A stretch of 64,000 nt of DNA from Isoetes taiwanensis (lineage: Eukaryota; Streptophyta; Lycopodiopsida; Isoetales; Isoetaceae), in contig JAJEKV010000030.1 in the NCBI GenBank assembly GCA_021234155.1, positions 4,572,050-4,636,049 of the forward strand, given 5' to 3'. The notes beneath the pieces were generated by a model that searched no databases, had not been told where the DNA came from, and saw only the letters and a program-made list of their open reading frames with translations. Positions 1-64,000 of this stretch are shown piece after piece (positions within the stretch are counted from its first letter, which is position 1; every line of letters starts with the position of its first letter). The translations under genes and the position numbers were made by a program.

Positions 1-222
1 TATGTAGACGCCTTTAAATCCAGGAAAAGGAATAGGAATGGACTCCGTTTCTTCGGCCGTTACCATTACGGCGAGAGCTGTGACACAAAATATTATCGCA
101 AGAAGGCGGAGTAAAAGATCCAAAATTTTGAGCTTCCGGCCACGGATTTCTGGATCTTTAGCTACTCTTTTAGGGCTAATTGCCTGTGTTACTGGAAGCC
201 TCACTTCGCCGTTTCCCGACAT
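1..222 (-). CDS. CASP-like (CASPL) membrane protein, 5' part only
   Basis: The minus strand opens at an ATG at 222-220 and stays open for 74 codons to the window edge, so only the N-terminus is present. It starts MSGNGEVRLPV, followed by a basic stretch (KRVAKDPEIRGRKLK) and a hydrophobic helix (ILDLLLRLLAIIFCVTALAV) that ends near MVTAEETES. A short basic N-tail followed by a first helix with a DLLLR-type motif is typical of the plant CASP-like family: four-helix plasma-membrane proteins related to the Casparian-strip scaffolds. Helices 2-4 lie outside the window. Family assignment rests on this first segment alone. A competing plus-strand ORF across the same bases has no recognisable features. 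Confidence 0.6.
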   Translation of the reverse strand, partial: MSGNGEVRLPVTQAISPKRVAKDPEIRGRKLKILDLLLRLLAIIFCVTALAVMVTAEETESIPIPFPGFKGVYI

Positions 223-511
223 TTTCAAAAAAAGGAAAGAAAGAAATAAATGCAAGAATCTAAATAGGAAGCTATGCCCTCTGTCTAGTTATCAAGCTTT
301 CACTTCGTATAATTGCAAAGAATCCTTCAAAACACACACTTGTATCGAACTGTAAACTCCAATCTAAGATATGCAAGAATCAATCGCCGGAGCAAAGATT
401 ATCAGATAATACTAAAAAAATGACAAAATGCAGCGCTAAAATCCTCAAAAACAGATGCTCCAAAGCTGCGAAGTTCTCAAAGAACTGGTTGAATCGAGAC
501 TTCCTTGGAGC

Positions 512-526
512 ACTTAAATATATACT
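512..526 (-). promoter_or_regulatory. Candidate TATA box of the CASP-like gene
   Basis: On the minus strand this reads TATATATTTAAG, about 290 bases upstream of the CASP-like ATG. A TATA box here would place transcription start near 485 and leave a 5' leader of roughly 260 bases. Inference from sequence only. Confidence 0.3.
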
Positions 527-1490
527 AAACAAACAAATTTTGCCAAAGAAATCTGAGATCTTATGCGTTGTATGAAAGTTACCAGATTAAAAAACAGGTG
601 TAAACGCGAGGATAGAAAGCGATTTTGTGCCAGGTTATGGCAGAACAGTAGAAGGAACTCCGGCAGCAGAAATGAGGAGTTTGAACGGATTGCAGGCGCC
701 TTTCTTTCCGGCGCTAATTTGGCGGTCAACTTAGAGGCGTCTCTAAATTTGGAGTCACGTTGGCCACTCCAAGGCTGCCGCGTGTCAAGTCAAGCACGTC
801 ACACGTCACTCATTCATGGGTTTGTGTGTTGCTTTTTTGGCGTGGGTGGGGGGTGCTTTTCTCTTCAAACAAAAATCATTTCATCTCATTGTATGTGTCA
901 AGTGCAATGTCTACCTGGCCATAATATGGGCACCATCTGGATGCTGCTTTTGCCCTCAATAGGATTGAATTGACTTTTATGTGATGTGGAACGGATTCTA
1001 CATGTCAGAGGGCTGGCAAGAATGCCTGACTGCTCTCCATTCCACGACGTCAAGGTAAGATTTACTTGATTATACAGGTTTCTGGAGGCGATTTGTCATT
1101 CTTGATAAGCATGATTCGAGAACTTGCAGGAACCCATATCTAAGGAACACAGAAAATAGAAGAGTAACACAAAAAAACCTAATTCTATTCAGAATGAAAA
1201 CCAGTTACACAAAGGAGGCGATGCTCAAAATAGACTGTCGCACCATCATGCTAAAACTAGTGAATTGCGTTCATGATACATGACTTGAAAATATTTAACT
1301 ATCACAACTTGTAGACGTGCAATTAAAACTGAAGTTCAACTTGAAATGGATACAAAGCAAGAGGATGCTTCATATCTTTAAACTAAAAATGAACTTGAAC
1401 TTGAAATGGATACAAAGCAATGCTTCATACATTTAACCTGCAGTAAATACAAACCAAGAGAACTCAAGAGCTTCAAGTTTTCATCATGCT
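527..1490. other. Non-coding stretch, no gene recognised
   Basis: Contains a short direct repeat (CTTGAAATGGATACAAAGCA near 1342 and 1401) and pyrimidine-rich tracts. No ORF here has a recognisable domain. Confidence 0.4.
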
Positions 1491-1860
1491 CATCTTCTCG
1501 AGCCATTCGTTGTGCCTTTCCCTTCCAAGAGGTTTAGTGAAGACATCAGCTGTCATGAGATGAGTTTTCAAATGCTTGATCATGATTTTGCCCTTTTCCA
1601 CCTTTTCTCTAGAAAAGTGGAATTGAATTTGGATATGCTTTGCCTTAGCGAGTTGCTAGAATTCTTAACCAAGCACACAACTGCTTGGTTATCATGGAAG
1701 ATCGACAGGTCCTTTCTGTTTTGCTCCTATCTCCTTCAAGAACCGCCTTAACCGGCTTCTTTTGAAGCTGCATACTCTGATTTGCATGTGCTCACAATCA
1801 TGGCCTTCTGCTGCTTACTGGACCAACCAACTACTTCCTCTTGCAGCTTGAAACGCCAGT

Positions 1861-2135
1861 TCATGATTTCCTAGACTCGAATTCCACTGCATAGTCAGCA
1901 TCAACATAGCCCTCCAAGAGGGGAAGTCCATTATTTTTGGTGTAGCAGATGCCAAGACCTGTGGTAGAGTGCAGGTACCGAAGACTGCACTTCACTGCCT
2001 GGCAATGTGAAGCATGAGGATCTTCCATAAACTGACTTACAGTAATCATGCTTTCTGATATGTCTGGACAGTTGCAGGCAATAACATGCATGAGAGAGCC
2101 CACTATACTTTGATAGGGCAGAGCAAGCATGTATC
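1861..2135 (-). pseudogene. Copia RNase H-proximal fragment
   Basis: Open minus-strand stretch with the Copia signatures SIVGSLMH, VSQFMEDPHASH, LRYLHSTTGLG and GYVDADYA. The upstream part of the open frame (2136-2445) reads through an inserted MITE and is not Copia sequence. Decayed coding sequence continues towards 1500 in shifted frames. Confidence 0.75.
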
Positions 2136-2493
2136 CAGGGATAGGTTCTGTACGTACGAAATCTAAATTCCTAACGTATAAAGTAAAAAAATACGTATTT
2201 TTTTTGAAAAAAACGTATTTTACGTATTTTTTAGTCGCCGGCCGGAAAAAAAAATTTCCCATACGCGAAAGTTTTTTCGCATACGCAAAACAATAAAAAA
2301 CCCGTACGCGAAAAAAAAAGGAACCTTTATTTTTTTTTTTTTTTTGCGTACGCGCTTTATATTGTTTTGCATATGCGAAAAAGCTTTCGCGTACGTGGTT
2401 TAGAAGGTGCCATATTATTCGTATGGTAGGTGCCGTATCATACAAATGATATGTATTGTGTATAAAACGTACGGAGTATTAAACCTATCCCTG
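2136..2493. mobile_element. hAT-type MITE, 358 bp
   Basis: The left end CAGGGATAGGTT and right end AACCTATCCCTG are inverted copies of 12 bp. An 8-bp target duplication flanks them: CATGTATC at 2128-2135 and CATTTATC at 2494-2501, with one mismatch. CAGGG-type ends and 8-bp duplications are characteristic of hAT elements. The interior is A/T-rich with nested palindromes built on TACGCGAAAA and its complement, and has no coding capacity. It lies inside the Copia remnant, so it arrived later. Confidence 0.85.
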
Positions 2494-4074
2494 CATTTAT
2501 CTTTAGACTCTGCCCTATTAGTACGAACAAGTACTCACTAGTTTGGAATGAATCATATTGCATCTGTGAAGTACGAACTTAATGGCTTTGGACCGATGAA
2601 GGAGGATCATGCCATCATTGTGATTGAGAATCACCTGCATGCATACCTAAGGAATATCTCAATGGGCCAATCAGTCGTATGGAACTTGTTGGCAAGACTG
2701 GCCTTAATGTGCTTCATCATGTCTGATTGGATGTCAAAATGAGATCATCGACATAACTACTATGAGAAGAGAGGAGTCTAACCTCTTAAAGTATATGTCA
2801 TAGCCCGCTTCGCTCCTTATAAACCCTTGTCCAGTAAAGGAGTGAGTTGGTGTGTAACATAGTTGTGGAAAACATTTGAGTCAGTAGATAACTTTTTCTA
2901 ACTTACAGACTTTAGGATCCTGGCCTGCTATACAGTACCCTTGAGGCTACTTTAAGTACACCTCATCATTCAGTTTTTTATGAAGAAATGCATATTTTAT
3001 ATCCACCTGCTCAAGGTCGAGATTCCATTTGGCAGGCAAGGCCAGAACAACTCACGCTGGGATCAATTTTTCCACTGGAGCGACGGTCTCGTGATAGTTC
3101 ATACCAGCAATTTGAGAGCAGCCTCGAGCCATAAGCGAGCCTCATACCTAGATACCCTATTGTTCTCATCAAACTTTAGCTTATAAAGCCATTTGCTGGG
3201 ATGGCTTTTCTGCTAGTAGAACGTCACATAGTTCCCAAGCCTAATTATCTATGAGAGACTTATATTCCTCGTTCATAGCAAGTTTTCAATGTCAGGTTTG
3301 TGATATGTGGAAGGCTCCTCAATGGATGCATGCCTATGTAGGGAATGTATGTTGAACCGTGAGGCTTTCTGCTCTCCAGCTAAGCCAGTACTTTATTAAT
3401 GGGTTTAGGAGCTCGGATAGATCGTTGAATGGGAGGTACTTCATGCTCTACATCCTCGGTGCCATCTCTTCAGATTCAAGCTTAGAAGGCAGGTCCATTT
3501 CTTCAAAGAAATCATTTCTTTTGTCAGCATCGTGCTCTATATCAGAATTTGAGTCTGGGTCTTCCACTTCAGAGATGATTTGTAAAGGATTAGAATTAGA
3601 GACCTACTCATTCTTACCAATGTTAAAGTTATCCTCATCAAATGCCACACTTCTGCTAAAAAATCATCTTCCTGGAAGAGGGGACATATAGTATATTCAT
3701 TAATTTTATCGCTATAACCAACAAACATCCATGGAATTGAAGTAGCTGACAACTTACCTACTTTTCGTTCAACTTTTATAAGATGAGCAATATGCCGTGC
3801 ATCTAAATATCTTCAAACCCTCTATTGTAGGCCTTTTCCTTGTCCAACATTCATCTGAAAAATAATTTGGAACAGCTTTGGTGGATACCCTATTTAGAAT
3901 ATACACTGTTGTATTAATAACTTCAGCCCATAACTTACAGAAAATGTCATGAAGAACATCATAGAGCGAGCACATTCAAAAACATTGCAATGTTTCTGTT
4001 TTACCACTACATTCTACTGATGTTGATGAGTCGCAAAGGTCTCATGATGAATGCCACAATACCTTAAGAACGAA

Positions 4075-4445
4075 TCAACTGGGAGTTATTGAGGATGTGT
4101 GGACACTCTTCAGAACTACCCAGCATGTGGGCCTATAGGGCACGATATGCCAGGTTGTTACATCTAACCAACTGCTACATATGATGTTGCAGACAACTCC
4201 AGTGGCGTTACTAGCATCATATCTCCAAGAGGTACTATACATGTGAACTCAGTTGTGTCCATCACTACAACCATAAAATATACAAATGTACAGGTTATCA
4301 GCAAGCCGATTACTGCTAAGTTTTTTTCCTTAAAAATCCTTTCGAGCATGGGTTTTTTTATCCTAGATGGTGATAGGATTTTTGTGTTCTTTGTTTGGGT
4401 TCCCTAGGCCTTTTGGTCTCTATAGAGATAAAATTCAACTCTATT
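4075..4445 (+). mobile_element. LINE 3'-end remnant
   Basis: This piece aligns by eye with the 3' end of the LINE at 15.4-17.4 kb. Shared text includes GAGTTATTGAGGATG (versus GAGTCATTGAGGATG), CCCAGCAT(A/G)TG, and a 3' untranslated block running from a TTTTTCC tract to CCTAGGCCTTTTGGTCTC (versus CATAGGCCGATTGGTCTC). It ends in an A/T-rich tail near 4445. It is strongly diverged and has no open frame. Confidence 0.6.
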
Positions 4446-5165
4446 ATAATCCTCTAATTCCATTGCCTCTTTTTTCATATGATCTCGAACAAATGCAGCT
4501 CCCATAGAAGGCCAATTTGTACAAAAATTGGGCATGAAGGATTGCAATTACATCTGCAAATTGGATGGCAAATTATTATAAAACTGGATTTATAGCACAT
4601 TCATGAGACGAATAGCAAGAATTGAGAAAGCAGTGCTTTAAAGGCCATCATCGTTAGATCAAGCCTTGATCTCAAGTATAATATAGATTTTGGATATCCA
4701 AGGCCATGTCTATCAGATTAGACGTGATTTGTTAGTTCTGTTTTAATTCATATTTTAACGGTTCTAGTTCTTCCTTGACTCTAGGTTCGTAATTGGTTCT
4801 AGAGTACCTTTCAAGTGCATGTCACGGTCCAAATTGAGGAAAAAGCACCAGAATTACCCCTTGACACAATTGAGGTCGCAACATAGATACTAGATTCGGG
4901 TCCACACAGAGAGCAAAATTTTGACCATCATGATACAACTCGAGAAACATGAGATCAAGCACATCAAAATACGCATTAATGTGTAGTAAGCATGGCTGAG
5001 ATAGATAATTGTACTAATATTGATGAAGATCACTTATTCACGAGATAATGCACATATAAAGTCATGGAAATATCACGTTTAATGGACTAATGCCAAGAAC
5101 TGACCAACTGGTATATTTTGATAGTGCAAAAGATAGACGCAAGTCCTTCATCTAAATAAAAATGG
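4446..5165. other. Non-coding stretch, no gene recognised
   Basis: A/T-rich sequence without open frames over about 60 codons. No repeats or domains recognised. Confidence 0.4.
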
Positions 5166-5167
5166 GT

Positions 5168-5300
5168 TTCGGGACATTGTCTAGTGGTAAGACCTTAAAT
5201 CGCGACACTCAAGACTATGGGTTCAAACATGGGCAACATTGATCTAGTAATGGGGACCTTAAAAATGATATTCTAGGGAATGATTGTCGTTTGCCATGCT
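5168..5300 (+). mobile_element. Possible tRNA-derived SINE head
   Basis: TGTCTAGTGGTAAGACC (from 5178) resembles a Pol III box A, and GGGTTCAAAC (from 5219) resembles a box B. The spacing is that of a tRNA-derived promoter. The sequence around it does not fold as a full tRNA and no tail or target duplication was identified. Confidence 0.4.
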
Positions 5301-6274
5301 GGACTTGCTAAATTAATTGCCACCTTAAGTGTACAGTTCTTCAAGTAAAGTTCTTCATGCACTGCTTTAATTTGCTAGCTAAAATTTAGTTCTTTGAATT
5401 CTCAGGCTAAGTATCCTATGGTTAGTCCCTTCTTTCCTATAAGCATTCCAATAAGGGGTGTGCAGCAACAAGCGGATGAACCATTTCATTGGGATCAGAT
5501 GCAGATACATCGTAATGGGTTATTGGAGGATTGCAGAAGCCGAAGAAGATTGTTGGAAAGTTAAAAAGGTAATATATGCAAGAAACTCAAGGGGTAAGGT
5601 CTTACCTTAGAAGTTTTAGCTCAATTGATCCCCTGTATTGTCTGCCCCTTTAATCTGGTGCCAGCTTGAAGTTTACTAGAAAAGTGCAAGCAGGGCCTGT
5701 TTATCTAATCCTAATGTACCCTTTGTCTTGGTTTAGTTTTATGATGATTCCATCTTTTCCCTGAATGATAGAGAGTGTAATGCAAACAACTGGTATGTTA
5801 CATGCAAATCCATGTTGATGTCAGCTTCCCTTTTTGTGAACTTGCAACTTGCAATATATATAGACTTGGAATTTATATCAGTGGTCAACTGTAGATGCAG
5901 TAAAGGTTAGAAATGGCATTTTCAATCGGATTTAGGTAGGTGAATGCGCATATCGATAATGATTAGTTGAAGTTTTATCCTCTATATTTTGGATAGTGTT
6001 GTATCTGATAATCTGATACAAAGTTTCTCAAAACATGCTTTGTTCTTATTTTGGATGCAAGCTATTGCACAAAGCCAATTTTCATAACACAAGTTTTATG
6101 AGCAAGCTTTGCTTCTTCAACTTATATAAAGAGAACATTTTGTCCACCGCGGTCTTTGATCATTTTCCGCAGTTAATTTCCCAGGGCTCAAGTGCAATCA
6201 GGCCGGCATGCACAGTGTTCAAGTTGAACACCGCTTACCTCAAGGATGTTGATTTCTCTTGGGGTTGCTAGCAG
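5301..6274. other. Non-coding stretch with exon-like islands
   Basis: One island at 5455-5570 ends in a GTAAT donor-like site but matches nothing I recognise. A 78-codon plus-strand open frame at 6035-6271 stops just before the exon-like block at 6275. Confidence 0.3.
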
Positions 6275-6460
6275 ATTTGGTTCCGTACCTTTCGTGATAA
6301 CTTTGGGATATCAGGGATGGTGAAGGCCCTGGCTGAGATCAAGGCATTTGCCAAGCTGTGGGGAAGATGGAGGGCACGGCAAGAGCGGGAGGCGTTAGAG
6401 GCATTGTATCGCGAGTTGGAAGCCTCAGGTCCCAGCCCAAGGTCACGGGTTCAAGTATGA
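6275..6460 (+). CDS. Possible terminal exon of an unknown gene
   Basis: After a TAGCAG acceptor-like site, 61 codons run to a TGA at 6458-6460. The peptide begins IWFRTFRDNFGISG and continues with a highly charged helix (KALAEIKAF, then WRARQEREALEALYRELE). Its composition looks coding, unlike the flanks, and the G+C content is higher. I do not recognise the family. No upstream exon was identified with confidence, so it may be an isolated fragment. Confidence 0.3.
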   Translation: MWFRTFRDNFGISGMVKALAEIKAFAKLWGRWRARQEREALEALYRELEASGPSPRSRVQV

Positions 6461-6524
6461 CCAATCAGTTCCGTGTTAGAGATATTAAACCTGCCATATA
6501 TAATATATAATCATATGCAAAGTA

Positions 6525-6776
6525 ACTCCTAGCATATCACGCCGAGGTAGTGGATTGGCTTCAGTGTGGTACGTAGAATGTACTCATGACGTGATGATGT
6601 CTAAGATGATGTGCCGCGAACTAGCACATGTCAATATTATTCTTCCAACCAAGAGATTGAGCATGTTATTGATGAACATCTAATTAATACTTTTGCATTA
6701 ATGTATACTAAGCTATGAATTACATTGCAGAGAGGCATGTACTAGGCATCCCAACTTGGTTGTCCGTAAAGCATTT
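6525..6776 (+). repeat. Dispersed repeat R1, copy 1
   Basis: About 250 bases shared with 13,624-13,858. Both contain CTCCTAGCATATC.CGCCGAG, ATTATTCTTCCAA, TTTGCATTAATGTATACTA and GGCATGTACTAGGCATCCC. Copy 1 is cut at its right side by the palindromic repeat starting near 6776. Confidence 0.8.
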
Positions 6777-6990
6777 TTGGGTTGCCCCTAGGGGGGCAAA
6801 CCCTCGTTTATGTGGGTATGTGGGCATATCGGGGTATATCTTGGAACATATACCTAGCATATCTTGATGATTTGCTAAAGCGGCACGCAGAAATGCTTTC
6901 GGTCATCCAGCCCCGTTCCTTCGCAGGCGTGGCTATGGCGTATTTGGGTAGCTGGCAAGCAGACCGAATACTTCTTTCTTGAATCAGACC
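6776..6990 (+). repeat. Palindrome-headed repeat R2, copy 1
   Basis: Starts TTTTTGGGTTGCCCCTAGGG, with a self-complementary core (TTGCCCCTAGGGGGCAA), then CTCGTTTATGTGGGTATGTG. Related copies begin near 11,005 and 11,297. It lies immediately upstream of the threonine deaminase pseudogene. Confidence 0.7.
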
Positions 6991-6999
6991 TTAGCATCG

Positions 7000-9900
7000 A
7001 TGGAGTCCTCTGTACTCCTCTGCAAATCGGCTTCGTTGTTGCCAGTTTCCAGGTATTCCTATGCCTTGTCTTCTAACTGTGTTGCAGAAATACGTCCACT
7101 TGCTATACCCCTTGCCGGACCTTCCTCCCATATCCCATGTCTTGCCTCCTCCAAACGCCAAAATGGCCCCCAGGTTGTGGCTTCGTTTGCTCGGGTAGAT
7201 AATAATACGACAGAACCGACAATGCTGCTGGTTGAGCAACAGAACAGAAGCTCCTTTGTTGAAAGCTTTGCGAATCGTTTACAATCTGGTAGGTTATCAC
7301 GGGTGGTATCTCGAGAGAAGACAAGAGTGGCGGATAAAAATGTAGTGAGTGGAGGACTAGATGCATTTTCTTATATAATGGAATTCTTACGAAAAAGTAT
7401 ATGGCGTTGCTATAGAATCTCCTTTGGAGTCTGCGAGAAAAATTAAATGCAAAAGCTGGGTGTTCAAATTCTTCTCAAAGCGAGGATCTCAACCGGTCTC
7501 TCGAATTTCCATTTACTCATTCCTTGTTAGGTAGTTGTTGCATTACACCCGAGGTTTAAGATGGGTTGTAGAACTTACAAGTGAATTTGGGAATTGGCAT
7601 AGGTGTTTTCTTTCAAATTGCGAGGAGCATATAACATGATGGCAAAGCTATCCCCGCACAGTTGAGCAAGCGGGTAATATGTTCATCTGGCTGGTAACCA
7701 TGCCCAAAGGCGTTACCCTGCTTGGCGTCGGCTTGGCGTGTGATGCGATCATAGCTATGCCCGTCCACTACCCTGAAATTAAGGTATGATAGCATATTCA
7801 ATTCACATTCATATTGCTCTTACCATCGAGGCAAGGTTATATGTTTAGTGGCATGATTATTATAGAACCTTTATATTGGTAGGTTGGTATGTACGTAACT
7901 CTTATCCAACCTCTAATATATCCGAAAGTATAAGCTTTTAGCAGAAAATGCTTTGCATGTCTATTTTTTTTTCTAATAAGAATAATAAAAAAGAATGTCA
8001 AAGATTGAATATTTATAGTTAATACTATTACAAGGACCATTTTACGCATAGAGGCGTGCCAAATGCAATAGCGGTTTTTATCTCGATTGGATAAAGCGCG
8101 ATTAGATGTGTGGCCTTACAATTGAATAGAGCTCTCAACTTTGCAATGACTCATTTGGGACTCCTTATTTTGTATGTACTTTACGTACTAGCTATACTCT
8201 TATAGTCTCTACTTGTCATTCTTGGCGTTGGATGTCTCGTAGAAAGGTTGGGCTTAACTGTGGTATTAGTTGGTGATTCATATGATGAAGCCCAATCTTA
8301 CTCGAAAAACACGGCAAAGCGGGGAAGGTAGAGTTTTTATACCACCATTCGACAATCCGAGATCATTGGGGACAAGGGGCAGTTGGGATGGAAATTATTC
8401 GCCAACATGGAGGCCCATTACATCTTTGTCTTTTGTTCCACTTGGCGGTGGAGGTCTTATTGCGAGCATTGCGGCTTACATAAAAGCGTATTCGACCGGG
8501 TAGCCATGCATGATTCCAACATTTCTTTGATGAATTGATATATATGGTCTGAGACATTGAATTCACAGGTTAAAGAGTAGAGCCCATTGATGCAAATCCA
8601 ATGGCGCTCTCTTTGTATCATGGTGAACGTGTGTTACTTGAGCACTGTGGTGGTTTTGCCGATGGCGTAGCTGTGAAACAAGTTGGTGAAGAGACATTTA
8701 AGCCTATCTAGGGGAGCTGATTGATGGAATTGTTCTTGTTAACCGTGATGCGGTTGTGCTGCTATAAAGGTATTGGGCCATATTCCTAGGACATTCAATG
8801 CGTCTTGCAAGCATTTGGAACTTTCCAGCATTGCCTTGGTGTGTTTCCGTCATTACACAATAGTAGAAACAATATACAGCAGTAGAAACAGAATGAAACA
8901 TTTTCTATAGCTTGTGTTGTTAACTTTATGTTGTGAGACATGTCATGTTTAACTTCACACTTCCCCTGTTAATTGCAAGGTAGGACATGTTTGAGGAGAA
9001 AAGAAGTATTCTTGAGCTGCGGGAGCTCTTGCATTGGCTGGAGCAAAAGCTTCTTGCAAATATTATGGACCAAAAGCAAGGCAGCGGTTGTAGCTATTAC
9101 TAGTGGGGCCAATATGAATTTTGATCGCTTGCGACTTGTCCGCGGAACTAGCGAATGTTACGCTAGGAAAAGAGGTTTCTTGGAATAACTATGTCTTAGA
9201 AACCAGGAACATTTAAAAAGCTGGTTGACTGGTAAATTTTATGTTATGAGCTTTCATTTTGCTTTTTCACAACCAAATTTTGGGGTCCGAAGCGGTTGGG
9301 TCACTATACTTTCAGATTGGACATGTCAACATTACGTAATTGAAATATCGATATTCGATGACCAAAATGCCCTTGTTTTATGTAGGTAAGGTAATGTTTT
9401 TGTTGAACTAACTTTTATAAGTACAACTCCATGTCTGTTACCACATAAGTTTTGATCTTTATCATGTCTTTACGTAACATAGATAAGATGACCTTCAACT
9501 CTCTTTTTGCGGTGTTAGCATTCACAAGGAAGAGGAAGTCCGGGGATCGATAAAAGCGGATAGTTGCTACAGGTTGCAAGTTCTAGATATGAAAAAATGA
9601 TTTAGTCAAAGACCATCTCCCGGCACCTAGTAATATCTTATAGAGCTAAAGTTTGGTATTATATGAAAATTTCTAGTCTTTGTTCACATTCAATTCTCAT
9701 TTGCGAGATGGGGCGTGCATTTGTTAAGAATGAAATTCTATGCAGATTTATATTTCGGAAAAAGCCGGTGCTCTTAAAGAAGTTTGGACACATTCACACC
9801 ACATTGGAATATATCAATGTTCCATTCTGAGGGTCACACGTCTTGTCCGAACTTTTGTTATGCACATTTTCTAACTATGTTATGATATCCAATATGCTAT

Positions 9901-10559
9901 GCTTTTGGAAAGGAGCTATCTAAGCAACGGAGCACCCATTAAATAAGCAGGGCACCTTGCTACGCGTCTAGTGGTAGATCATCGCGTGATCTTAGAACCC
10001 GATGTTGAGCAAGCGCATACGAAAGAGCGTAGCCACCATCGCAAACGCAATTATCATTTTTACGTTGGGAGAGTAATGATCAAAAGATGATGGTAGAGTA
10101 GGTTGTAGTGTTCTTTCCCTTTGTCACCGAACAAATAAACCCTCAAAGATCCTTTGATTGCATGTGAAAGGGTAAGACATTGTGCTCTTTTTCCTCATGC
10201 CTTACATACGGCGCTATTTGTCTTTGGAGACCACATATTTACTTCAAACACTTTTCTTTTCTGTTAATAAGGTGAGGTTTCAAGCCCCATGGTAAAGTGC
10301 TTAGGTGAAGAAATATACAATTACCTCGATTATCACATATTTAGACCAAAGACTAATCATAAATTTTTGCTAATATTTTCTTCAAGAAGGTTAACACATA
10401 ACATGTTGCGAGGGTGAAGAAGGGGTAATGTGCTTATTGGAATTCAAGTTCAAAAGGAGGAAAAAAGAACGTTTTGTGGAATGTGCCATTGCACTTGGTT
10501 ATGAATTTCAAGAAGAAACTAGTAATGAAGCCTTTAAGCTCATCATGCCAACAAGCTAA
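7000..10559 (+). pseudogene. OMR1: Biosynthetic threonine deaminase (threonine dehydratase) pseudogene
   Basis: Threonine deaminase is the PLP enzyme that commits threonine to isoleucine synthesis in plastids. The ATG at 7000 opens a Ser/Ala/Leu-rich transit-like region. Exon pieces then follow in order: AIESPL and LGVQILLK (about 7400-7480), VFSFKLRGAYNMMAKL with the PLP lysine codon at 7615-7617, SSAGNHAQGV-type text and a GT donor after PEIK (7790), VLVGDSYDEAQSYSK (8260), VFIPPFDNP, the PLP-phosphate loop GGGGLIASIAAYIKAY (8440-8495), FADGVAVKQVGEETF (8650), AITSGANMNFDRLRLV (9100), then regulatory-domain pieces such as DLVKDHLR (9600), VLIGIQVQ and LGYEFQEETSNEAFKL, ending at TAA 10,557-10,559. 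Retained introns show a duplicated gene, not a retrocopy. Many stops and single-base frameshifts make it non-functional as read. Confidence 0.85.
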
Positions 10560-11004
10560 TAAATAACCATAATAGGTTATTTCGTCATAGTTCTGGATCA
10601 TTCTTTTGTTTCAAGTAAAGAGAAGAGTTGTGTGTAAAAGACACTATTTAGCTTTTGTGCAAAAATTGGTTGTGCTTTACTAGACATTGTGTTCTAAAAT
10701 ATTTGGTTATGGTTTAAAATCCTTAAAAGAATTTGGCTGACTGGATTATCGGTTTGTGTGGGTTTGAGTCATTGGTTTGTGTGGATTCTTAGGGCCAGAT
10801 TTCATTATAAAAAAATTTCACATGTTTGTCACCAATGGAATTAATAGAGGATCACCAATAGTGAACTATGATCCAATTGTGGACCATGGTAAAATGATTT
10901 AACTTTTTAATAGTTTATTGTTTCAATTTAAACTATTGAATGAAGTGGCCGAGAAAAGTGGGTTCAACCTTATCCACAATAGGGTATTTATGTGATACTT
11001 ATTT

Positions 11005-11290
11005 TTGGGTTGCCCCTAGGGGGCAAACCCTCGTTTGTATGGGGTTGTGGCATATCTTGAGTATATCTTTGGAATATACTCGAGAATATGTTGATGATCC
11101 CGCTCCAAATCGATTGTACCACATGAAACCGGCGGTCATTTGCATTCTAAATCGAGGATGGTCCAACCGGTTAACCCGGCATGGCGCATGGCTTTCGAAT
11201 TTGATGAATCGAGTACCATCTTGGTTCGAAAACCCTAGAGATAGTATTTTTGGCTACGTTGTTGGCAAGGATTACGAGGCATAACCCAAC
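11005..11290 (+). repeat. Palindrome-headed repeat R2, copy 2
   Basis: Begins TTTTTGGGTTGCCCCTAGGG, then GCAAACCCTCGTTTGTATGG. It includes a 114-codon open frame without recognisable features. Immediately followed by copy 3. Confidence 0.65.
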
Positions 11291-11540
11291 AGTATTTTTG
11301 GGTTGCCCCTAGGGGCAAACCCTTGTTTATGTGGGTTTGTGGAATATCCGGTATATGCTAGCATATGCCTAAGATATTCTTGTGCACGCTCAAAGCGGTT
11401 TGCCGATGGCGGCGATCGACCACGCTTGCCGGGATGGTGGTGTTCGAACCGCCTAACCGGAATGAAGCCTTCAAGGAGCCATGGATTCACCATTACCACT
11501 TTCTTTGGTCGTAAGGAGTTTTTATCCCATTTACAAAGGT
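11291..11540 (+). repeat. Palindrome-headed repeat R2, copy 3
   Basis: Begins TTTTTGGGTTGCCCCTAGGG, then GCAAACCCTTGTTTATGTGG. Shares AACCGG(T/A)-rich text with copy 2. Copies 2 and 3 are in direct tandem about 290 bases apart. Confidence 0.65.
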
Positions 11541-13620
11541 GTGTTATAACCAAATTTTGTTTGGCCTTTGAAATCCATCACGGGATGTTTACGTATATAT
11601 CTGCATTAAGAGACTGCATATTACATGCTAAAGTTTTTTGGATAATCCTGAGGGAGAGTAGCAGATATGTTATATTGGTTGAGGATCCTCACCAAAAGAG
11701 ACATAAAGGATAGGAAAGGGAAAAGGATTTTGTTGATCAGATGGGGGTGTATTATAGCAACCCAAGGATGTATTTTCACAGAAATGGCTTTAGCCACTTA
11801 AGATTACTTATTTATAAAGACGAACTAATGGAAGAAAAATAGAGTGATCCAAATTTCCTAGCTGAATGCTTTGTTACAATACAAGGCTTGGAGATTTGTG
11901 GGCGAGTACAAGATAGGAAACAAGAATAGCCACATTGGGGGCATGATGTAATGCAAGTGATGTATCAGCAGCTAAGCAAAATCCCCAATGAGCCTAATCT
12001 TCTATATGCATGATCAACAGAAAACAGGAAGGAATTGTGATGGTGATAAACTACTCGTTGATGTGATGATTATTTGTTGCTATTGCGTCATTTTGATCAG
12101 GCTTGATCACGTCACTCTCACACACAAAAGACTCCTGACGGTGAATACTCACATAGAAGTCAACACAAGTAATCTTATCGATACATTAGGAAAACGGCTT
12201 CAAAAATAAAGGCATGATCAACAATACTTGTTCATATTGTGGGGTCTTCGAGAATGATACCACTGTTACCAAATGTGTGGCAAGAGTTTTCGCACCATGG
12301 AGCTCATGTATGAATTTGATGTTACGGTCCAAGATATGGATTATTTGCTTGGGAATGAGCTGGTGAATGTACGTTTGAATGCATCTCTTTCTATAAGATT
12401 GCGAATTTTGTTCTACCTATTGCCTAAGCTTAAATGTGTCCTCAACAAGAAGCTTAGATATTGATAACCATCATGCAGGGCTGTGCTTTGGTGTGCTGGC
12501 ACCCCAACATACTACAAGTGTTTCTTTTTATATTCTATCCTTTCCGGGAAACTTGGATGCCTAGAGCATAGTAATATTTTCTGAAGATATATGCAATTGA
12601 GTGTGAGTTTTTCCTTCCTCGATTAAAATTTTCTATTATGCTAACTTGTTTTGATCATTGATTATCGAAATTTCACGCCGTAGGGCGGCGGTATGATGTT
12701 ATATGGGTCCATTGGTGTATTGGACATCCGATGATTGTGACTTCATTTCCTTTTTCAATCGTGCAAAGGTTTGTACTCATGATCTACACCAACTATAGCA
12801 TTTCAAGCTCCCTGAATTGGCTTTATATTTAACTTTGAGCGTCATTATTCGTTTAAGATAATCTTGCTGTTGTTTCTTTCCTTTTGTTCAAGCAAGCCGA
12901 AGAGAATAAGAGAGAGCAGGCTGCTGGAGTACTATTGAACATCTACTTGCTCCATTTGACTAAAATGAATGAATGTGGGAGATGAGTTGATGCAAATGGC
13001 AAGTCAGATACTTAGAATCAATGAGTATTGAATAGAGCCGGCCGTCTTCTACTTGTCGTATGGAACATATAAGTTGCACTGAACTTTTTCCGTGCCGAGG
13101 ATCATGCATTCCTTGCATCGTTCTGTTATAGTTAGCATGCAATACCCATTTTACAGAACAGAGATTCAAATTCAAAATAAGGTCACATTAGCAATGGGAC
13201 TATATGCAAATCGTCGTATAATTTATTCTGATGTATGCTTTTGGAAGCATGGCTCTATTGGCATATATGTAATTTGAAATATGTATCAAGCATTGGATAC
13301 CACAGACACTGCCCCCCCTGGAGCCATTACATGCAAAGGTATTCTTAAATATTAGATCCATTGGAGTTCATAATTCCGAAAGCAATAGACATCAGCTTCA
13401 TGAAATTTTCTTTAAAGATTCTGTAAGCCAACAAGGGGAATTGTTTCCTCGACAAATTTTTGATAACACAAACATCCAAGTGTTTTGACTTCCAGTTTTG
13501 TCTAAAACTCTAACGTGGATATTGTGAAAACATGACTTCACGGTTTGATTTAGGCCACTTCACCCTCGAGAAATTGGAGGGCAACCCTCCGTGCACATCA
13601 CCTTGTTTCTTTAATTTTCT
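11541..13620. other. Non-coding stretch, no gene recognised
   Basis: Only short, unrelated open frames on both strands. No domain or repeat recognised. Confidence 0.35.
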
Positions 13621-13623
13621 TTT

Positions 13624-13858
13624 GCACTCCTAGCATATCGCGCCGAGGTAATGGATTGGCTCCAGTGTGGTATGTGATGTGATGATGTCTAAGATAATGT
13701 GCAGTGAACTAGCAGATGTTAATATTATTCTTCCAATCAAAAGATTGAGCATGTTGTTATGGACATCTAATTAATGCTTTTGCATTAATGTATACTAAGC
13801 TATGAATTATATTGCAGAGGGGCATGTACTAGGCATCCCAACTTGGTTATTCGTAAAA
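13624..13858 (+). repeat. Dispersed repeat R1, copy 2
   Basis: Counterpart of 6525-6776 in the same orientation, about 7.1 kb away, with numerous substitutions and small indels. Beyond position 13,858 the sequence differs because copy 1 is interrupted there. Confidence 0.8.
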
Positions 13859-15315
13859 CATTTCTTCCTTAGTTATTTCTTGCACTACATGTTGGGAAAG
13901 ACGAATTGCAAAACATGTGCACTCCCTGGATCATCGTATGTAAGGCATGCCACTGTTAATGAGAAATTGCACCAAATGGAAGTATCAAATATGTCTATCA
14001 CAAGCCTACCACAACTGTGGCTGATATTGCTGGATCGATAGCAACACGTACATAACTTGAAAATTTATCAAACTTACAATCTTCTGGCATTTCCTCGAAA
14101 ACAAACACATTCCCCGAGGATTTTCATTATTTTATACAAGTAGATGAAACAATATTCAATAATTGTACCTGTTATTATGTTAGATATTCAAGCATAAGAA
14201 GTTGTTTATTATATATCCGACAAACAACTCGATCATAGAGATATGTGTGACCAATATGTTCTCATCACAAAGAAGAGAAAGTTTATAAAGTTATTTGATC
14301 CTTAGAAGCACTCTTGTAGCATGCCACAATCTGTTTCAATCTAAAGTCATCAAACAGGTGAAGCAACTTCATTGAAGGGATACTTGAAAGCTCATCTAGA
14401 ATATCTATATATTCTTCCTTCAATAACCCAAAATTTTGTCCACCAAGCTTGTAATGCTACCTATTACACAATTGTGTTACCAAAATATACTCCATGAAGC
14501 CATCGCAAACTATGATCATTCTTCTTTGATTCATCCAACACATTCCCTTTGCTGGATGACAAAATTAAAGCACCTCAATACTTTGCTTTTGGTTTATAAA
14601 TATATTAGAGAAAGAGGATTGTTGTGCATAGAGCATAATGCAAATGTGATTCCAAAGATTTGTTACTTCACAACCAGAAAGGTATTGTAGAGCACCTTCA
14701 AGACCATTCACACGAATCAACTGTCCATAGCCATTTAGATGTGGCACTCCATGCAATAAATAGGTATGTGTCTCCAAAATGTTACTCTTTGTCACCGTTA
14801 GTCCACAACTTTGACACTGCATCTAATAGATGTCGTCCTATCGATGATGCAATTACAACCCCATACCGATTCCAGCCATACAAATCCAAACATATCAGCA
14901 AAAAGGCAGATACTAAAGGCAACACCAAATCTAGTCTATAAATATCCAAACATATCAGCAGAAAGGCAAATACTAAAGGCAATGATTAAGCACAATGTGA
15001 CTTATTCCTATTTTATACTTGTTTGAGCAACATGTTAAGTGACTATTGCCTTCGTTACCCTCCCCTCCTCCCCCACCCCATATATGCATATAAGGTATAG
15101 GTCAAATGGTTGTTTTACCTGCCCGACAAAAAACGCCCGCTGAAAATTCCATGGACGAAATATTTGCAGTAAATTTATGAGAAGACAATTGTCCGATTAC
15201 ATATTCGATGAACTGCCCCTATGATCTCTTCAACTGATCCCATAATTCTGCCACTAAACGAAAACATGTATATAAAGACCTTAGAATTGCAAAAAAATCG
15301 TATTCATCATATTCG
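13859..15315. other. Non-coding stretch with a short tandem repeat
   Basis: At 14,882-14,985 a block of about 50 bases with AAACATATCAGCA and GGCA(G/A)ATACTAAAGGCA occurs twice in tandem. A minus-strand stretch around 14,600-14,300 looks weakly coding (for example LKEEYIDILDELSSIPSM) but contains stops and is not recognised. Confidence 0.4.
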
Positions 15316-15317
15316 AT

Positions 15318-15461
15318 TCAAGGGTAAAAAAGTGTGAGAGACGCAACAAGTCTATGAAATTGGGGGGAAATCTAAAAGGCTCAAAAGATGGAATCAAGTG
15401 GAAATATAGAGGTAAGCATTGCAGTTTCACACGTTCTATTCGTAGAGGTACTTGGTTCGGT
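15318..15461 (+). pseudogene. Merlin/IS1595-type transposase, 5' part
   Basis: The frame reads CERRNKSMKLGG, then GIKWKYRGKHCSFTRSIRRG and TWFG. Cys residues followed by S-I-R-x-G-T-W-F is the N-terminal zinc-ribbon region of ISXO2/IS1595-type transposases, known in eukaryotes as Merlin. The reading stops at a LINE insertion; the match resumes at 17,392 with SKLPFLQMLKL, exactly the text expected next. Confidence 0.7.
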
Positions 15462-17159
15462 GTTTGCAAAATTGCTTGCTGGGATGCTCGAGCAGCAGTT
15501 GACGGGGGTGGGCAGAGGCAGCAGAGATACGGGCCCTCACCCAGGCAGGATTCAGACCCCGACACTCAACCATTGACCACATCTTCACATTGCAAACTCT
15601 AGTTGAAGATAACAGGAACTGCCGTCAGGATCTATATTGTTGCTTCGTGGATTTTGCGAAGGCATTTGACACTGTGCCTCGGGAAAAACTATGGGCAAGA
15701 TTGTGACAGCTGGGGGTTCCTGTAGATTTGCAGAATGCAATGTACAGGCTATATGAAAGATGCTCGGGCCGGTTGCAGCCGACAAGCCAACTATTTGATA
15801 GTAGTATCGGGGTTCGTCAGGGATGCCCTCTCTCCCCAACATTGTTTGGGCTTTACACTGATCAATTGGAGAGTTGGCTTGCTGATAATGGGGGCAAAGG
15901 GGCTCACCTTCTCTACCAGATCATCAAGCAGTTAATATATGCTGATGATGTGGACCTCCTAGCTTACACACCAGCAGACATGCAATGACATCTCGATGCC
16001 CTAGACACATTTTGTCAAGCGACTGATATGCGCGTCAACTTGGCCAAGACTAAGGTGGTTTTCATATCATCTTCACGACAGTAGGATCCCTCCTTCGCTA
16101 TTCTGAGGGCGTAATGTGGAAGTAGCGTCCACATACAAATATTTGGGAGTGGAGTTTCCTTCTACTATGCACTGGGACATATCTATATGGCTACGAGTTA
16201 CGGCGGGCTGGATATGCAATGCAAAACAATAGTCATAGAGCGGAGTTGTATGATTGGACCCATCAGTCACACCTGTTCAAGGTCTTAGTGGAGCCTGTCC
16301 TTTTATATGGGGTTGAAGTATGGGGCCCAGTAGTATCCCTCGCTACTTAGAATGACTTGGAGCAGGTGCAGAAAGCCTTCTTAGTATGAGCACTAGGGGT
16401 GAAGTCCACAGTCTCATATCAAATTCTACTGTAGGAGATAGGATTCTTGCCTCTTCAGAGGGCGGCCCTTGATTGCCACATTGTTTATTTTCAGAAGGTG
16501 GTCAATATGGACGATGCTCGTCTCCCTAAACTAGCTTATATCATGGCAATGGAGCCATAGCGGCTCAAGGCCTGCTGGAGGGAAAAGAGAGCTCAATGGA
16601 TGGCTAGATGGAATGTGCAGGAGCACAGGTGCATACATATGCAAACAGAGGCAGATCGCCATAGCTTGAGGCAATATCTTGACGCTTGCTTCATCAGCAA
16701 GCTTTGGGATGCCAGTGCCCTTGAACACTACCAGTGCCACATAAATCCCACATTGGAACGAGGCCCACAATGCTACCTGCGCACCCACTTGCCCATGAAA
16801 AGACGCAGACTCATTGCCTCCATTCGCACAGGGGCACATCATCTTTGAATTGAGACAGGCAGATGGATTGGTGAGCCACGCCCGGACAGGCTCTGTCAAT
16901 GCTGCCAAATGGGAGTCATTGAGGATGAATCTCATACCCTTCAAAGTTGCCCAGCATATGATCAAATCCGGATGCGCTATGCTGAGTTGATCAGGTCTGG
17001 CCAGCCGCTACATGTGACATTGAGCATGGCATCCGTACGGGTGCTAGGATCATACCTTCAGGAGGTCATGGACATGCGAGATCAGCTATGTCCTCGTGCA
17101 CGCGCTTGACATGTACATACACATTTATTTCATGATGATGTATACTTGTACAGTTTGAC

Positions 17160-17290
17160 AGCATTCTTATTACTGCCACGGTTTTTCCCTCGAAAACCCT
17201 TTGGGCCGAGGGTTTTTTAACCTGGACAGTAATAAGTTTGCTGCGCTCCTTCTGGGTCCCATAGGCCGATTGGTCTCAGTGGACGATAAA
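17160..17290 (+). other. LINE 3' untranslated region with stem-loop
   Basis: CCCTCGAAAACCCTTTGGGCC and CGAGGGTTTTTT can pair as a small hairpin near the 3' end. The block recurs in diverged form at 4320-4430, supporting its role as the shared 3' end of a LINE family. Confidence 0.5.
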
Positions 17291-17294
17291 AAAC

Positions 17295-17390
17295 TATTCT
17301 TATTCTTATTCTTATTCTTATTCTTATTCTTATTCTTATTCTTATTCTTATTCTTATTCTTATTCTTATTCTTATTCTTATTCTTATTCT
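17295..17390 (+). repeat. (TATTCT)16 microsatellite tail
   Basis: Sixteen perfect copies of a six-base unit form the 3' terminus of the LINE. The long Leu/Phe- or Arg/Ile-repeat ORFs across it are artefacts of the repeat. Confidence 0.95.
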
Positions 17391-17391
17391 T

Positions 17392-18080
17392 TGGAAGCAA
17401 ATTGCCATTCCTCCAGATGTTAAAACTGATGTATTGCTGGAGCATGCAAAATATAGCTTTGAGTGAGTGTGACATTTGTACATGTCAGACAATGGTTAAC
17501 TAGTATAACTATTGCCATGATATATGTGCAATTGCTATTCAGAGAAATAGTGAGGTCATTGGTGGCTCTAGAAAGATTGTGGAAATAGATGATCGCAAGT
17601 TTGGTAAGCAAAAATGTAAATGAGGAAGAAGAATAGAGGGTCAGTGGGGCTTTGGAGGCATTGAGCGAGGATCTAACAAGTTGTTCATGGTGCCAGTAGA
17701 AGATCAGACGGACGATACATTGGTTTTTATTATATTCAAGAATGTAACACCTAGAAGTATTTTTTTAAGTGATTGCTGGAGAGAGGATGACTTAGAATGG
17801 ATAGAGCAGTTGGAGTTCTAGCATTGCACTGTGAATCACAGGCTGCATTTCAAGGATCTAGGACTGGAGTGGATATAAACATGATCGAAACAACTTGAGG
17901 TGCTATAAGAAAATCTCTTCCTCAATACGGCACCTGCAAAGCATTGTATGAGTCGTATTTCATGGAGTATATGTGGACGAAATACTTTGTTCATTAAAAA
18001 GATCAAGCATTCAATGTTTTTTATTCACATGTTACCCTGTATAACAAGGAGGTCTTGGATGCTCCTGAACATAAGCAAGA
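17392..18080 (+). pseudogene. Merlin/IS1595-type transposase, 3' part
   Basis: Resumes the transposase after the LINE: SKLPFLQMLKLMYCWSMQNI, then a helix-turn-helix-like region, VIGGSRKIVEIDDRKFGK (first catalytic Asp), GQWGFGGIERGSNKLFMVPV, and FLSDCWRE (second Asp), then HCTVNH.LHFKD and related text to about 18,060. In the family a third acidic residue follows in an NTIE-type motif; here that segment holds stop codons. Several stops and shifts show the copy is dead. Terminal repeats were not located. Confidence 0.75.
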
Positions 18081-18858
18081 TGAAAATGAATAAAAATAAT
18101 GTGTGTTCTCTCATCGCAAACCACTGATAGTGAGAAATTTTTGTTAATTACCCCATAAGATTCTTTTGGATATTTTTTATTTTTGTCTCTTAAGCGACGT
18201 CACTGTAGCACCGCCATAGTTTATTTGGCAGCAAGGAGACGATAGTACAGAGCAGGCAAGCATGATGCCTAAATAAACTCATTCTGCATTTCATTAGTAT
18301 TTGCTCTATTAGTCTTCCTGGTACTGCTCTTCATCGCCATTTGTTCAACCCTATTCTCAGATGTATATATTTCTCATCAAAGAATTCATTGTTTAGGTTT
18401 CTCAACCATTCATGATTTATATTTTTCAAGGATTCATGGCCGGAGAAAGAAGAGGCAAAGGAAGAAAATGCGAGGCGTCGTCATGGTAGATGGAAGCGTT
18501 TCAAGCTCCGAATCATAAACTTATTCAGATTGATATAGAGGGAACGGCTTCAACTCAAAAATCATAAGCAAAAAATGCAAAAATATGTGTGGTCAAAACT
18601 CTACAATCGCCCAACTTTTTCCTAAACCACGAACCTGAGGTCTAAAAAAAGCCCAAAGCCAAGAAAACTTCCAGATCTAAAGGAAATTTTGGATCAAAAC
18701 ATATAAAAACCTTTGTAGTATTAAGTTGCTTATTTGCTTGGCTGGATTCAGCCAGATTGGAGAAGAGGGAACAAAACAAATTAGCGAAGATCAACGACCT
18801 GATACCTCTATTATCTGCACCCAATCATGGCCCATAAGATTTATGGTTGAGGACTATT
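18081..18858. other. Non-coding stretch, no gene recognised
   Basis: May include the 3' flank of the Merlin element. No domain seen. Confidence 0.35.
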
Positions 18859-19066
18859 TAAGATGATTCTATCATTGTCCATGATCGCATGCTAAACCCC
18901 TATATGACCTCCAATCATGCGCACATGCAGTGCATCATAGCATAGGGAACATTGAAGATGATCCCGTCATTGTCAACTATCGCATGCCTACTTGTACATG
19001 ACCCCCCTGATCATTCACACATGCAGCGCATCATGGCCCTGAAGGTTTAAGCTTAGGGAACATCTA
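18859..19066 (+). repeat. Two-copy tandem repeat, about 100 bp unit
   Basis: Two diverged units share AAGATGAT, TCATTGTC, ATCGCATGC, a CACATGCAG segment, GCATCAT and TTAGGGAACAT or ATAGGGAACAT. Confidence 0.65.
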
Positions 19067-19778
19067 GGATGATAAAGTTTCATGGTGACAATGATCTAAT
19101 TCAAACATTCAAACCTCTGATGGAGCGTGATTTGGGCATTTTGGTCTTCAAGCAAAGCTTTATCTCCAAATTTATACAATTAAATCTTCAACACCGGCAC
19201 TGTCTAATACCTAACAACAAGCTAAAAAACTAACAAAAGGAACGGGTTGGACCAAAAAAGGGCCAGTTGGTACTCTCCATGTAAATCAATCTTTAAATCT
19301 GTTGTGTATTCCTCATTTATTAAAGCTGCAAACCATCCCCTCCTTACTTGGAGCTACAAGAGGTAAAGGAATTGGCATCCCATATGAAGGATTTGCAGCA
19401 TCTTAGCTCATCTCTATTCCTGCAAACTCATTCATGAATTGTAAGCTTGTTTAAGTAATACCATGTGGAATCCAACGTCCTGTAATATATGTTGCTACAA
19501 TTTCGAAGTGCAGATCAAGCAAACTGACCAAGCTCTGGAGTTATATTTAGGATTTACCCTTACTCTATTCTAAAAAAGAGAATCCTAAAGTAAGGGCTCT
19601 CGTTCCTTGCATGCCATAATCCATATTTTTTAAATGGGGCTAAACCATTGGTAAGTGCATAAAAAAATGATGAAAGGTATGCGCACTCTAGATGTATATA
19701 TTATACATCCACTCAAATACACCACGAAATCATTGCAAAACCATATTGAAAAGAGACAATGTGTCCCAAATTAAAAAG
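19067..19778. other. Non-coding stretch, no gene recognised
   Basis: A/T-rich, without usable open frames. Confidence 0.35.
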
Positions 19779-20830
19779 TTTTTTTTTTTTTTTTTTTTTT
19801 TTCTTCTTCTTGGAAGGACGACAAGCTCTATTTACCAACCAATAAAATGCAAAGACAAGATTACAACCCTAGCAGACAAACTGATCCAACTGAGCACAAC
19901 CACATGTCTATGTATAAGAATGAATCTAAAGCTAAGTATGCCAAATCGGTCTTTTATTCTCTTGATCAAGAGAAGCACAATGGTAAGCCATAATAATTTT
20001 ATTCTTCATCCACTGAAGAAGAATCTCATCTACAGTATCCATGACTTTAAAGATAAACAACCTTTTTCTCTTCCAGATCAACCATAAAAGCCAGCCACAT
20101 GCAAGATGAAAAGCTCATTTCCATAATTTGTGCCATGCATCAGGGTAGAGAGCAAGCAGAACTTCCTGGCTAGATCGAGACATGCGAAATAGGGTTAACA
20201 ATCAAGACCATGCCCAACGAAGCCGCTCACACAAGAAAAAACAATGCTCAATACTCTCAACCCTTTGCTTACATAAAGAATGGAGCTTTGAAATCCGATT
20301 ATCAATTTTATGGACGAACCTGTAGGCATCTATGGACCACATGCCACCATAAAACTGCCACTTTGGGATGAAGCAACCCATGTCCAAACACTTTTCTATT
20401 GTGGCTGAGGGATCTGAAGATGCCATCTATTAGATGGAGGCAAGATTTCAGAATGCAAAAGCAATTTATACACAGAAGAAACAAAGCGCCCTGGCTTGAT
20501 ACCCCAATGGCAACTTTATATAGCTACTTCAATTTGTGGGCCAAAATCCTGTGGCAACAATGCAGCAATACGAGTCCAAAATACTCTATCCCATCTGTAC
20601 AACAAGAATTTTGTTCTAAATGCTTCCCATGACATGAGATAACCAGACTCACACCAAGCTGCAATAGTGCTTATACCAGTTGATATCCATCGTCTTCCTA
20701 TTCTGCACCATCTTAATTAAAGGGGCCAGGGTTATTTGTAGGGCTGGTTCCCTTCATTATTAGATAGTTCGATAAGTTGTTGTGGTCGACTACCCACTTA
20801 GGTATATTTTTTCAAAATATTTGCACACTG
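19779..20830 (-). mobile_element. L1-like LINE remnant, 3' end
   Basis: On the minus strand a decayed reading gives the RT zinc-binding region (SLCKQRVESIEHCFFLCERL at about 20,280-20,215: Cys, then ES-x-x-H, then Cys, with Trp) followed by LLWLIWK-type and LQWMKNKIIMAYHCA-type text. The minus-strand 3' end is a poly(A) tract, visible as a T-run at 19,779-19,802. Upstream RT blocks were not resolved; the 5' limit is approximate. Confidence 0.7.
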
Positions 20831-21149
20831 TTGTGATGAAAGGTATGTCTATCTATCAGCTAACTTTTCCCTTCCAAATGAGTCTCTCATTATAATGCTA
20901 GGTTATTACACAAAAGTTCTTACATTATATGAAAACATTGCTTACAAGATGAAATATTTTAACTTCAAAGTGTAGTGCAATAACTTTCGACACGAGGACA
21001 ATCAACACAACCTCCAACACCTCCTTTATGGTGCTTTTAATAGATGTGATCACATTGTATTCATTTCCAGCGTCGTTGGTTATCTAACTTGCAATGTTAG
21101 CTTGCCATAAATGAATAAAATTAAGACATCATTTTATGGACTTGTATCT

Positions 21150-21260
21150 TAACATGTATAATTCTCAAGGGCAAGATTCTTTAAGCATATTCCACATTGA
21201 TGCTTGCTCCTAAATTCGCTACGTATTTCCGGAAGGAAAAAATAAGGAAAGAAAAAAATA
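21150..21260 (+). repeat. Dispersed repeat R3, copy 1
   Basis: ACATGTATAATTCTCA, AGCATATTC and CTACGTATTTCCGGAAGG followed by an A-rich tract recur in similar order at 22,820-22,930. Confidence 0.5.
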
Positions 21261-21333
21261 GGGCAAATTTAAATCAGAGAGGGCAGGCAGCAGACGGGAA
21301 AGGGCATTCCGCATCAGACCAAGCATGGAGCAT

Positions 21334-21760
21334 TCATAGAAGCGGTCGACCAGGTTTTAAGGGAAGATTCAGGCAGCTGACCATCATCCGGCCAGAATAG
21401 GGAGTGGATTCAGTAAACTCATTTTCTTGCTGTGAAATATGAAGGGGATCATTTGATAAAGAAACAATAGTCCAGTTTTTCCACTCTGCAGAACCAATCC
21501 GTCGATCTATTACATGGCATTTTAGCACTCTCTGAAGAGCCTTCAAATTGGCGGGTTGCAACAGATAAGCCTTGAACTCGGAATAAAATTGACGCTCAAA
21601 ATATTCATTCTCAAATGCAAAAATTGTCACATTTCTGTTAGAAAGTGTACCTTCTGACAAAGCCCAGCTGCTTCAATGAGCTCTAACATATCTATATAAT
21701 GCGATTCAAGCAATGCTGCTAGAACGGAACTTGATGCAGGAGCTGATAAACTGTCGGATT
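21334..21760 (-). pseudogene. Fasciclin-like (FAS1 domain) gene fragment
   Basis: The minus strand holds SSVLAALLESHYIDMLELIE (about 21,735-21,675), then after a frame change TLSNRNVTIFAFENEYFERQ and LQPANLKALQRVLKCHVI. This matches the start of a FAS1 domain in plant fasciclin-like arabinogalactan proteins of the FLA15-18 type, which normally have TIFAP.NEALER and LL.PGNLKSLQ..L..H. These are secreted cell-wall-associated adhesion proteins. The frame break and the absence of a clear second FAS1 domain indicate a fragment. The open frame ends at 21,334. Confidence 0.5.
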
Positions 21761-22819
21761 AAGAAGCAGAAACAAAATCTGAGAATGAGCACAGAAACAA
21801 TGCGGCCCAATTTGGAACTTTGGAACTATCATCGGATCATCAAGAATCTGAGCTCGAGCTTGCATGTTGAAGGGTAGAGAAGCTGCTCGGATGAGCAAAG
21901 CCATTTTGAAAAGTTTATTTTTCTAAGGAAAGAAATATCTCACGCAAGACACAGAATGAGCAGCTGGGATGATCGATTTGCCTAGAATAAATCGTCGAAA
22001 GCTCGCATTGCAAGAGCTAGAAACAGGGATCCATTTCCCTTTGCCTGATACACACTGAACACCGGGGGATGACAAAAGAATCCTTGGAACAGGAACAGTA
22101 GTCGGATGCAGGGGTTGACAAGTGTCTTGCGGATTCCAAAAGATTCTGCCTTTATTCGTAGAGATCTTGCCGTATAGTTTATTGTAATTTATTGGCACCC
22201 TTGGTTGAGAAGGCTGGTGGTCCTCGTGGTTGGTGCTCATGGTTCCTAAAGGGCCACCCAATCTATCAAACATTTTTCAGCTCATATACAAATGTCTCCA
22301 CCCTAGTCTACCAAGATAAATTAATGCAAGGTGATTGGGGGAAGAACCCAATTAGTAATACTAGTGTGTTGCATCGACGGTCGGGCGTGGCAATCTGGCA
22401 TGGAAGGCAGCCACGTTGCACCGGAGCCATTTTATCAGGTCTAATGGAATAAAACTTTGGCCCTCATCTTTTTGTTTAATAATTTGTTGAGTTCTACTCG
22501 ACTAGAATGAATGCCCCATTTCTTGCTTCAAATATCATGACTTTATTTTTTGAAATTTTGCATTCCAACAATCTTACACCCCATTATACTAAGCCATTTC
22601 CCATGCAATAACCTTTCCCATGTCCTATGTCGGTACATGTTCTACCCCTGTAATCCCTTCTGAAATGCTCTCCACATCCCATTTGTTTACTCTCTGTGTC
22701 AAACTTAGAGACGCAGTACGCCTAACCCCTCAGTCATTCTCAAACGACTTCGTTTTCTATCCGATTCCTTTATTAACTTAAGCACCTACCATATCCTTCC
22801 ATTGAAATTAATCGATCTC
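21761..22819. other. Upstream flank of the FAS1 fragment, uncertain
   Basis: A minus-strand 61-codon frame (21,904-21,722) could be a degraded N-terminal region, and a 116-codon frame (22,273-21,923) has no recognisable features. Confidence 0.3.
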
Positions 22820-22930
22820 ACTTTCTTAACATATATAATTCTTATCGGGAAGATGCCTTCGGCATATTCGGTTGATTCCCGCCACGTATTTCCGGGGGGA
22901 AAAAATAGGGGCTTAAAAAAAAAAAAGATG
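22820..22930 (+). repeat. Dispersed repeat R3, copy 2
   Basis: ACATATATAATTCTTA, GGCATATTCGG and CCACGTATTTCCGGGGGG followed by an A-run match copy 1 at 21,150-21,260. Confidence 0.5.
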
Positions 22931-25080
22931 AAAAATGAAGGCCCTTTGACGACCCTATTCTGCTGTTCTGAGCATTGGCTATGGCGGCCAGGGGATTACT
23001 CTGGTGGTCTGGCGTTTGGGCGATGGCGGGATTAACAAAAATAAAGAGTTCGAGCTTATTTCTGGGGCGCCGAAGAAGAACTTCCCATCCAAAGAAAAAT
23101 CATGGCGGAGCATAAGCCTCCGGCAGCAGAATTGGGCGCAAAGGGGGCATTTGGAGACAGGGGTAACCACCAGCAGCATAGAGGGCATTCTCATCGATTC
23201 CGACCCACATTTTAGCTTCCAAGCCCTCCACCAGAAGCTCCCATCTGAATTTGACGGCCTTTGCATGCAATTGACGGACGATGTGTTCAAAAATTACTGG
23301 GTTGTAGTTTCTTGTGATCCAAGCAGCGAGTGTGCGTGCTAAGCTATGGCTGGCATCCACTCTGCATAGTTTTCCTTCAACATCCAGAAGGAAACTCGAG
23401 TTGGAATTTTTCTGCAGAGATTAGAGATTGCGAGCTATTCCGATTCATAGAGCTATAAAACTGCGGACAAGGTTTTCCTGTAGAGATTCAGAGATTTTTT
23501 AATTCAGAGCTTCAAAGATTGCGAGCTATGGAGAGCCGTTTCAGAGATTGCAGCTATGGAGATTTGCTGGAGTAGCTTCACCGAAAAAGGGATTGTCGTA
23601 ACATATCCCCTGCAAGGAGCTTCTCCTTCTTTTCTATAACATATGTTACACTATCCAGAGACGGATTTGGAAGAGCTGTAACAGAGATTGGGACCTTTTC
23701 TTCAGAAAAGTCGGGTGGACGCGAGCCCTTGATGAGCCTAATGACGCCTACAAGAAATTCCCCACGGAATTTTGCTGGGATGCTTCGGATTCTACGCCAG
23801 AAGGTCACCTCCCTCTTACCAATGCTCTCAGAGGTACCCAGCTCCAGTATAGGGGCAGTGCAATCGAAGTTCTGTTCCTGGAATTGGAGGAGGAGGACAG
23901 CTCTTAGAGTGGGGTGCTGATGTGCGTAAATTTGAGGGCGACCAAAAATTTGAGGGTTAAAATGTAGGATTTCATATTACTGGACGAAATGACTATAATT
24001 CATCTAATCTGGAGATACTAGCAATGGAATCATGTTCACCTTGCCTATGGTACATTTTGAATTTTGGAGTTGGTCTCAGCTGTGGTATAGGTTGGGGTCC
24101 TGATCTTGGTCTTGAACCAATTGGTTTTCTAGGCTTTGGCTGTGGCATTGACTTTAGTGTTGACACGATCTTGATTGGAGTTGGAATTGAACTTCCTGTT
24201 AGTGGTTTTATGCGCCTTCTCTTTGATAATAAGTTCCATTCTATATTAAAGACAAAATATGTGCCTTGATTGTATCTCCCGATTAGATCTTTTAATTCGT
24301 CAATTTGCTTGCACTCATAAGGTTCCCAAATTATCGAATTACTAAGGTTTTGACGAAGGTCAGCCGAAATATGGGGGTTAGGGTTTGGGGGACTTTTGTT
24401 TTTCTGGCATTGCGATGGTGTGGGGAAGGAGGGGCTGGGAGGAAGTCGTGGCAGGCATGCTCCTGTGAAGGCGGGCGAGGAGATGAGCATGCCGCTTTGC
24501 TGGAAGACCATCTTGGGGACAGTATTCCTACATGGCAAAATTCATATATAAGTATTGGTGGCTCAACCTTCATGGTAAAATTCATATATAAGTATTAGTG
24601 GCTCAACCTTTTGCAGAGCCCGTAATGAAAGTCCTACATCATTTTCATATAAGCCTTAAGGAATGCAATTGTAGCAGGTTGATAAGAATTGCCTGATCAT
24701 GTGGGATTGGATGCTCTATTTTCGCCATTATGAGAGGATAACACCCTGGAACGAGGGTGCTATGCCCTATTATAACAAACGAGGGCCGGAAATGTTGAAT
24801 CTCATTGGGTACCATGATCTTAATTTGTCGGTATAAGTGGTCATGTACAAACAAAATCTCGGGACTATAGTTGTATATGAGAATGTACACAAACTGTAAT
24901 CCACTTTGAAATCTACTTACTATTTGTCTCATCTCTACATATAGGCAGTTTGTAATATTCCATTATTTGTAGGGTGTATTATCATTTCGCGTGTTCTAAA
25001 TTTTTTCGAGGCCATTAAATTGCAGTAGTTTATGGGGAATATCCTATGTTGGACGCTCTAGACCATTCCTGCAAAGAATA
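22931..25080. other. Stretch with unassigned ORFs
   Basis: The longest open frame is on the minus strand at 24,538-23,993 (181 codons). It is rich in Pro, Ser and Lys, contains a charged middle (ECKQIDELKDLIGRY) and has no recognised domain. Another minus frame at 23,360-23,100 (LHAKAVKFRWELLVEGLEAK) also looks coding-like. The plus frame near 23,700-23,910 ends in an acidic tail. None can be assigned. Confidence 0.3.
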
Positions 25081-25152
25081 TGGGGTCGAACAGGCATGTC
25101 TTGACTTGCCTCACAGTATGTGAACTGCAATCAACATATATCTCTATAGTCA

Positions 25153-25272
25153 CATCTCAAGGATGTCACGAATTGAGATATATTCGACTTAGCACAAAAC
25201 TTCTTTTGCAGCGGGTTGGAAAAGAGAAATGTTCATGGCGGCCGCAAGGCCGCCGCAATAAATTTCTTGTAA
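25153..25272 (+). repeat. Repeat R4 copy 1, with GC-rich hairpin
   Basis: About 120 bases also found at 25,714-25,832. Both start CATCTCAAGGATGTCA, contain ATTCGACT.AGCACAAAAC and finish with the hairpin that begins GAGAAATGTT and ends AATTTCTTGTA. Confidence 0.85.
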
Positions 25273-25713
25273 TTCTAAGGTTAAAAGTCTTAGCCTCTCT
25301 AGTGAGACCTTTTTTTTTCCAGTTTCATTACTGGCCTAGCTCATCTTTCCATATCTAACATGCTCCTTTGGATCACACTGTTGCTCTTGGCCATACACGT
25401 CAATCTAGTTGTGCATTATGTGTAATATTATAATTGCACTTTCTATACTATGGCCACAAAATGGCAGCAATGGACAAATCACACCAATGGCATGGTGGTT
25501 GCTTTGGGCCCTCCACACCAACTTTCAACAATCCCTGCTCTGTCTAGGGGTGATAAAACCCCTTCAAACTTGCAAGATTAGGAGATGCAGTGCTATTGTA
25601 ATTAAACACTTCATGTTTTGCCCCTTTGTGAAATTCATTTGTTTAGGACAGACAAAGATATTACAATTGCTAGTCTTGGAGTATTGTAAGTTCAAATCCT
25701 GCATGTTCTTTCG

Positions 25714-25832
25714 CATCTCAAGGATGTCAAGAATTGAGATCTATTCGACTGAGCACAAAACTTCTTTTGCAGTGGGTTGGAGAAGAGAAATGTTTGCAGC
25801 GGCTGCCGCAGCGATAAATTTCTTGTATAATG
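25714..25832 (+). repeat. Repeat R4 copy 2, with GC-rich hairpin
   Basis: Direct repeat of 25,153-25,272 at about 560 bp distance. Its hairpin centre is partly decayed (GCAGCGGCTGCCGCAGCG). Confidence 0.85.
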
Positions 25833-25918
25833 ATAATTTTGCCCTTTTTATTGTTGAAAGCTGCCATTGCAGAGTTGCAAGCATAAGCACTTCTTATTCA
25901 TGCCACTTTAAGCACTTC

Positions 25919-27169
25919 TTATTCATGCCACTGTCGCATAAAAAGTGTGAACTTGGATTTGACATCAGCAGGAAGCCTGGTAGGCCTATAGCTTTTGTCA
26001 AGGAAGATGACGGTCGCTTTTGCTTCAAGTACGGGCTGGTGATAACAAATAATCCAAAATGAACAAACGACAAACTGAAAACTAAAGAACAGACGTAAAT
26101 AAACAAACCTGTCTCTCTGGAAGTCTGTAAATAAGATGTTCAAAATACAGCCGTACTGCAGATGACCCAGTTACTCTAGCGGTCACTATAAATTTATCAC
26201 CGCTCTGGCTGCACAGGCAAGAACCATGCAAGCTTTATAAGCTCATTTTTCTTTTAAATGATGCAATAGTTACTTTGAAGAAAATAGCATATCAAGAACA
26301 TGATCCTTAAAACAATACTCAAAACAACCATTTTACTACATTAGACTCTAATACTATGTTACAGCTGTGCTACAAAAAAGACTCTAATACTATGTTACAG
26401 CTGTGCTACAAAAAAGACTGAGAAACGTACTCACCCTCAAGGGAAAAAGATACTTAAATGAACATTCTGAAAGAGCAAGAGCACTCCCACTTCTCGCTAC
26501 TTCATCAGGACTGATTTGCATGTGTTCACATAGTTCATGTCTAGCTGGAAGAAGATTAACTAATCAGGCAAAAGAGATTGTGACGTATAAGAAGAATGAG
26601 AAGAAAAGTATACCATGTTGGCAATACCCAGCATAAACAGAGTTATTGACAACGCCGTATTGGTCTAGCTCGTAATCTCGAACTTTTAATTCAACTTCAT
26701 ATGCGTTTTCCATGCTGTCATGTATGATGCCAAATTAAGATAACAACAAATGCGAGCATAGAAATCCTTAAACATGTTTTCTGGCTTCTAGACTGCGCCA
26801 TAAAGTTTATGGCTCAGTTCATATGTAAAGCTAGAAAGTATTTTATTTAGCATTACTTTCTACACCCCTGATGAGAGTAGAAAAAGTCAACAGGGGCTCT
26901 AGCAAATGCAGACATACAAGCTTATCAATCAGATAATGCAAATAAATAGTGAAAGCATGTAGACAGCAATACCTAAGCGAGCCGAACAAATCCATGCTGC
27001 AGCGACAGGAGCCAACAAACGACCTCTTTCTAGGGAAAACATGGCGTTTAATGCTGGTCATCCCAGCAAGAGAAGATCCCCATGCTCCTGATTGGACAAA
27101 GACAGACGGAGATCGGTTACAGACCTGGCGTAATGGTGGAAGCACCGGATACACCGTCGCCATAGCCAA
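25919..27169 (-). CDS. Acyl-lipid/acyl-ACP thioesterase (ALT type, hotdog fold), 5 exons
   Basis: Five exons with GT-AG junctions join in frame: 27169-26973, 26714-26614, 26544-26435, 26204-26109 and 26035-25919 (621 nt, 206 aa). Exon 1 encodes a transit-like N-terminus ([17 protein letters not shown], basic further on). Exon 2 has the hotdog core [19 protein letters not shown] ending YCQH. Exon 3 gives RHELCEHM and [14 protein letters not shown]. Exon 4 gives [20 protein letters not shown]. Exon 5 gives [20 protein letters not shown] and the TAA at 25,921-25,919. This order and length fit plant ALT thioesterases, plastid enzymes releasing fatty acids or beta-keto acids from acyl-ACP. No internal stop is seen. 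A short direct repeat at the stop duplicates the last codons downstream. Confidence 0.85.
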
Positions 27170-27247
27170 AAGCCCCGCTTTCTTATTGTTTACTAGGTTA
27201 GCCGTTGAGCAGGTATTTATCCATCGCCTCGCCTAAGGTATCCGTAT
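27170..27247. promoter_or_regulatory. Proximal upstream region of the thioesterase gene
   Basis: Only about 80 bases separate the thioesterase ATG from the first of two adjacent hairpin repeats. No clear TATA box was seen. The hairpins may therefore lie within the promoter. Confidence 0.25.
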
Positions 27248-27368
27248 GCACAAGGTAGCGTATAGGACAGCGGCCATCTTCCGGGCCTAGAAAAGAGCCC
27301 GACGCCGTTACTTTTCCAGGCCCGGAAGATGGCCATCTGGGCCATTCGCGTAATGTGAAGGGCGGCTA
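27248..27368. repeat. Hairpin repeat R5, copy 1
   Basis: Starts CAAGGTAGCGTATAGG. It contains a 24-bp stem: GGCCATCTTCCGGGCC plus TAGAAAAG at 27,272-27,295 pairing with 27,311-27,334. Ends GTGAAGGGCGGCTAGG. A second copy is at 36,029-36,150. Confidence 0.85.
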
Positions 27369-27371
27369 GGG

Positions 27372-27471
27372 TGCAATTCTGTTGTGGAAGATGTGCCCAC
27401 ACGCATTACTGTTGTGTCAGATGTGCCTCCACGCTAACGCGTGTCGGCACATCTTCCACAGCAGAATTGCA
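27372..27471. repeat. 100-bp foldback (MITE-like)
   Basis: TGCAATTCTGTTGTGGAAGA on the left and TCTTCCACAGCAGAATTGCA on the right are inverted copies. The arms extend over about 33 bases with few mismatches. It abuts repeat R5. Confidence 0.85.
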
Positions 27472-27722
27472 AGTAGAAGGAAATTCTTGTATACAGAATA
27501 TTGGTCAGCAGTGCAACAAGACACGGTACATTCAGTTATAAAATATTTGATACGTGCCAACTTCACGTTGGCAGATAAAAGATGAATGCAGTCTAACCAT
27601 CCATTACAAACCTCGTAAAAATTGGCTATGGTTGTGTTAGAACCACGATCTAACCCAAAAAATTTTTAGGTCCCCATACAAGACTATGTTTTTAGAGTTT
27701 TAGCACGTTGCCAAAATATACC
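27472..27722. other. Non-coding stretch
   Basis: Between the foldback and the LTR retrotransposon; no features seen. Confidence 0.4.
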
Positions 27723-27727
27723 ACAGA

Positions 27728-28247
27728 TGTGACGACCATACGGATATTCGTATCATACGATCATTATACTCGTATGTACAAAAGATGGTCGTCACACGGA
27801 TGCAAAAGGGTAGTTGCACAAGACAGGGTTTAAACTCGCAACCTTCCAGTTGCGAGTCACACACCCTTGCCAAGTGCACTACCAATATTTGTTGAAGACA
27901 TTCCTTCACGTCTTCCTCATATGTGGGACTATCTCCAGAAGGTTCTAGAGTGTTCTAGAACCTAAATGCATGCGCGACACTTGGCGCGATCTCATCCATT
28001 GGAGTGGCGCAATCCTGACTGTTGGTCTAGATATATAAGGAGGCACCTCCTTCTTGTCAAACCATTCCGGTTCAACGCCAGCCTTGAGCCTTCTAGGCAT
28101 CTGTCTTGTATTCACGCTTTGCCTTGGGCTATTGTATTATTGATTCTGTTCATATATCGATTCTTTCTTAGATCTTGGCGTATTTCTTCCGTATTTCTTG
28201 CGTATTTTCCACGTATTTTCCTTGTTTTTTTGAGTAGGTTCATGACC
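27728..28247 (+). repeat. 5' LTR
   Basis: Begins TGTGACGACC. The last base of the CA terminus is changed to C in this copy. It contains a TATATAAGG promoter element near 28,031 and an antisense tRNA-like block at 27,818-27,884. Confidence 0.9.
27818..27884 (-). other. tRNA-like (Pol III box A/B) sequence within the 5' LTR
   Basis: On the minus strand GGTAGTGCACTTGGCA resembles box A and GCGAGTTTAAACCC resembles box B; in the 3' LTR the latter reads GCGAGTTCAAACCC, closer to consensus. ACTCGCAAC and GTTGCGAGT form a perfect 9-bp stem between them. It could be a captured SINE head. No complete tRNA is evident. Confidence 0.45.
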
Positions 28248-28329
28248 CGGTTTGAACCGAATCCCTTCTACCGTTCTTGCACCGCTTTCGATCCTAAGCA
28301 TTGTTTTGCTCGTATTTAGTGTTTTTATA

Positions 28330-29200
28330 TCTATGGAGGAGGTTCCGACTTTATTACAAAGCAGTCCAATGACTTGTTCAAGTATGCCCGGCGATTCTTA
28401 GTTGGACAATAAAGAGCTTAAGGAACGTATTGCTTCACATGAATACGCTTCTAGCTTCGGGATTGAGGCTATCGAGCCTAAGATCACCGCCCGAGAAGTT
28501 TGACGGCACTCGGTCCAAGCTCAGGTGGTTTTGAATCGGTCGGGCTTGTGATTCACTCCAACCTCATAGATATCCCAATACTCAAGAACAAGTGGGGCTG
28601 ATTGGTTCTCTCTTCTCCACGGGGCCAGCTCTAAGTTGGTTTGCTCCTTTATTGGAGAAAGGAGCCCCGAGTTGCAAGATTTTCTTTCATTTCAATGCGA
28701 GAACTTCGAAGCATGCTTTGGAGACACCGATCGTCGGTATTACAGCGATCCAAAACTTTGCAACTTAAGGCAAGGCTCTCCCGACTTCAGATATATGCAT
28801 CGAATTTTCACAAATTGCGGTAGATCTTGCACGGGATGATATTGCACTTCCGAGATTGTTTTTCGAAGGGGTTACGAGAGGATGTCAAAGATATGTTGTT
28901 GTCTATGGAGGATCCTCGAGTTTGGAAGAAGCCATCAGTTTTGCGGTTCGATGTGATAATCGGCTCTTGAGCGTAGGCAAGAGAGACGTGGTCGGTCTTT
29001 CCAATTACACAAGCGCTTTGTGAGCTCCTTTCCCTGCCTCATCATAGAATCTAGCGGTCACGGACTGAGCCTATGCATTGATCCAGGCGATTCGAGGACC
29101 CTTATCTGCCGCCGAGAAGCAGCGTCGGAGAGAGGCTAATCTTTGCCTCTACTGTGGAGGAGCTGGTCATATCGCTCGTGAATGCCCTGTGAAGCGCTTA
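28330..29200 (+). pseudogene. Gag region of the chromovirus
   Basis: Frame-broken gag text includes SLQDF-like, NFEACFGDTDRR (near 28,700) and LEEAISFAVRCDNRLL-type segments. It ends with a CCHC knuckle [15 protein letters not shown] at 29,149-29,193, which fits Cys-x2-Cys-x4-His-x4-Cys. Several frameshifts prevent a full-length Gag. Confidence 0.75.
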
Positions 29201-29547
29201 AATCAGCCGGAAAACTTCAGGGGCCGGTCCAAGTAGTAGGAGTCTCTCGTCGGCTGGCCGCCTTTTCTCAGACTCCTTCCACATTTCCTGACATGTTTAT
29301 TCCATCGGATAAGGTCAGCAAGGCATTCTTCATCCCTATATCATTGAAATCAGAAGTTGGAGAATTACAAGTGTTGGCGCAACTTGATTGTGGTGCAAAT
29401 GCTTGCTTTATGGATAGTGCGTTCGCCAGTAAGCACGTCATCCCTAGAAGCAAGGTTGAGCATCCTGCCTCTGTTGAAGTGATTGATGGGCGGGAGATCT
29501 CACCAGTGCGATCACAGAATATCTTTGTGCCTCTTGATTTTGTTTGA
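29182..29547 (+). pseudogene. Retrotransposon aspartic protease region
   Basis: A 121-codon open stretch includes VLAQLDCGANACFMD with the catalytic Asp codon at 29,386-29,388. The usual D-S/T-G-A is D-C-G-A here. Downstream of 29,550 a Ser/Pro/Cys-rich, low-complexity stretch built on GCTCCGGTT repeats leads to the reverse transcriptase. Confidence 0.65.
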
Positions 29548-29869
29548 GGGAGTTTCTTGTAGTATTTCCTTCAATCTCATTGCTAGCCCTCATGCGCCAA
29601 TAGTCTTGGAGTGCGCCGGCGAGCTACATAACCCGCAGTTGATTGGCGTACTAGATCATTTCGATTTTTGGCTCTAGCTCTAGTTCCAGTTCATCGCCGG
29701 TCGAGTCGGTCTCTACACCGGCGTCGACTTGATCCGTCGCGATGTCGTGGGCCCATGACTCCGTCCTTCTTTGTTCCATGTTACGAAGTCGCCTCTTGCC
29801 TCTGCTCCGGTTCATACCCCAGATTCGATCATATTCTTGATGATGTCCCAGCCCCATCTCCGGTTTTTG

Positions 29870-30010
29870 CTCCGATTACGGTTCTGTTCACTGCTCCGGT
29901 CTCTGTTTCTTGCTCCGGCTCTTGATCCATCCCTGTTTTACGCTCCGGTTCTTGATCCGGTTCATGCTCCGGTTCATGTTCCAATTGCTCCTGCTCCGCG
30001 TTCATGTTCC
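29870..30010 (+). repeat. Degenerate GCTCCGGTTC repeat inside pol spacer
   Basis: About ten copies of GCTCCGGTTC-like words (TGCTCCGGTTCATGTTCC and variants) form a low-complexity linker between protease and RT. Confidence 0.6.
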
Positions 30011-30385
30011 TGCTCATGTTCCCGATCCTGCTTTTGTAGAGGCTTCTTCATGCCCTCGGTTTGCAGATCTCAAGATTTCTCTTAGAAGTTCGATAAATCT
30101 AGAAGGCAAGATCCAAGTTCATATTTGCAATCCGGGTTCACCCGTCGGCTAGCTTCGACACCATCGGCTTGCTCCAATGCTCCCGGATAAATATGGCGAT
30201 TTCTCTCGTGTGTTTGACAAAGTCAAGGCGATAAACTCCCAAAGCATCGTCCATATGATTGTCCTATTGATTTGCGGCGGGGGGACGACTTGCATATATG
30301 GTCCGATATATGGTCTATCTCTGGCGAGTTGAAGGTTTTATGGATTATATTGAGGAGAATCTAGCGGTGGCTTCATTCGACATTC

Positions 30386-31975
30386 TCGGGCCCTCATTGG
30401 GCGCCTATCTTCTTTGTCAAAAAGAAGGATGATTCGCTACGGCTAGTCGTTGATTATCGCGGCCTCAACAAAATTACGGTACCGAATCGGTATCCGCTTC
30501 CTCTGATCCCCGAGTTGTTGGAGCGACTTCAAGGTGCGCATTATTTTACGAAGATTGATCTTCGGGGTGCCTACAATCTTATTCGGATCCGGGAGGGTGA
30601 TGAGTGGAAAACAGCTTTTCGTACTCGGTATGGCCATTTCGAGTACACAGTTATGCCGTTTGGACTTACCAATGCCCCGGCAGTGTTCCAGCATATGGCC
30701 AATGATGTTTTTCGAGAGTTCTTAGACACTTTTGTTATCATCTATCTGGATGATATTCTTGTTTATTCTAAGACTCTCGACGAACATGAGAGGCATGTTC
30801 GACAGGTCCTTCAGAAGCTTCGTGAGCATGGGTTATATGCCAAACTTGAGAAGTGTCAGTTCGAGCAGGATAATGTGGAGTTCCTTGGCTATCGCATCAC
30901 TCCACATGGAGTCTCTATGGATCCTGAAAAGGTCAGCACTGTTCTGGAGTGGCAAACACCTTCATCCGTTCGCGATGTTCAGTGTTTTCTTGGGTTTGCC
31001 AATTTCTATCGGCGTTTCATCCGGGATTATTCGGAGATTGCTCTTCCTTTGACACGCCTCACTGTCAAGGACGTGCCATTCGAATGGACTGTGGAAGCGG
31101 AATCTGCTTTTGTTACCCTGAAGCATGCTTTCACCACGGCGCCAGTTCTTGCTCATGCAGATCCTTTGCGCCCATATGTTGTTGAAGCAGATGCTTCTGA
31201 TTTTGCGCTTGGTGGGATCCTGTCACAGGAGGGGGATGACCATGAATTGCATCCAATCGCCTATCATTCACGAAAGTTTCAGGCTGCTGAAATCAACTAT
31301 CCCATTTATGACAAGGAGTTGTTGGCGATAGTGGATTCTTTTGAGGAGTGGAGACGTTTCCTGGAGGGATCTCCTTATAAGGTCATAGTCTACACAGATC
31401 ACCGAAATCTCGAATATTTTCAGTCTGCTCGAGTGCTCAACCGTCGCCAGGCCCAAGCACGTTACCGTTATCATGCAGATCAGCATCGTCAGGACGCTCC
31501 TCATTTTGCGGTTGGTGATCTTGTCTGGCTCTTGCGTTGGGATTTGCCAACAGCTCGCCCTTGTAACAAGCTTGACTACCGGCGCTTAGGTCCCTATCGG
31601 ATCATTGACCGAGTTGGTGATGCTGCTTTTTGTCTGGAACTTCCGTCATCAGTTCCGCTTCACCCAGTGTTTCATGTGTCTTTGTTAGAACCCTATATGG
31701 CGAATCTATTTCCGGATCGCGTACCTCCACCTCCACCACCAGTCGAGATTGATGATCATGAGGAGTTCGAGGTTCGAGAGATTCTGGACTCCAAGTTTCT
31801 CCGTCGACGATTGTATTACTTTGTTGATTGGGAAGGTTACTCGCCAAGTGATAGAACCTGGGAGCCTGCCAAGAATCTGACTAATGCGCCTGACAAAATT
31901 GCGGAGTTTCACCAACGTTACCCGAACAAGCCAGCTTTGAGGACTCGTCGCTGTCGTAGGAGGGGGATGGTGTGA
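30386..31975 (+). CDS. Chromovirus Pol: RT-RNase H fused to integrase C-terminus and chromodomain
   Basis: Open from SGPHWAPIFFVKKKD to the stop at 31,973-31,975, which lies in the 3' LTR. RT motifs are LVVDYRGLN, YFTKIDLRGAYN, PFGLTNAPAVFQ and the catalytic YLDD (30,743-30,754). RNase H follows with VEADASDFALGGILSQ and VYTDHRNLEYF. After VLNRRQA the sequence jumps directly to QARYRYHADQHRQD and VGDLVWLL (integrase GPY/F region), so the HHCC zinc finger and the DDE core of integrase are absent. It ends with a chromodomain (YFVDWEGY and RTWEPAKNL). There is no initiator ATG; it is presumably made as part of a polyprotein. The frame is clean through the deletion junction. Confidence 0.9.
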   Translation, partial: SGPHWAPIFFVKKKDDSLRLVVDYRGLNKITVPNRYPLPLIPELLERLQGAHYFTKIDLRGAYNLIRIREGDEWKTAFRTRYGHFEYTVMPFGLTNAPAVFQHMANDVFREFLDTFVIIYLDDILVYSKTLDEHERHVRQVLQKLREHGLYAKLEKCQFEQDNVEFLGYRITPHGVSMDPEKVSTVLEWQTPSSVRDVQCFLGFANFYRRFIRDYSEIALPLTRLTVKDVPFEWTVEAESAFVTLKHAFTTAPVLAHADPLRPYVVEADASDFALGGILSQEGDDHELHPIAYHSRKFQAAEINYPIYDKELLAIVDSFEEWRRFLEGSPYKVIVYTDHRNLEYFQSARVLNRRQAQARYRYHADQHRQDAPHFAVGDLVWLLRWDLPTARPCNKLDYRRLGPYRIIDRVGDAAFCLELPSSVPLHPVFHVSLLEPYMANLFPDRVPPPPPPVEIDDHEEFEVREILDSKFLRRRLYYFVDWEGYSPSDRTWEPAKNLTNAPDKIAEFHQRYPNKPALRTRRCRRRGMV

Positions 31976-32490
31976 CGACCATACGGATATTCGTATCATA
32001 CGATCATTATACTCGTATGTACAAAAGATGGTCGTCACACGGATGCAAAAGGGTAGTTGCACAAGACAGGGTTTGAACTCGCAACCTTCCAGTTGCGAGT
32101 CACACACCCTTGCCAAGTGCGCTACCAATATTTGTTGAAGACATTTCTTCACGTCTTCCTCATATGTGGGACTATCTCCAGAAGGTTCTAGAATGTTCTA
32201 GAACCTAAATGCATGCGCGACACTTGGCGCGATCTCATCCATTGGAGTGGCGCAATCCTGACTGTTGGTCTAGATATATAAGGAGGCACCTCCTTCTTGT
32301 CAAACCATTCCGGTTCAACGCCAGTCTTGAGCCTTCTAGGCATCTGTCTTGTATTCCTGCTTGCCTTCGGGCTATTGTATTATTGATTCCTGTTCATATA
32401 TCAGATTCTTTGCCGATCTTGGCGTATTTCTTCCGTATTTCTTGCGTATTTTCCACGTATTTTCCTTGTTTTTCGAGTAGGTTCATGACA
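31971..32490 (+). repeat. 3' LTR
   Basis: TGTGACGACC to GTTCATGACA, flanked on its right by the ACAGA duplication. It carries the same antisense tRNA-like block (about 32,061-32,128). The Pol stop codon lies in its first five bases. Confidence 0.92.
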
Positions 32491-32495
32491 ACAGA

Positions 32496-32774
32496 TATAT
32501 ATACCTATGGTTTCAACTCAACACGTGCCAATGATTATAGAGTTTAAAAGTTGTGAAAATGGTATCTTATAACTTAAGACTTCTAAAACTAGTGAGTGCC
32601 TCCAAAGAAATACAACTCTTTCACAAAGAATCTGCTTATAATTATGGCAGTCTTGATACTAGTGATAATTCTATGGCTATCAGTATTTTCAAATTTTAGA
32701 ACATGGGTAACTATACTCTAAATAAAGAGTCATTGTGTTACAATGATAATATCGTCATTGAAGTCATTATTAAA
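32496..32774. other. Non-coding stretch
   Basis: Continuation of the target sequence of the chromovirus; no features. Confidence 0.35.
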
Positions 32775-32820
32775 TACAAGAAATTTATCGCGGCGGCCAA
32801 GGCCGCCGCGAACATTTCTT
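32775..32820. repeat. GC-rich hairpin repeat P1 (full copy)
   Basis: TACAAGAAATTTATCGCGGC, then GGCCAAGGCC at the centre, then GCCGCGAACATTTCTT. The arms are inverted copies. Other copies: 25,226, 25,786, 36,990, 56,542 and 59,510. Confidence 0.9.
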
Positions 32821-33019
32821 TTGCTCTACTCGTGGCAAATGAGCGTTTGTATTAAGTCGAAAGTAACTCAGGTATGGACCTGTGAAATTGAACTAAATGT
32901 GTCTAACTTGGAGAACTCTAACCTCCATATTGTAGATGACCAAAAAGAGGCAATATTGCCCTAGTTGAGAACGGACCAGGAACGACAAAAGAGAAAATAG
33001 AAAAATATAATATAATTAT

Positions 33020-34773
33020 ATATATATGAGCATGGAGTTGATCTTTACAACAGCTGTTTTTATCCTGCCGAAGAAATCATTATGACAGCCATTAAGATTA
33101 GCTATTGCATCATAATGCATGTTCTTTGGAAGGATATTGCAATCTTGGTCTCCAATGTGTTTCATGGTAGCGAGTTGCAAGTGTTGGCATATGGTACAGA
33201 TAAGACTTCCCACACCTTCATGAACCTGGTTCATTATTCAGAAAATGGTTAGTAAATTCATTGGTCTATGTCTACACATTTTGTTTTTTAAGCAATTTGC
33301 TTTCCACCATATCTTTCTATTGGTGCTACATTGCTTTTTATCTCTCAGGAGATTAGAATTTCAACCATGTTATTTAATTAAAGATCTTGTTGAGCCTTCT
33401 TGGCTAGGTCCTCCGTGAATTTTTAATGAGCATGTGCCAGATTATTATCGAAATTATTATACTTATTCGCAATCCAGGTTTGTTAAATGCATCTAATAAA
33501 AGAGTATTTTTATGAAAGAGTCTTTAGGTCTAATAGAACTTCGTTATTAACTTGGTGAACTCCTTGATGTGGCTAGCATACTGCTAAATATTTAAAGATT
33601 CCATCATTGTGGTGCCACTTCCTTTGTTTCCTTCTTTTCTTTTCATTTTTAAATTTGTTGGAAAAGCGTCATGCCATCTCAAGATACTTGTCCAGAAATT
33701 TGTGTTGTTCACCTATTTAGTGGGAAAATGTCAGGTGTTTACCTGTGGCGTTGAGCTTGTTGCATAAGGCACAATATCAGCATGTGTTGTGGCTTAATTT
33801 CAAGCACTGGAACTCGGATAAACGTTATCCACTTTGATACCAAACTGTTTGATGCATTTTCTGGTAGTGCCTCTGATATACACTTCAGAATTTTCTGTTG
33901 TAGTGGAGGAGCACCATTGGTATAACACCTTTTGCCTCCAACAGCGAAATTTATGCATGCAGTCCATTCAGGCACAGATTCTAAATTTGCTTGCAGCACA
34001 ACCATTCGAAGTGTGGAACATAACCAATCATTCCAAGCCTTATTTGCGGATGCTGTTCCAGAACGTAGAATACCAGCTGTAATCTCAGCTGCTACACATT
34101 GCTTATTTCTTTCATCAACTGCTTTTGCTGCATCTATCAATGGTTCATGTAAGATATCTATCACGCCACTTCCAAATACTTGACAGAGGCATTTGAAAAA
34201 CTTTGCAAATATTGGAGAAAATTCTTTTCCTTCTACTTGTAAGTCCCAATTTTTATGAGGCCACTTCTTCATGTACCTCGGCATGTAAGAACCCAAAATA
34301 TCAGATAATTTTGATTGTTGATATTCATCATCAGAATAATGATGGTCAAGTGCAAGTTTTGTAATCGTGTTCTGGCCAAAGTCCTGCTTTAGAAGATCTC
34401 TAGTAGATAGTTCAACATTTATCTTAGTCTCACATGATGTCGGCAAGATGAAGAGCAATGAAGTAATTGAAATACGCCTCAAAGCAGGAATGTCACTTTC
34501 AAGATTGTTCAAGAAGTGTCCTGAAAATAAAGTTGAGTGGTCAATTGATCCGTTTGCAGTCAACAAATTTGAGTTAAATATAAATAAACCAGTGATCATG
34601 GCTCTTAGCAGTAAGAATACTATACCATTTTTGTAACTCTTGCCCATGTTGTTCTTTCTAGAGATGAAAATGTAATTGTACTCCTTTCCAAATTGATTTT
34701 CTAGATGTTTACGCATGCTTGGCCATCCCAAGCAGTTGGCATCAAAATGAAATACTTGCTCAGAAGAGGGCAT
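33020..34773 (-). pseudogene. PA200: Proteasome activator PA200 (PSME4) partial gene
   Basis: PA200 is the large HEAT-repeat cap of the nuclear 20S proteasome. On the minus strand an exon at 34,520-33,743 encodes GHFLNNLESDIPALRR, a WDLQVEGKEFSPIFAKFFK segment, KQCVAAEITAGILRSG, NDWLCSTLRMVVLQANLESV and EWTACINFAVGGK. These follow the mid-to-late region of plant PA200. It is preceded in frame by an exon-like piece (34,773-34,626, donor GTATAG) and followed by a GTAAAC donor. A further exon-like piece at 33,225-33,050 reads VHEGVGSLICTICQHLQ, matching the next segment, but its frame does not join directly. Only a few hundred of about 1,800 residues are visible, so this is a fragment, though the main exon is intact. 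Confidence 0.75.
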
Positions 34774-36028
34774 CCATTTAACGGAAAACCAAACTTATGT
34801 TGCAATCTAAACAAAATGTAAGCTAGAAACGCCGACTCTAAGGAGCAATCAAATGATGGCAACTACTGTGCGAATGGTCGCAGAGATGCAAAACCTTCTT
34901 ATGCTGGCTTTAGGGCAGAAAGAAATGAACTAAAATTTGGAGCGAAATTGTTCATAGCGATAGCCACCTGCCATAGACAAATCCGTCTCAAGATGTGGGA
35001 TGGGTAGGGAAGAAGCCGCAGGACTCCACTGCTCCAGCCGTATGAACCAACCATCTGCGCAACACAATGAGCCCTTTCAGAAAGAAAATTTCGCCCTAGA
35101 TAACGGACACGATAGCACATCAAGCACACAAAATAAAACGATGTACAGAGGGAAACAAAACAAAAAGGGCATAGGAAGGAAGCACCTATTAGAACGGCCT
35201 TGCGCAACCATAGCTTCCCGCCCGACAGTCTATTGTTAGACTTTGCTCCAGCAAAGAAACGGCCCTGGCGGCACCGCCCAGAGCGGCAGACATGCATGGA
35301 TTTGGCCCTCGAAATTTCCTAGCCCCAATGCTTGAAGCTTCTAGCTATGGTGGAACAGGGCGCCGTTGTTGCACGACTCCGTAGCCTGAAATTATAGGGC
35401 GGACTTAGAAGGCAGGCTAGGGCTTAAAAAAAACTGCATCATTTTCCTTTCTGCAGCAGGTGCGGCCAAATCCGGCCTGAACAAAACCTCAAGACCACAA
35501 ATACCATGATCTACATCAAAATCTTGAGGTAATTTGCCGGAGTTGCTTGGAGAGCAAGAAATCCTAGCTTTTATCCCCTTTTTTTTAAGTTTTTAAGTTA
35601 TTTTTTTAACACACGTGTCGTGCTGAAGCTTTTTCCTGAGATGGAAATATTCCATCAAAGAACAAATGAATCTGCTTTATATATGTTTAGAAAGCAGATT
35701 GGAGTATGGCAGTGAACGAAAAGAAATTTAAGAAAAAGCAAGTTAGCTGGGTCAAAGAAAACAAGGAAAATTCGGCTTCTACATGAAGAAGTCCAAGAGA
35801 TCATTTCTCTTCCTACAGAAAAAGTTCCATCGCTCAATGAATGGTGACATCGAGATTATTTTCTAAAATATTCCGAGCATTAATGATTTCGCTAGAAGAG
35901 TTAGACTCAAGGTAAGTCTTTTTTCACGCAATCCAAATCTCTTACCTATTCAAGAGCACAAGCTGCATGATAGTAATTTTGTCATGAATCTTGCCAGAAC
36001 TCTCCAAATTATATGGATAGTGTATTAC
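34774..36028. other. Non-coding stretch, no gene recognised
   Basis: Open frames on both strands (for example 35,297-34,899 minus) show no domain. T-runs occur near 35,580. Confidence 0.35.
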
Positions 36029-36150
36029 AAGGTAGCGTATAGGATAGCGCCCAGCTTCCGGGCCTAGAAAAGAGCCTAACATTGTTACTTTTCCAGGCCC
36101 AGAAGATGGCCCTCTAGGCTATTCGCTCAACGTGAAGGGCGGCTAGGTTG
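36029..36150. repeat. Hairpin repeat R5, copy 2
   Basis: CAAGGTAGCGTATAGGATAG, CTTCCGGGCCTAGAAAAGAG, CTTTTCCAGGCCCAGAAGAT and GTGAAGGGCGGCTAGG match copy 1 at 27,248-27,368 with about a dozen changes. Confidence 0.85.
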
Positions 36151-36989
36151 CATTCAGCCATCCATAATAAAGATGTAGCTGAAATTACTGTATATTTCCA
36201 TTAAAATTACTTCCCGCAATTCTTTCCGCCACTTGCAAGAGCGGCGCCGCTATACTCTGCTCAGTCCATTTTCGTCTTCTTCCCCTACCTACCTGGCCGC
36301 TACAGCTCCAATCCTCCATCGCTTCTCTGGATCATGGAATGGTAAGCCGCAGGTTTCCCACAGGCTTTACCTGGCCTATGATCATTGAATACTATGCTCT
36401 GCTCTGCTCTCGATCTCCATAGCGGCATCAGAAACAAATGATTCAATGAATAGATACATACGAAACAGATGAATAGATGCAGAATATGTGATTAGATGCA
36501 CCAAAACATGTGAATAGGGCTTCGGAAAGATAGTGCATCGGAATAGATGATTATGACTTCGGCTATGGCTCATCTAAACCAGATTTATGCATACATCTGA
36601 AAGCTCCAAGATTTGACAAGGACTTACAGTTTAAATATTTTACACAAGACGCACCCAAAACTTACCAGATCTATTTCATTGAGCTCCAATCTGCACAAAA
36701 ATAGACAATAAGCTAAATGCCAAAAGCTGCATCCCGAACGTAATTTTAGCCAGAAGTTTATTACGTCCTATTATCTACTGCTGGGCCTCGTTATGCCACA
36801 TCACCGGCCGATGGTGTCATTGAGGGCCCTACGAGGGCATAACGAGCTCGTCTACATAGATGACGCGGCGCCGAGGCCGGTGGTGTCGCCGAGAGACTCT
36901 ACGAGGGCATAACGTGCCCACTGGCGTAGATAACGTAGTTCATAAGTTTACATGTGACGATGCAGAATGTGGACTAGCAATTGTAAAAT
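36151..36989. other. Non-coding stretch with a short tandem repeat
   Basis: At about 36,805-36,915 CTACGAGGGCATAACG occurs twice, each copy preceded by GGTGTC and G/C-rich text. No gene recognised. Confidence 0.4.
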
Positions 36990-37022
36990 ACGAGAAATTT
37001 ATCGCGGCGGCAACATCTCTCT
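36990..37022. repeat. GC-rich hairpin repeat P1 (one arm)
   Basis: TACGAGAAATTTATCGCGGC is followed by GGCAACATCTCTC. The central palindrome is collapsed, leaving one full arm and the outer end of the other. Confidence 0.75.
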
Positions 37023-38640
37023 TCATCCATCTTACCTACATATCTTACCTACATGTACTGTCACAACCTACAGAAAGTAGGTCCGATCGCGCTACCTAGA
37101 ATTCCCAGAATTCCCCTCAACCGTGAGCTCCCAGAGCTCCCCACGCACGACCACTAACTGATCCCCAGGATCAGCTTGAAAGCCCAGCTTCAGAAGTTCT
37201 AACACGAGAACTTAATACTGCAGTAGCCGTATTGCTCAAAGAGCAGTCAGAAATACTCCAAGAACGGAGCTCCTCTTCAAAATAACACCAAAAAGTGGAG
37301 TGTCTTAGAACAGGTCAAATTGATGCCCAATCAATTCGAAATGGATCAAAACCTCTAACAACAGAAGATCAAATGACCAGGTAAGGCGGATTGCTTCAAT
37401 TGCTTGGCTCTCAAGGAAAATCATGTTTTCAGAAAACGCTCCCAAATCCTTTTACAAGGCCACTAGGGCCAAGATTAGCCAAGAAAAGGCAGATGGGCCT
37501 TTCTAGGAGCCAAAATCGAGCAAGTATCCCCTTGATCCGACCTGTTTATAGCAGATCTGGCCGCCCTGTTGCAATCGTGAGGTTTCAGATCAGTTTTGCC
37601 TTTTAATTGCCTTAGCCAATAAAACCAAGCCACGTCACACTCCAAAATCCAAAGGTTAGGTGGTTTTCTTTAAGGGCTTTATCAAAACATATGTAATTGT
37701 GTTTCACATTTTCTTTTTTCTTTTTTCTTTTTTCTTTTTATTTTTTTTGTTATGTGCCGCAATCTAAATGCAGCGAAGTGTGCCACGTATATAGCTATCA
37801 GAGCATCATAAGGGAAGCTCGAGGTCCAGCTGTTTTCTGCTGTAGCATTTCCCTGGAGCTAGATAGATTGCACCGCCATTACCGGATTGGGGAAGCGACA
37901 TCAAATGCGGAGCAATATCTTCCCATGCAGAGATATTCCCATGTAGAGGTGATATCTTCCCATGCAGAGGCGATATGGCGATATGGGACACTGTAAAACG
38001 TTTTCCGCTTGAAGACTCGGAACATCTGTTGTAGTCTTAAGTTTTTAAGTTTTTAAGCTATTCAAATATGAAGAGTGAATTAAGAAGCAAGGATCGTTAT
38101 CAATTAATTTATCCAAAGGCCCTTTTTTAGGACACTGGAACCCCAACAATCATCAAGCTGAGCAAGCTGAAGAATCTGGTCCGACTTGCTAATTAGGAGG
38201 TCCCCGGTGATTGCATTTGGCTGAAGCTCCATGTTAACTGTTCCAAAGACAGATCATCCTAACATCGCCCCTGCTGGAAAAGGGAAAAAGTTTGTGTATA
38301 AACAGAGGTCATGAGAACCTTGCTAATCGACATAACTTTGCTGGGTGTTGTAGATGCAAGCAATCCCCATTAGCTCCATCAAAATATGGGGCCGGATCTG
38401 AGGAAGATGCTCTGATTTGCCATAGGAAATTCCGGCAGAGTTATTTGGCGCTCTGTACTCTGGCAAAGGTATTTGTCTGTTCTTGGCATCCGGAAGGTCG
38501 GATTGTTTCTGCAGAAAATGTGCACAACTTTTGCCAAATCTTGAACCCTTTCCCAAATCTTGCTTGTATAAAAAATGGTACATCAAGATCCTGGCAATTC
38601 TCAATCCTGGCAATTGGCAGCCGCCCACTTTATTGGCTCC
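37023..38640. other. Non-coding stretch, no gene recognised
   Basis: Contains a CTTTTTT-rich tract near 37,710-37,750 and three TCCCATG.AGAG words at 37,920-37,975. Open frames at 38,292-38,702 show no domain. Confidence 0.35.
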
Positions 38641-38659
38641 CAAAACTAACTTGTCAGGC

Positions 38660-40260
38660 CAAAGTTAAACGGTTCGCCAGGCGAACCATAAAATTCGCCT
38701 AGCGAACCCGTCCGGATTCGCCCGGTGCAAACCCCGTAAAGGGACGTGGTCGACGGGTCAAAGGGCTCGATTCGCCGCGTGGCATTGCTACCGGGTTCGC
38801 TTGGGCGAACCCAAACCGCGGTCAACTGGGGCAGTCAAGTGGGGCATACCGGATGTCAGTTATGCATGTCGTGGCCCTCCACCACCTTATCGGGATCGAG
38901 ACTGCGGGCAGACAGGATGTCGGGCTAGCATGGAAGGTTCCGCCGGGTTCGGCAGAACCCAACCCACATGGCGGGCGGCGTCACGATGACGAAATGACTA
39001 TGGCGGAGGGAGGGAGGCCTTCCCCTTGCCCGGGTACGACCCCGGCCATCTTCCACTCTTTTTTCAAAATATACGTGTTATATTCGATTGCCTTGGTCGT
39101 GAATCATGTAGTGTTGTCCTTTTCCTCGCCGTTTCTAGCTCTCGATTCATCGATTTGCCCTATATATCCTTCACCCCTTCAATATTTGGGCTGTGCCCAC
39201 TAAAAAATGAGGCATTTCTTTTGCAAATTGGCAGGGATTAAGCCTGACTAAGTCGAATCGGTTCAAGTCAGGTCCGGAAGAAGTTTCGAGGATCGATTTG
39301 ATGTGGGTCTTGCGTTTCTAAGCCTTAAATGGCGGCCGGAGCTTTATAGAGAGTGTGGAATTAGCAGACGGCTATGGCGATCATGATGTGTCGAAGAGAG
39401 CTCGTGTCTTGGCCGGATGAGTCCCCGGATTTCTTTCTCAAATGATATACTGCTACAGATGGGCAATCCAATTCCTCGCGAAGGTAAAGGAAGATTATGG
39501 TAGTCATTCTACGAGTTTGAGTTTAGTATGTCTATGCACGCCTCCGAAGCTCCAACAAACGGGCTATGCTTTCTGCAGATGAGATATTTTACAAAGGGAA
39601 ATCTGCCGCCATTGCATCCGCCTCAAGGATTCAAATGGTACAGGATTTATCCATGAGGGAAAAGAAAGAATCCCTAACTAGAGCTAACTCTTCTAGTGTG
39701 GATCGGCTCTTTTTCTCAAGCCCTTGCCAAAACAAATCTTCTCCATATTCCTTTAAATCTTCTTCATACCCCCACCGGGCCATTCTTCAAGACCACCATC
39801 TCACCCCCGGGTAACAAAATGTTCTAGCCATTTGGAAGGATCTATTTGGATTATCGGTACCACCATCCGCACCCGGGGAGAGGACAAACTCCGACGTTAT
39901 TATTTCTCGCGCCGACACCAACAGCCCAAGTGCTATGCCCCCGCCGGGTTGCTTGGGCGAACCCGGGGGGGGTTAATGCTCGCATCTGACGCCATCTCCT
40001 CGCCATCCCCATCCGACGACTGACATCCCTGGGCCCCACCAATGGGATCGCCTCGGCGAACCCGGCAGGGCAGCCAAGGCATTGACATCACACGGGTGGC
40101 CAACCCCGGGTTTGGGTTCGCAGGGCCGAACCCCTATCTTCCACGCACATCTTGGCCCCGGACGCCTTCAGCCACGTCGAGGTGCGGGTTTTACGGGCGA
40201 ATCCACGGGTTCGCGGGCCAATTTTCGGGGTTGGCAGGCGAACCGGTTATCTTGGAGTTA
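38660..40260. mobile_element. Probable DNA transposon with subterminal palindrome arrays
   Basis: Two clusters of GGTTCGCC-N-GGCGAACC-like words flank a 1-kb interior. The left cluster includes GGTTCGCCAGGCGAACC (38,669), ATTCGCCTAGCGAACC (38,694) and GGGTTCGCTTGGGCGAACCC (38,791). The right cluster includes GGGTTGCTTGGGCGAACCC (39,947), GGTTCGCAGGGCCGAACC (40,115) and GGCAGGCGAACC (40,232). Clustered palindromes near both ends are typical of subterminal transposase-binding regions. No inverted ends, target duplication or transposase were found, so boundaries and class are inferred. Confidence 0.5.
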
Positions 40261-40339
40261 ATTTCGGGAGCCGATCGAAGCACCGATTGGCAGCTCATGC
40301 TCATGTCGACAAGAAGTAAGCAGGATTAGAAGATACGGC

Positions 40340-40606
40340 TCAACTCTTGACTTCGGCAACGATGAAACCATAGCAAATGCCAAATGTTGCAGAAAAAGGA
40401 ATTACCGGATTGCAGAGGGCGAAGGAGCAGGCAGCGGCCAGGTTGAAAGTGAAAAAGCCGAGAGGCATCATAAGGGGGCTTAGGAAAAGGAAGGCAGAAG
40501 TTCCGGCTGCCAAAAATATGATACCGGCCACTACTACGGCGCACCAAATCCCTGTTAACAGTAACGCCTGCCACCTCCATTTTTCCCATTCTGCCCATCG
40601 CTTCAT
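40340..40606 (-). CDS. Oleosin-like small hydrophobic protein, 88 aa
   Basis: ATG at 40,606 and stop at 40,340. The peptide has an amphipathic start (MKRWAEWEKWRWQ) and then one long hydrophobic region to near the C-terminus. Its centre reads SAFLFLSPLMMP (residues 37-48), matching the oleosin proline knot P-x5-S-P-x3-P except that the first Pro is Ser. Oleosins embed a hairpin in the phospholipid monolayer of lipid droplets. The C-terminal tail is very short (AEVKS). No stops interrupt it. It could instead be a different small membrane protein; the knot and overall layout are the only support. Confidence 0.45.
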   Translation of the reverse strand: MKRWAEWEKWRWQALLLTGIWCAVVVAGIIFLAAGTSAFLFLSPLMMPLGFFTFNLAAACSFALCNPVIPFSATFGICYGFIVAEVKS

Positions 40607-40660
40607 TCTATCTATCCCCCATATATTTATATTCTCATTATAGGTCGCTTCAAATCCCAA

Positions 40661-41543
40661 CCATCATTCAATTAAATTGGGATTATGTCTATTCCAAAAT
40701 CGCGCCGTATAAGCCTTTCATTGACCATTATATTGAATTAACCACACTTTTGCACTGTGTTCATTTTCGGGCTAGGAAGATGCATTTTATGTTGAAATGC
40801 AAAGGCATTCAAATATTCGATGCAAATAACCCATATTATGACAGAATGTTGGCAATAGAAAAAGTAGGAAATTGCTTATTAATTGCATATTCACGGACGA
40901 CAAACGAAATCTAAACATTGAAATTGTCGTGCTTTTACGAAATAAATAACGACAAGCAAGTTGCTACAAAACAGAGATTTTCAAATGGTTCAAATGTGGC
41001 GCGATTTGAACTGTCATAAATAACGCATTATAATAGAACATGAACTTAAAAACTAATCCAATTCATCGCCGACAGCGATGCAAAGATCCCCGAGATCCCG
41101 TCGATCATGAATAAACCATGCTCTGATTCCATATAAGATGGATTACAACATCAAAGGGATCGAGGATAGAAGCGGGCGAGATTCACATCAAGCCGCCCCG
41201 AAGTTCTATTTCTAGCTTCGCGGCACTGCGCAGAGGTCCGCATGGTTCATCTTGCGTAATAGAATGTGCCATAATAACAAGCGTATATGAGACCGAAGCC
41301 GATGGTTTGCCAATTTCATGCATACCTATTTATACACACCTAAATTATTGACGGTATATACATACAAATTATTGCAAGTATAGCAAACCATACACATAAT
41401 ATAAAAAAACAATACGCATACGTAACCAATAATGCCGATATAAGAACACAATATATATTCAAAACCTTTCGTAATGTATATTTCATATTCAAAACTTTTG
41501 GAAAGTGTATTTCTGTATACATATATATCAAAAAGTTCCCTTT
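40661..41543. other. Non-coding stretch, no gene recognised
   Basis: A/T-rich sequence with frequent stops. It lies downstream of the large minus-strand gene that ends at 41,544. Confidence 0.4.
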
Positions 41544-41759
41544 CTAGAACGATTTTCTCAAGGTCCCGTCAATTTCCCACCCCAGATCAAGATGCGGGTA
41601 TAGTGTTTGTATCTCTTCAACCGCTTTTTCCCGAAGCTATTTCATGCAAGACACTAACAAAGCGGGGCGGAAGTCATCTTTGTCAAAATCTGCAGGATGA
41701 TAGGATGGCGGATTCAATGACTGTGACTGATTGAAGCAACACTTTCACTACAAGGGATC

Positions 41760-42180
41760 GCCGACGTCCAACGGCGTCGCCGGCCGTCGATGAACGCCCG
41801 AATCGCCGCCGTTTATCAACGACATCGTCGTTCAACGACGATAACGTCGTTTCACGCCGTTCAACGACGGTCATCGTGGGCGACGATATTCGGCCCCCGC
41901 CTGCGTGGTATGGATACTACTGCCAAACCGGGAGCCTTCGTGTCAAACACGCCAACTAACGTCGTTCAACGACGTTTTGGCGACGTCGCTGGCCGTCATG
42001 CGTGGAAATGGGCAGTTGCCAAGCTGGCAGCCTGCGTGTCAAGACGCGCCAGCGTGCCGTCGTTGAACGACGTCGCACAACGCTGACGTGTCACGTCTGC
42101 CTGCGTGGCATGGTGCTGGTGCCAAGCTGGCCTGCCTGCGTGTCAAGACACGTCAGCTTAAACGTCGTTTAACGACGTCA
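41760..42180. repeat. CACTA left subterminal palindrome array
   Basis: Copies of GTCGTTCAACGACG and relatives at about 41,828, 41,857, 41,960, 42,059 and 42,162, with GACGTC words between them. Confidence 0.85.
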
Positions 42181-42190
42181 CACAGAGGAA

Positions 42191-42250
42191 TTTTTTTTTT
42201 TTTTTTTTTGCCAAATAAAAACCCTAACCCTAACCCTAACCCTAACCCTA
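42191..42250. repeat. Poly(T) plus (CCCTAA)5 telomere-like repeat
   Basis: A T19 run (42,191-42,209) is followed by CCCTAA units at 42,222-42,250. The unit is the six-base TTAGGG type, not the seven-base TTTAGGG type of most plants. Confidence 0.9.
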
Positions 42251-42328
42251 CATCCACGTTATAAGTGGATCCATCAAGAATTTCTTTGTTATTCTTATTT
42301 TTTGAGTGTTCTTCCCTATCTTGCTATA

Positions 42329-42622
42329 ATGGTCCGGCAGTTGAAGACCACCTTCGCGCGATATGTTCCTTCTAGCAGTAATCCTCCTCCTCCAAGGGAA
42401 GACAACTCCAGCAACCCCCCTGCTTCTCCCGCTGAGAACCCTCCCTTCACCATCGTGGCAAAGATGAGTGAAAAGGAGCTTCTGATTGCACTAACATCTG
42501 GCGTTCCATGCGGGGAACGACTGGTAGAATGGCTCACCGAGCCAAACAAAGAGAAAACGACATTAATGGTGCAGATAATGATGCAAATGGTTGCATCAAA
42601 CTGTCACAGCCTATCTGGTTGA
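42329..42622 (+). CDS. Small ORF within CACTA, unknown
   Basis: ATG at 42,329, 97 codons. It has a Pro/Ser-rich N-terminal half (SSSNPPPPRED) and a charged helical C-terminal half (MSEKELLIALTSGVPCGERL). It may be a remnant of the element's own first gene or a captured exon. No domain recognised. Confidence 0.35.
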   Translation: MVRQLKTTFARYVPSSSNPPPPREDNSSNPPASPAENPPFTIVAKMSEKELLIALTSGVPCGERLVEWLTEPNKEKTTLMVQIMMQMVASNCHSLSG

Positions 42623-42714
42623 CTAATGAGGCATTTCAAGTACATCATCTCTCCCATGAGTCGTATAATTAGATGATGCCATGTGGACTAAGTCCTTGTA
42701 TTGCATTGTAGTGT

Positions 42715-42900
42715 TTGAAGGCCAACATATTATCAAAGAAAGGGGAAGCTAGAACAAAGGCAGCGCTGGACGCGAGGTACGACGAAGCAAGTGGCAGCCA
42801 TAGTGCCAATAAGACTGGGTCTGGCGGTTATGGCTTTCTGGATAAGCTATTTGTAAGTATAAATTTGGTTTATAATGTAGGTTCTCGAGTTGAACACTAA
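42715..42900 (+). CDS. Small ORF within CACTA, possible second exon
   Basis: 61 codons, Lys/Ala/Gly-rich (MKANILSKKGEARTKAALDA). A GTAAG donor-like site lies near 42,853, so it could belong to a spliced transcript with the preceding ORF. Function unknown. Confidence 0.3.
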   Translation: MKANILSKKGEARTKAALDARYDEASGSHSANKTGSGGYGFLDKLFVSINLVYNVGSRVEH

Positions 42901-43189
42901 CATTAGTTTTGGTGCTCATTCTCACTAGGCGCCATTTGTCGGTCGCCCTTTGCTAAAGATGAACGCGAAAAGGGCCTTCAAACAAGGGCGATCATGCGCC
43001 ATCGCGTCACGCCACCGCTACAAGTGAAAGGGGGATGAAGTGTGTATCATTCATTAGATAATTATTTGTGACTACAATGAACTAATTGTTAGATACAATA
43101 TAATGCGTAAATGAAGACGAAGCCAATGAAGAAGAAGAAGAAGAGAGCAACAACTAAAGACTTAATATATTTTGTAATGTGCAAATTAC

Positions 43190-43575
43190 ATTGTGAAATA
43201 TATTAATTGAATTCAATTTAAATTTTTTATGCTTTGTTCTTATTATTTGTGATTTTTTTGTTATGTTAATTTTATGCTCGATTCTATTTTTTTATTCTTA
43301 GATTTATTAAACATTTAATTACATATTAAACAATAATGCTTATCTACCATTAATATAATTTAATCAATATTTGTTTCTATTTTTCGAATTTTTAAATTTT
43401 TAAATATTTATTCTCGATTTATTTTGTTCATATTTAATATTTATTAATACTATTAATATTATTGATAATATTAATATTAATAAATATTACTAAATATTTA
43501 TTTATATTAAATGCATATGAATATTAACTGTCCGTTAAATCATATTGAATAATATTAAATAAATATTTTTTTTTT
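43190..43575. repeat. A/T-rich low-complexity block in CACTA
   Basis: Almost pure A/T with ATTAATATTATT-type words and TAAATATT repeats. It immediately precedes the right palindrome array. Confidence 0.7.
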
Positions 43576-43589
43576 ATCAAAATTCTTTA

Positions 43590-44080
43590 ATCGTCGTTGA
43601 ACGACGTTGTCTGCGTGGCGCCACGTCGGCGACATCGTTGAACGGCGTTGTTCTGCGTATGCCAAAGCCGGGAAGCCACAAACCACGCCGGCGCGGTGTC
43701 GACCACGCCCGACTTGTCGTTGAACGACGTTTCACACGCGGCGCCCGCGTCGGCCTTCTGTATTGTAACGCCCGGACCGGACATGATGACGTGTACTTTT
43801 CGGCGTTGAACGGCGTTGCCGTCATCTGCCACGCCCGGCCCGGCGCTGGCGGACTGGCGGCAAAGTGTCGTCGTGGTACGACGATAATGCTAACGACGTT
43901 GAGAACGGCGTCATGTAATAAATAAGCTTAAAGACCCGCCGATTCGCGGCAGCGCATAGCGACTATATAAACGTCGTATATCGGCCCGACGTCGAAATAG
44001 GCGTGGATTTATCGACGTTTCGACGTCGATCATCGACGTGCAAACGACGTCTGGACGTCGTAATAGACGTCGTAACAGGG
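43590..44080. repeat. CACTA right subterminal palindrome array
   Basis: GTCGTTGAACGACG at about 43,592 and 43,717, GGCGTTGAACGGCG at 43,801, then a run of GACGTCG words between 43,985 and 44,080. Confidence 0.85.
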
Positions 44081-44565
44081 CTTTGGTTTTGTAGTGTTTA
44101 GAGCGTCATCATCCACAATGATCATGCCTTCCTTATCCTCAACACCTAGGGCATCCATCATGTTGCACAAGCATTTCACAAATATCTTTTACCTCGCATG
44201 TCGGTTCTTTAGGGTTTGTGAATGAAGCACATTTGCTTTGATCCCGGATGGACGCCCAATCTCTATTTAGCTCGGGCACTACGCTCAAAACATCCCCGTA
44301 TATTTCTATGCTCCATAGATGACCAAATTGCACTGCGAAAAGGATCAAGGCCTGGTCCAACATCTCCTTCAGATATAAGGGCACGGGTAAACATATTTGG
44401 TACGTGTCTCAAATGGTTGTTGCGCATACCATGACTTTTCAAACGTTGCTTTAGGTAACGTTCTACATAGCACACCATTCAAATCAAAGACCAGTATTTT
44501 TGGGGAAGCCAAATCATTTCTGTAAGGAGAACAATAACGTATGAGATAAAAGAAATGGAAAAGGA

Positions 44566-44730
44566 AAACGCGCCAGGCGCGATTTCATGAATGATGCATG
44601 TCAACATAATTTGAAAATATGATCTATAGAAAACTCAAAATCGCGCCACGCGCGATTTCATGAATGATGCATGTCAACATAATTTAAAAATATGATCTTC
44701 TAGAAAATTCTAAATCGCGCCAGGCGCGTT
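44566..44730. repeat. GCGCC palindromes in intron 3, tandemly duplicated
   Basis: Two tandem units of about 73 bases (palindrome plus CATGAATGATGCATGTCAAC and following text) and a third palindrome AATCGCGCCAGGCGCG at 44,712. They fill the inferred intron 44,520-44,792. Confidence 0.85.
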
Positions 44731-46899
44731 TTCTATATGCTTGTAGTTCGAAAAATGCATGGATATCAAACAAAGGAACATTGTTACGATACCTTTCTTC
44801 TTCTTCATTCCCCGTTGTGACTTCTTCCGTTGCATCCTTATTCTGAGTTGTCTCCGGTCTGATAGAAGCACCAACCACATCAGTTGACATCTGTACAGTG
44901 TGAACTATGCTTGATAGTTCATTACTCTTTACGCTAACCTGGCTAGTGTTTTCAGATTTGGAGTGTGCTTCATCATCATTCTTGTTATTATCATCATTCT
45001 TGTCATCTTCATCCCGTTCTAAAATTTCAGGGCCAAGGATGTTCACAGGGATGTCGATAGGTACTTGGTGATCTTCGGTTTCATCCATGATGTTGTGGCC
45101 AACGAATAACTTTCTCAAATCCTCCCGTTCCTTAAGCAAATCTGCAGGTATTTCGGCCTTAGAGCTAGAAGGTTTGTTTTTTGCACTGCCGATTGGTCCC
45201 CTAGGTGCTTCCTCTAGTACTTTCTCAAAGAAGAGGTCCAAGAAATTTTTGGCTCGATCATCGGAGACGACGCTCTGACATTTCCTTGCTAACTTCAAAG
45301 CTTCTCTACCGATGTAACCTCCAACGTGAAGTTCCCAGCAAGTTGTTCCCAATGGACAAAATGCTTCAATGAGGTACTGGGAAAGGTCCATAGAGAACCC
45401 GTTCTTGTTTAGCTTACCCTTATGTGAAGTTAGGAGCTCATACTTAATGTGGCCCACAAGAATTGGGTCGTCCTCGTTTTCATCCTCTTCTTCCTCTAAC
45501 TCTTCCACGACCTTGACACCCTTCCCCTTGTCTTCTTGCTCCAGATAGAAGACGTTTCGCATTATGCGTTCATCTAACTGATAGCACTGCCATGCTAGTT
45601 TGTCTCCATCTGGTTTTCCCTTGAGCCTTTCATATTCCTTATCATCCATCATGGCTATCATAATTATAAGCACATGAGAAATTTTACTTGCTGTGCTGAA
45701 GTCACTGTCCCTGTTTTCATCTATGAGGATCGCCTGTCGTATGACTTTCACGCATTCTAAGTCATTTGCAGCAGTTAGAGCATATGCATAGGACATGTCG
45801 GAGGGACATATAGTGACGATTGTGTAATTCATCTCCGTCGTGCAACCACTGCATATGTTGAAGAATATATTATAGTCATCAAGCGACCATCTGGTGTCTC
45901 GGCTATCAAGCACGAAGAGTGTGATATCATGGGGACCTGCACCCACTTCTGGCAAGGCACACTTGAAACCAATGGACACTTGATAAAAAAAAGTGGATTC
46001 CGTCTCCGGGGTCTGCTTCACCATCGCGACTTTTCATTTCAAGTCGGATGCAACTTTAGTGTGAATCCCACTGATCTTTGCAACGTTCTTCAACTTCTGC
46101 AGCTTGACAAAGTCCTTGGACCAAAATACATACTTCTTTAGGTCGTCGTTGGAGACGTTATACTTTTGCATGAGTCCTAACTCTGACAACGACCACTCTC
46201 CTGTAAGCCTTTGTAATTCCTCACCAACTGCCTTCTTGAGCACTCTCATATTTTTCAGCTCGTTGCATGCATCTTCGAATGATTCTATAGCCTTTGCTGC
46301 CGAGGTTTTCTTGTAAAGAATTTCCTTTCTGATTAACCTATTCAGAACTGAGATCAGTTCTTGATCGTCCAATCCCTGAGCCTTCCTCATCTCTGTTATA
46401 TGTATATCAAAAATTGATGTGTCAACAGGAGGAAATCTTCCTTGTGAATCTGGCAACTTCTTCTCGACATAGGCATCCCAGAATTCATTCCATTTCTCCC
46501 ATACTGGATCTGAAGCAAATACTATCTTGCAGGCATCCTTGGCACAGTTGGTTCCTCAGAAGCATCACCCTTTTCATCTCCTTTTTTTTTTCTTTGATCT
46601 GGTGCTCTTGGTTTTGTCCTGTATTATTGTCTGACTAAGTGTCCTCTCCAGCAACTTAAATTCAGCGCTTTTGGACTGGCCCTGTCTGGTCGGCATTGGC
46701 TTCCCATATTCAATCCACTGGTTCCGAGCATGCCGAAGTTGCTCTATATAGGGACTGCAAGGAGTAACCTTGTTAGCTTCATAATCGTAAATTAAATAAA
46801 TCCTTCTAGTTTAAAATCGACGCGAGCGATTTCATATTAAAAGCAAATGCGCACCGATGATTTTGCACCTTTCTGAAACGCTTCCTGGATTGGTAGCCG

Positions 46900-47165
46900 T
46901 TTCTCATCAAACAAGCAAATCGCGCCTGGCGCGATTTCATATTAGAATGCAGAATTGCCTAGACTGAGGAGACTTGGCTATTAGACGGATAGCCTTTTCT
47001 CCTGAGGGTAGGCAAATCCCGCGTGGGCGCGAAGCATTCTAACATGAAATCGCCAGCGCCGATTTGCTTGTTTAACGAAACTACAATCCAGAAGCGTTCT
47101 TCTCTTCGTAGGCAATCAAATCCGACGCGATTTGCTTTCTAATATGAAATCGCTCCAGGCGCTAT
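46900..47165. repeat. GCGCC palindromes in intron 2
   Basis: AATCGCGCCTGGCGCGATTT (46,918), then decayed relatives near 47,018, 47,045, 47,113 and 47,148, all inside the inferred intron 46,755-47,204. Confidence 0.85.
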
Positions 47166-48384
47166 TTGCAAATACGAAAACAAAACATAAGGGAAGAGAA
47201 TTACCTTGTGTATAAGAATGTTTTTCCCATGTCATTCAGAAGTGCGCTCTATTTCGGCTAGCTCGGCAGGTGTTGTTGAGCCGCCAGAACCGGCGGCTTA
47301 CGACAGTATACGACTTATAGAACAACCGATGTCCAAGATTCGTGGCCTTCTTGATCGTAACCTTCGGGCCTCTATTGAATGCTGGCCATCTATTATCATA
47401 AAATGTATGTCAGGATTGTCGATGAAGTCCTCCAGCTTGCTCCATATGATTACCTTCCTCGTTCTGGTATCGAACGGCACTACATCTGCAGGCATTGGCA
47501 CTTGCCCTGGATTTTCGATCATGTTGTTCACTATCTCTAAGGAGTTCTGCTTGTCATACCTTCGCTGATATAAATGGCTTTAGTGGACCTGAAAAGCCTA
47601 TCCACGGACCGGATGGGTGAAGCTTCGTGCCCGATGGATACTTGTCAGCATATTTCTTGAGCTTGCTCATCGCCTCCAACTGCCTGGCCTTGTCATCGTC
47701 ACTTGTAAGGCCCTCTGTCGCTTCTGTAATTTCCCTGCCTTTAGAGCTTTCTTCTTCCTTATCCTTCATTGCGCACGTAAAGTAGACACCGCCCCAGGGC
47801 CTCGTGCTAATGGCTCGTCGAGCAGTTGTAAGCCCCTCGCATATTCTTTTAGGAGTCAATGGCTCGCCAACTGTCCAGCCATATTTGAAGAGGTTATCGG
47901 CCATGTTGTCTGATCTTAATGCAGTCTCTTTAAAAGAGCTAGCACTGCATCGATTAATCTTCTTTAGACTCTTCTTATGTTTTTGGCCCACTTCAACTAG
48001 CAAAGAACGAAAAGAATCGTCTGTACCATGTAATAAGAATTCCCTGCTTCTTCATTTGATCAGTCTCTCTTACCCTTGACATGAATATGAGGTCTGTCTT
48101 CCCACCAGTTTTGAATATCTCCACATACCATTCTGACCCCTCTATAAGATCTTCTTCTGGACATGGAGGTTCTACCTGAGCCTTTATTATTCCGGATGTA
48201 TCTTCTAACGTCAATACATGCTGCAGGTCTGTAACAGTAACATCTTCATCTGTCCTTTGCTTTTTCTGGGCTGAAGAGGTATCGCCTTGCTTGGTTCTCC
48301 TTTTGATTGGCTTTTGTGATCCTGTAAAATTACAGCACATGGTTTAATCTGTTAATGCTAAAACATATGCTATGTCGAAATATA

Positions 48385-48510
48385 TGAGAAAAACGCGCTT
48401 GGCGCGATTTGAAAAGAGTACAGCAAGTTCATTTACTTATTTGGAGCTAACAAGAACGTGCTTGGCGCGATTTGAAAAGAATACATAGCAAGTTCATTTA
48501 CTTCAAATGC
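48385..48510. repeat. GCGCC palindromes in intron 1, tandemly duplicated
   Basis: Two tandem units, each with (A/G)CGCTTGGCGCGATTTG-type palindrome followed by AAAAGA and AGCAAGTTCATTTACTT. Confidence 0.85.
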
Positions 48511-48870
48511 TAAGGACACAACTAACTATAAAAAATACAACTTAAATTGTCGAATCTACATCTCAAGATATAGAAACTAATGTAATGCCTTATTCAACTG
48601 CAGCTTTGACACAAATAACTATAAACATCACAACTTAAAGAGTTGAATCTTCATCAGAGGACACAACAAACTATAAAAAACACAACTAGCTACTGAATAC
48701 TGTTTAGCCACACATTAAGCACACATTTTTGGGACATACGAACTCAAATATTAGAGGACACATGCTTCTTCTCGGATAATAACTCTATTATTACAGAAAA
48801 ACATCCTAAAAAAAACCTAACCAAAAAAAGGGACACAGAAATCAATTACAGAACAAAAACAGATCAATTA
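48511..48870 (-). other. Rest of intron 1
   Basis: A/T-rich with repeated ACTATAAAAAA(C/T)ACAACT words (48,520, 48,625 and 48,670). No coding sequence. Confidence 0.4.
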
Positions 48871-48999
48871 CCTGAGGCGCTTGCTGGAATTGTGCTTTCT
48901 GCTTGTTCAGAAACCTCCAGGCTTGGGATTTGTGCTTTGGGCTGTCGCCCACCTCTACCTCAACGCCTCGTGGCCGCTTTTGATCCTCTAGACGCCATA

Positions 49000-49813
49000 G
49001 AACTGCAAGTGCGGATAATATAAGACTGGGTTTTTGGTTTAAACTTATATGTATGCATTCATAATCTAGGCCGTCAGATTTACAACCGTAAATTCAAATT
49101 CGCGTCCTTTTTAATTTATACCGCCTTAATTAACCGCACGTCCCGCTCATTTACAAATTTAAATTGTGTTTTTCTTTTTAGTGCAATTTCAAGATAACAA
49201 TTAATTATTAATTTCAAGAAACGCATATGTGGCAATCTACTACCACCTAATCGGCCACCTACTATCGAGAGCGCCAAGATCATTCCTACTATCGAGGCCC
49301 AAGAACAATCGACTATCGAGCCCAAGATCCGCTCTACAACGCCTTCAATCTCATTCGATCGAGCCGCCTTCAATCCCATTCGATGTCTGGCTGAACTATG
49401 GTGAGTGTGATTCCATTCAATGCATTCTCTTGTTCTCTATTTTTGTCCTCTATTTTTCCAATGCATTCTGGTTCTTTATCAGTAACGGAGAAGAATGCTA
49501 TCTTTTAACAAAGAAACTTGAAGCCCGAGTAGGCTTATGTAAAATCAAGATCCGAATCCAAGTTCATGTGTCATGGTGTTCCTCTTGGAAACAGTTTAGA
49601 AGATTTCCATTATAAACCTGCAATTATGAAGATGAGGCTCTTCCAAGAAGACATCCCTATGGCGTACAATTGGTGAAAGCGTGGGCACATTTGTAGCATG
49701 GCCAAAAGAACGTCTGAAAAAGGTATTTATATTACGATATTCAAAAAAAAAAATGAATATATCATGATGTGGCTTTGATGTTGTGAATTTTGAATTCTTT
49801 GATGTTGTGAATT
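49000..49813. other. 5' flank of the multi-domain gene
   Basis: No recognised exon. An open frame at 49,229-49,615 lacks features. A 24-base unit with GATGTTGTGAATTTTGAATTC is tandemly duplicated near 49,777-49,822, next to a foldback. Confidence 0.35.
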
Positions 49814-49929
49814 TTGAATTCTTTGATGGTCTTTAGCCAGTCATATCAACCCCATGAAACTACACATTAATGAAAATATGTAGTTTCTTGGGGTTGGTCA
49901 TACTGGCTAGAGGGCATCAAAGGATTCAA
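49814..49929. repeat. 116-bp foldback
   Basis: Left arm TTTGATGGTCTTTAGCCAGT and right arm ACTGGCTAGAGGGCATCAAA are inverted copies. Pairing continues through GAAACTACA near the loop, giving about 50-bp arms with some mismatches. Confidence 0.8.
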
Positions 49930-49984
49930 TGTTTTCGACATTGCATATAAAAAAACATAATAAACTAATGACATAAAAGTATAG

Positions 49985-50075
49985 TGCAAAATTGCGCCAG
50001 GCGCGAGTTTGTATTCATATTCCAAAAAAGTATATGTACATTTCTTCTTCGCAAAATGCGCCAGCGCCAATTCTT
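49985..50075. repeat. GCGCC palindromes 3' of the small ORF
   Basis: TTGCGCCAGGCGCGAG at 49,991 and ATGCGCCAGCGCCAAT at 50,057. Confidence 0.8.
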
Positions 50076-50082
50076 TCTATCT

Positions 50083-50502
50083 CTACAATATGTCACATAG
50101 GCCCACTTCATCGGCCCAATACCGCCAAAAGTCCCACCTGAACCACTCTGATATGACAGGATCCTCATCTTCCCTGCGAATGTCGAGTCTCCAAACCAGA
50201 GTGTTGTATCGATCCTTGATACTATAAATCAAATCCTCGTACTTATTTGTTGGCATGAGCCTTACTAAGAGCATGAGGAGCCGCATATGTCCAGAGATGC
50301 GATGGAAGTGTTCCCATGGCCCCTGATACAGACTGTCTAATGGATTCTCCAACTCTCTTTGAACATTTTGAACAGCACAATCAAGTAATATCTTGTACAG
50401 GGTCCAGCGTTGATTGTCGTCCAGGGGAAGTGTATTTGAACTAGAACCAGCCAGTGTATTTGAACTAGGAGCAGCCAGTGTATATTCATAAGGAAAATCC
50501 AT
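50083..50502 (-). CDS. Uncharacterised 139-aa ORF amid GCGCC palindromes
   Basis: ATG at 50,502 in a favourable context (GCCATGG) and stop at 50,083, without breaks. The N-terminus has a short internal duplication (SSNTLAGSSSNTL). The remainder is rich in Trp, Arg, Asp and Glu (WRLDIRREDED, WFRWDFWRYW) and looks like a compact helical protein. No family recognised. It lies about 1.1 kb upstream of the multi-domain gene in the same orientation and shares its palindromes, so it may be another exon or gene of the same unit. Confidence 0.45.
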   Translation of the reverse strand: MDFPYEYTLAAPSSNTLAGSSSNTLPLDDNQRWTLYKILLDCAVQNVQRELENPLDSLYQGPWEHFHRISGHMRLLMLLVRLMPTNKYEDLIYSIKDRYNTLVWRLDIRREDEDPVISEWFRWDFWRYWADEVGLCDIL

Positions 50503-50579
50503 GGCACTAGAACGAGAGAAATTAAGTAATTAGCAAATGATATATTACTCTCCACATAAAACGATTCTGAACATACATA

Positions 50580-50765
50580 ATTCAAAACGCGCCAGGCGCG
50601 TTTGCTTTGTTTTTTGCACAGATCTATTTCACACGCGCCTGGCGCGATTTGTATAGAGCCGTATGAAATAGAAAAGCCAAACTAAAAACGCGCCTGGCGC
50701 GCTTTGATTAACCTAGTGGAAAATCGGAACCCAAAAATAGAAATGCGCCAGGCACGATTTCTCCC
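50580..50765. repeat. GCGCC palindromes 5' of the small ORF
   Basis: AACGCGCCAGGCGCG (50,586), ACGCGCCTGGCGCGAT (50,633), ACGCGCCTGGCGCG (50,689) and ATGCGCCAGGCACGAT (50,743). Confidence 0.85.
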
Positions 50766-50929
50766 ATTCTAACATATTATTCTAACGTAATGCGTAATGC
50801 ACGCGAGAATCTGAGAATGCACGCGAATGCGTAATGCACGAAATTCAAAATATGAAGCCAATGAATATGAAGGCAGTAGGAATATAATAGAATAGAATGA
50901 AGGCAGATAGAGCAGATATATAATAATAA

Positions 50930-51300
50930 TACTCCTTGTTTAGTTCAATATTTAGTTCATTGTTTTAGTTCATTATTTAGAGCAGATAGAGGAAGAGCTA
51001 GTGAAATAGATAGAATAAGAGCAGATACAGCAAAATCATATAAGCAAGATCATAGAGCAGATAGATCATAGAGCAGATAGATCATAGATCATAGAGCAGA
51101 TAGATCATAGAGCAGATAGATCATAGATCATAGATCATAGATCATAGAGCAAGATCATAGAGCAGATAGATCATAGATCATTATTTACTTCATTATTTTA
51201 GATCATTAATTAGAACAGATAGAGGAAGAGCTAGTGAAATAGAATAAGAGCAGATCATATAGGCAAGATCACAGAACAAGATCATAGAGCAGGATCTATA
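50930..51300. repeat. Low-complexity AGAGCAGATAGATCATAG repeats
   Basis: Irregular runs of GAGCAGATAGATCATA and ATCATAG units, with TTTAGTTCATTATTT variants at both ends. Confidence 0.8.
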
Positions 51301-52050
51301 TATGAAGGTGCTAGGGCAGTAGAAGTCCTAGGTGTTTAGGGCTGATGCATGTAAAAGTCTAAGCCAGAAAACACTCCCCTTGATTAAACCTGAAGCTCAT
51401 ATACTACTTTAAGTAAAGAACAGGAAATACTAACCTATTTGTGTTCTCAGTGCCGAAATTGAGCCTTTGCCTTTGAGCCGAAACCAAAAAATCGAAAACC
51501 AAAGTTGATTTGATTCGAGAAGCCAATAGCAGATGATTTGAGCCTTAAGAAGCCGAGAACAAGCAAACCGAGAAGCCGAGAAGCCGAGAAGCTTTAACAC
51601 AAAAACTAAAAACCAGAAAACTTTGTTATTCAAAGCCAGAGAGATTGTAGAGAGCCGAAAAGCCAAAAAAGCCAGAGACATTGTATAGAGCCTACAAACC
51701 TTTGAGCCGAAAACACCTTTGAGCCGAAAACCCTAAAGCAGATGATTGTAGAAGCCGAAAAGCTCGAAAACGCAGATAAAAGCAGATAAAAAGCAGATAG
51801 AAGCCGAGTTTAAAGCATATAGAAGCCGAGTTTAAAGCAATGTAGTTACGGAATGCCCGAATTGGAAGCGAAGCGAAGCGCTGAATTAGCCCGAATTTAA
51901 AAGTTCGAAAGTGAGAGAAAGCAGTTCGAAAACGAATGCTAACTTCAAATAATAACTGCCTTCAAAATTTCGTACCGCGCAATCATCACTGCCACGAAAA
52001 TTTATTACAAAGATTTTTTGTTTTAAGGACCGTGACTTTAAAAGTTATGA
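51301..52050. other. Non-coding stretch with GAAGCCGA words
   Basis: Repeated AGAAGCCGAGAAGC and GAGCCGAAAA words (51,540-51,840). No gene recognised. It separates the two divergent coding blocks. Confidence 0.4.
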
Positions 52051-52054
52051 GTTA

Positions 52055-52290
52055 ATAGTTAAGTTAGTTGTTAGTTATAAGTTAATAGTTAATAGTTAAT
52101 AGTTAATAGTTAAGTTATAAGTTAATAGTTAAGTTAGTGACCTTAAAACTAACCTTAAAACTTAGTTCTAACCTTAAAACTTTTAACCTACAATAACTTT
52201 CCAACCTTAAAATTTCTAACCTATAATAACCTATAATAAACTTCTTAACCTTAAAACTGCTAACCTATAATTAATAACCTTAAAAGTTGT
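52055..52290. repeat. GTTAATAGTTAA and ACCTTAAAACT repeats
   Basis: Seven or so GTTAATA units, then six or more ACCTTAAAA units. Both are imperfect tandem repeats. Confidence 0.8.
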
Positions 52291-52455
52291 TGCTAAGGTT
52301 ATTATAGGATAAATAACTTGGGGAATCCCATTATATAAATAGAATGATCAAATAGAATAAGACATATATGAGGCTTTCATTTATGAACATGTTAGTGAGA
52401 GGTTATTTGGATATGCTAACTTACTATATGTTTTTATGCATTCTAGGTCAATGAC

Positions 52456-55362
52456 ATGCAAAATGCTAAAAAAATAGCCCCCAATGATACTAATCAAGGC
52501 AAGGAAAAATCCCCAACTAATGAACATGATGGCCAAGGAAAGGAAAAGACTCCAAATGATGTTGATGATGGCAAAGGAAAGGAAAAGACCTCAAATGAAA
52601 AGGATGATGCCAAAGGAAAGGAAATTGTACTTTATACTCGGGTCGATTGGAAAAACAAAAAGGTCAAGATCCTGCATGCATGCAACAGAGAGGCAGTAGG
52701 AGAAGCGATTATTGTTCTAGCAGATCCTATCAATGCAGTGAATGATGAACAATCTCAAAATTATATGACAATTGGAAGGAAAAGGGTTCAGGCAAACAAG
52801 AATGCCTAGCTTGTGTGAAGCAACTAGAGGTTCCAACTATTGTTGCATGGCCTAGGGACAAGATTTCAACCGGAGGGGAACTACACGTTTCCTATAGATG
52901 TAGAACCATTGTCAACAATGTTCACACAAGCAGGTAGCAAGAGGCCACTTCCAACTTTCAAACATTATCCCACCAAAAGATGCAAGTCGATTATGATTGT
53001 TCTCCGGCTATGATGAAGGTTAGAGGAGGTGAATGTTGTTGGGCTTCTTGTGTTAGAATGTTCACAATAGAGGAGTTGGTGGGAGCAAGAGCTACATATC
53101 GTGAACATAAGTGTGATAGCAGGAGGAATTTCATGTACACCATATTTGGCTATGCAATTTAGGATGAAAGATCAAAGAAGAAAAGATTCCCATTGAATGG
53201 AAAGTGGATATGTTCAAAAGCATGGATGGCTATACATGGAATTCCAACCTCTTCTTGGCACAAACCGGCAAAAAAGAGACATGAAAATGGTAGTAAAATT
53301 GCATTGCATGGGAACACCGGCACGGTAAGGCCTACCTCAAGAACTATAGCTGCAAAGGAAATATTTGAAAGATATGTGGATTTCAATGCGTAAAACATGC
53401 CACATAAGAGTAAGAAGGATGAACAGGGTAGAGTTATTGTTGAAAAGAGATTGCCATCCCATTGTACCCGAAGAGCATATTAGAGGAAATAAATGCATTG
53501 CCGGAACTTGGAGTGGCCTCTATATCCCAGCCCGTTTTAGTAGGCTATGGAATAAGCATTTCAAGCATGTGACCATAGCAACTTCAAACAACTTTGCCAA
53601 GTGCAATTTATGTGCTAAGTTGAAGGAGACACTAGATAAGACTGTGCAACCAAGTCTAAGGGCAAAGATAAGGGAACATATGAAGGACCATATGACAGAT
53701 CAACTATCATGTAGATCAATTTATTGGATGTGGAGGACCTTACTGCAATGGAACCTAATAACTATCTATGTATTATACATGATAAAATGGACCAACAGAA
53801 GACTTGTCTTCCACAATTCAAGTACATTCCTAAGTCATGTGGAAGATCATACCCTTTGCTTGATTTCAATGATCAAGGGCAATATTGCATGGGCGATCTC
53901 GCACCTATTATGGCCATTTCAGTTTAGAGTTGTGGAGTGATGGTCCAGATTTTCACATTGGGAGTATCATGAGGTGTTTAAGAAACTATGAGAAGGGTTA
54001 CAATGGTCACCTACAGGGATCCTACAGACTAGCCGTGCACTACATAGTGCATTGTTGGATGGAACCCTAATAGTATTGAAAAGTTTAGCAAGGCAAGATT
54101 TAGGAGGAATGGACCTAATGAACATGTTGGAGCTTCAACATCTCGTGCTAAACCTCGAGATCTGCCCGTGAAAGCTCCTCTTGCAACTAGATAATTGTGC
54201 TTTGGTCAAAATAAGAACAGTGGATGTTTTCTTTCCTATCCTACTTAACAAACCGTGGGTATTTTTGAAAGAGTCAATTTGGGGTTCTTAATGCCCTGAC
54301 ATACTCATGAGGATGTGGATGCATTGTTTGGAAAATATAGTCATGTATTGAGACAATGACGAGCTACCAACTTTCCCGTGCTATTGGAAATATTTCATGG
54401 ATGTACAAATCCATCTCCTATAGCATCTATCATAGAAGAAGTGCCCCATTGGAAGAGTTTTGTGGATGGTTATGCTCTCGACATGGAAGGTCATTCTAGA
54501 CCTCTTCAATTCACTTTTTGGGTGAGAGAAGGGATTCCAATCATGCAATGGAAAATGAGACCTTCGGAGGAGAAGTGGAGAGGTGGGGCGAAATTTGGCA
54601 ATGGGGATGCAAATGGCAAGCCTATGATACCTCCCCGGTCAACCAAAAGCTCTAAAACCAACCTAAGAAGTCAAGCAATTGGGATTGACTAAGGATGGCA
54701 TCAATGACTACATCAAGCATTGGCAAACTAATTCAGATGAGACTAATCGTGCATTGATAGATTATTGGAAGAAGGTGATCAACTTGTTGGATGAGGTAGA
54801 CACATCCTCGAAGAGCTGAAAGAAGGGTGGTTCCCTAAAAGTAAGTGGAAAACATTAGGCGGTGTCGACGAAGATGATGGTACCATTAGTAGCATTATGA
54901 AGGCATATGCTCCTCCTCAACTGATAAACACTATGTTGGTCCTAAGAAGGATAGGCCAAAATATTTAGGCATGGATTGTTATGAACCTTCTCTTGACGTG
55001 GAGTGCCACCAATTTGTAGTAGTAAAACCAAATAGATCTAGAGACCTATCCAAAGGTGGTTGGGATACACTATCTCGGATATTTGCAAAGAAGAAGGTGA
55101 TGTTAACTTCAATAAGGTGCGATGGAATGGTGGTGTCCAAAGACATCGGTTGAGTAATGTCACCGATAAAGAAAGATATTCAGATTGTTGGACAAAGAGG
55201 TGGAGGAGAAATCCAAGTGATCCTGATCTTTGGCTAGACATTGAAACCGTATTGTACTCGTGGACTCCAAAAACTATTCCTAGTAAAACAGCGAGAGTTA
55301 CAATACCTCAGGATGTAAGGAATAAGGTTCTCATATCCTTGGGGATGCTAGTGGTTCAATGA
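52456..55362 (+). pseudogene. Decayed transposase-like gene of an uncharacterised plant family
   Basis: The first ORF (52,456-52,809) encodes a Lys/Asp-rich repetitive N-terminus (GKEKTPNDVDDGKGKEKT) and then EAIIVLADP-type text. Shifted frames continue with HKCDSRRNF, GNTGTVRPTSRTIAAKEIFE, then NNYLCIIHDKMDQQKTCLP (53,750), QLDN (54,188), FERVNLGFL (54,266), HTHEDVDALFGKYSHVLRQ (54,300), SIIEEVPHWKSFVDGYALD (54,430) and WVREGIPIMQWKMRPSEEKW (54,520), ending at 55,362. The D...D...E/D arrangement suggests a DDE-type transposase. I know this sequence type only as uncharacterised proteins abundant in algae and seed-free plants. At least ten breaks show it is dead. Confidence 0.6.
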
Positions 55363-56194
55363 AAAACAGTTACTATGTATCTTTTCTACAGTTAATAAAA
55401 GTTGTGTACTACTTGAGTTCCATGATATATGATTTTGTAATTTGAAGTTAAGGTGTGAATTTATATTCCCGTGTGTGATTATATGTTAACGTCTATTCTA
55501 GTCTAAGGGCAACAAAGTTACTAAAAAAGTGAATTTAACAAAGTTACTAAAAAAGTGCAATATAAAATTTATCCCAAAATTAAGACATAATCCCAATTTA
55601 ATTGAATGATAGTTTCCCCGCATATTCTTTTGCATATGCCAATCCAAGGGTTCAGAAGAATACACCTCACCCCATCCAAAAACACTACCATACTTGCAAA
55701 AAATATCCCTTATCAAACCCCAAATGCCACAAGCTTGAACTTTAATACGCTTCACTCCCCTTGCACAGGTCTCGCTATTTATCGCGATCTCACTATCCCT
55801 GGCCGTTGGATTTAAAATGGTCATAACATGGAACTTGGGGCATCTCAAGATTATGACGATAATCTCCTAGAGACTATCACATTAATCTTCAGAATATTAC
55901 AATACTCCAATCTCACAGTTATTGCTTTGCCATGTGATTACCTTCGTCATTACCTCCGTCTATCACCCCTTGTTTGCTATGTTCCGACAGCTCCGTCCAT
56001 TACTCCCCTCCCCTATTTGCTCTGTTTCATCTCTGTTTCAATGGCATGTGATGCTCTCCTCTGCTCGGCCATGGCAAAATGCATCAATTCGGCAATGGCA
56101 CCGGAAGTACCTGAGCTGCATTTTTCTCGGGTATGGCAATGCATCCTTCGAGCCATTTTGGCCATGGCCATATTGCTCGTGAATTTTATTCCCA
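55363..56194. other. Non-coding stretch, no gene recognised
   Basis: An AAAGTTACTAAAAAAGTG word is tandemly duplicated at 55,515-55,556. A plus-strand open frame at 55,828-56,229 has no recognised domain and its tail reads into the palindrome array. Confidence 0.35.
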
Positions 56195-56312
56195 TTAACG
56201 CCCGAGGGCCAGGGCGTTATCTCCCTTAACACCCTGCTCTGAGGGTGTTATGAGCCTTTGTGATAACGCCCTAGGGCGTTATGAGCCTTCTTGATAATGC
56301 CCTAGGGCGTTA
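56195..56312. repeat. Array of four AACGCCC-GGGCGTT palindromes
   Basis: Units begin at 56,195, 56,226, 56,263 and 56,294. Two are TAACGCCCTAGGGCGTTA or one base different; the first two have longer loops. ATGAGCCTT(T/C)(T/G)TGA separates the later units. Confidence 0.85.
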
Positions 56313-56541
56313 AGACTGTTTTAGGCATAAAAATCCAAGGAGCGGGGTGTTAAAGTAAAATATATGCAATCTAGAGGTCCATCAACACATCTACCTTAGG
56401 GCATGGGAACTCGAAGTAACAATACGGTTTCAAATCCTGTTGGTTCAATTAATTGAAGGATGCCTATTGAAACCCGACTGTCATAAATTTACTAAACAAG
56501 GTCTGAAACATATTATAAGTCTGACTCATAGGGTTGGAACT

Positions 56542-56570
56542 AGAGAAATGTTCGCGGCGGCTTCTTGTAG
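56542..56570. repeat. GC-rich hairpin repeat P1 (collapsed copy)
   Basis: AGAGAAATGTTCGCGGCGGC is followed directly by TTCTTGTAG, so the centre and most of the second arm are deleted. It lies 84 bases downstream of the GT61 stop codon. Confidence 0.8.
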
Positions 56571-56653
56571 AATTAAAAATTGTATTTTAAAAGACTAGTT
56601 TAGTTGTTATGTATACACAATTGAATACAACTAAATTTTATCTTCAATTTACA

Positions 56654-58311
56654 TCATGAGATATCAACGGATCTCTCACAACTATTTGTAGCTTTCCTTA
56701 TGTCATTGATAAGCATTGTTCTATTTTGGAATCTTATTAACACATCTTCCATCCACTTTGAAAGATGAGTTTCATTAAGTCCAACATTTGAATCCTTATA
56801 GAAATCAAAACATTTAGCATTGTCATTAGGGTTAGGGCAATCTGCTCCTTCATGATCATTCCATGTTCCTTCATGTTGCAAGCCTACCCAGCTAGATAGC
56901 CAAGTAAATACATACTGGCCAACTCCAGCATACTCAAGCCATCCTTTAGGAAACATTTCAAGGATAGAGCCTCCCCTTTGCATGAAGATCATGTTGGTGA
57001 CTTGTGCACCATGGACACTAAGGAGGATATCAGTGTGACGCATGAGGTTCACCTGGATTGAAATATCAACAAGTAGTAAATAAAAATAATCATTAGATAC
57101 TACATTGTATATGCAATAATAAAAAGAGGTACTATGAGTTTGCTAGAAAGAAAAGAAAAGACAAGTACCTGTTGACAGAAAGTAAGATTTGCAACATGGA
57201 CAACTTGGAGGTTGCAACCTTGGATCTTGTGACATTGATCTTGCACAACACTTGCAACAGCAGAGACATTCTTGAAAGCCCTCGTGCGAGATCTAGCCAA
57301 TATAGTAATATTAAATCCATCCCTAGTATTCCTTTGCCCTACTTCTAAGTTACAAAGCTTATAACTTTCACACCTAATGAAATCAAATATCTTATTCATT
57401 TTAGGTATTGACACACTTCCCAAACCTCTCCTGTGAACCAGAGCATGTTCAAAACAAGCTGGCTTATCATCATACTGCATCAAATCAGGCTTTAATTCTT
57501 GGCCGAAGGCGGCAATGACAACTTTTGACACCCAATCTCCAATATGGCCATAGATTTCACCCCAATGGTATAATATGAGATGATCTGGAACAGAAAAGTT
57601 GTTCCTTAGTCTCCAATCTACTAGACTGATGAGAGCAGTCAAGCCATGCCATGGATTAACATAATCCCAGTAATTATCCACCACAAAGGTTAATCCAGGC
57701 ACAAAGACTGCATTATGGGGGAGATAATCTCGCCATGCAAAGGCATAGCTATTTTTGGTGCCATCTGTGGTGTGGCTGCCCTGAAGGCACAGGATTCTTC
57801 CATGGGAAGAATTTGAAGGAAATTCAAACTCTTCTGGAGAATCATATCTGCTCTTTCTGTACAGGCTGCTCATAAACCATGTGTTGTTGGCATCTGTGAG
57901 GCCTGATGCCCGCGTATCTTTCAAAGGAAAAAAGGTTGTAGATTGGATCAGTCTCTGCTCCACAGATTCAACCCTCTGTGCCAGCTCTGATGTGTTTGAT
58001 GCATGGCTCTGATGATCCTGCAGCCATGTTGCAGCCTGCTTCAGGCAATCTGATGATCCTCTGCTCTTTACGCATTGCGCGATTTTTGCCACAACAGTAT
58101 CTGGCTCGTCTGTGCCTGTAGAATTGGACTGCATGTAGAACTGCTGCAGCATTCTTCCTCTGTGCCATGCCTGGCCCAAATCTCCCCACTTCAATTCTGA
58201 TACTCCCACATAATTCAGCTTGTTCATGCATACCATCAACACCTGAACGATTATCAATACGCCCAACAACGCTGTTGTATATCCAATCTTCTTGCTTTTG
58301 CATCTGCCCAT
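56654..58311 (-). CDS. GT61-family glycosyltransferase (DUF563), 2 exons
   Basis: Exon 1 is 58,311-57,169 and exon 2 is 57,052-56,654, joined in frame by a GT-AG intron of 116 bp (513 aa). A short cytoplasmic tail (MGRCKSKK) precedes one hydrophobic anchor (IGYTTALLGVLIIVQVLMVC), the type II layout of Golgi enzymes. A stem region follows, then the catalytic domain with DYVNPWHGLTALISLVDWR, ILYHWGEIYGHIGDW, GFNITILARSRTRAF and, in exon 2, LLSVHGAQVTNMIFMQRGG with ILEMFPKGW, the GT61 signature. Plant GT61 enzymes transfer xylose, arabinose or GlcNAc to N-glycans or wall polymers; the acceptor cannot be told from sequence. There are several N-glycosylation sequons. No stops or shifts are seen. 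Confidence 0.87.
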
Positions 58312-58510
58312 TTCACTTCCCGAAAATGCCCACGATTATTGGCCATCTTATACTATTTTTTCGATCTCGAAACCTGTGGCCTGGATTTTGCCACGTCCCA
58401 CCCCATTTATCGAGCTGCATGTGATGGCTTGAAATTAAGAACATGCCCACCCATGCTCCCTAACATGTCAAGTCCCTAATTGTAGGTATCGCACAATCCC
58501 AAATCTTAGT
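58312..58510 (-). promoter_or_regulatory. Proximal upstream region of GT61
   Basis: No strong TATA box was recognised within 200 bases of the ATG. The region is bounded upstream by the tandem duplication. Confidence 0.2.
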
Positions 58511-59376
58511 CACACCTTCTCAACCCGTTGAATTCGTCACAATAATCTCGATCACTCATGTTCATCATCAAAGCCAGCACACAAACTCGACAAAATGAAA
58601 CCAGCTAATATGTACAGAATGGCTACTGATGTCTAATTCTCAAACATAGAGTTTGATGCATGTACCTAAGCAAAATAAGTGTGTGTCTTTACATTATATT
58701 TATCATAAAATTTAACCACGTCTCTATTTCTTCTTATTACTTTTCATTGTTTCATGTTGCATAGGAAGTAAAATATATTTTCATATGTAGAATAATAGTT
58801 TATTTGTGTTAAGTAAGTTTCTAGCAGATACCAAGAACATGAATGTAAACAAAAAGAGCCGAAGAAAGCTCTACTCAAATTGATTCAAAATAGGAACTTC
58901 TTTAACCCATAAGAATGCCATTTCTTAGTTCCAAATTTTTAGTCATACCTTCCCAACCCGTTGAATTTTTCATGGCCCATTGCCCATGTTCATTATCAAA
59001 GTCAACATACAAACCCGACAAAATGAAACCAGCTAATATGTACAAAATGGCTGTTGATGTCTAATTCCCAAAAATAGGGTTTGGGGCATGCACCTAGGTA
59101 GAATAAATTTGTGCTTAGATATATTATATTCATCGTACAATTTAACCACATCTCTATTTTTTCCTATTACTTTTCATTGTTTAGCATGTTGCATAAGAAG
59201 TAAAATAAGCTTTCGTATAGAATAATGGTTTATTTGTGTTAAATAAGTTTCTAGCGAACCAAAAACATTAATGTAAACAAAAACAATTGGAAAAATCTCT
59301 ACTCAAATCGATTCAAAATAAGAACAACTTTAATGATAAAAATGCCATTTCTATTTGTAATTTCATCAATTTTCAA
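58511..59376. repeat. Tandem duplication, 433-bp unit, upstream of GT61
   Basis: Unit 1 starts at 58,511 (CACACCTTCTCAACCCGTTG) and unit 2 at 58,944 (CATACCTTCCCAACCCGTTG). Both share AAATGAAACCAGCTAATATG, TTACTTTTCATTGTTT and GTTTATTTGTGTTAA. Identity is roughly 80-85% by eye. Confidence 0.9.
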
Positions 59377-59509
59377 CTTGAAAATACTAATTCGTTTCAA
59401 ATTTTTCCAAACAGGATGCGTTCAATTTAGAATTACACCTTGAAGCAACAAGTTTCTTTATTCTTTAAATGTACTCATTATCATGCTCTAAGTATAGTAT
59501 CTTAACATA

Positions 59510-59556
59510 TACAAGAAATTTATCGCGGCGGCCAAGGCCGCCGCGAACATTTCTCT
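59510..59556. repeat. GC-rich hairpin repeat P1 (full copy)
   Basis: TACAAGAAATTTATCGCGGC, GGCCAAGGCC at the centre, GCCGCGAACATTTCTC. Nearly identical to 32,775-32,820 and in the same orientation. Confidence 0.9.
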
Positions 59557-59980
59557 TTTTCAAAACTGTGCAGTTGGACCCCAGTTAACGTCCAACATTT
59601 TCTTATGCAATGGCCAAGTGATTCTAGATTGATGTGAAGCAACTTCGTAAGATCTTATATTCTAACTCTAATTTAGAAATTACAAAATGGGAGAATATTT
59701 ACCTTGCATGCAATTAGTGAAGCAGAAGAGAAGCGCTCACAATAGCTCTTCAAGTGCTCTCAATGCGTCGAGACAATAAGAAGGCCTTCTATTTATAAGA
59801 TGGAGTTTTGTTGGATGATCGACACACATGACTAATCTAGGGCTATATTTATGCCAAGTGCCTATATCACAACTTCGTGACGTAATCATTAATATCATTC
59901 GATATATATTTCATATCTATAATTATCCTAAAATGGATATCATTAAGATTCTATATATTGGGATTGATATCTTCTAACAA
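59557..59980. other. Non-coding stretch
   Basis: No gene recognised. Confidence 0.35.
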
Positions 59981-59983
59981 ATT

Positions 59984-60640
59984 TGCGATGGCCGCAATAA
60001 ATGCAAAGTCTTAACACGTGTCGGCTTTGATACCGCAATAAATCGCAAAGCATTAACGGCCGCAATAACGCAAAGTGCACGCGATGTGTCGTCTTTTGAT
60101 AATTCGCAATAAATGCAAAGCGATAAGGGGTCGCAATAAATGAAAGCGTATTCATGGCCGTAATAAATGCAAAGAGTATTAATAAAATGCAATAAATCAA
60201 AAATGCACACGTCGCGGCTTTTGATAACCCGCAATAAACGAAAAAGCGATTAATGGCCGAATAAACTGAAAGCGTATTAATGGTCATGATAAACGCAAAA
60301 GGTATTAACGGCTACAATAAATCGAAAGCTTGCATTACACGTCGCGGGCTTTGATAATTCGCATAAATTCAAAGCCGCATTAACGGGCCACAAAAACGCA
60401 AAGTCTTATTAATGGGTCGCAATAAACGCAAAAAGTCACACAAATCTACCATAAATGCGATGAATGCAACGTGTCATCCTATGGTAATGCTCATATCTTC
60501 CTCCGCCATAAATGCTCATAAATGCCTCAAATCTGAAATTAATGCCCGCAATAAATGCTTTATAATCAATGAATGCACACAATATTCGAGGTTATTAATG
60601 GCTGCAATAAATGCTTTATAATCAATGAATGCACACCGTG
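59984..60640. repeat. Higher-order AT-rich minisatellite
   Basis: A degenerate 30-40 base unit (GGCCGCAATAAATGCAAAGC, then GTATTAA) is repeated about 17 times. A longer word CACGTCGCGGCTTTTGATAA returns near 60,015, 60,083, 60,205 and 60,342, suggesting a second level of periodicity. Short ORFs in it are repeat artefacts. Confidence 0.85.
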
Positions 60641-61335
60641 TCATGCTTTAGGAATTTTGAAGGAACAAAATAGGGGAGAACAGAAATTAGACACTCAATT
60701 ACATAGGAAGGATAATTATTGGAGGGCAGAATCTTGTGCGCAACACTCCTTCATAAATTTTTTTGATACGTTGGCTATGGCGTCCTTCGACACTGCAACG
60801 CCTGTGGTTCTGCCCTCCTTCCGCCCTTCCTCCTTCCAACTGATCCATTTTTCTTCCCAGTAATACTTGTGACTGCCAAATCAGGCAGACTTCAGGCTAA
60901 TCCGCTGGATCACAGAGGTCCGTTGTAGAGTTTCGAATCCTTTTTAGGTTTTGGATGCACACTTCCGGAGCAACCATTTCCCTGCGTTTAATCGTTTCTT
61001 CGCTTGACCATTCCGGGCCGTATGGTCCTTCCATGTTCACCTACTTCTAGAACAAAAAATGGCAAAAACCCATGTTCTGTTTCGTCAGATCCGTCCCGAT
61101 TTGTTCAGGAAATTTTTTACCATATGACACATGATAAATGATATTTGCACTTACCTTTAGTAAGGTTTGAATTTAGCGCTTCAAGGAAGAAGACAAGCTT
61201 TCGCCGGATTCTGGCTCCATTCTCAAATCCACACCTGCATCCCAATAAAAAAGTTCTGCATATTAAGGTCTGGCACCAGGTAGAATCTAAGAATACTTTG
61301 ATATGCTTGAAATTTGTATAGTTCTTGGCTATGGC
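60641..61335. other. Non-coding stretch with an exon-like start
   Basis: ATGGCGTCCTTCGACACTGC at 60,778 opens a short Ser/Pro-rich frame (MASFDTATPVVLPSFRPSSF) ending at 60,863. It might be the start of a plastid-targeted protein, but no following exon was found. Confidence 0.25.
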
Positions 61336-61339
61336 AGAT

Positions 61340-61790
61340 CTGTTATTTGCAAAAATGGAGTCAAAATGAGCAAATCAGATGGGGCTTTTTGCACATTTGG
61401 GTTCGGAAAGGCCTTTTAAGCTAATAGGCAAAGTTAATTAGAATTTGGCCACAGAATCGATTGGATTAGGAAGAAAAGAAAGATTGGGTCCCCTGTTAAC
61501 AGAATTTGGGGATGATCTAATTGGAGCCCAAATTGGCCAAATTGGATGGGGCTTTTTGTAGATCTGGATTTGGAGGGCCATTTCGAGCTAGTATGGAAAA
61601 GGAATTAGATTCTGGCCCTAGAATCAGTTGGAATTAGAAGAAACGGTCGACCAGGTCTGTAATTTGGGGCAGAACTGTTCTTGATCAAATTGGAGCCCAA
61701 AATAGGGTGATCTAATGGGAATTTTTGCATGAAAATGATCGGATTGCATGGCCGATCAAAGGGGAGAAGTTAATTTGAAATGGGTCTTTA
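61340..61790. repeat. Three degenerate tandem units of about 169 bp
   Basis: GATGGGGCTTTTTG (61,377 and 61,546) and TAATGGGAATTTTTG (about 61,715) mark the units. Each continues with TTGGATTTGGA- or CATTTGGGTTCGGA-type text and AGAATC(G/A)(A/G)TTGGA. Confidence 0.65.
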
Positions 61791-63290
61791 CAGTTCTACG
61801 AAACCAAAAAACAGAGACAATAAATACCTCTGGAACAGATCATTCTGGTGCGACACAACATAGGATAGCCCCGTCCGCTCCGCTGCAACATAAATATTGT
61901 CTCATCCACTACAAAGGAAGAGCAGAGCAAAAAAATTGCCCCTAAAGCAGAGCCCAACCCGTTTACCTCGCTTGAAAAATTAGCTGCCACAATAAAATCG
62001 CCGGCTTATATAAATATAATGATTGGAATACTTGCAGCTAACATTATCAACTATGGGACTGCTAGAATGAGTAGATGACATAGCTGAAGCAAGCGATCTT
62101 GCTATTGCACAACAAGATTCACTTCACAATAATTTCAAGCGAAGAGATCGTCCTCAACTAGTCATGTCCTCAACTAGTCATGTGCCTCTTAATCCCTCTT
62201 GAACTAGTCATGTGCCTCTTAATCCCTCATTTCAAGAATTGACAGAGATGAACACATTATTCTATGCTCCTATTTTGTTTTAGAATCTAGGATTTAGTGA
62301 CAATGCTCCACTTTGCTCTGCAGTCATGACATGAGTTACATAACAGTGGCTGCCTAGCTTTAATTGCCACAGTTGATGGAAATCATTGTTCTAATACAAC
62401 AATTGTCCATAAATGCCTAGTTGACAAAAGTTAGGCTCTGTACATGTCCAGAGTTTCATCCTATCAAAGACATATAAATTGTGGAACATGCTACTTTATG
62501 CATTGTTAACCTCGAGTAACAAGGATAACTGTATTCTTTTGCAACTCATCTACTTAATTCTATAGAGCTTATGGCAGCAAGGGATTCATCGTTGCAGGGG
62601 ATCAGAAATCTTGTTGGATCCCTACGGGATTGGATATATATCTTTAAACCCAGGTCCTCGCAGGTTATCAGGATCTGACCGCTGTCTGCCGTTGGATCTA
62701 AGACTGGTTATAACCCAGAACCTCTGGAATATTCTTTTCAATAGAATATTCTAGTGATTATTAAAATAACCTCTCGAATATTCTCTTTAACTAATATTCT
62801 CTTGGGCGATCCGGCATATCGTAAAAAGACGCAATGCGAGATTTGGGCACTCAATTTTTGGCTTCTTCTGCAAAGAAAACCCATCTATCCGTCGATTCAA
62901 TAATGCCGCCATTTCCGGATCCATTAGCTCCCGGTCTAAATCCCCATCCGTCGGGACTAATTCGATGCTATATCTTTACCTTGAAGCACAAAATCCGCCA
63001 TGTTTGATTTGCTTTTTTTTATCGATCAATATTGTGGGTCACAGGAGTAGATTTAAGCATTACAAAATGGATAGAGCGAGAGAAACCAAAGCCCTAATGC
63101 TTCATTGGCGGATAAAAAAGATGGGCATTGTGAGCAAGAAAAATCTTGTGCATGTGTCGGATTGTAGAGATTTAACTCAAGGATTTTGTGAAGGCCCATC
63201 CATTGCGAACTCTACATGTTTTTGGAGAAGACTTGTGCCAAAGAATCCTATTTCTATGCGATCCAATACCCTGATCTTGTGTACAGCTCT
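61791..63290. other. Non-coding stretch, heat-shock-like words at 62,730-62,810
   Basis: GGAATATTC, AGAATATTC, CGAATATTC and TAATATTC occur within 80 bases (nGAAnnTTCn words). A short direct repeat TCAACTAGTCATGTGCCTCT lies at 62,168 and 62,201. A 112-codon frame at 62,965-63,303 has no recognised domain. Confidence 0.35.
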
Positions 63291-63392
63291 AATTTTATAC
63301 TAAGTCCGATGCCACAGCTACGGAGAAACCTGCTCATACAGTTCTAATTTGATACTAAGTCCGATGCCACAGCTATGCAGAAACCTGCTCGG
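63290..63392. repeat. Tandem duplication of about 57 bp
   Basis: ATACTAAGTCCGATGCCACA and GAAACCTGCTC occur twice with one or two differences. Confidence 0.85.
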
Positions 63393-63405
63393 ATCTGGGT
63401 TTAAG

Positions 63406-63509
63406 GGAGGTCAACCCTCCCCTTTCGGGGATCATGGGAAATAACCCTCTCGGCCTGCCGGCCTCGAGGGTTATTTCCCATAATCCCCTCAAGGGGAGGG
63501 TTAACCTCC
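63406..63509. repeat. 104-bp hairpin with about 50-bp arms
   Basis: GGAGGTCAACCCTCCCC, then GGGAAATAACCCTCTCGGCC on the left, pair with GGCCTCGAGGGTTATTTCCC and GGGGAGGGTTAACCTCC on the right. The loop is about four bases (TGCC). Very few mismatches. Confidence 0.92.
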
Positions 63510-64000
63510 TCATCATTGCTAAGCATTTAAGCTCATTACCTTGATTTCAATTTTAACACCAGTGAAAAATGTAGAGACTAGCTTTTGCCAAATGATAAAC
63601 AATGTGAGGGCTGATAACCATTATTGTATTCGTTTTGATAGACTTGTTGGCAACCAATTGAATATAGTGAGATGATTGGCTTAAATGGGTAATTTCACAT
63701 GTGCATCTATACTTCCCGATGATGCCATTTACTTGTGACCCAAATGTGTCTACATGGCTCCTAAGCTAGATGATGCCATTTGTTGTGACCGAAATGTGTG
63801 TACATCACGTACCTTGGAAATTGCTCAAAATATATCATGTCTTTATATTTACGTTATCTTCTTGCATCCTTTCCAAACATTTTAAGACCAAAGAACAATC
63901 CTTGGGGCACCACATGAATAATTTCATCAAAGATTTTGCATGCCTCCTTCAAACTCTCGCACTTGGTATAATTTCACGCCTGCTTGCTTATTTGACATCA
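63510..64000. other. Non-coding stretch to window edge
   Basis: ATGATGCCATTTACTTGTGA and ATGATGCCATTTGTTGTGAC with CC(A/G)AATGTGT form a short tandem repeat at 63,719-63,808. No gene recognised. Confidence 0.4.

Follow-up and report, generated by a model that had tools for sequence, protein, structure and literature searches.

A decayed accessory gene with a phosphatase-type domain in an abundant, palindrome-bearing TIR DNA transposon of Isoetes taiwanensis

The window analyzed here, a stretch of 64,000 nucleotides from the lycophyte Isoetes taiwanensis (assembly GCA_021234155.1, contig JAJEKV010000030.1, positions 4,572,050 to 4,636,049), holds an unusual four-block gene that the initial annotation had described, from the letters alone, as a fusion of a ParB-like motif, a class-beta methyltransferase-like fold and an FCP1-type phosphatase. 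The gene has decayed in this copy and belongs, as an accessory gene, to a large, abundant DNA transposon with terminal inverted repeats (TIRs). The element and its parts are:

40659..55614, no strand: whole TIR DNA transposon, 14,956 bp with the later CACTA-type insertion included; TIRs at both ends, TCCC/TCCC flanks
40659..40689, plus: terminal inverted repeat AACCATCATTCAATTAAATTGGGATTATGTC, 31 bp
41529..41749, minus: exon 4, remaining phosphatase-like domain; end approximate, the usual stop being lost in the window copy
41750..44096, minus: CACTA-type insertion CACTACAA...TTGTAGTG inside exon 4, 2,347 bp, 3-bp AAA duplication
44097..44519, minus: exon 4, beginning of the NIF/FCP1 phosphatase-like domain (stitched query, PF03031 6.5e-5)
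44565..44585, no strand: palindrome near-copy in intron 3; a second starts at about 44712
44793..46754, minus: exon 3, with helical region, methyltransferase-like region and acidic tail; stops in the window copy
46917..46937, no strand: exact palindrome AAATCGCGCCTGGCGCGATTT in intron 2
47205..48321, minus: exon 2, encoding the ParB/DGQHR-like domain and its IIDGQHSIEA motif; reading frame shifted in the window copy
48389..48485, no strand: two palindrome near-copies in intron 1
48872..48998, minus: exon 1, RG-rich start, in-frame stop in the window copy; GT donor at 48871
49989..50710, no strand: four near-copies of the palindrome surrounding the small open frame, with cores near 49994, 50589, 50635 and 50690
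50083..50529, minus: small open frame of 148 aa, uninterrupted in several other copies as well
53350..53937, plus: piece of the transposase-like gene, FAKCNLC region
54360..54689, plus: fragment of the transposase-like gene from its DUF7869 part, assigned by the counterpart in copy C1049 (PF25273)
55584..55614, minus: terminal inverted repeat at the other end, 31 bp, reading AACTATC..., one mismatch

The four minus-strand blocks are joined in phase by GT-AG junctions, which recur in copy C1089, and the motifs described earlier (FMIIDGQHSIEA, CPLGTTCWELHVGGYIGREA, DSRD, FDLNGVLC, IWSSMEHRN, DQSKC and IVDDDALK) are all found in the window copy. The gene is real, but this copy of it is not intact: stops interrupt exons 1 and 3, frameshifts disrupt exons 2 and 4, and the phosphatase domain is divided by the insertion, which we take to belong to the CACTA superfamily. 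Because the blocks recur in unchanged order, within long open frames, in relatives from the same genome, the architecture is not a product of chance. In C1089, the most open copy that was read through, one stop falls in exon 1 and another shortly after exon 2 begins, and no fully intact copy was seen among those examined. An open frame of the GT61 family with plant relatives adjoins the accessory gene region.

The initial annotation had allowed for a mobile element as carrier, and TIRs, target duplications and a transposase-like gene bear this out. A genome search recovers 105 matches in the window's own 1.66-Gb assembly, and the right terminus of the element lies at the identical position in 11 of 11 copies. 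Two subfamilies are recognized, A (which includes C1089) and B, with the accessory gene at the same place in both. Four other subfamily A copies are bounded by the same 31-bp TIRs; those of the subfamily B copy are perfect on the left and carry one mismatch on the right. Target duplications of 4 bp are exact in four of six copies and one base off in the other two, with a shift by one base in copy C1031 and GTTA/GCTA in the subfamily B copy. On the strand opposite to the accessory gene lies the DUF7869 gene (PF25273 in the C1049 counterpart, 1.4e-24, 87.1 bits against a cut-off of 26), which we infer to be the transposase; a literature search found no papers on DUF7869. The small open frame has no family match and gives no sign of purifying selection (omega about 1 or above).

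The domains of the accessory protein can be assigned with differing confidence. The NIF/FCP1 identity of exon 4 is certain: in C1089, PF03031 is matched over profile positions 1-158 of 160 (2.3e-17; 63.6 bits against a cut-off of 21.8), as the FCP1/NIF reading had proposed. The DxDx(T/V) signature is replaced by DLNG, with VFDLNGV in all 13 of 21 sources in which the motif was found, a few of which may be duplicates, under a search pattern that admitted the D variant.

Exon 2 likely contains a ParB/DGQHR-type domain. Several profile matches favor this earlier reading, but all fall below curated cut-offs and none comes from the C1089 piece, which gives no ParB/DGQHR match in Pfam and only unrelated, chance-level matches in NCBIfam. 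The best match, to DndB (5.5e-4; 19.5 bits against a cut-off of 29.1), covers residues 43-118 of the subfamily B piece, and weaker ones, also below cut-off, are to phrog_1033 (0.0091), DUF6551 (0.0097) and DGQHR_dnd_1 (0.16); unrelated families such as aminotransferases reach similar E-values (0.046-0.17). The motif IIDGQHS(I/V)EA, in which the Arg of DGQHR is Ser, is present in 5 of the 21 sources; the 10 short exon 3 sources, at the least, do not span it, and exon 2 is frameshifted or unchecked in others.

For exon 3, the proposed class-beta methyltransferase fold is no more than suggestive. Profile searches of Pfam, PHROGs and NCBIfam gave no methyltransferase match, and the profile-profile match that hhalign places in the right register (E 0.021 and 0.06) is equalled by shuffled sequences in 4 of 200 and 5 of 120 cases. 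For the half around the motif-I-like HVGGYIG the shuffles did so in 0 of 200 and 5 of 120 cases, and for the other half in 24 of 200 and 9 of 120. Two structure models were too poor for use (pLDDT 35 and 33). At the place of DPPY, sought as (D/N/S)PP(Y/F/W), motif IV reads DSRG, DSRD or DSCG in 21 of 21 sources, corresponding to 19 of 19 distinct copies; the region noted earlier as lacking DPPY would therefore be at best a non-catalytic relative of these enzymes, and an active methyltransferase is rejected.

The accessory protein is under strong purifying selection between the two subfamilies. Omega between C1089 and the one subfamily B copy on which the comparison rests is 0.05 for the N-terminal part of exon 2, 0.04 for the ParB part, 0.07 for the N-terminal half of the methyltransferase-like region and 0.10 for the NIF domain, values that are rough because dS is saturated. 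Within subfamily A, omega differs between regions and copies, with values between 0 and more than 2. Word-limited searches with the stitched query found no homologue in a protein collection that includes lycophyte and seed-plant proteins; as they scored only candidates sharing words with the query (7,986 and 7,990), more distant relatives may have escaped them. Single-sequence and profile searches of the PDB returned nothing relevant to the protein, Rfam gave no match, and the exon 3 pieces have no relative in viral or genome contig collections.

The non-coding DNA on the accessory-gene side carries clusters of a 21-bp palindrome, AAATCGCGCCWGGCGCGATTT, with 12-18 near-copies per element in the six copies counted (at most 5 mismatches of 21). 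None lies in the 49,044 bp of the window outside the element or in about 75 kb of right flanks, and a Markov control gave a mean of 0.0 over 20 runs. Genome-wide, 613 exact palindromes were found against 0 for the reversed control; among 20 sampled places, 13 fall within element sequence and 7 beside the same TIR. A closed element of 1,616 bp with the same TIR and a TAAA duplication keeps three of them. These palindromes, kept also by related short elements, hint at a self-made system by which the element may recognize its own DNA.

The two sides of the element also differ in CpG decay, which is heavy on the transposase side (CpG-to-TG/CA changes at 31 of 104 sites, against 12 of 408 for the GpC control) and without clear excess in the rest of the element (174 of 2,096 against 230 of 3,274), in counts that share ancestry and include a left side spanned by only four of nine comparison copies. 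The CpG observed/expected ratio of the palindrome side is 0.79-0.86, or 0.67-0.75 without the palindromes, close to the 0.68 of the window outside the element, so that special protection of this side is not required; the unusual side may instead be that of the transposase. The palindromes themselves gave no sign of specific CpG protection, as they retain GpC as well as CpG (0.910 and 0.917).

Our tentative explanation, to which we give slightly less than even credence, is that the accessory protein recognizes the palindromes and controls or protects the element in the manner of an anti-silencing factor. The ParB/DGQHR-like and helical parts would bind the palindromes, as ParB binds parS, and the bound protein would hold the regulatory half of the element open, such that it stays expressed. 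The methyltransferase-like part could bind DNA or SAM without methylating, while the NIF part might contact RNA polymerase II or chromatin. A more specific version appears rather doubtful: that the protein loads on parS-like palindromes across the element and its short relatives and shields that half of the element from host DNA methylation, the dead methyltransferase-like part and the NIF part serving as effectors. Such a system would counter silencing with a protein and a motif unrelated to those of VANDAL.

It is also conceivable, if on the unlikely side, that the palindromes serve the transposase, or its cofactor, as sites and that the accessory protein aids transposition itself, for example by bridging them. 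Their retention by other elements with the same TIR would be expected of sites for mobilization in cis, and 11 of 11 copies carry a half-site, GGCGCGATTT, some 38 bp from their right terminus. Transposase sites, however, are usually concentrated beneath the two termini, whereas in C1089 and C1049 the palindromes occupy introns, the surroundings of the small open frame and the neighborhood of the 3' end, with none in the left 4.8 kb. Less probable still is a role as intronic or promoter enhancers, splicing signals or hairpins, with the ParB/NIF protein acting elsewhere, for example on RNA polymerase II: in both subfamilies each of the three introns holds palindromes, as does the DNA around the small open frame, but the 1,616-bp element keeps its three, while its best match to proteins of the large transposon, E 0.005 over 22 residues, is unconvincing.

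That a host plant gene was swept up by the transposon and is functionless for it seems very unlikely. NIF-type genes occur in plant genomes and the introns are of the ordinary GT-AG type, but the gene keeps both its position and strong constraint in both subfamilies, and the word-limited searches of a collection with lycophyte and seed-plant proteins recovered no homologue; a host gene as such is rejected, the gene being multi-copy and TIR-bounded. Bacterial or viral contamination is likewise rejected, given the introns, the adjoining GT61 frame with its plant relatives and the lack of any relative of the exon 3 pieces in the viral and genome contig collections. A captured bacterial module that modifies DNA, as first proposed, is scarcely credible given that DPPY is missing throughout and the methyltransferase similarity is not significant, although ParB-type and N6/N4 methyltransferase domains are fused in phages, according to the available part of PMC12704722. 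Those fusions resemble the accessory protein in joining a ParB-type and a methyltransferase-like domain in a single protein; the latter differs in its lack of DPPY, its extra NIF domain and its eukaryotic transposon as carrier. Plant, moss, lycophyte and phosphatase do not occur in that part of the text, nor do ParB, moss, lycophyte, land plants, Physcomitr or ferns in the available part of PMC12695648.

If the anti-silencing explanation is true, a ParB-like domain would be used by a eukaryote on mobile DNA. To our knowledge, few self-encoded answers have been described to the open question of how plant transposons evade silencing. With the element this can be put to the test in a lineage distant from Arabidopsis, as it combines a constrained accessory protein, a sharply defined palindrome present in hundreds of genomic copies, the sampled ones all in or beside one TIR group, a short relative that retains the ends and the palindromes, and an internal boundary of CpG decay.

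Among known systems, the FMIIDGQHS stretch of the protein is alike to the DndB/DGQHR family (PF14072, TIGR04172; ParB-like fold). DndB, however, sits in a phosphorothioation locus, whereas the accessory protein sits in a plant transposon, has Ser for Arg and matches below the curated cut-off. With NIF/FCP1 phosphatases of the SCP type it shares a nearly full PF03031 profile match, but has DLNG where these have DxDx(T/V). VANDAL21 of Arabidopsis is a TIR DNA transposon with an anti-silencing protein, VANC, and it resembles the element in having a non-transposase accessory gene and a short motif clustered in its own non-coding DNA. Unlike VANDAL, a Mutator-like element with 9-bp duplications, the Isoetes transposon makes duplications of 4 bp, contains a palindrome and encodes a ParB/NIF-type protein beside its DUF7869 gene.

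The accessory gene of Isoetes taiwanensis, whose four exons combine ParB/DGQHR-like, methyltransferase-like and NIF/FCP1 parts, is carried by a DNA transposon. The window holds the following features:

30365–31972, plus strand: frame with reverse transcriptase, RNase H and chromodomain, presumably a chromovirus-type Ty3 retrotransposon
33742–34794, minus strand: long open frame, PSME4 HEAT-repeat match of 4.7e-4, slightly below cut-off
40659–55614: the transposon, with terminal inverted repeats (TIRs) at both ends
41750–44096: CACTA-type insertion in the last exon of this copy's accessory gene
57103–58335, minus strand: GT61 glycosyltransferase frame; best named relatives in Diphasiastrum (47% identity, 67% of query) and Selaginella

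When part of exon 3 was compared with the window's own assembly (1,658,258,908 bases), at least 105 matches were found, with 101 of 3,918 first-look candidates scored; a few copies occupy two rows each, and copy numbers are lower bounds. Counting that of the window, 20 rows out of 105 span residues 1–411 free of stops. The right terminus is sharp and identically placed in all 11 copies compared with their flanks, one subfamily B copy showing a single difference within the last 30 bp. Beyond the window copy, four copies have perfect TIRs, and 4-bp target duplications flank the window copy (TCCC), C1049 (ACCA), C1089 (AAGA) and C1076 (AAAG); that of C1031 is one base off, and that of the B copy reads GTTA/GCTA. 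These four subfamily A copies measure 12.5–13.9 kb. One strand carries a transposase-like gene with DUF7869 (match 1.4e-24), in pieces in the copies read; the opposite strand carries the accessory gene and a small 148-aa open frame. Searches of the protein collection and of viral and genome contigs turned up no relatives beyond this genome, the word-based protein search being one that may miss distant ones. The 148-aa frame (50083–50529) has counterparts in C1049, C1076, C1027 and subfamily B and is open in several copies; its changes fall fairly evenly over codon positions, with omega about 1 or above and more transversions than transitions, and it would be either diversifying or non-coding in that frame.

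The four minus-strand blocks that the initial annotation placed at 41544–48998 are present, their GT–AG junctions in phase. The window copy of the gene also contains stops, frameshifts and the CACTA-type insertion, none of which that annotation reported, and it is dead. The CACTA-type insertion is itself high in CpG and includes a telomere-like (CCCTAA)n run at 42220–42250. In C1089, a subfamily A copy, exons 3 and 4 are fully open and exon 2 mostly open, with stops in exon 1 and at the start of exon 2.

The proposed FCP1-type phosphatase part is borne out by a NIF/FCP1 profile match of 2.3e-17 in C1089, and DLNG occupies the catalytic place in every one of the 13 sources that yielded the motif. 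The ParB-like motif stands as a DGQHS sequence with profile matches, but all of these fall below the curated cut-offs: phrog_1033 ParB-like (0.0091), DUF6551 (0.0097) and DGQHR_dnd_1 (0.16) for the window piece; a piece from subfamily B matches DndB (5.5e-4) as well as phrog_1033 (0.055). All lie over or adjoining DGQHS; the C1089 piece yields none of the four, and NCBIfam searches with relatives also return unrelated aminotransferases at 0.046–0.17. A ParB-type domain is, on these profiles, likely. For the suggested methyltransferase-like fold, profile searches of family databases gave no methyltransferase family match. With hhalign, a reference set of 16 proteins (15 from phages, one a fragment, plus E. 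coli YhdJ) aligns at exactly the motif I first named (E 0.021), but 4 of 200 shuffles reach that value; with 12 family members E is 0.06, and 5 of 120 do so. Taken by itself, the half containing motif I was equalled by 0 of 200 shuffles and then 5 of 120; for the half with DSRG the counts were 24 of 200 and 9 of 120. Structure prediction gave no usable model. The alignment is suggestive of such a fold; the reported lack of DPPY holds in all 21 sources, which represent 19 distinct copies (two loci counted twice).

Between C1089 and one subfamily B copy, the accessory protein is clearly conserved while synonymous sites are not, although saturation of dS makes the omegas rough. Values of dN and dS are 0.112 and 2.455 for the N part of exon 2 (159 codons), 0.079 and 2.147 for the ParB part (119), 0.148 and 2.160 for the N half of the methyltransferase-like region (164), and 0.095 and 0.946 for NIF (90); in the helical and motif-I parts, with dN of 0.139 and 0.166, dS is saturated. 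Constraint on the acidic tail is loose (omega 0.69). Inside subfamily A, where frameshifted copies were included, omega ranges widely, between 0 and more than 2. The transposase side is 86.5% identical between subfamilies (C1049, 3,167 bp; C1089 pieces 78–91%) against 72–76% for exons 2–3 of the accessory gene, and the element therefore looks modular: the accessory genes of two old lineages look to share a more recent transposase module. With synonymous sites of the accessory exons saturated, this identity contrast is read as module exchange between element lineages.

The palindrome, searched as AAATCGCGCC[AT]GGCGCGATTT with up to five mismatches, occurs 17 times in C1049, 18 in C1031, 15 in C1089, 13 in C1076 and 12 each in the window and B copies. 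The 49,044 bp of the window that lie outside the element contain no match, nor do right flanks totalling about 75 kb; the Markov control averaged 0.0 over 20 replicates. No palindrome of C1089 or C1049 falls left of 4.8 kb; they occupy introns, the surroundings of the small frame and the region close to the 3' end. In the B copy, palindromes are found in the corresponding three introns and close to the small frame. Exact palindromes number 613 genome-wide (reversed control, 0). Twenty places were sampled from the first 50 of the 613, on contigs without exon 3 matches in our list: 13 lie within sequence of the element, judged by coverage (1,359–1,501 of 1,501 bp), and seven in two other sequence groups, with one perfect 31-bp TIR present in each stretch retrieved. 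These groups (L062, L067, L071, L076; L072, L073, L074) share the identical TIR and palindromes and have interiors unlike the main element. One member of these groups is a closed short element of 1,616 bp, with four substitutions in the left TIR, a perfect right TIR, a TAAA duplication and three palindromes. Protein comparison gave nothing convincing for it (best E 0.005, across 22 residues), and beyond ends and palindromes it resembles the main element in one 93-bp stretch (71%) around palindromes; a 1.5-kb stretch with most of it holds one 122-aa open frame.

The element shows a firm internal contrast in CpG decay. Within C1089 1–3171, the transposase side, 31 of 104 comparisons show CpG turned to TG/CA (GpC control 12 of 408; odds 14, p 1e-14); in the remainder the figures are 174 of 2,096 and, for the control, 230 of 3,274 (odds 1.2, p 0.09). 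These counts are not independent, and the left side is spanned by only four of nine comparison copies. Observed/expected CpG in three copies is 0.21–0.28 in the first 3.3 kb and 0.79–0.86 beyond (0.67–0.75 with palindromes excluded); the B copy is likewise low on the left, and low also at 12–14 kb. Because the window outside the element stands at 0.68, the argument for protection of the palindrome side is weakened: the right side resembles its surroundings, and the contrast does not separate right-side protection from left-side methylation. That the ParB/DGQHR-like domain would serve a self-recognition system keeping the palindrome half free of methylation seems rather unlikely, the more so given this background.

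A broader reading, in which the accessory protein would be a self-recognising factor, putatively binding the palindromes and keeping its element expressed, is more likely, at slightly under even chances; a constrained protein with a likely ParB-type domain, the palindrome distribution and the CpG-decay contrast together agree with it. The strongest alternative, that the palindromes are sites for the transposase, seems rather unlikely. In the sample the palindrome occurs only in or beside elements of one TIR and is kept by the short related element; the CpG-decay contrast changes where the palindrome side begins. A self-recognising factor with an anti-silencing-like role has a known counterpart in VANC, a factor of such a kind for VANDAL21, to which the accessory protein may be likened as one that would recognise its own element and keep it expressed.
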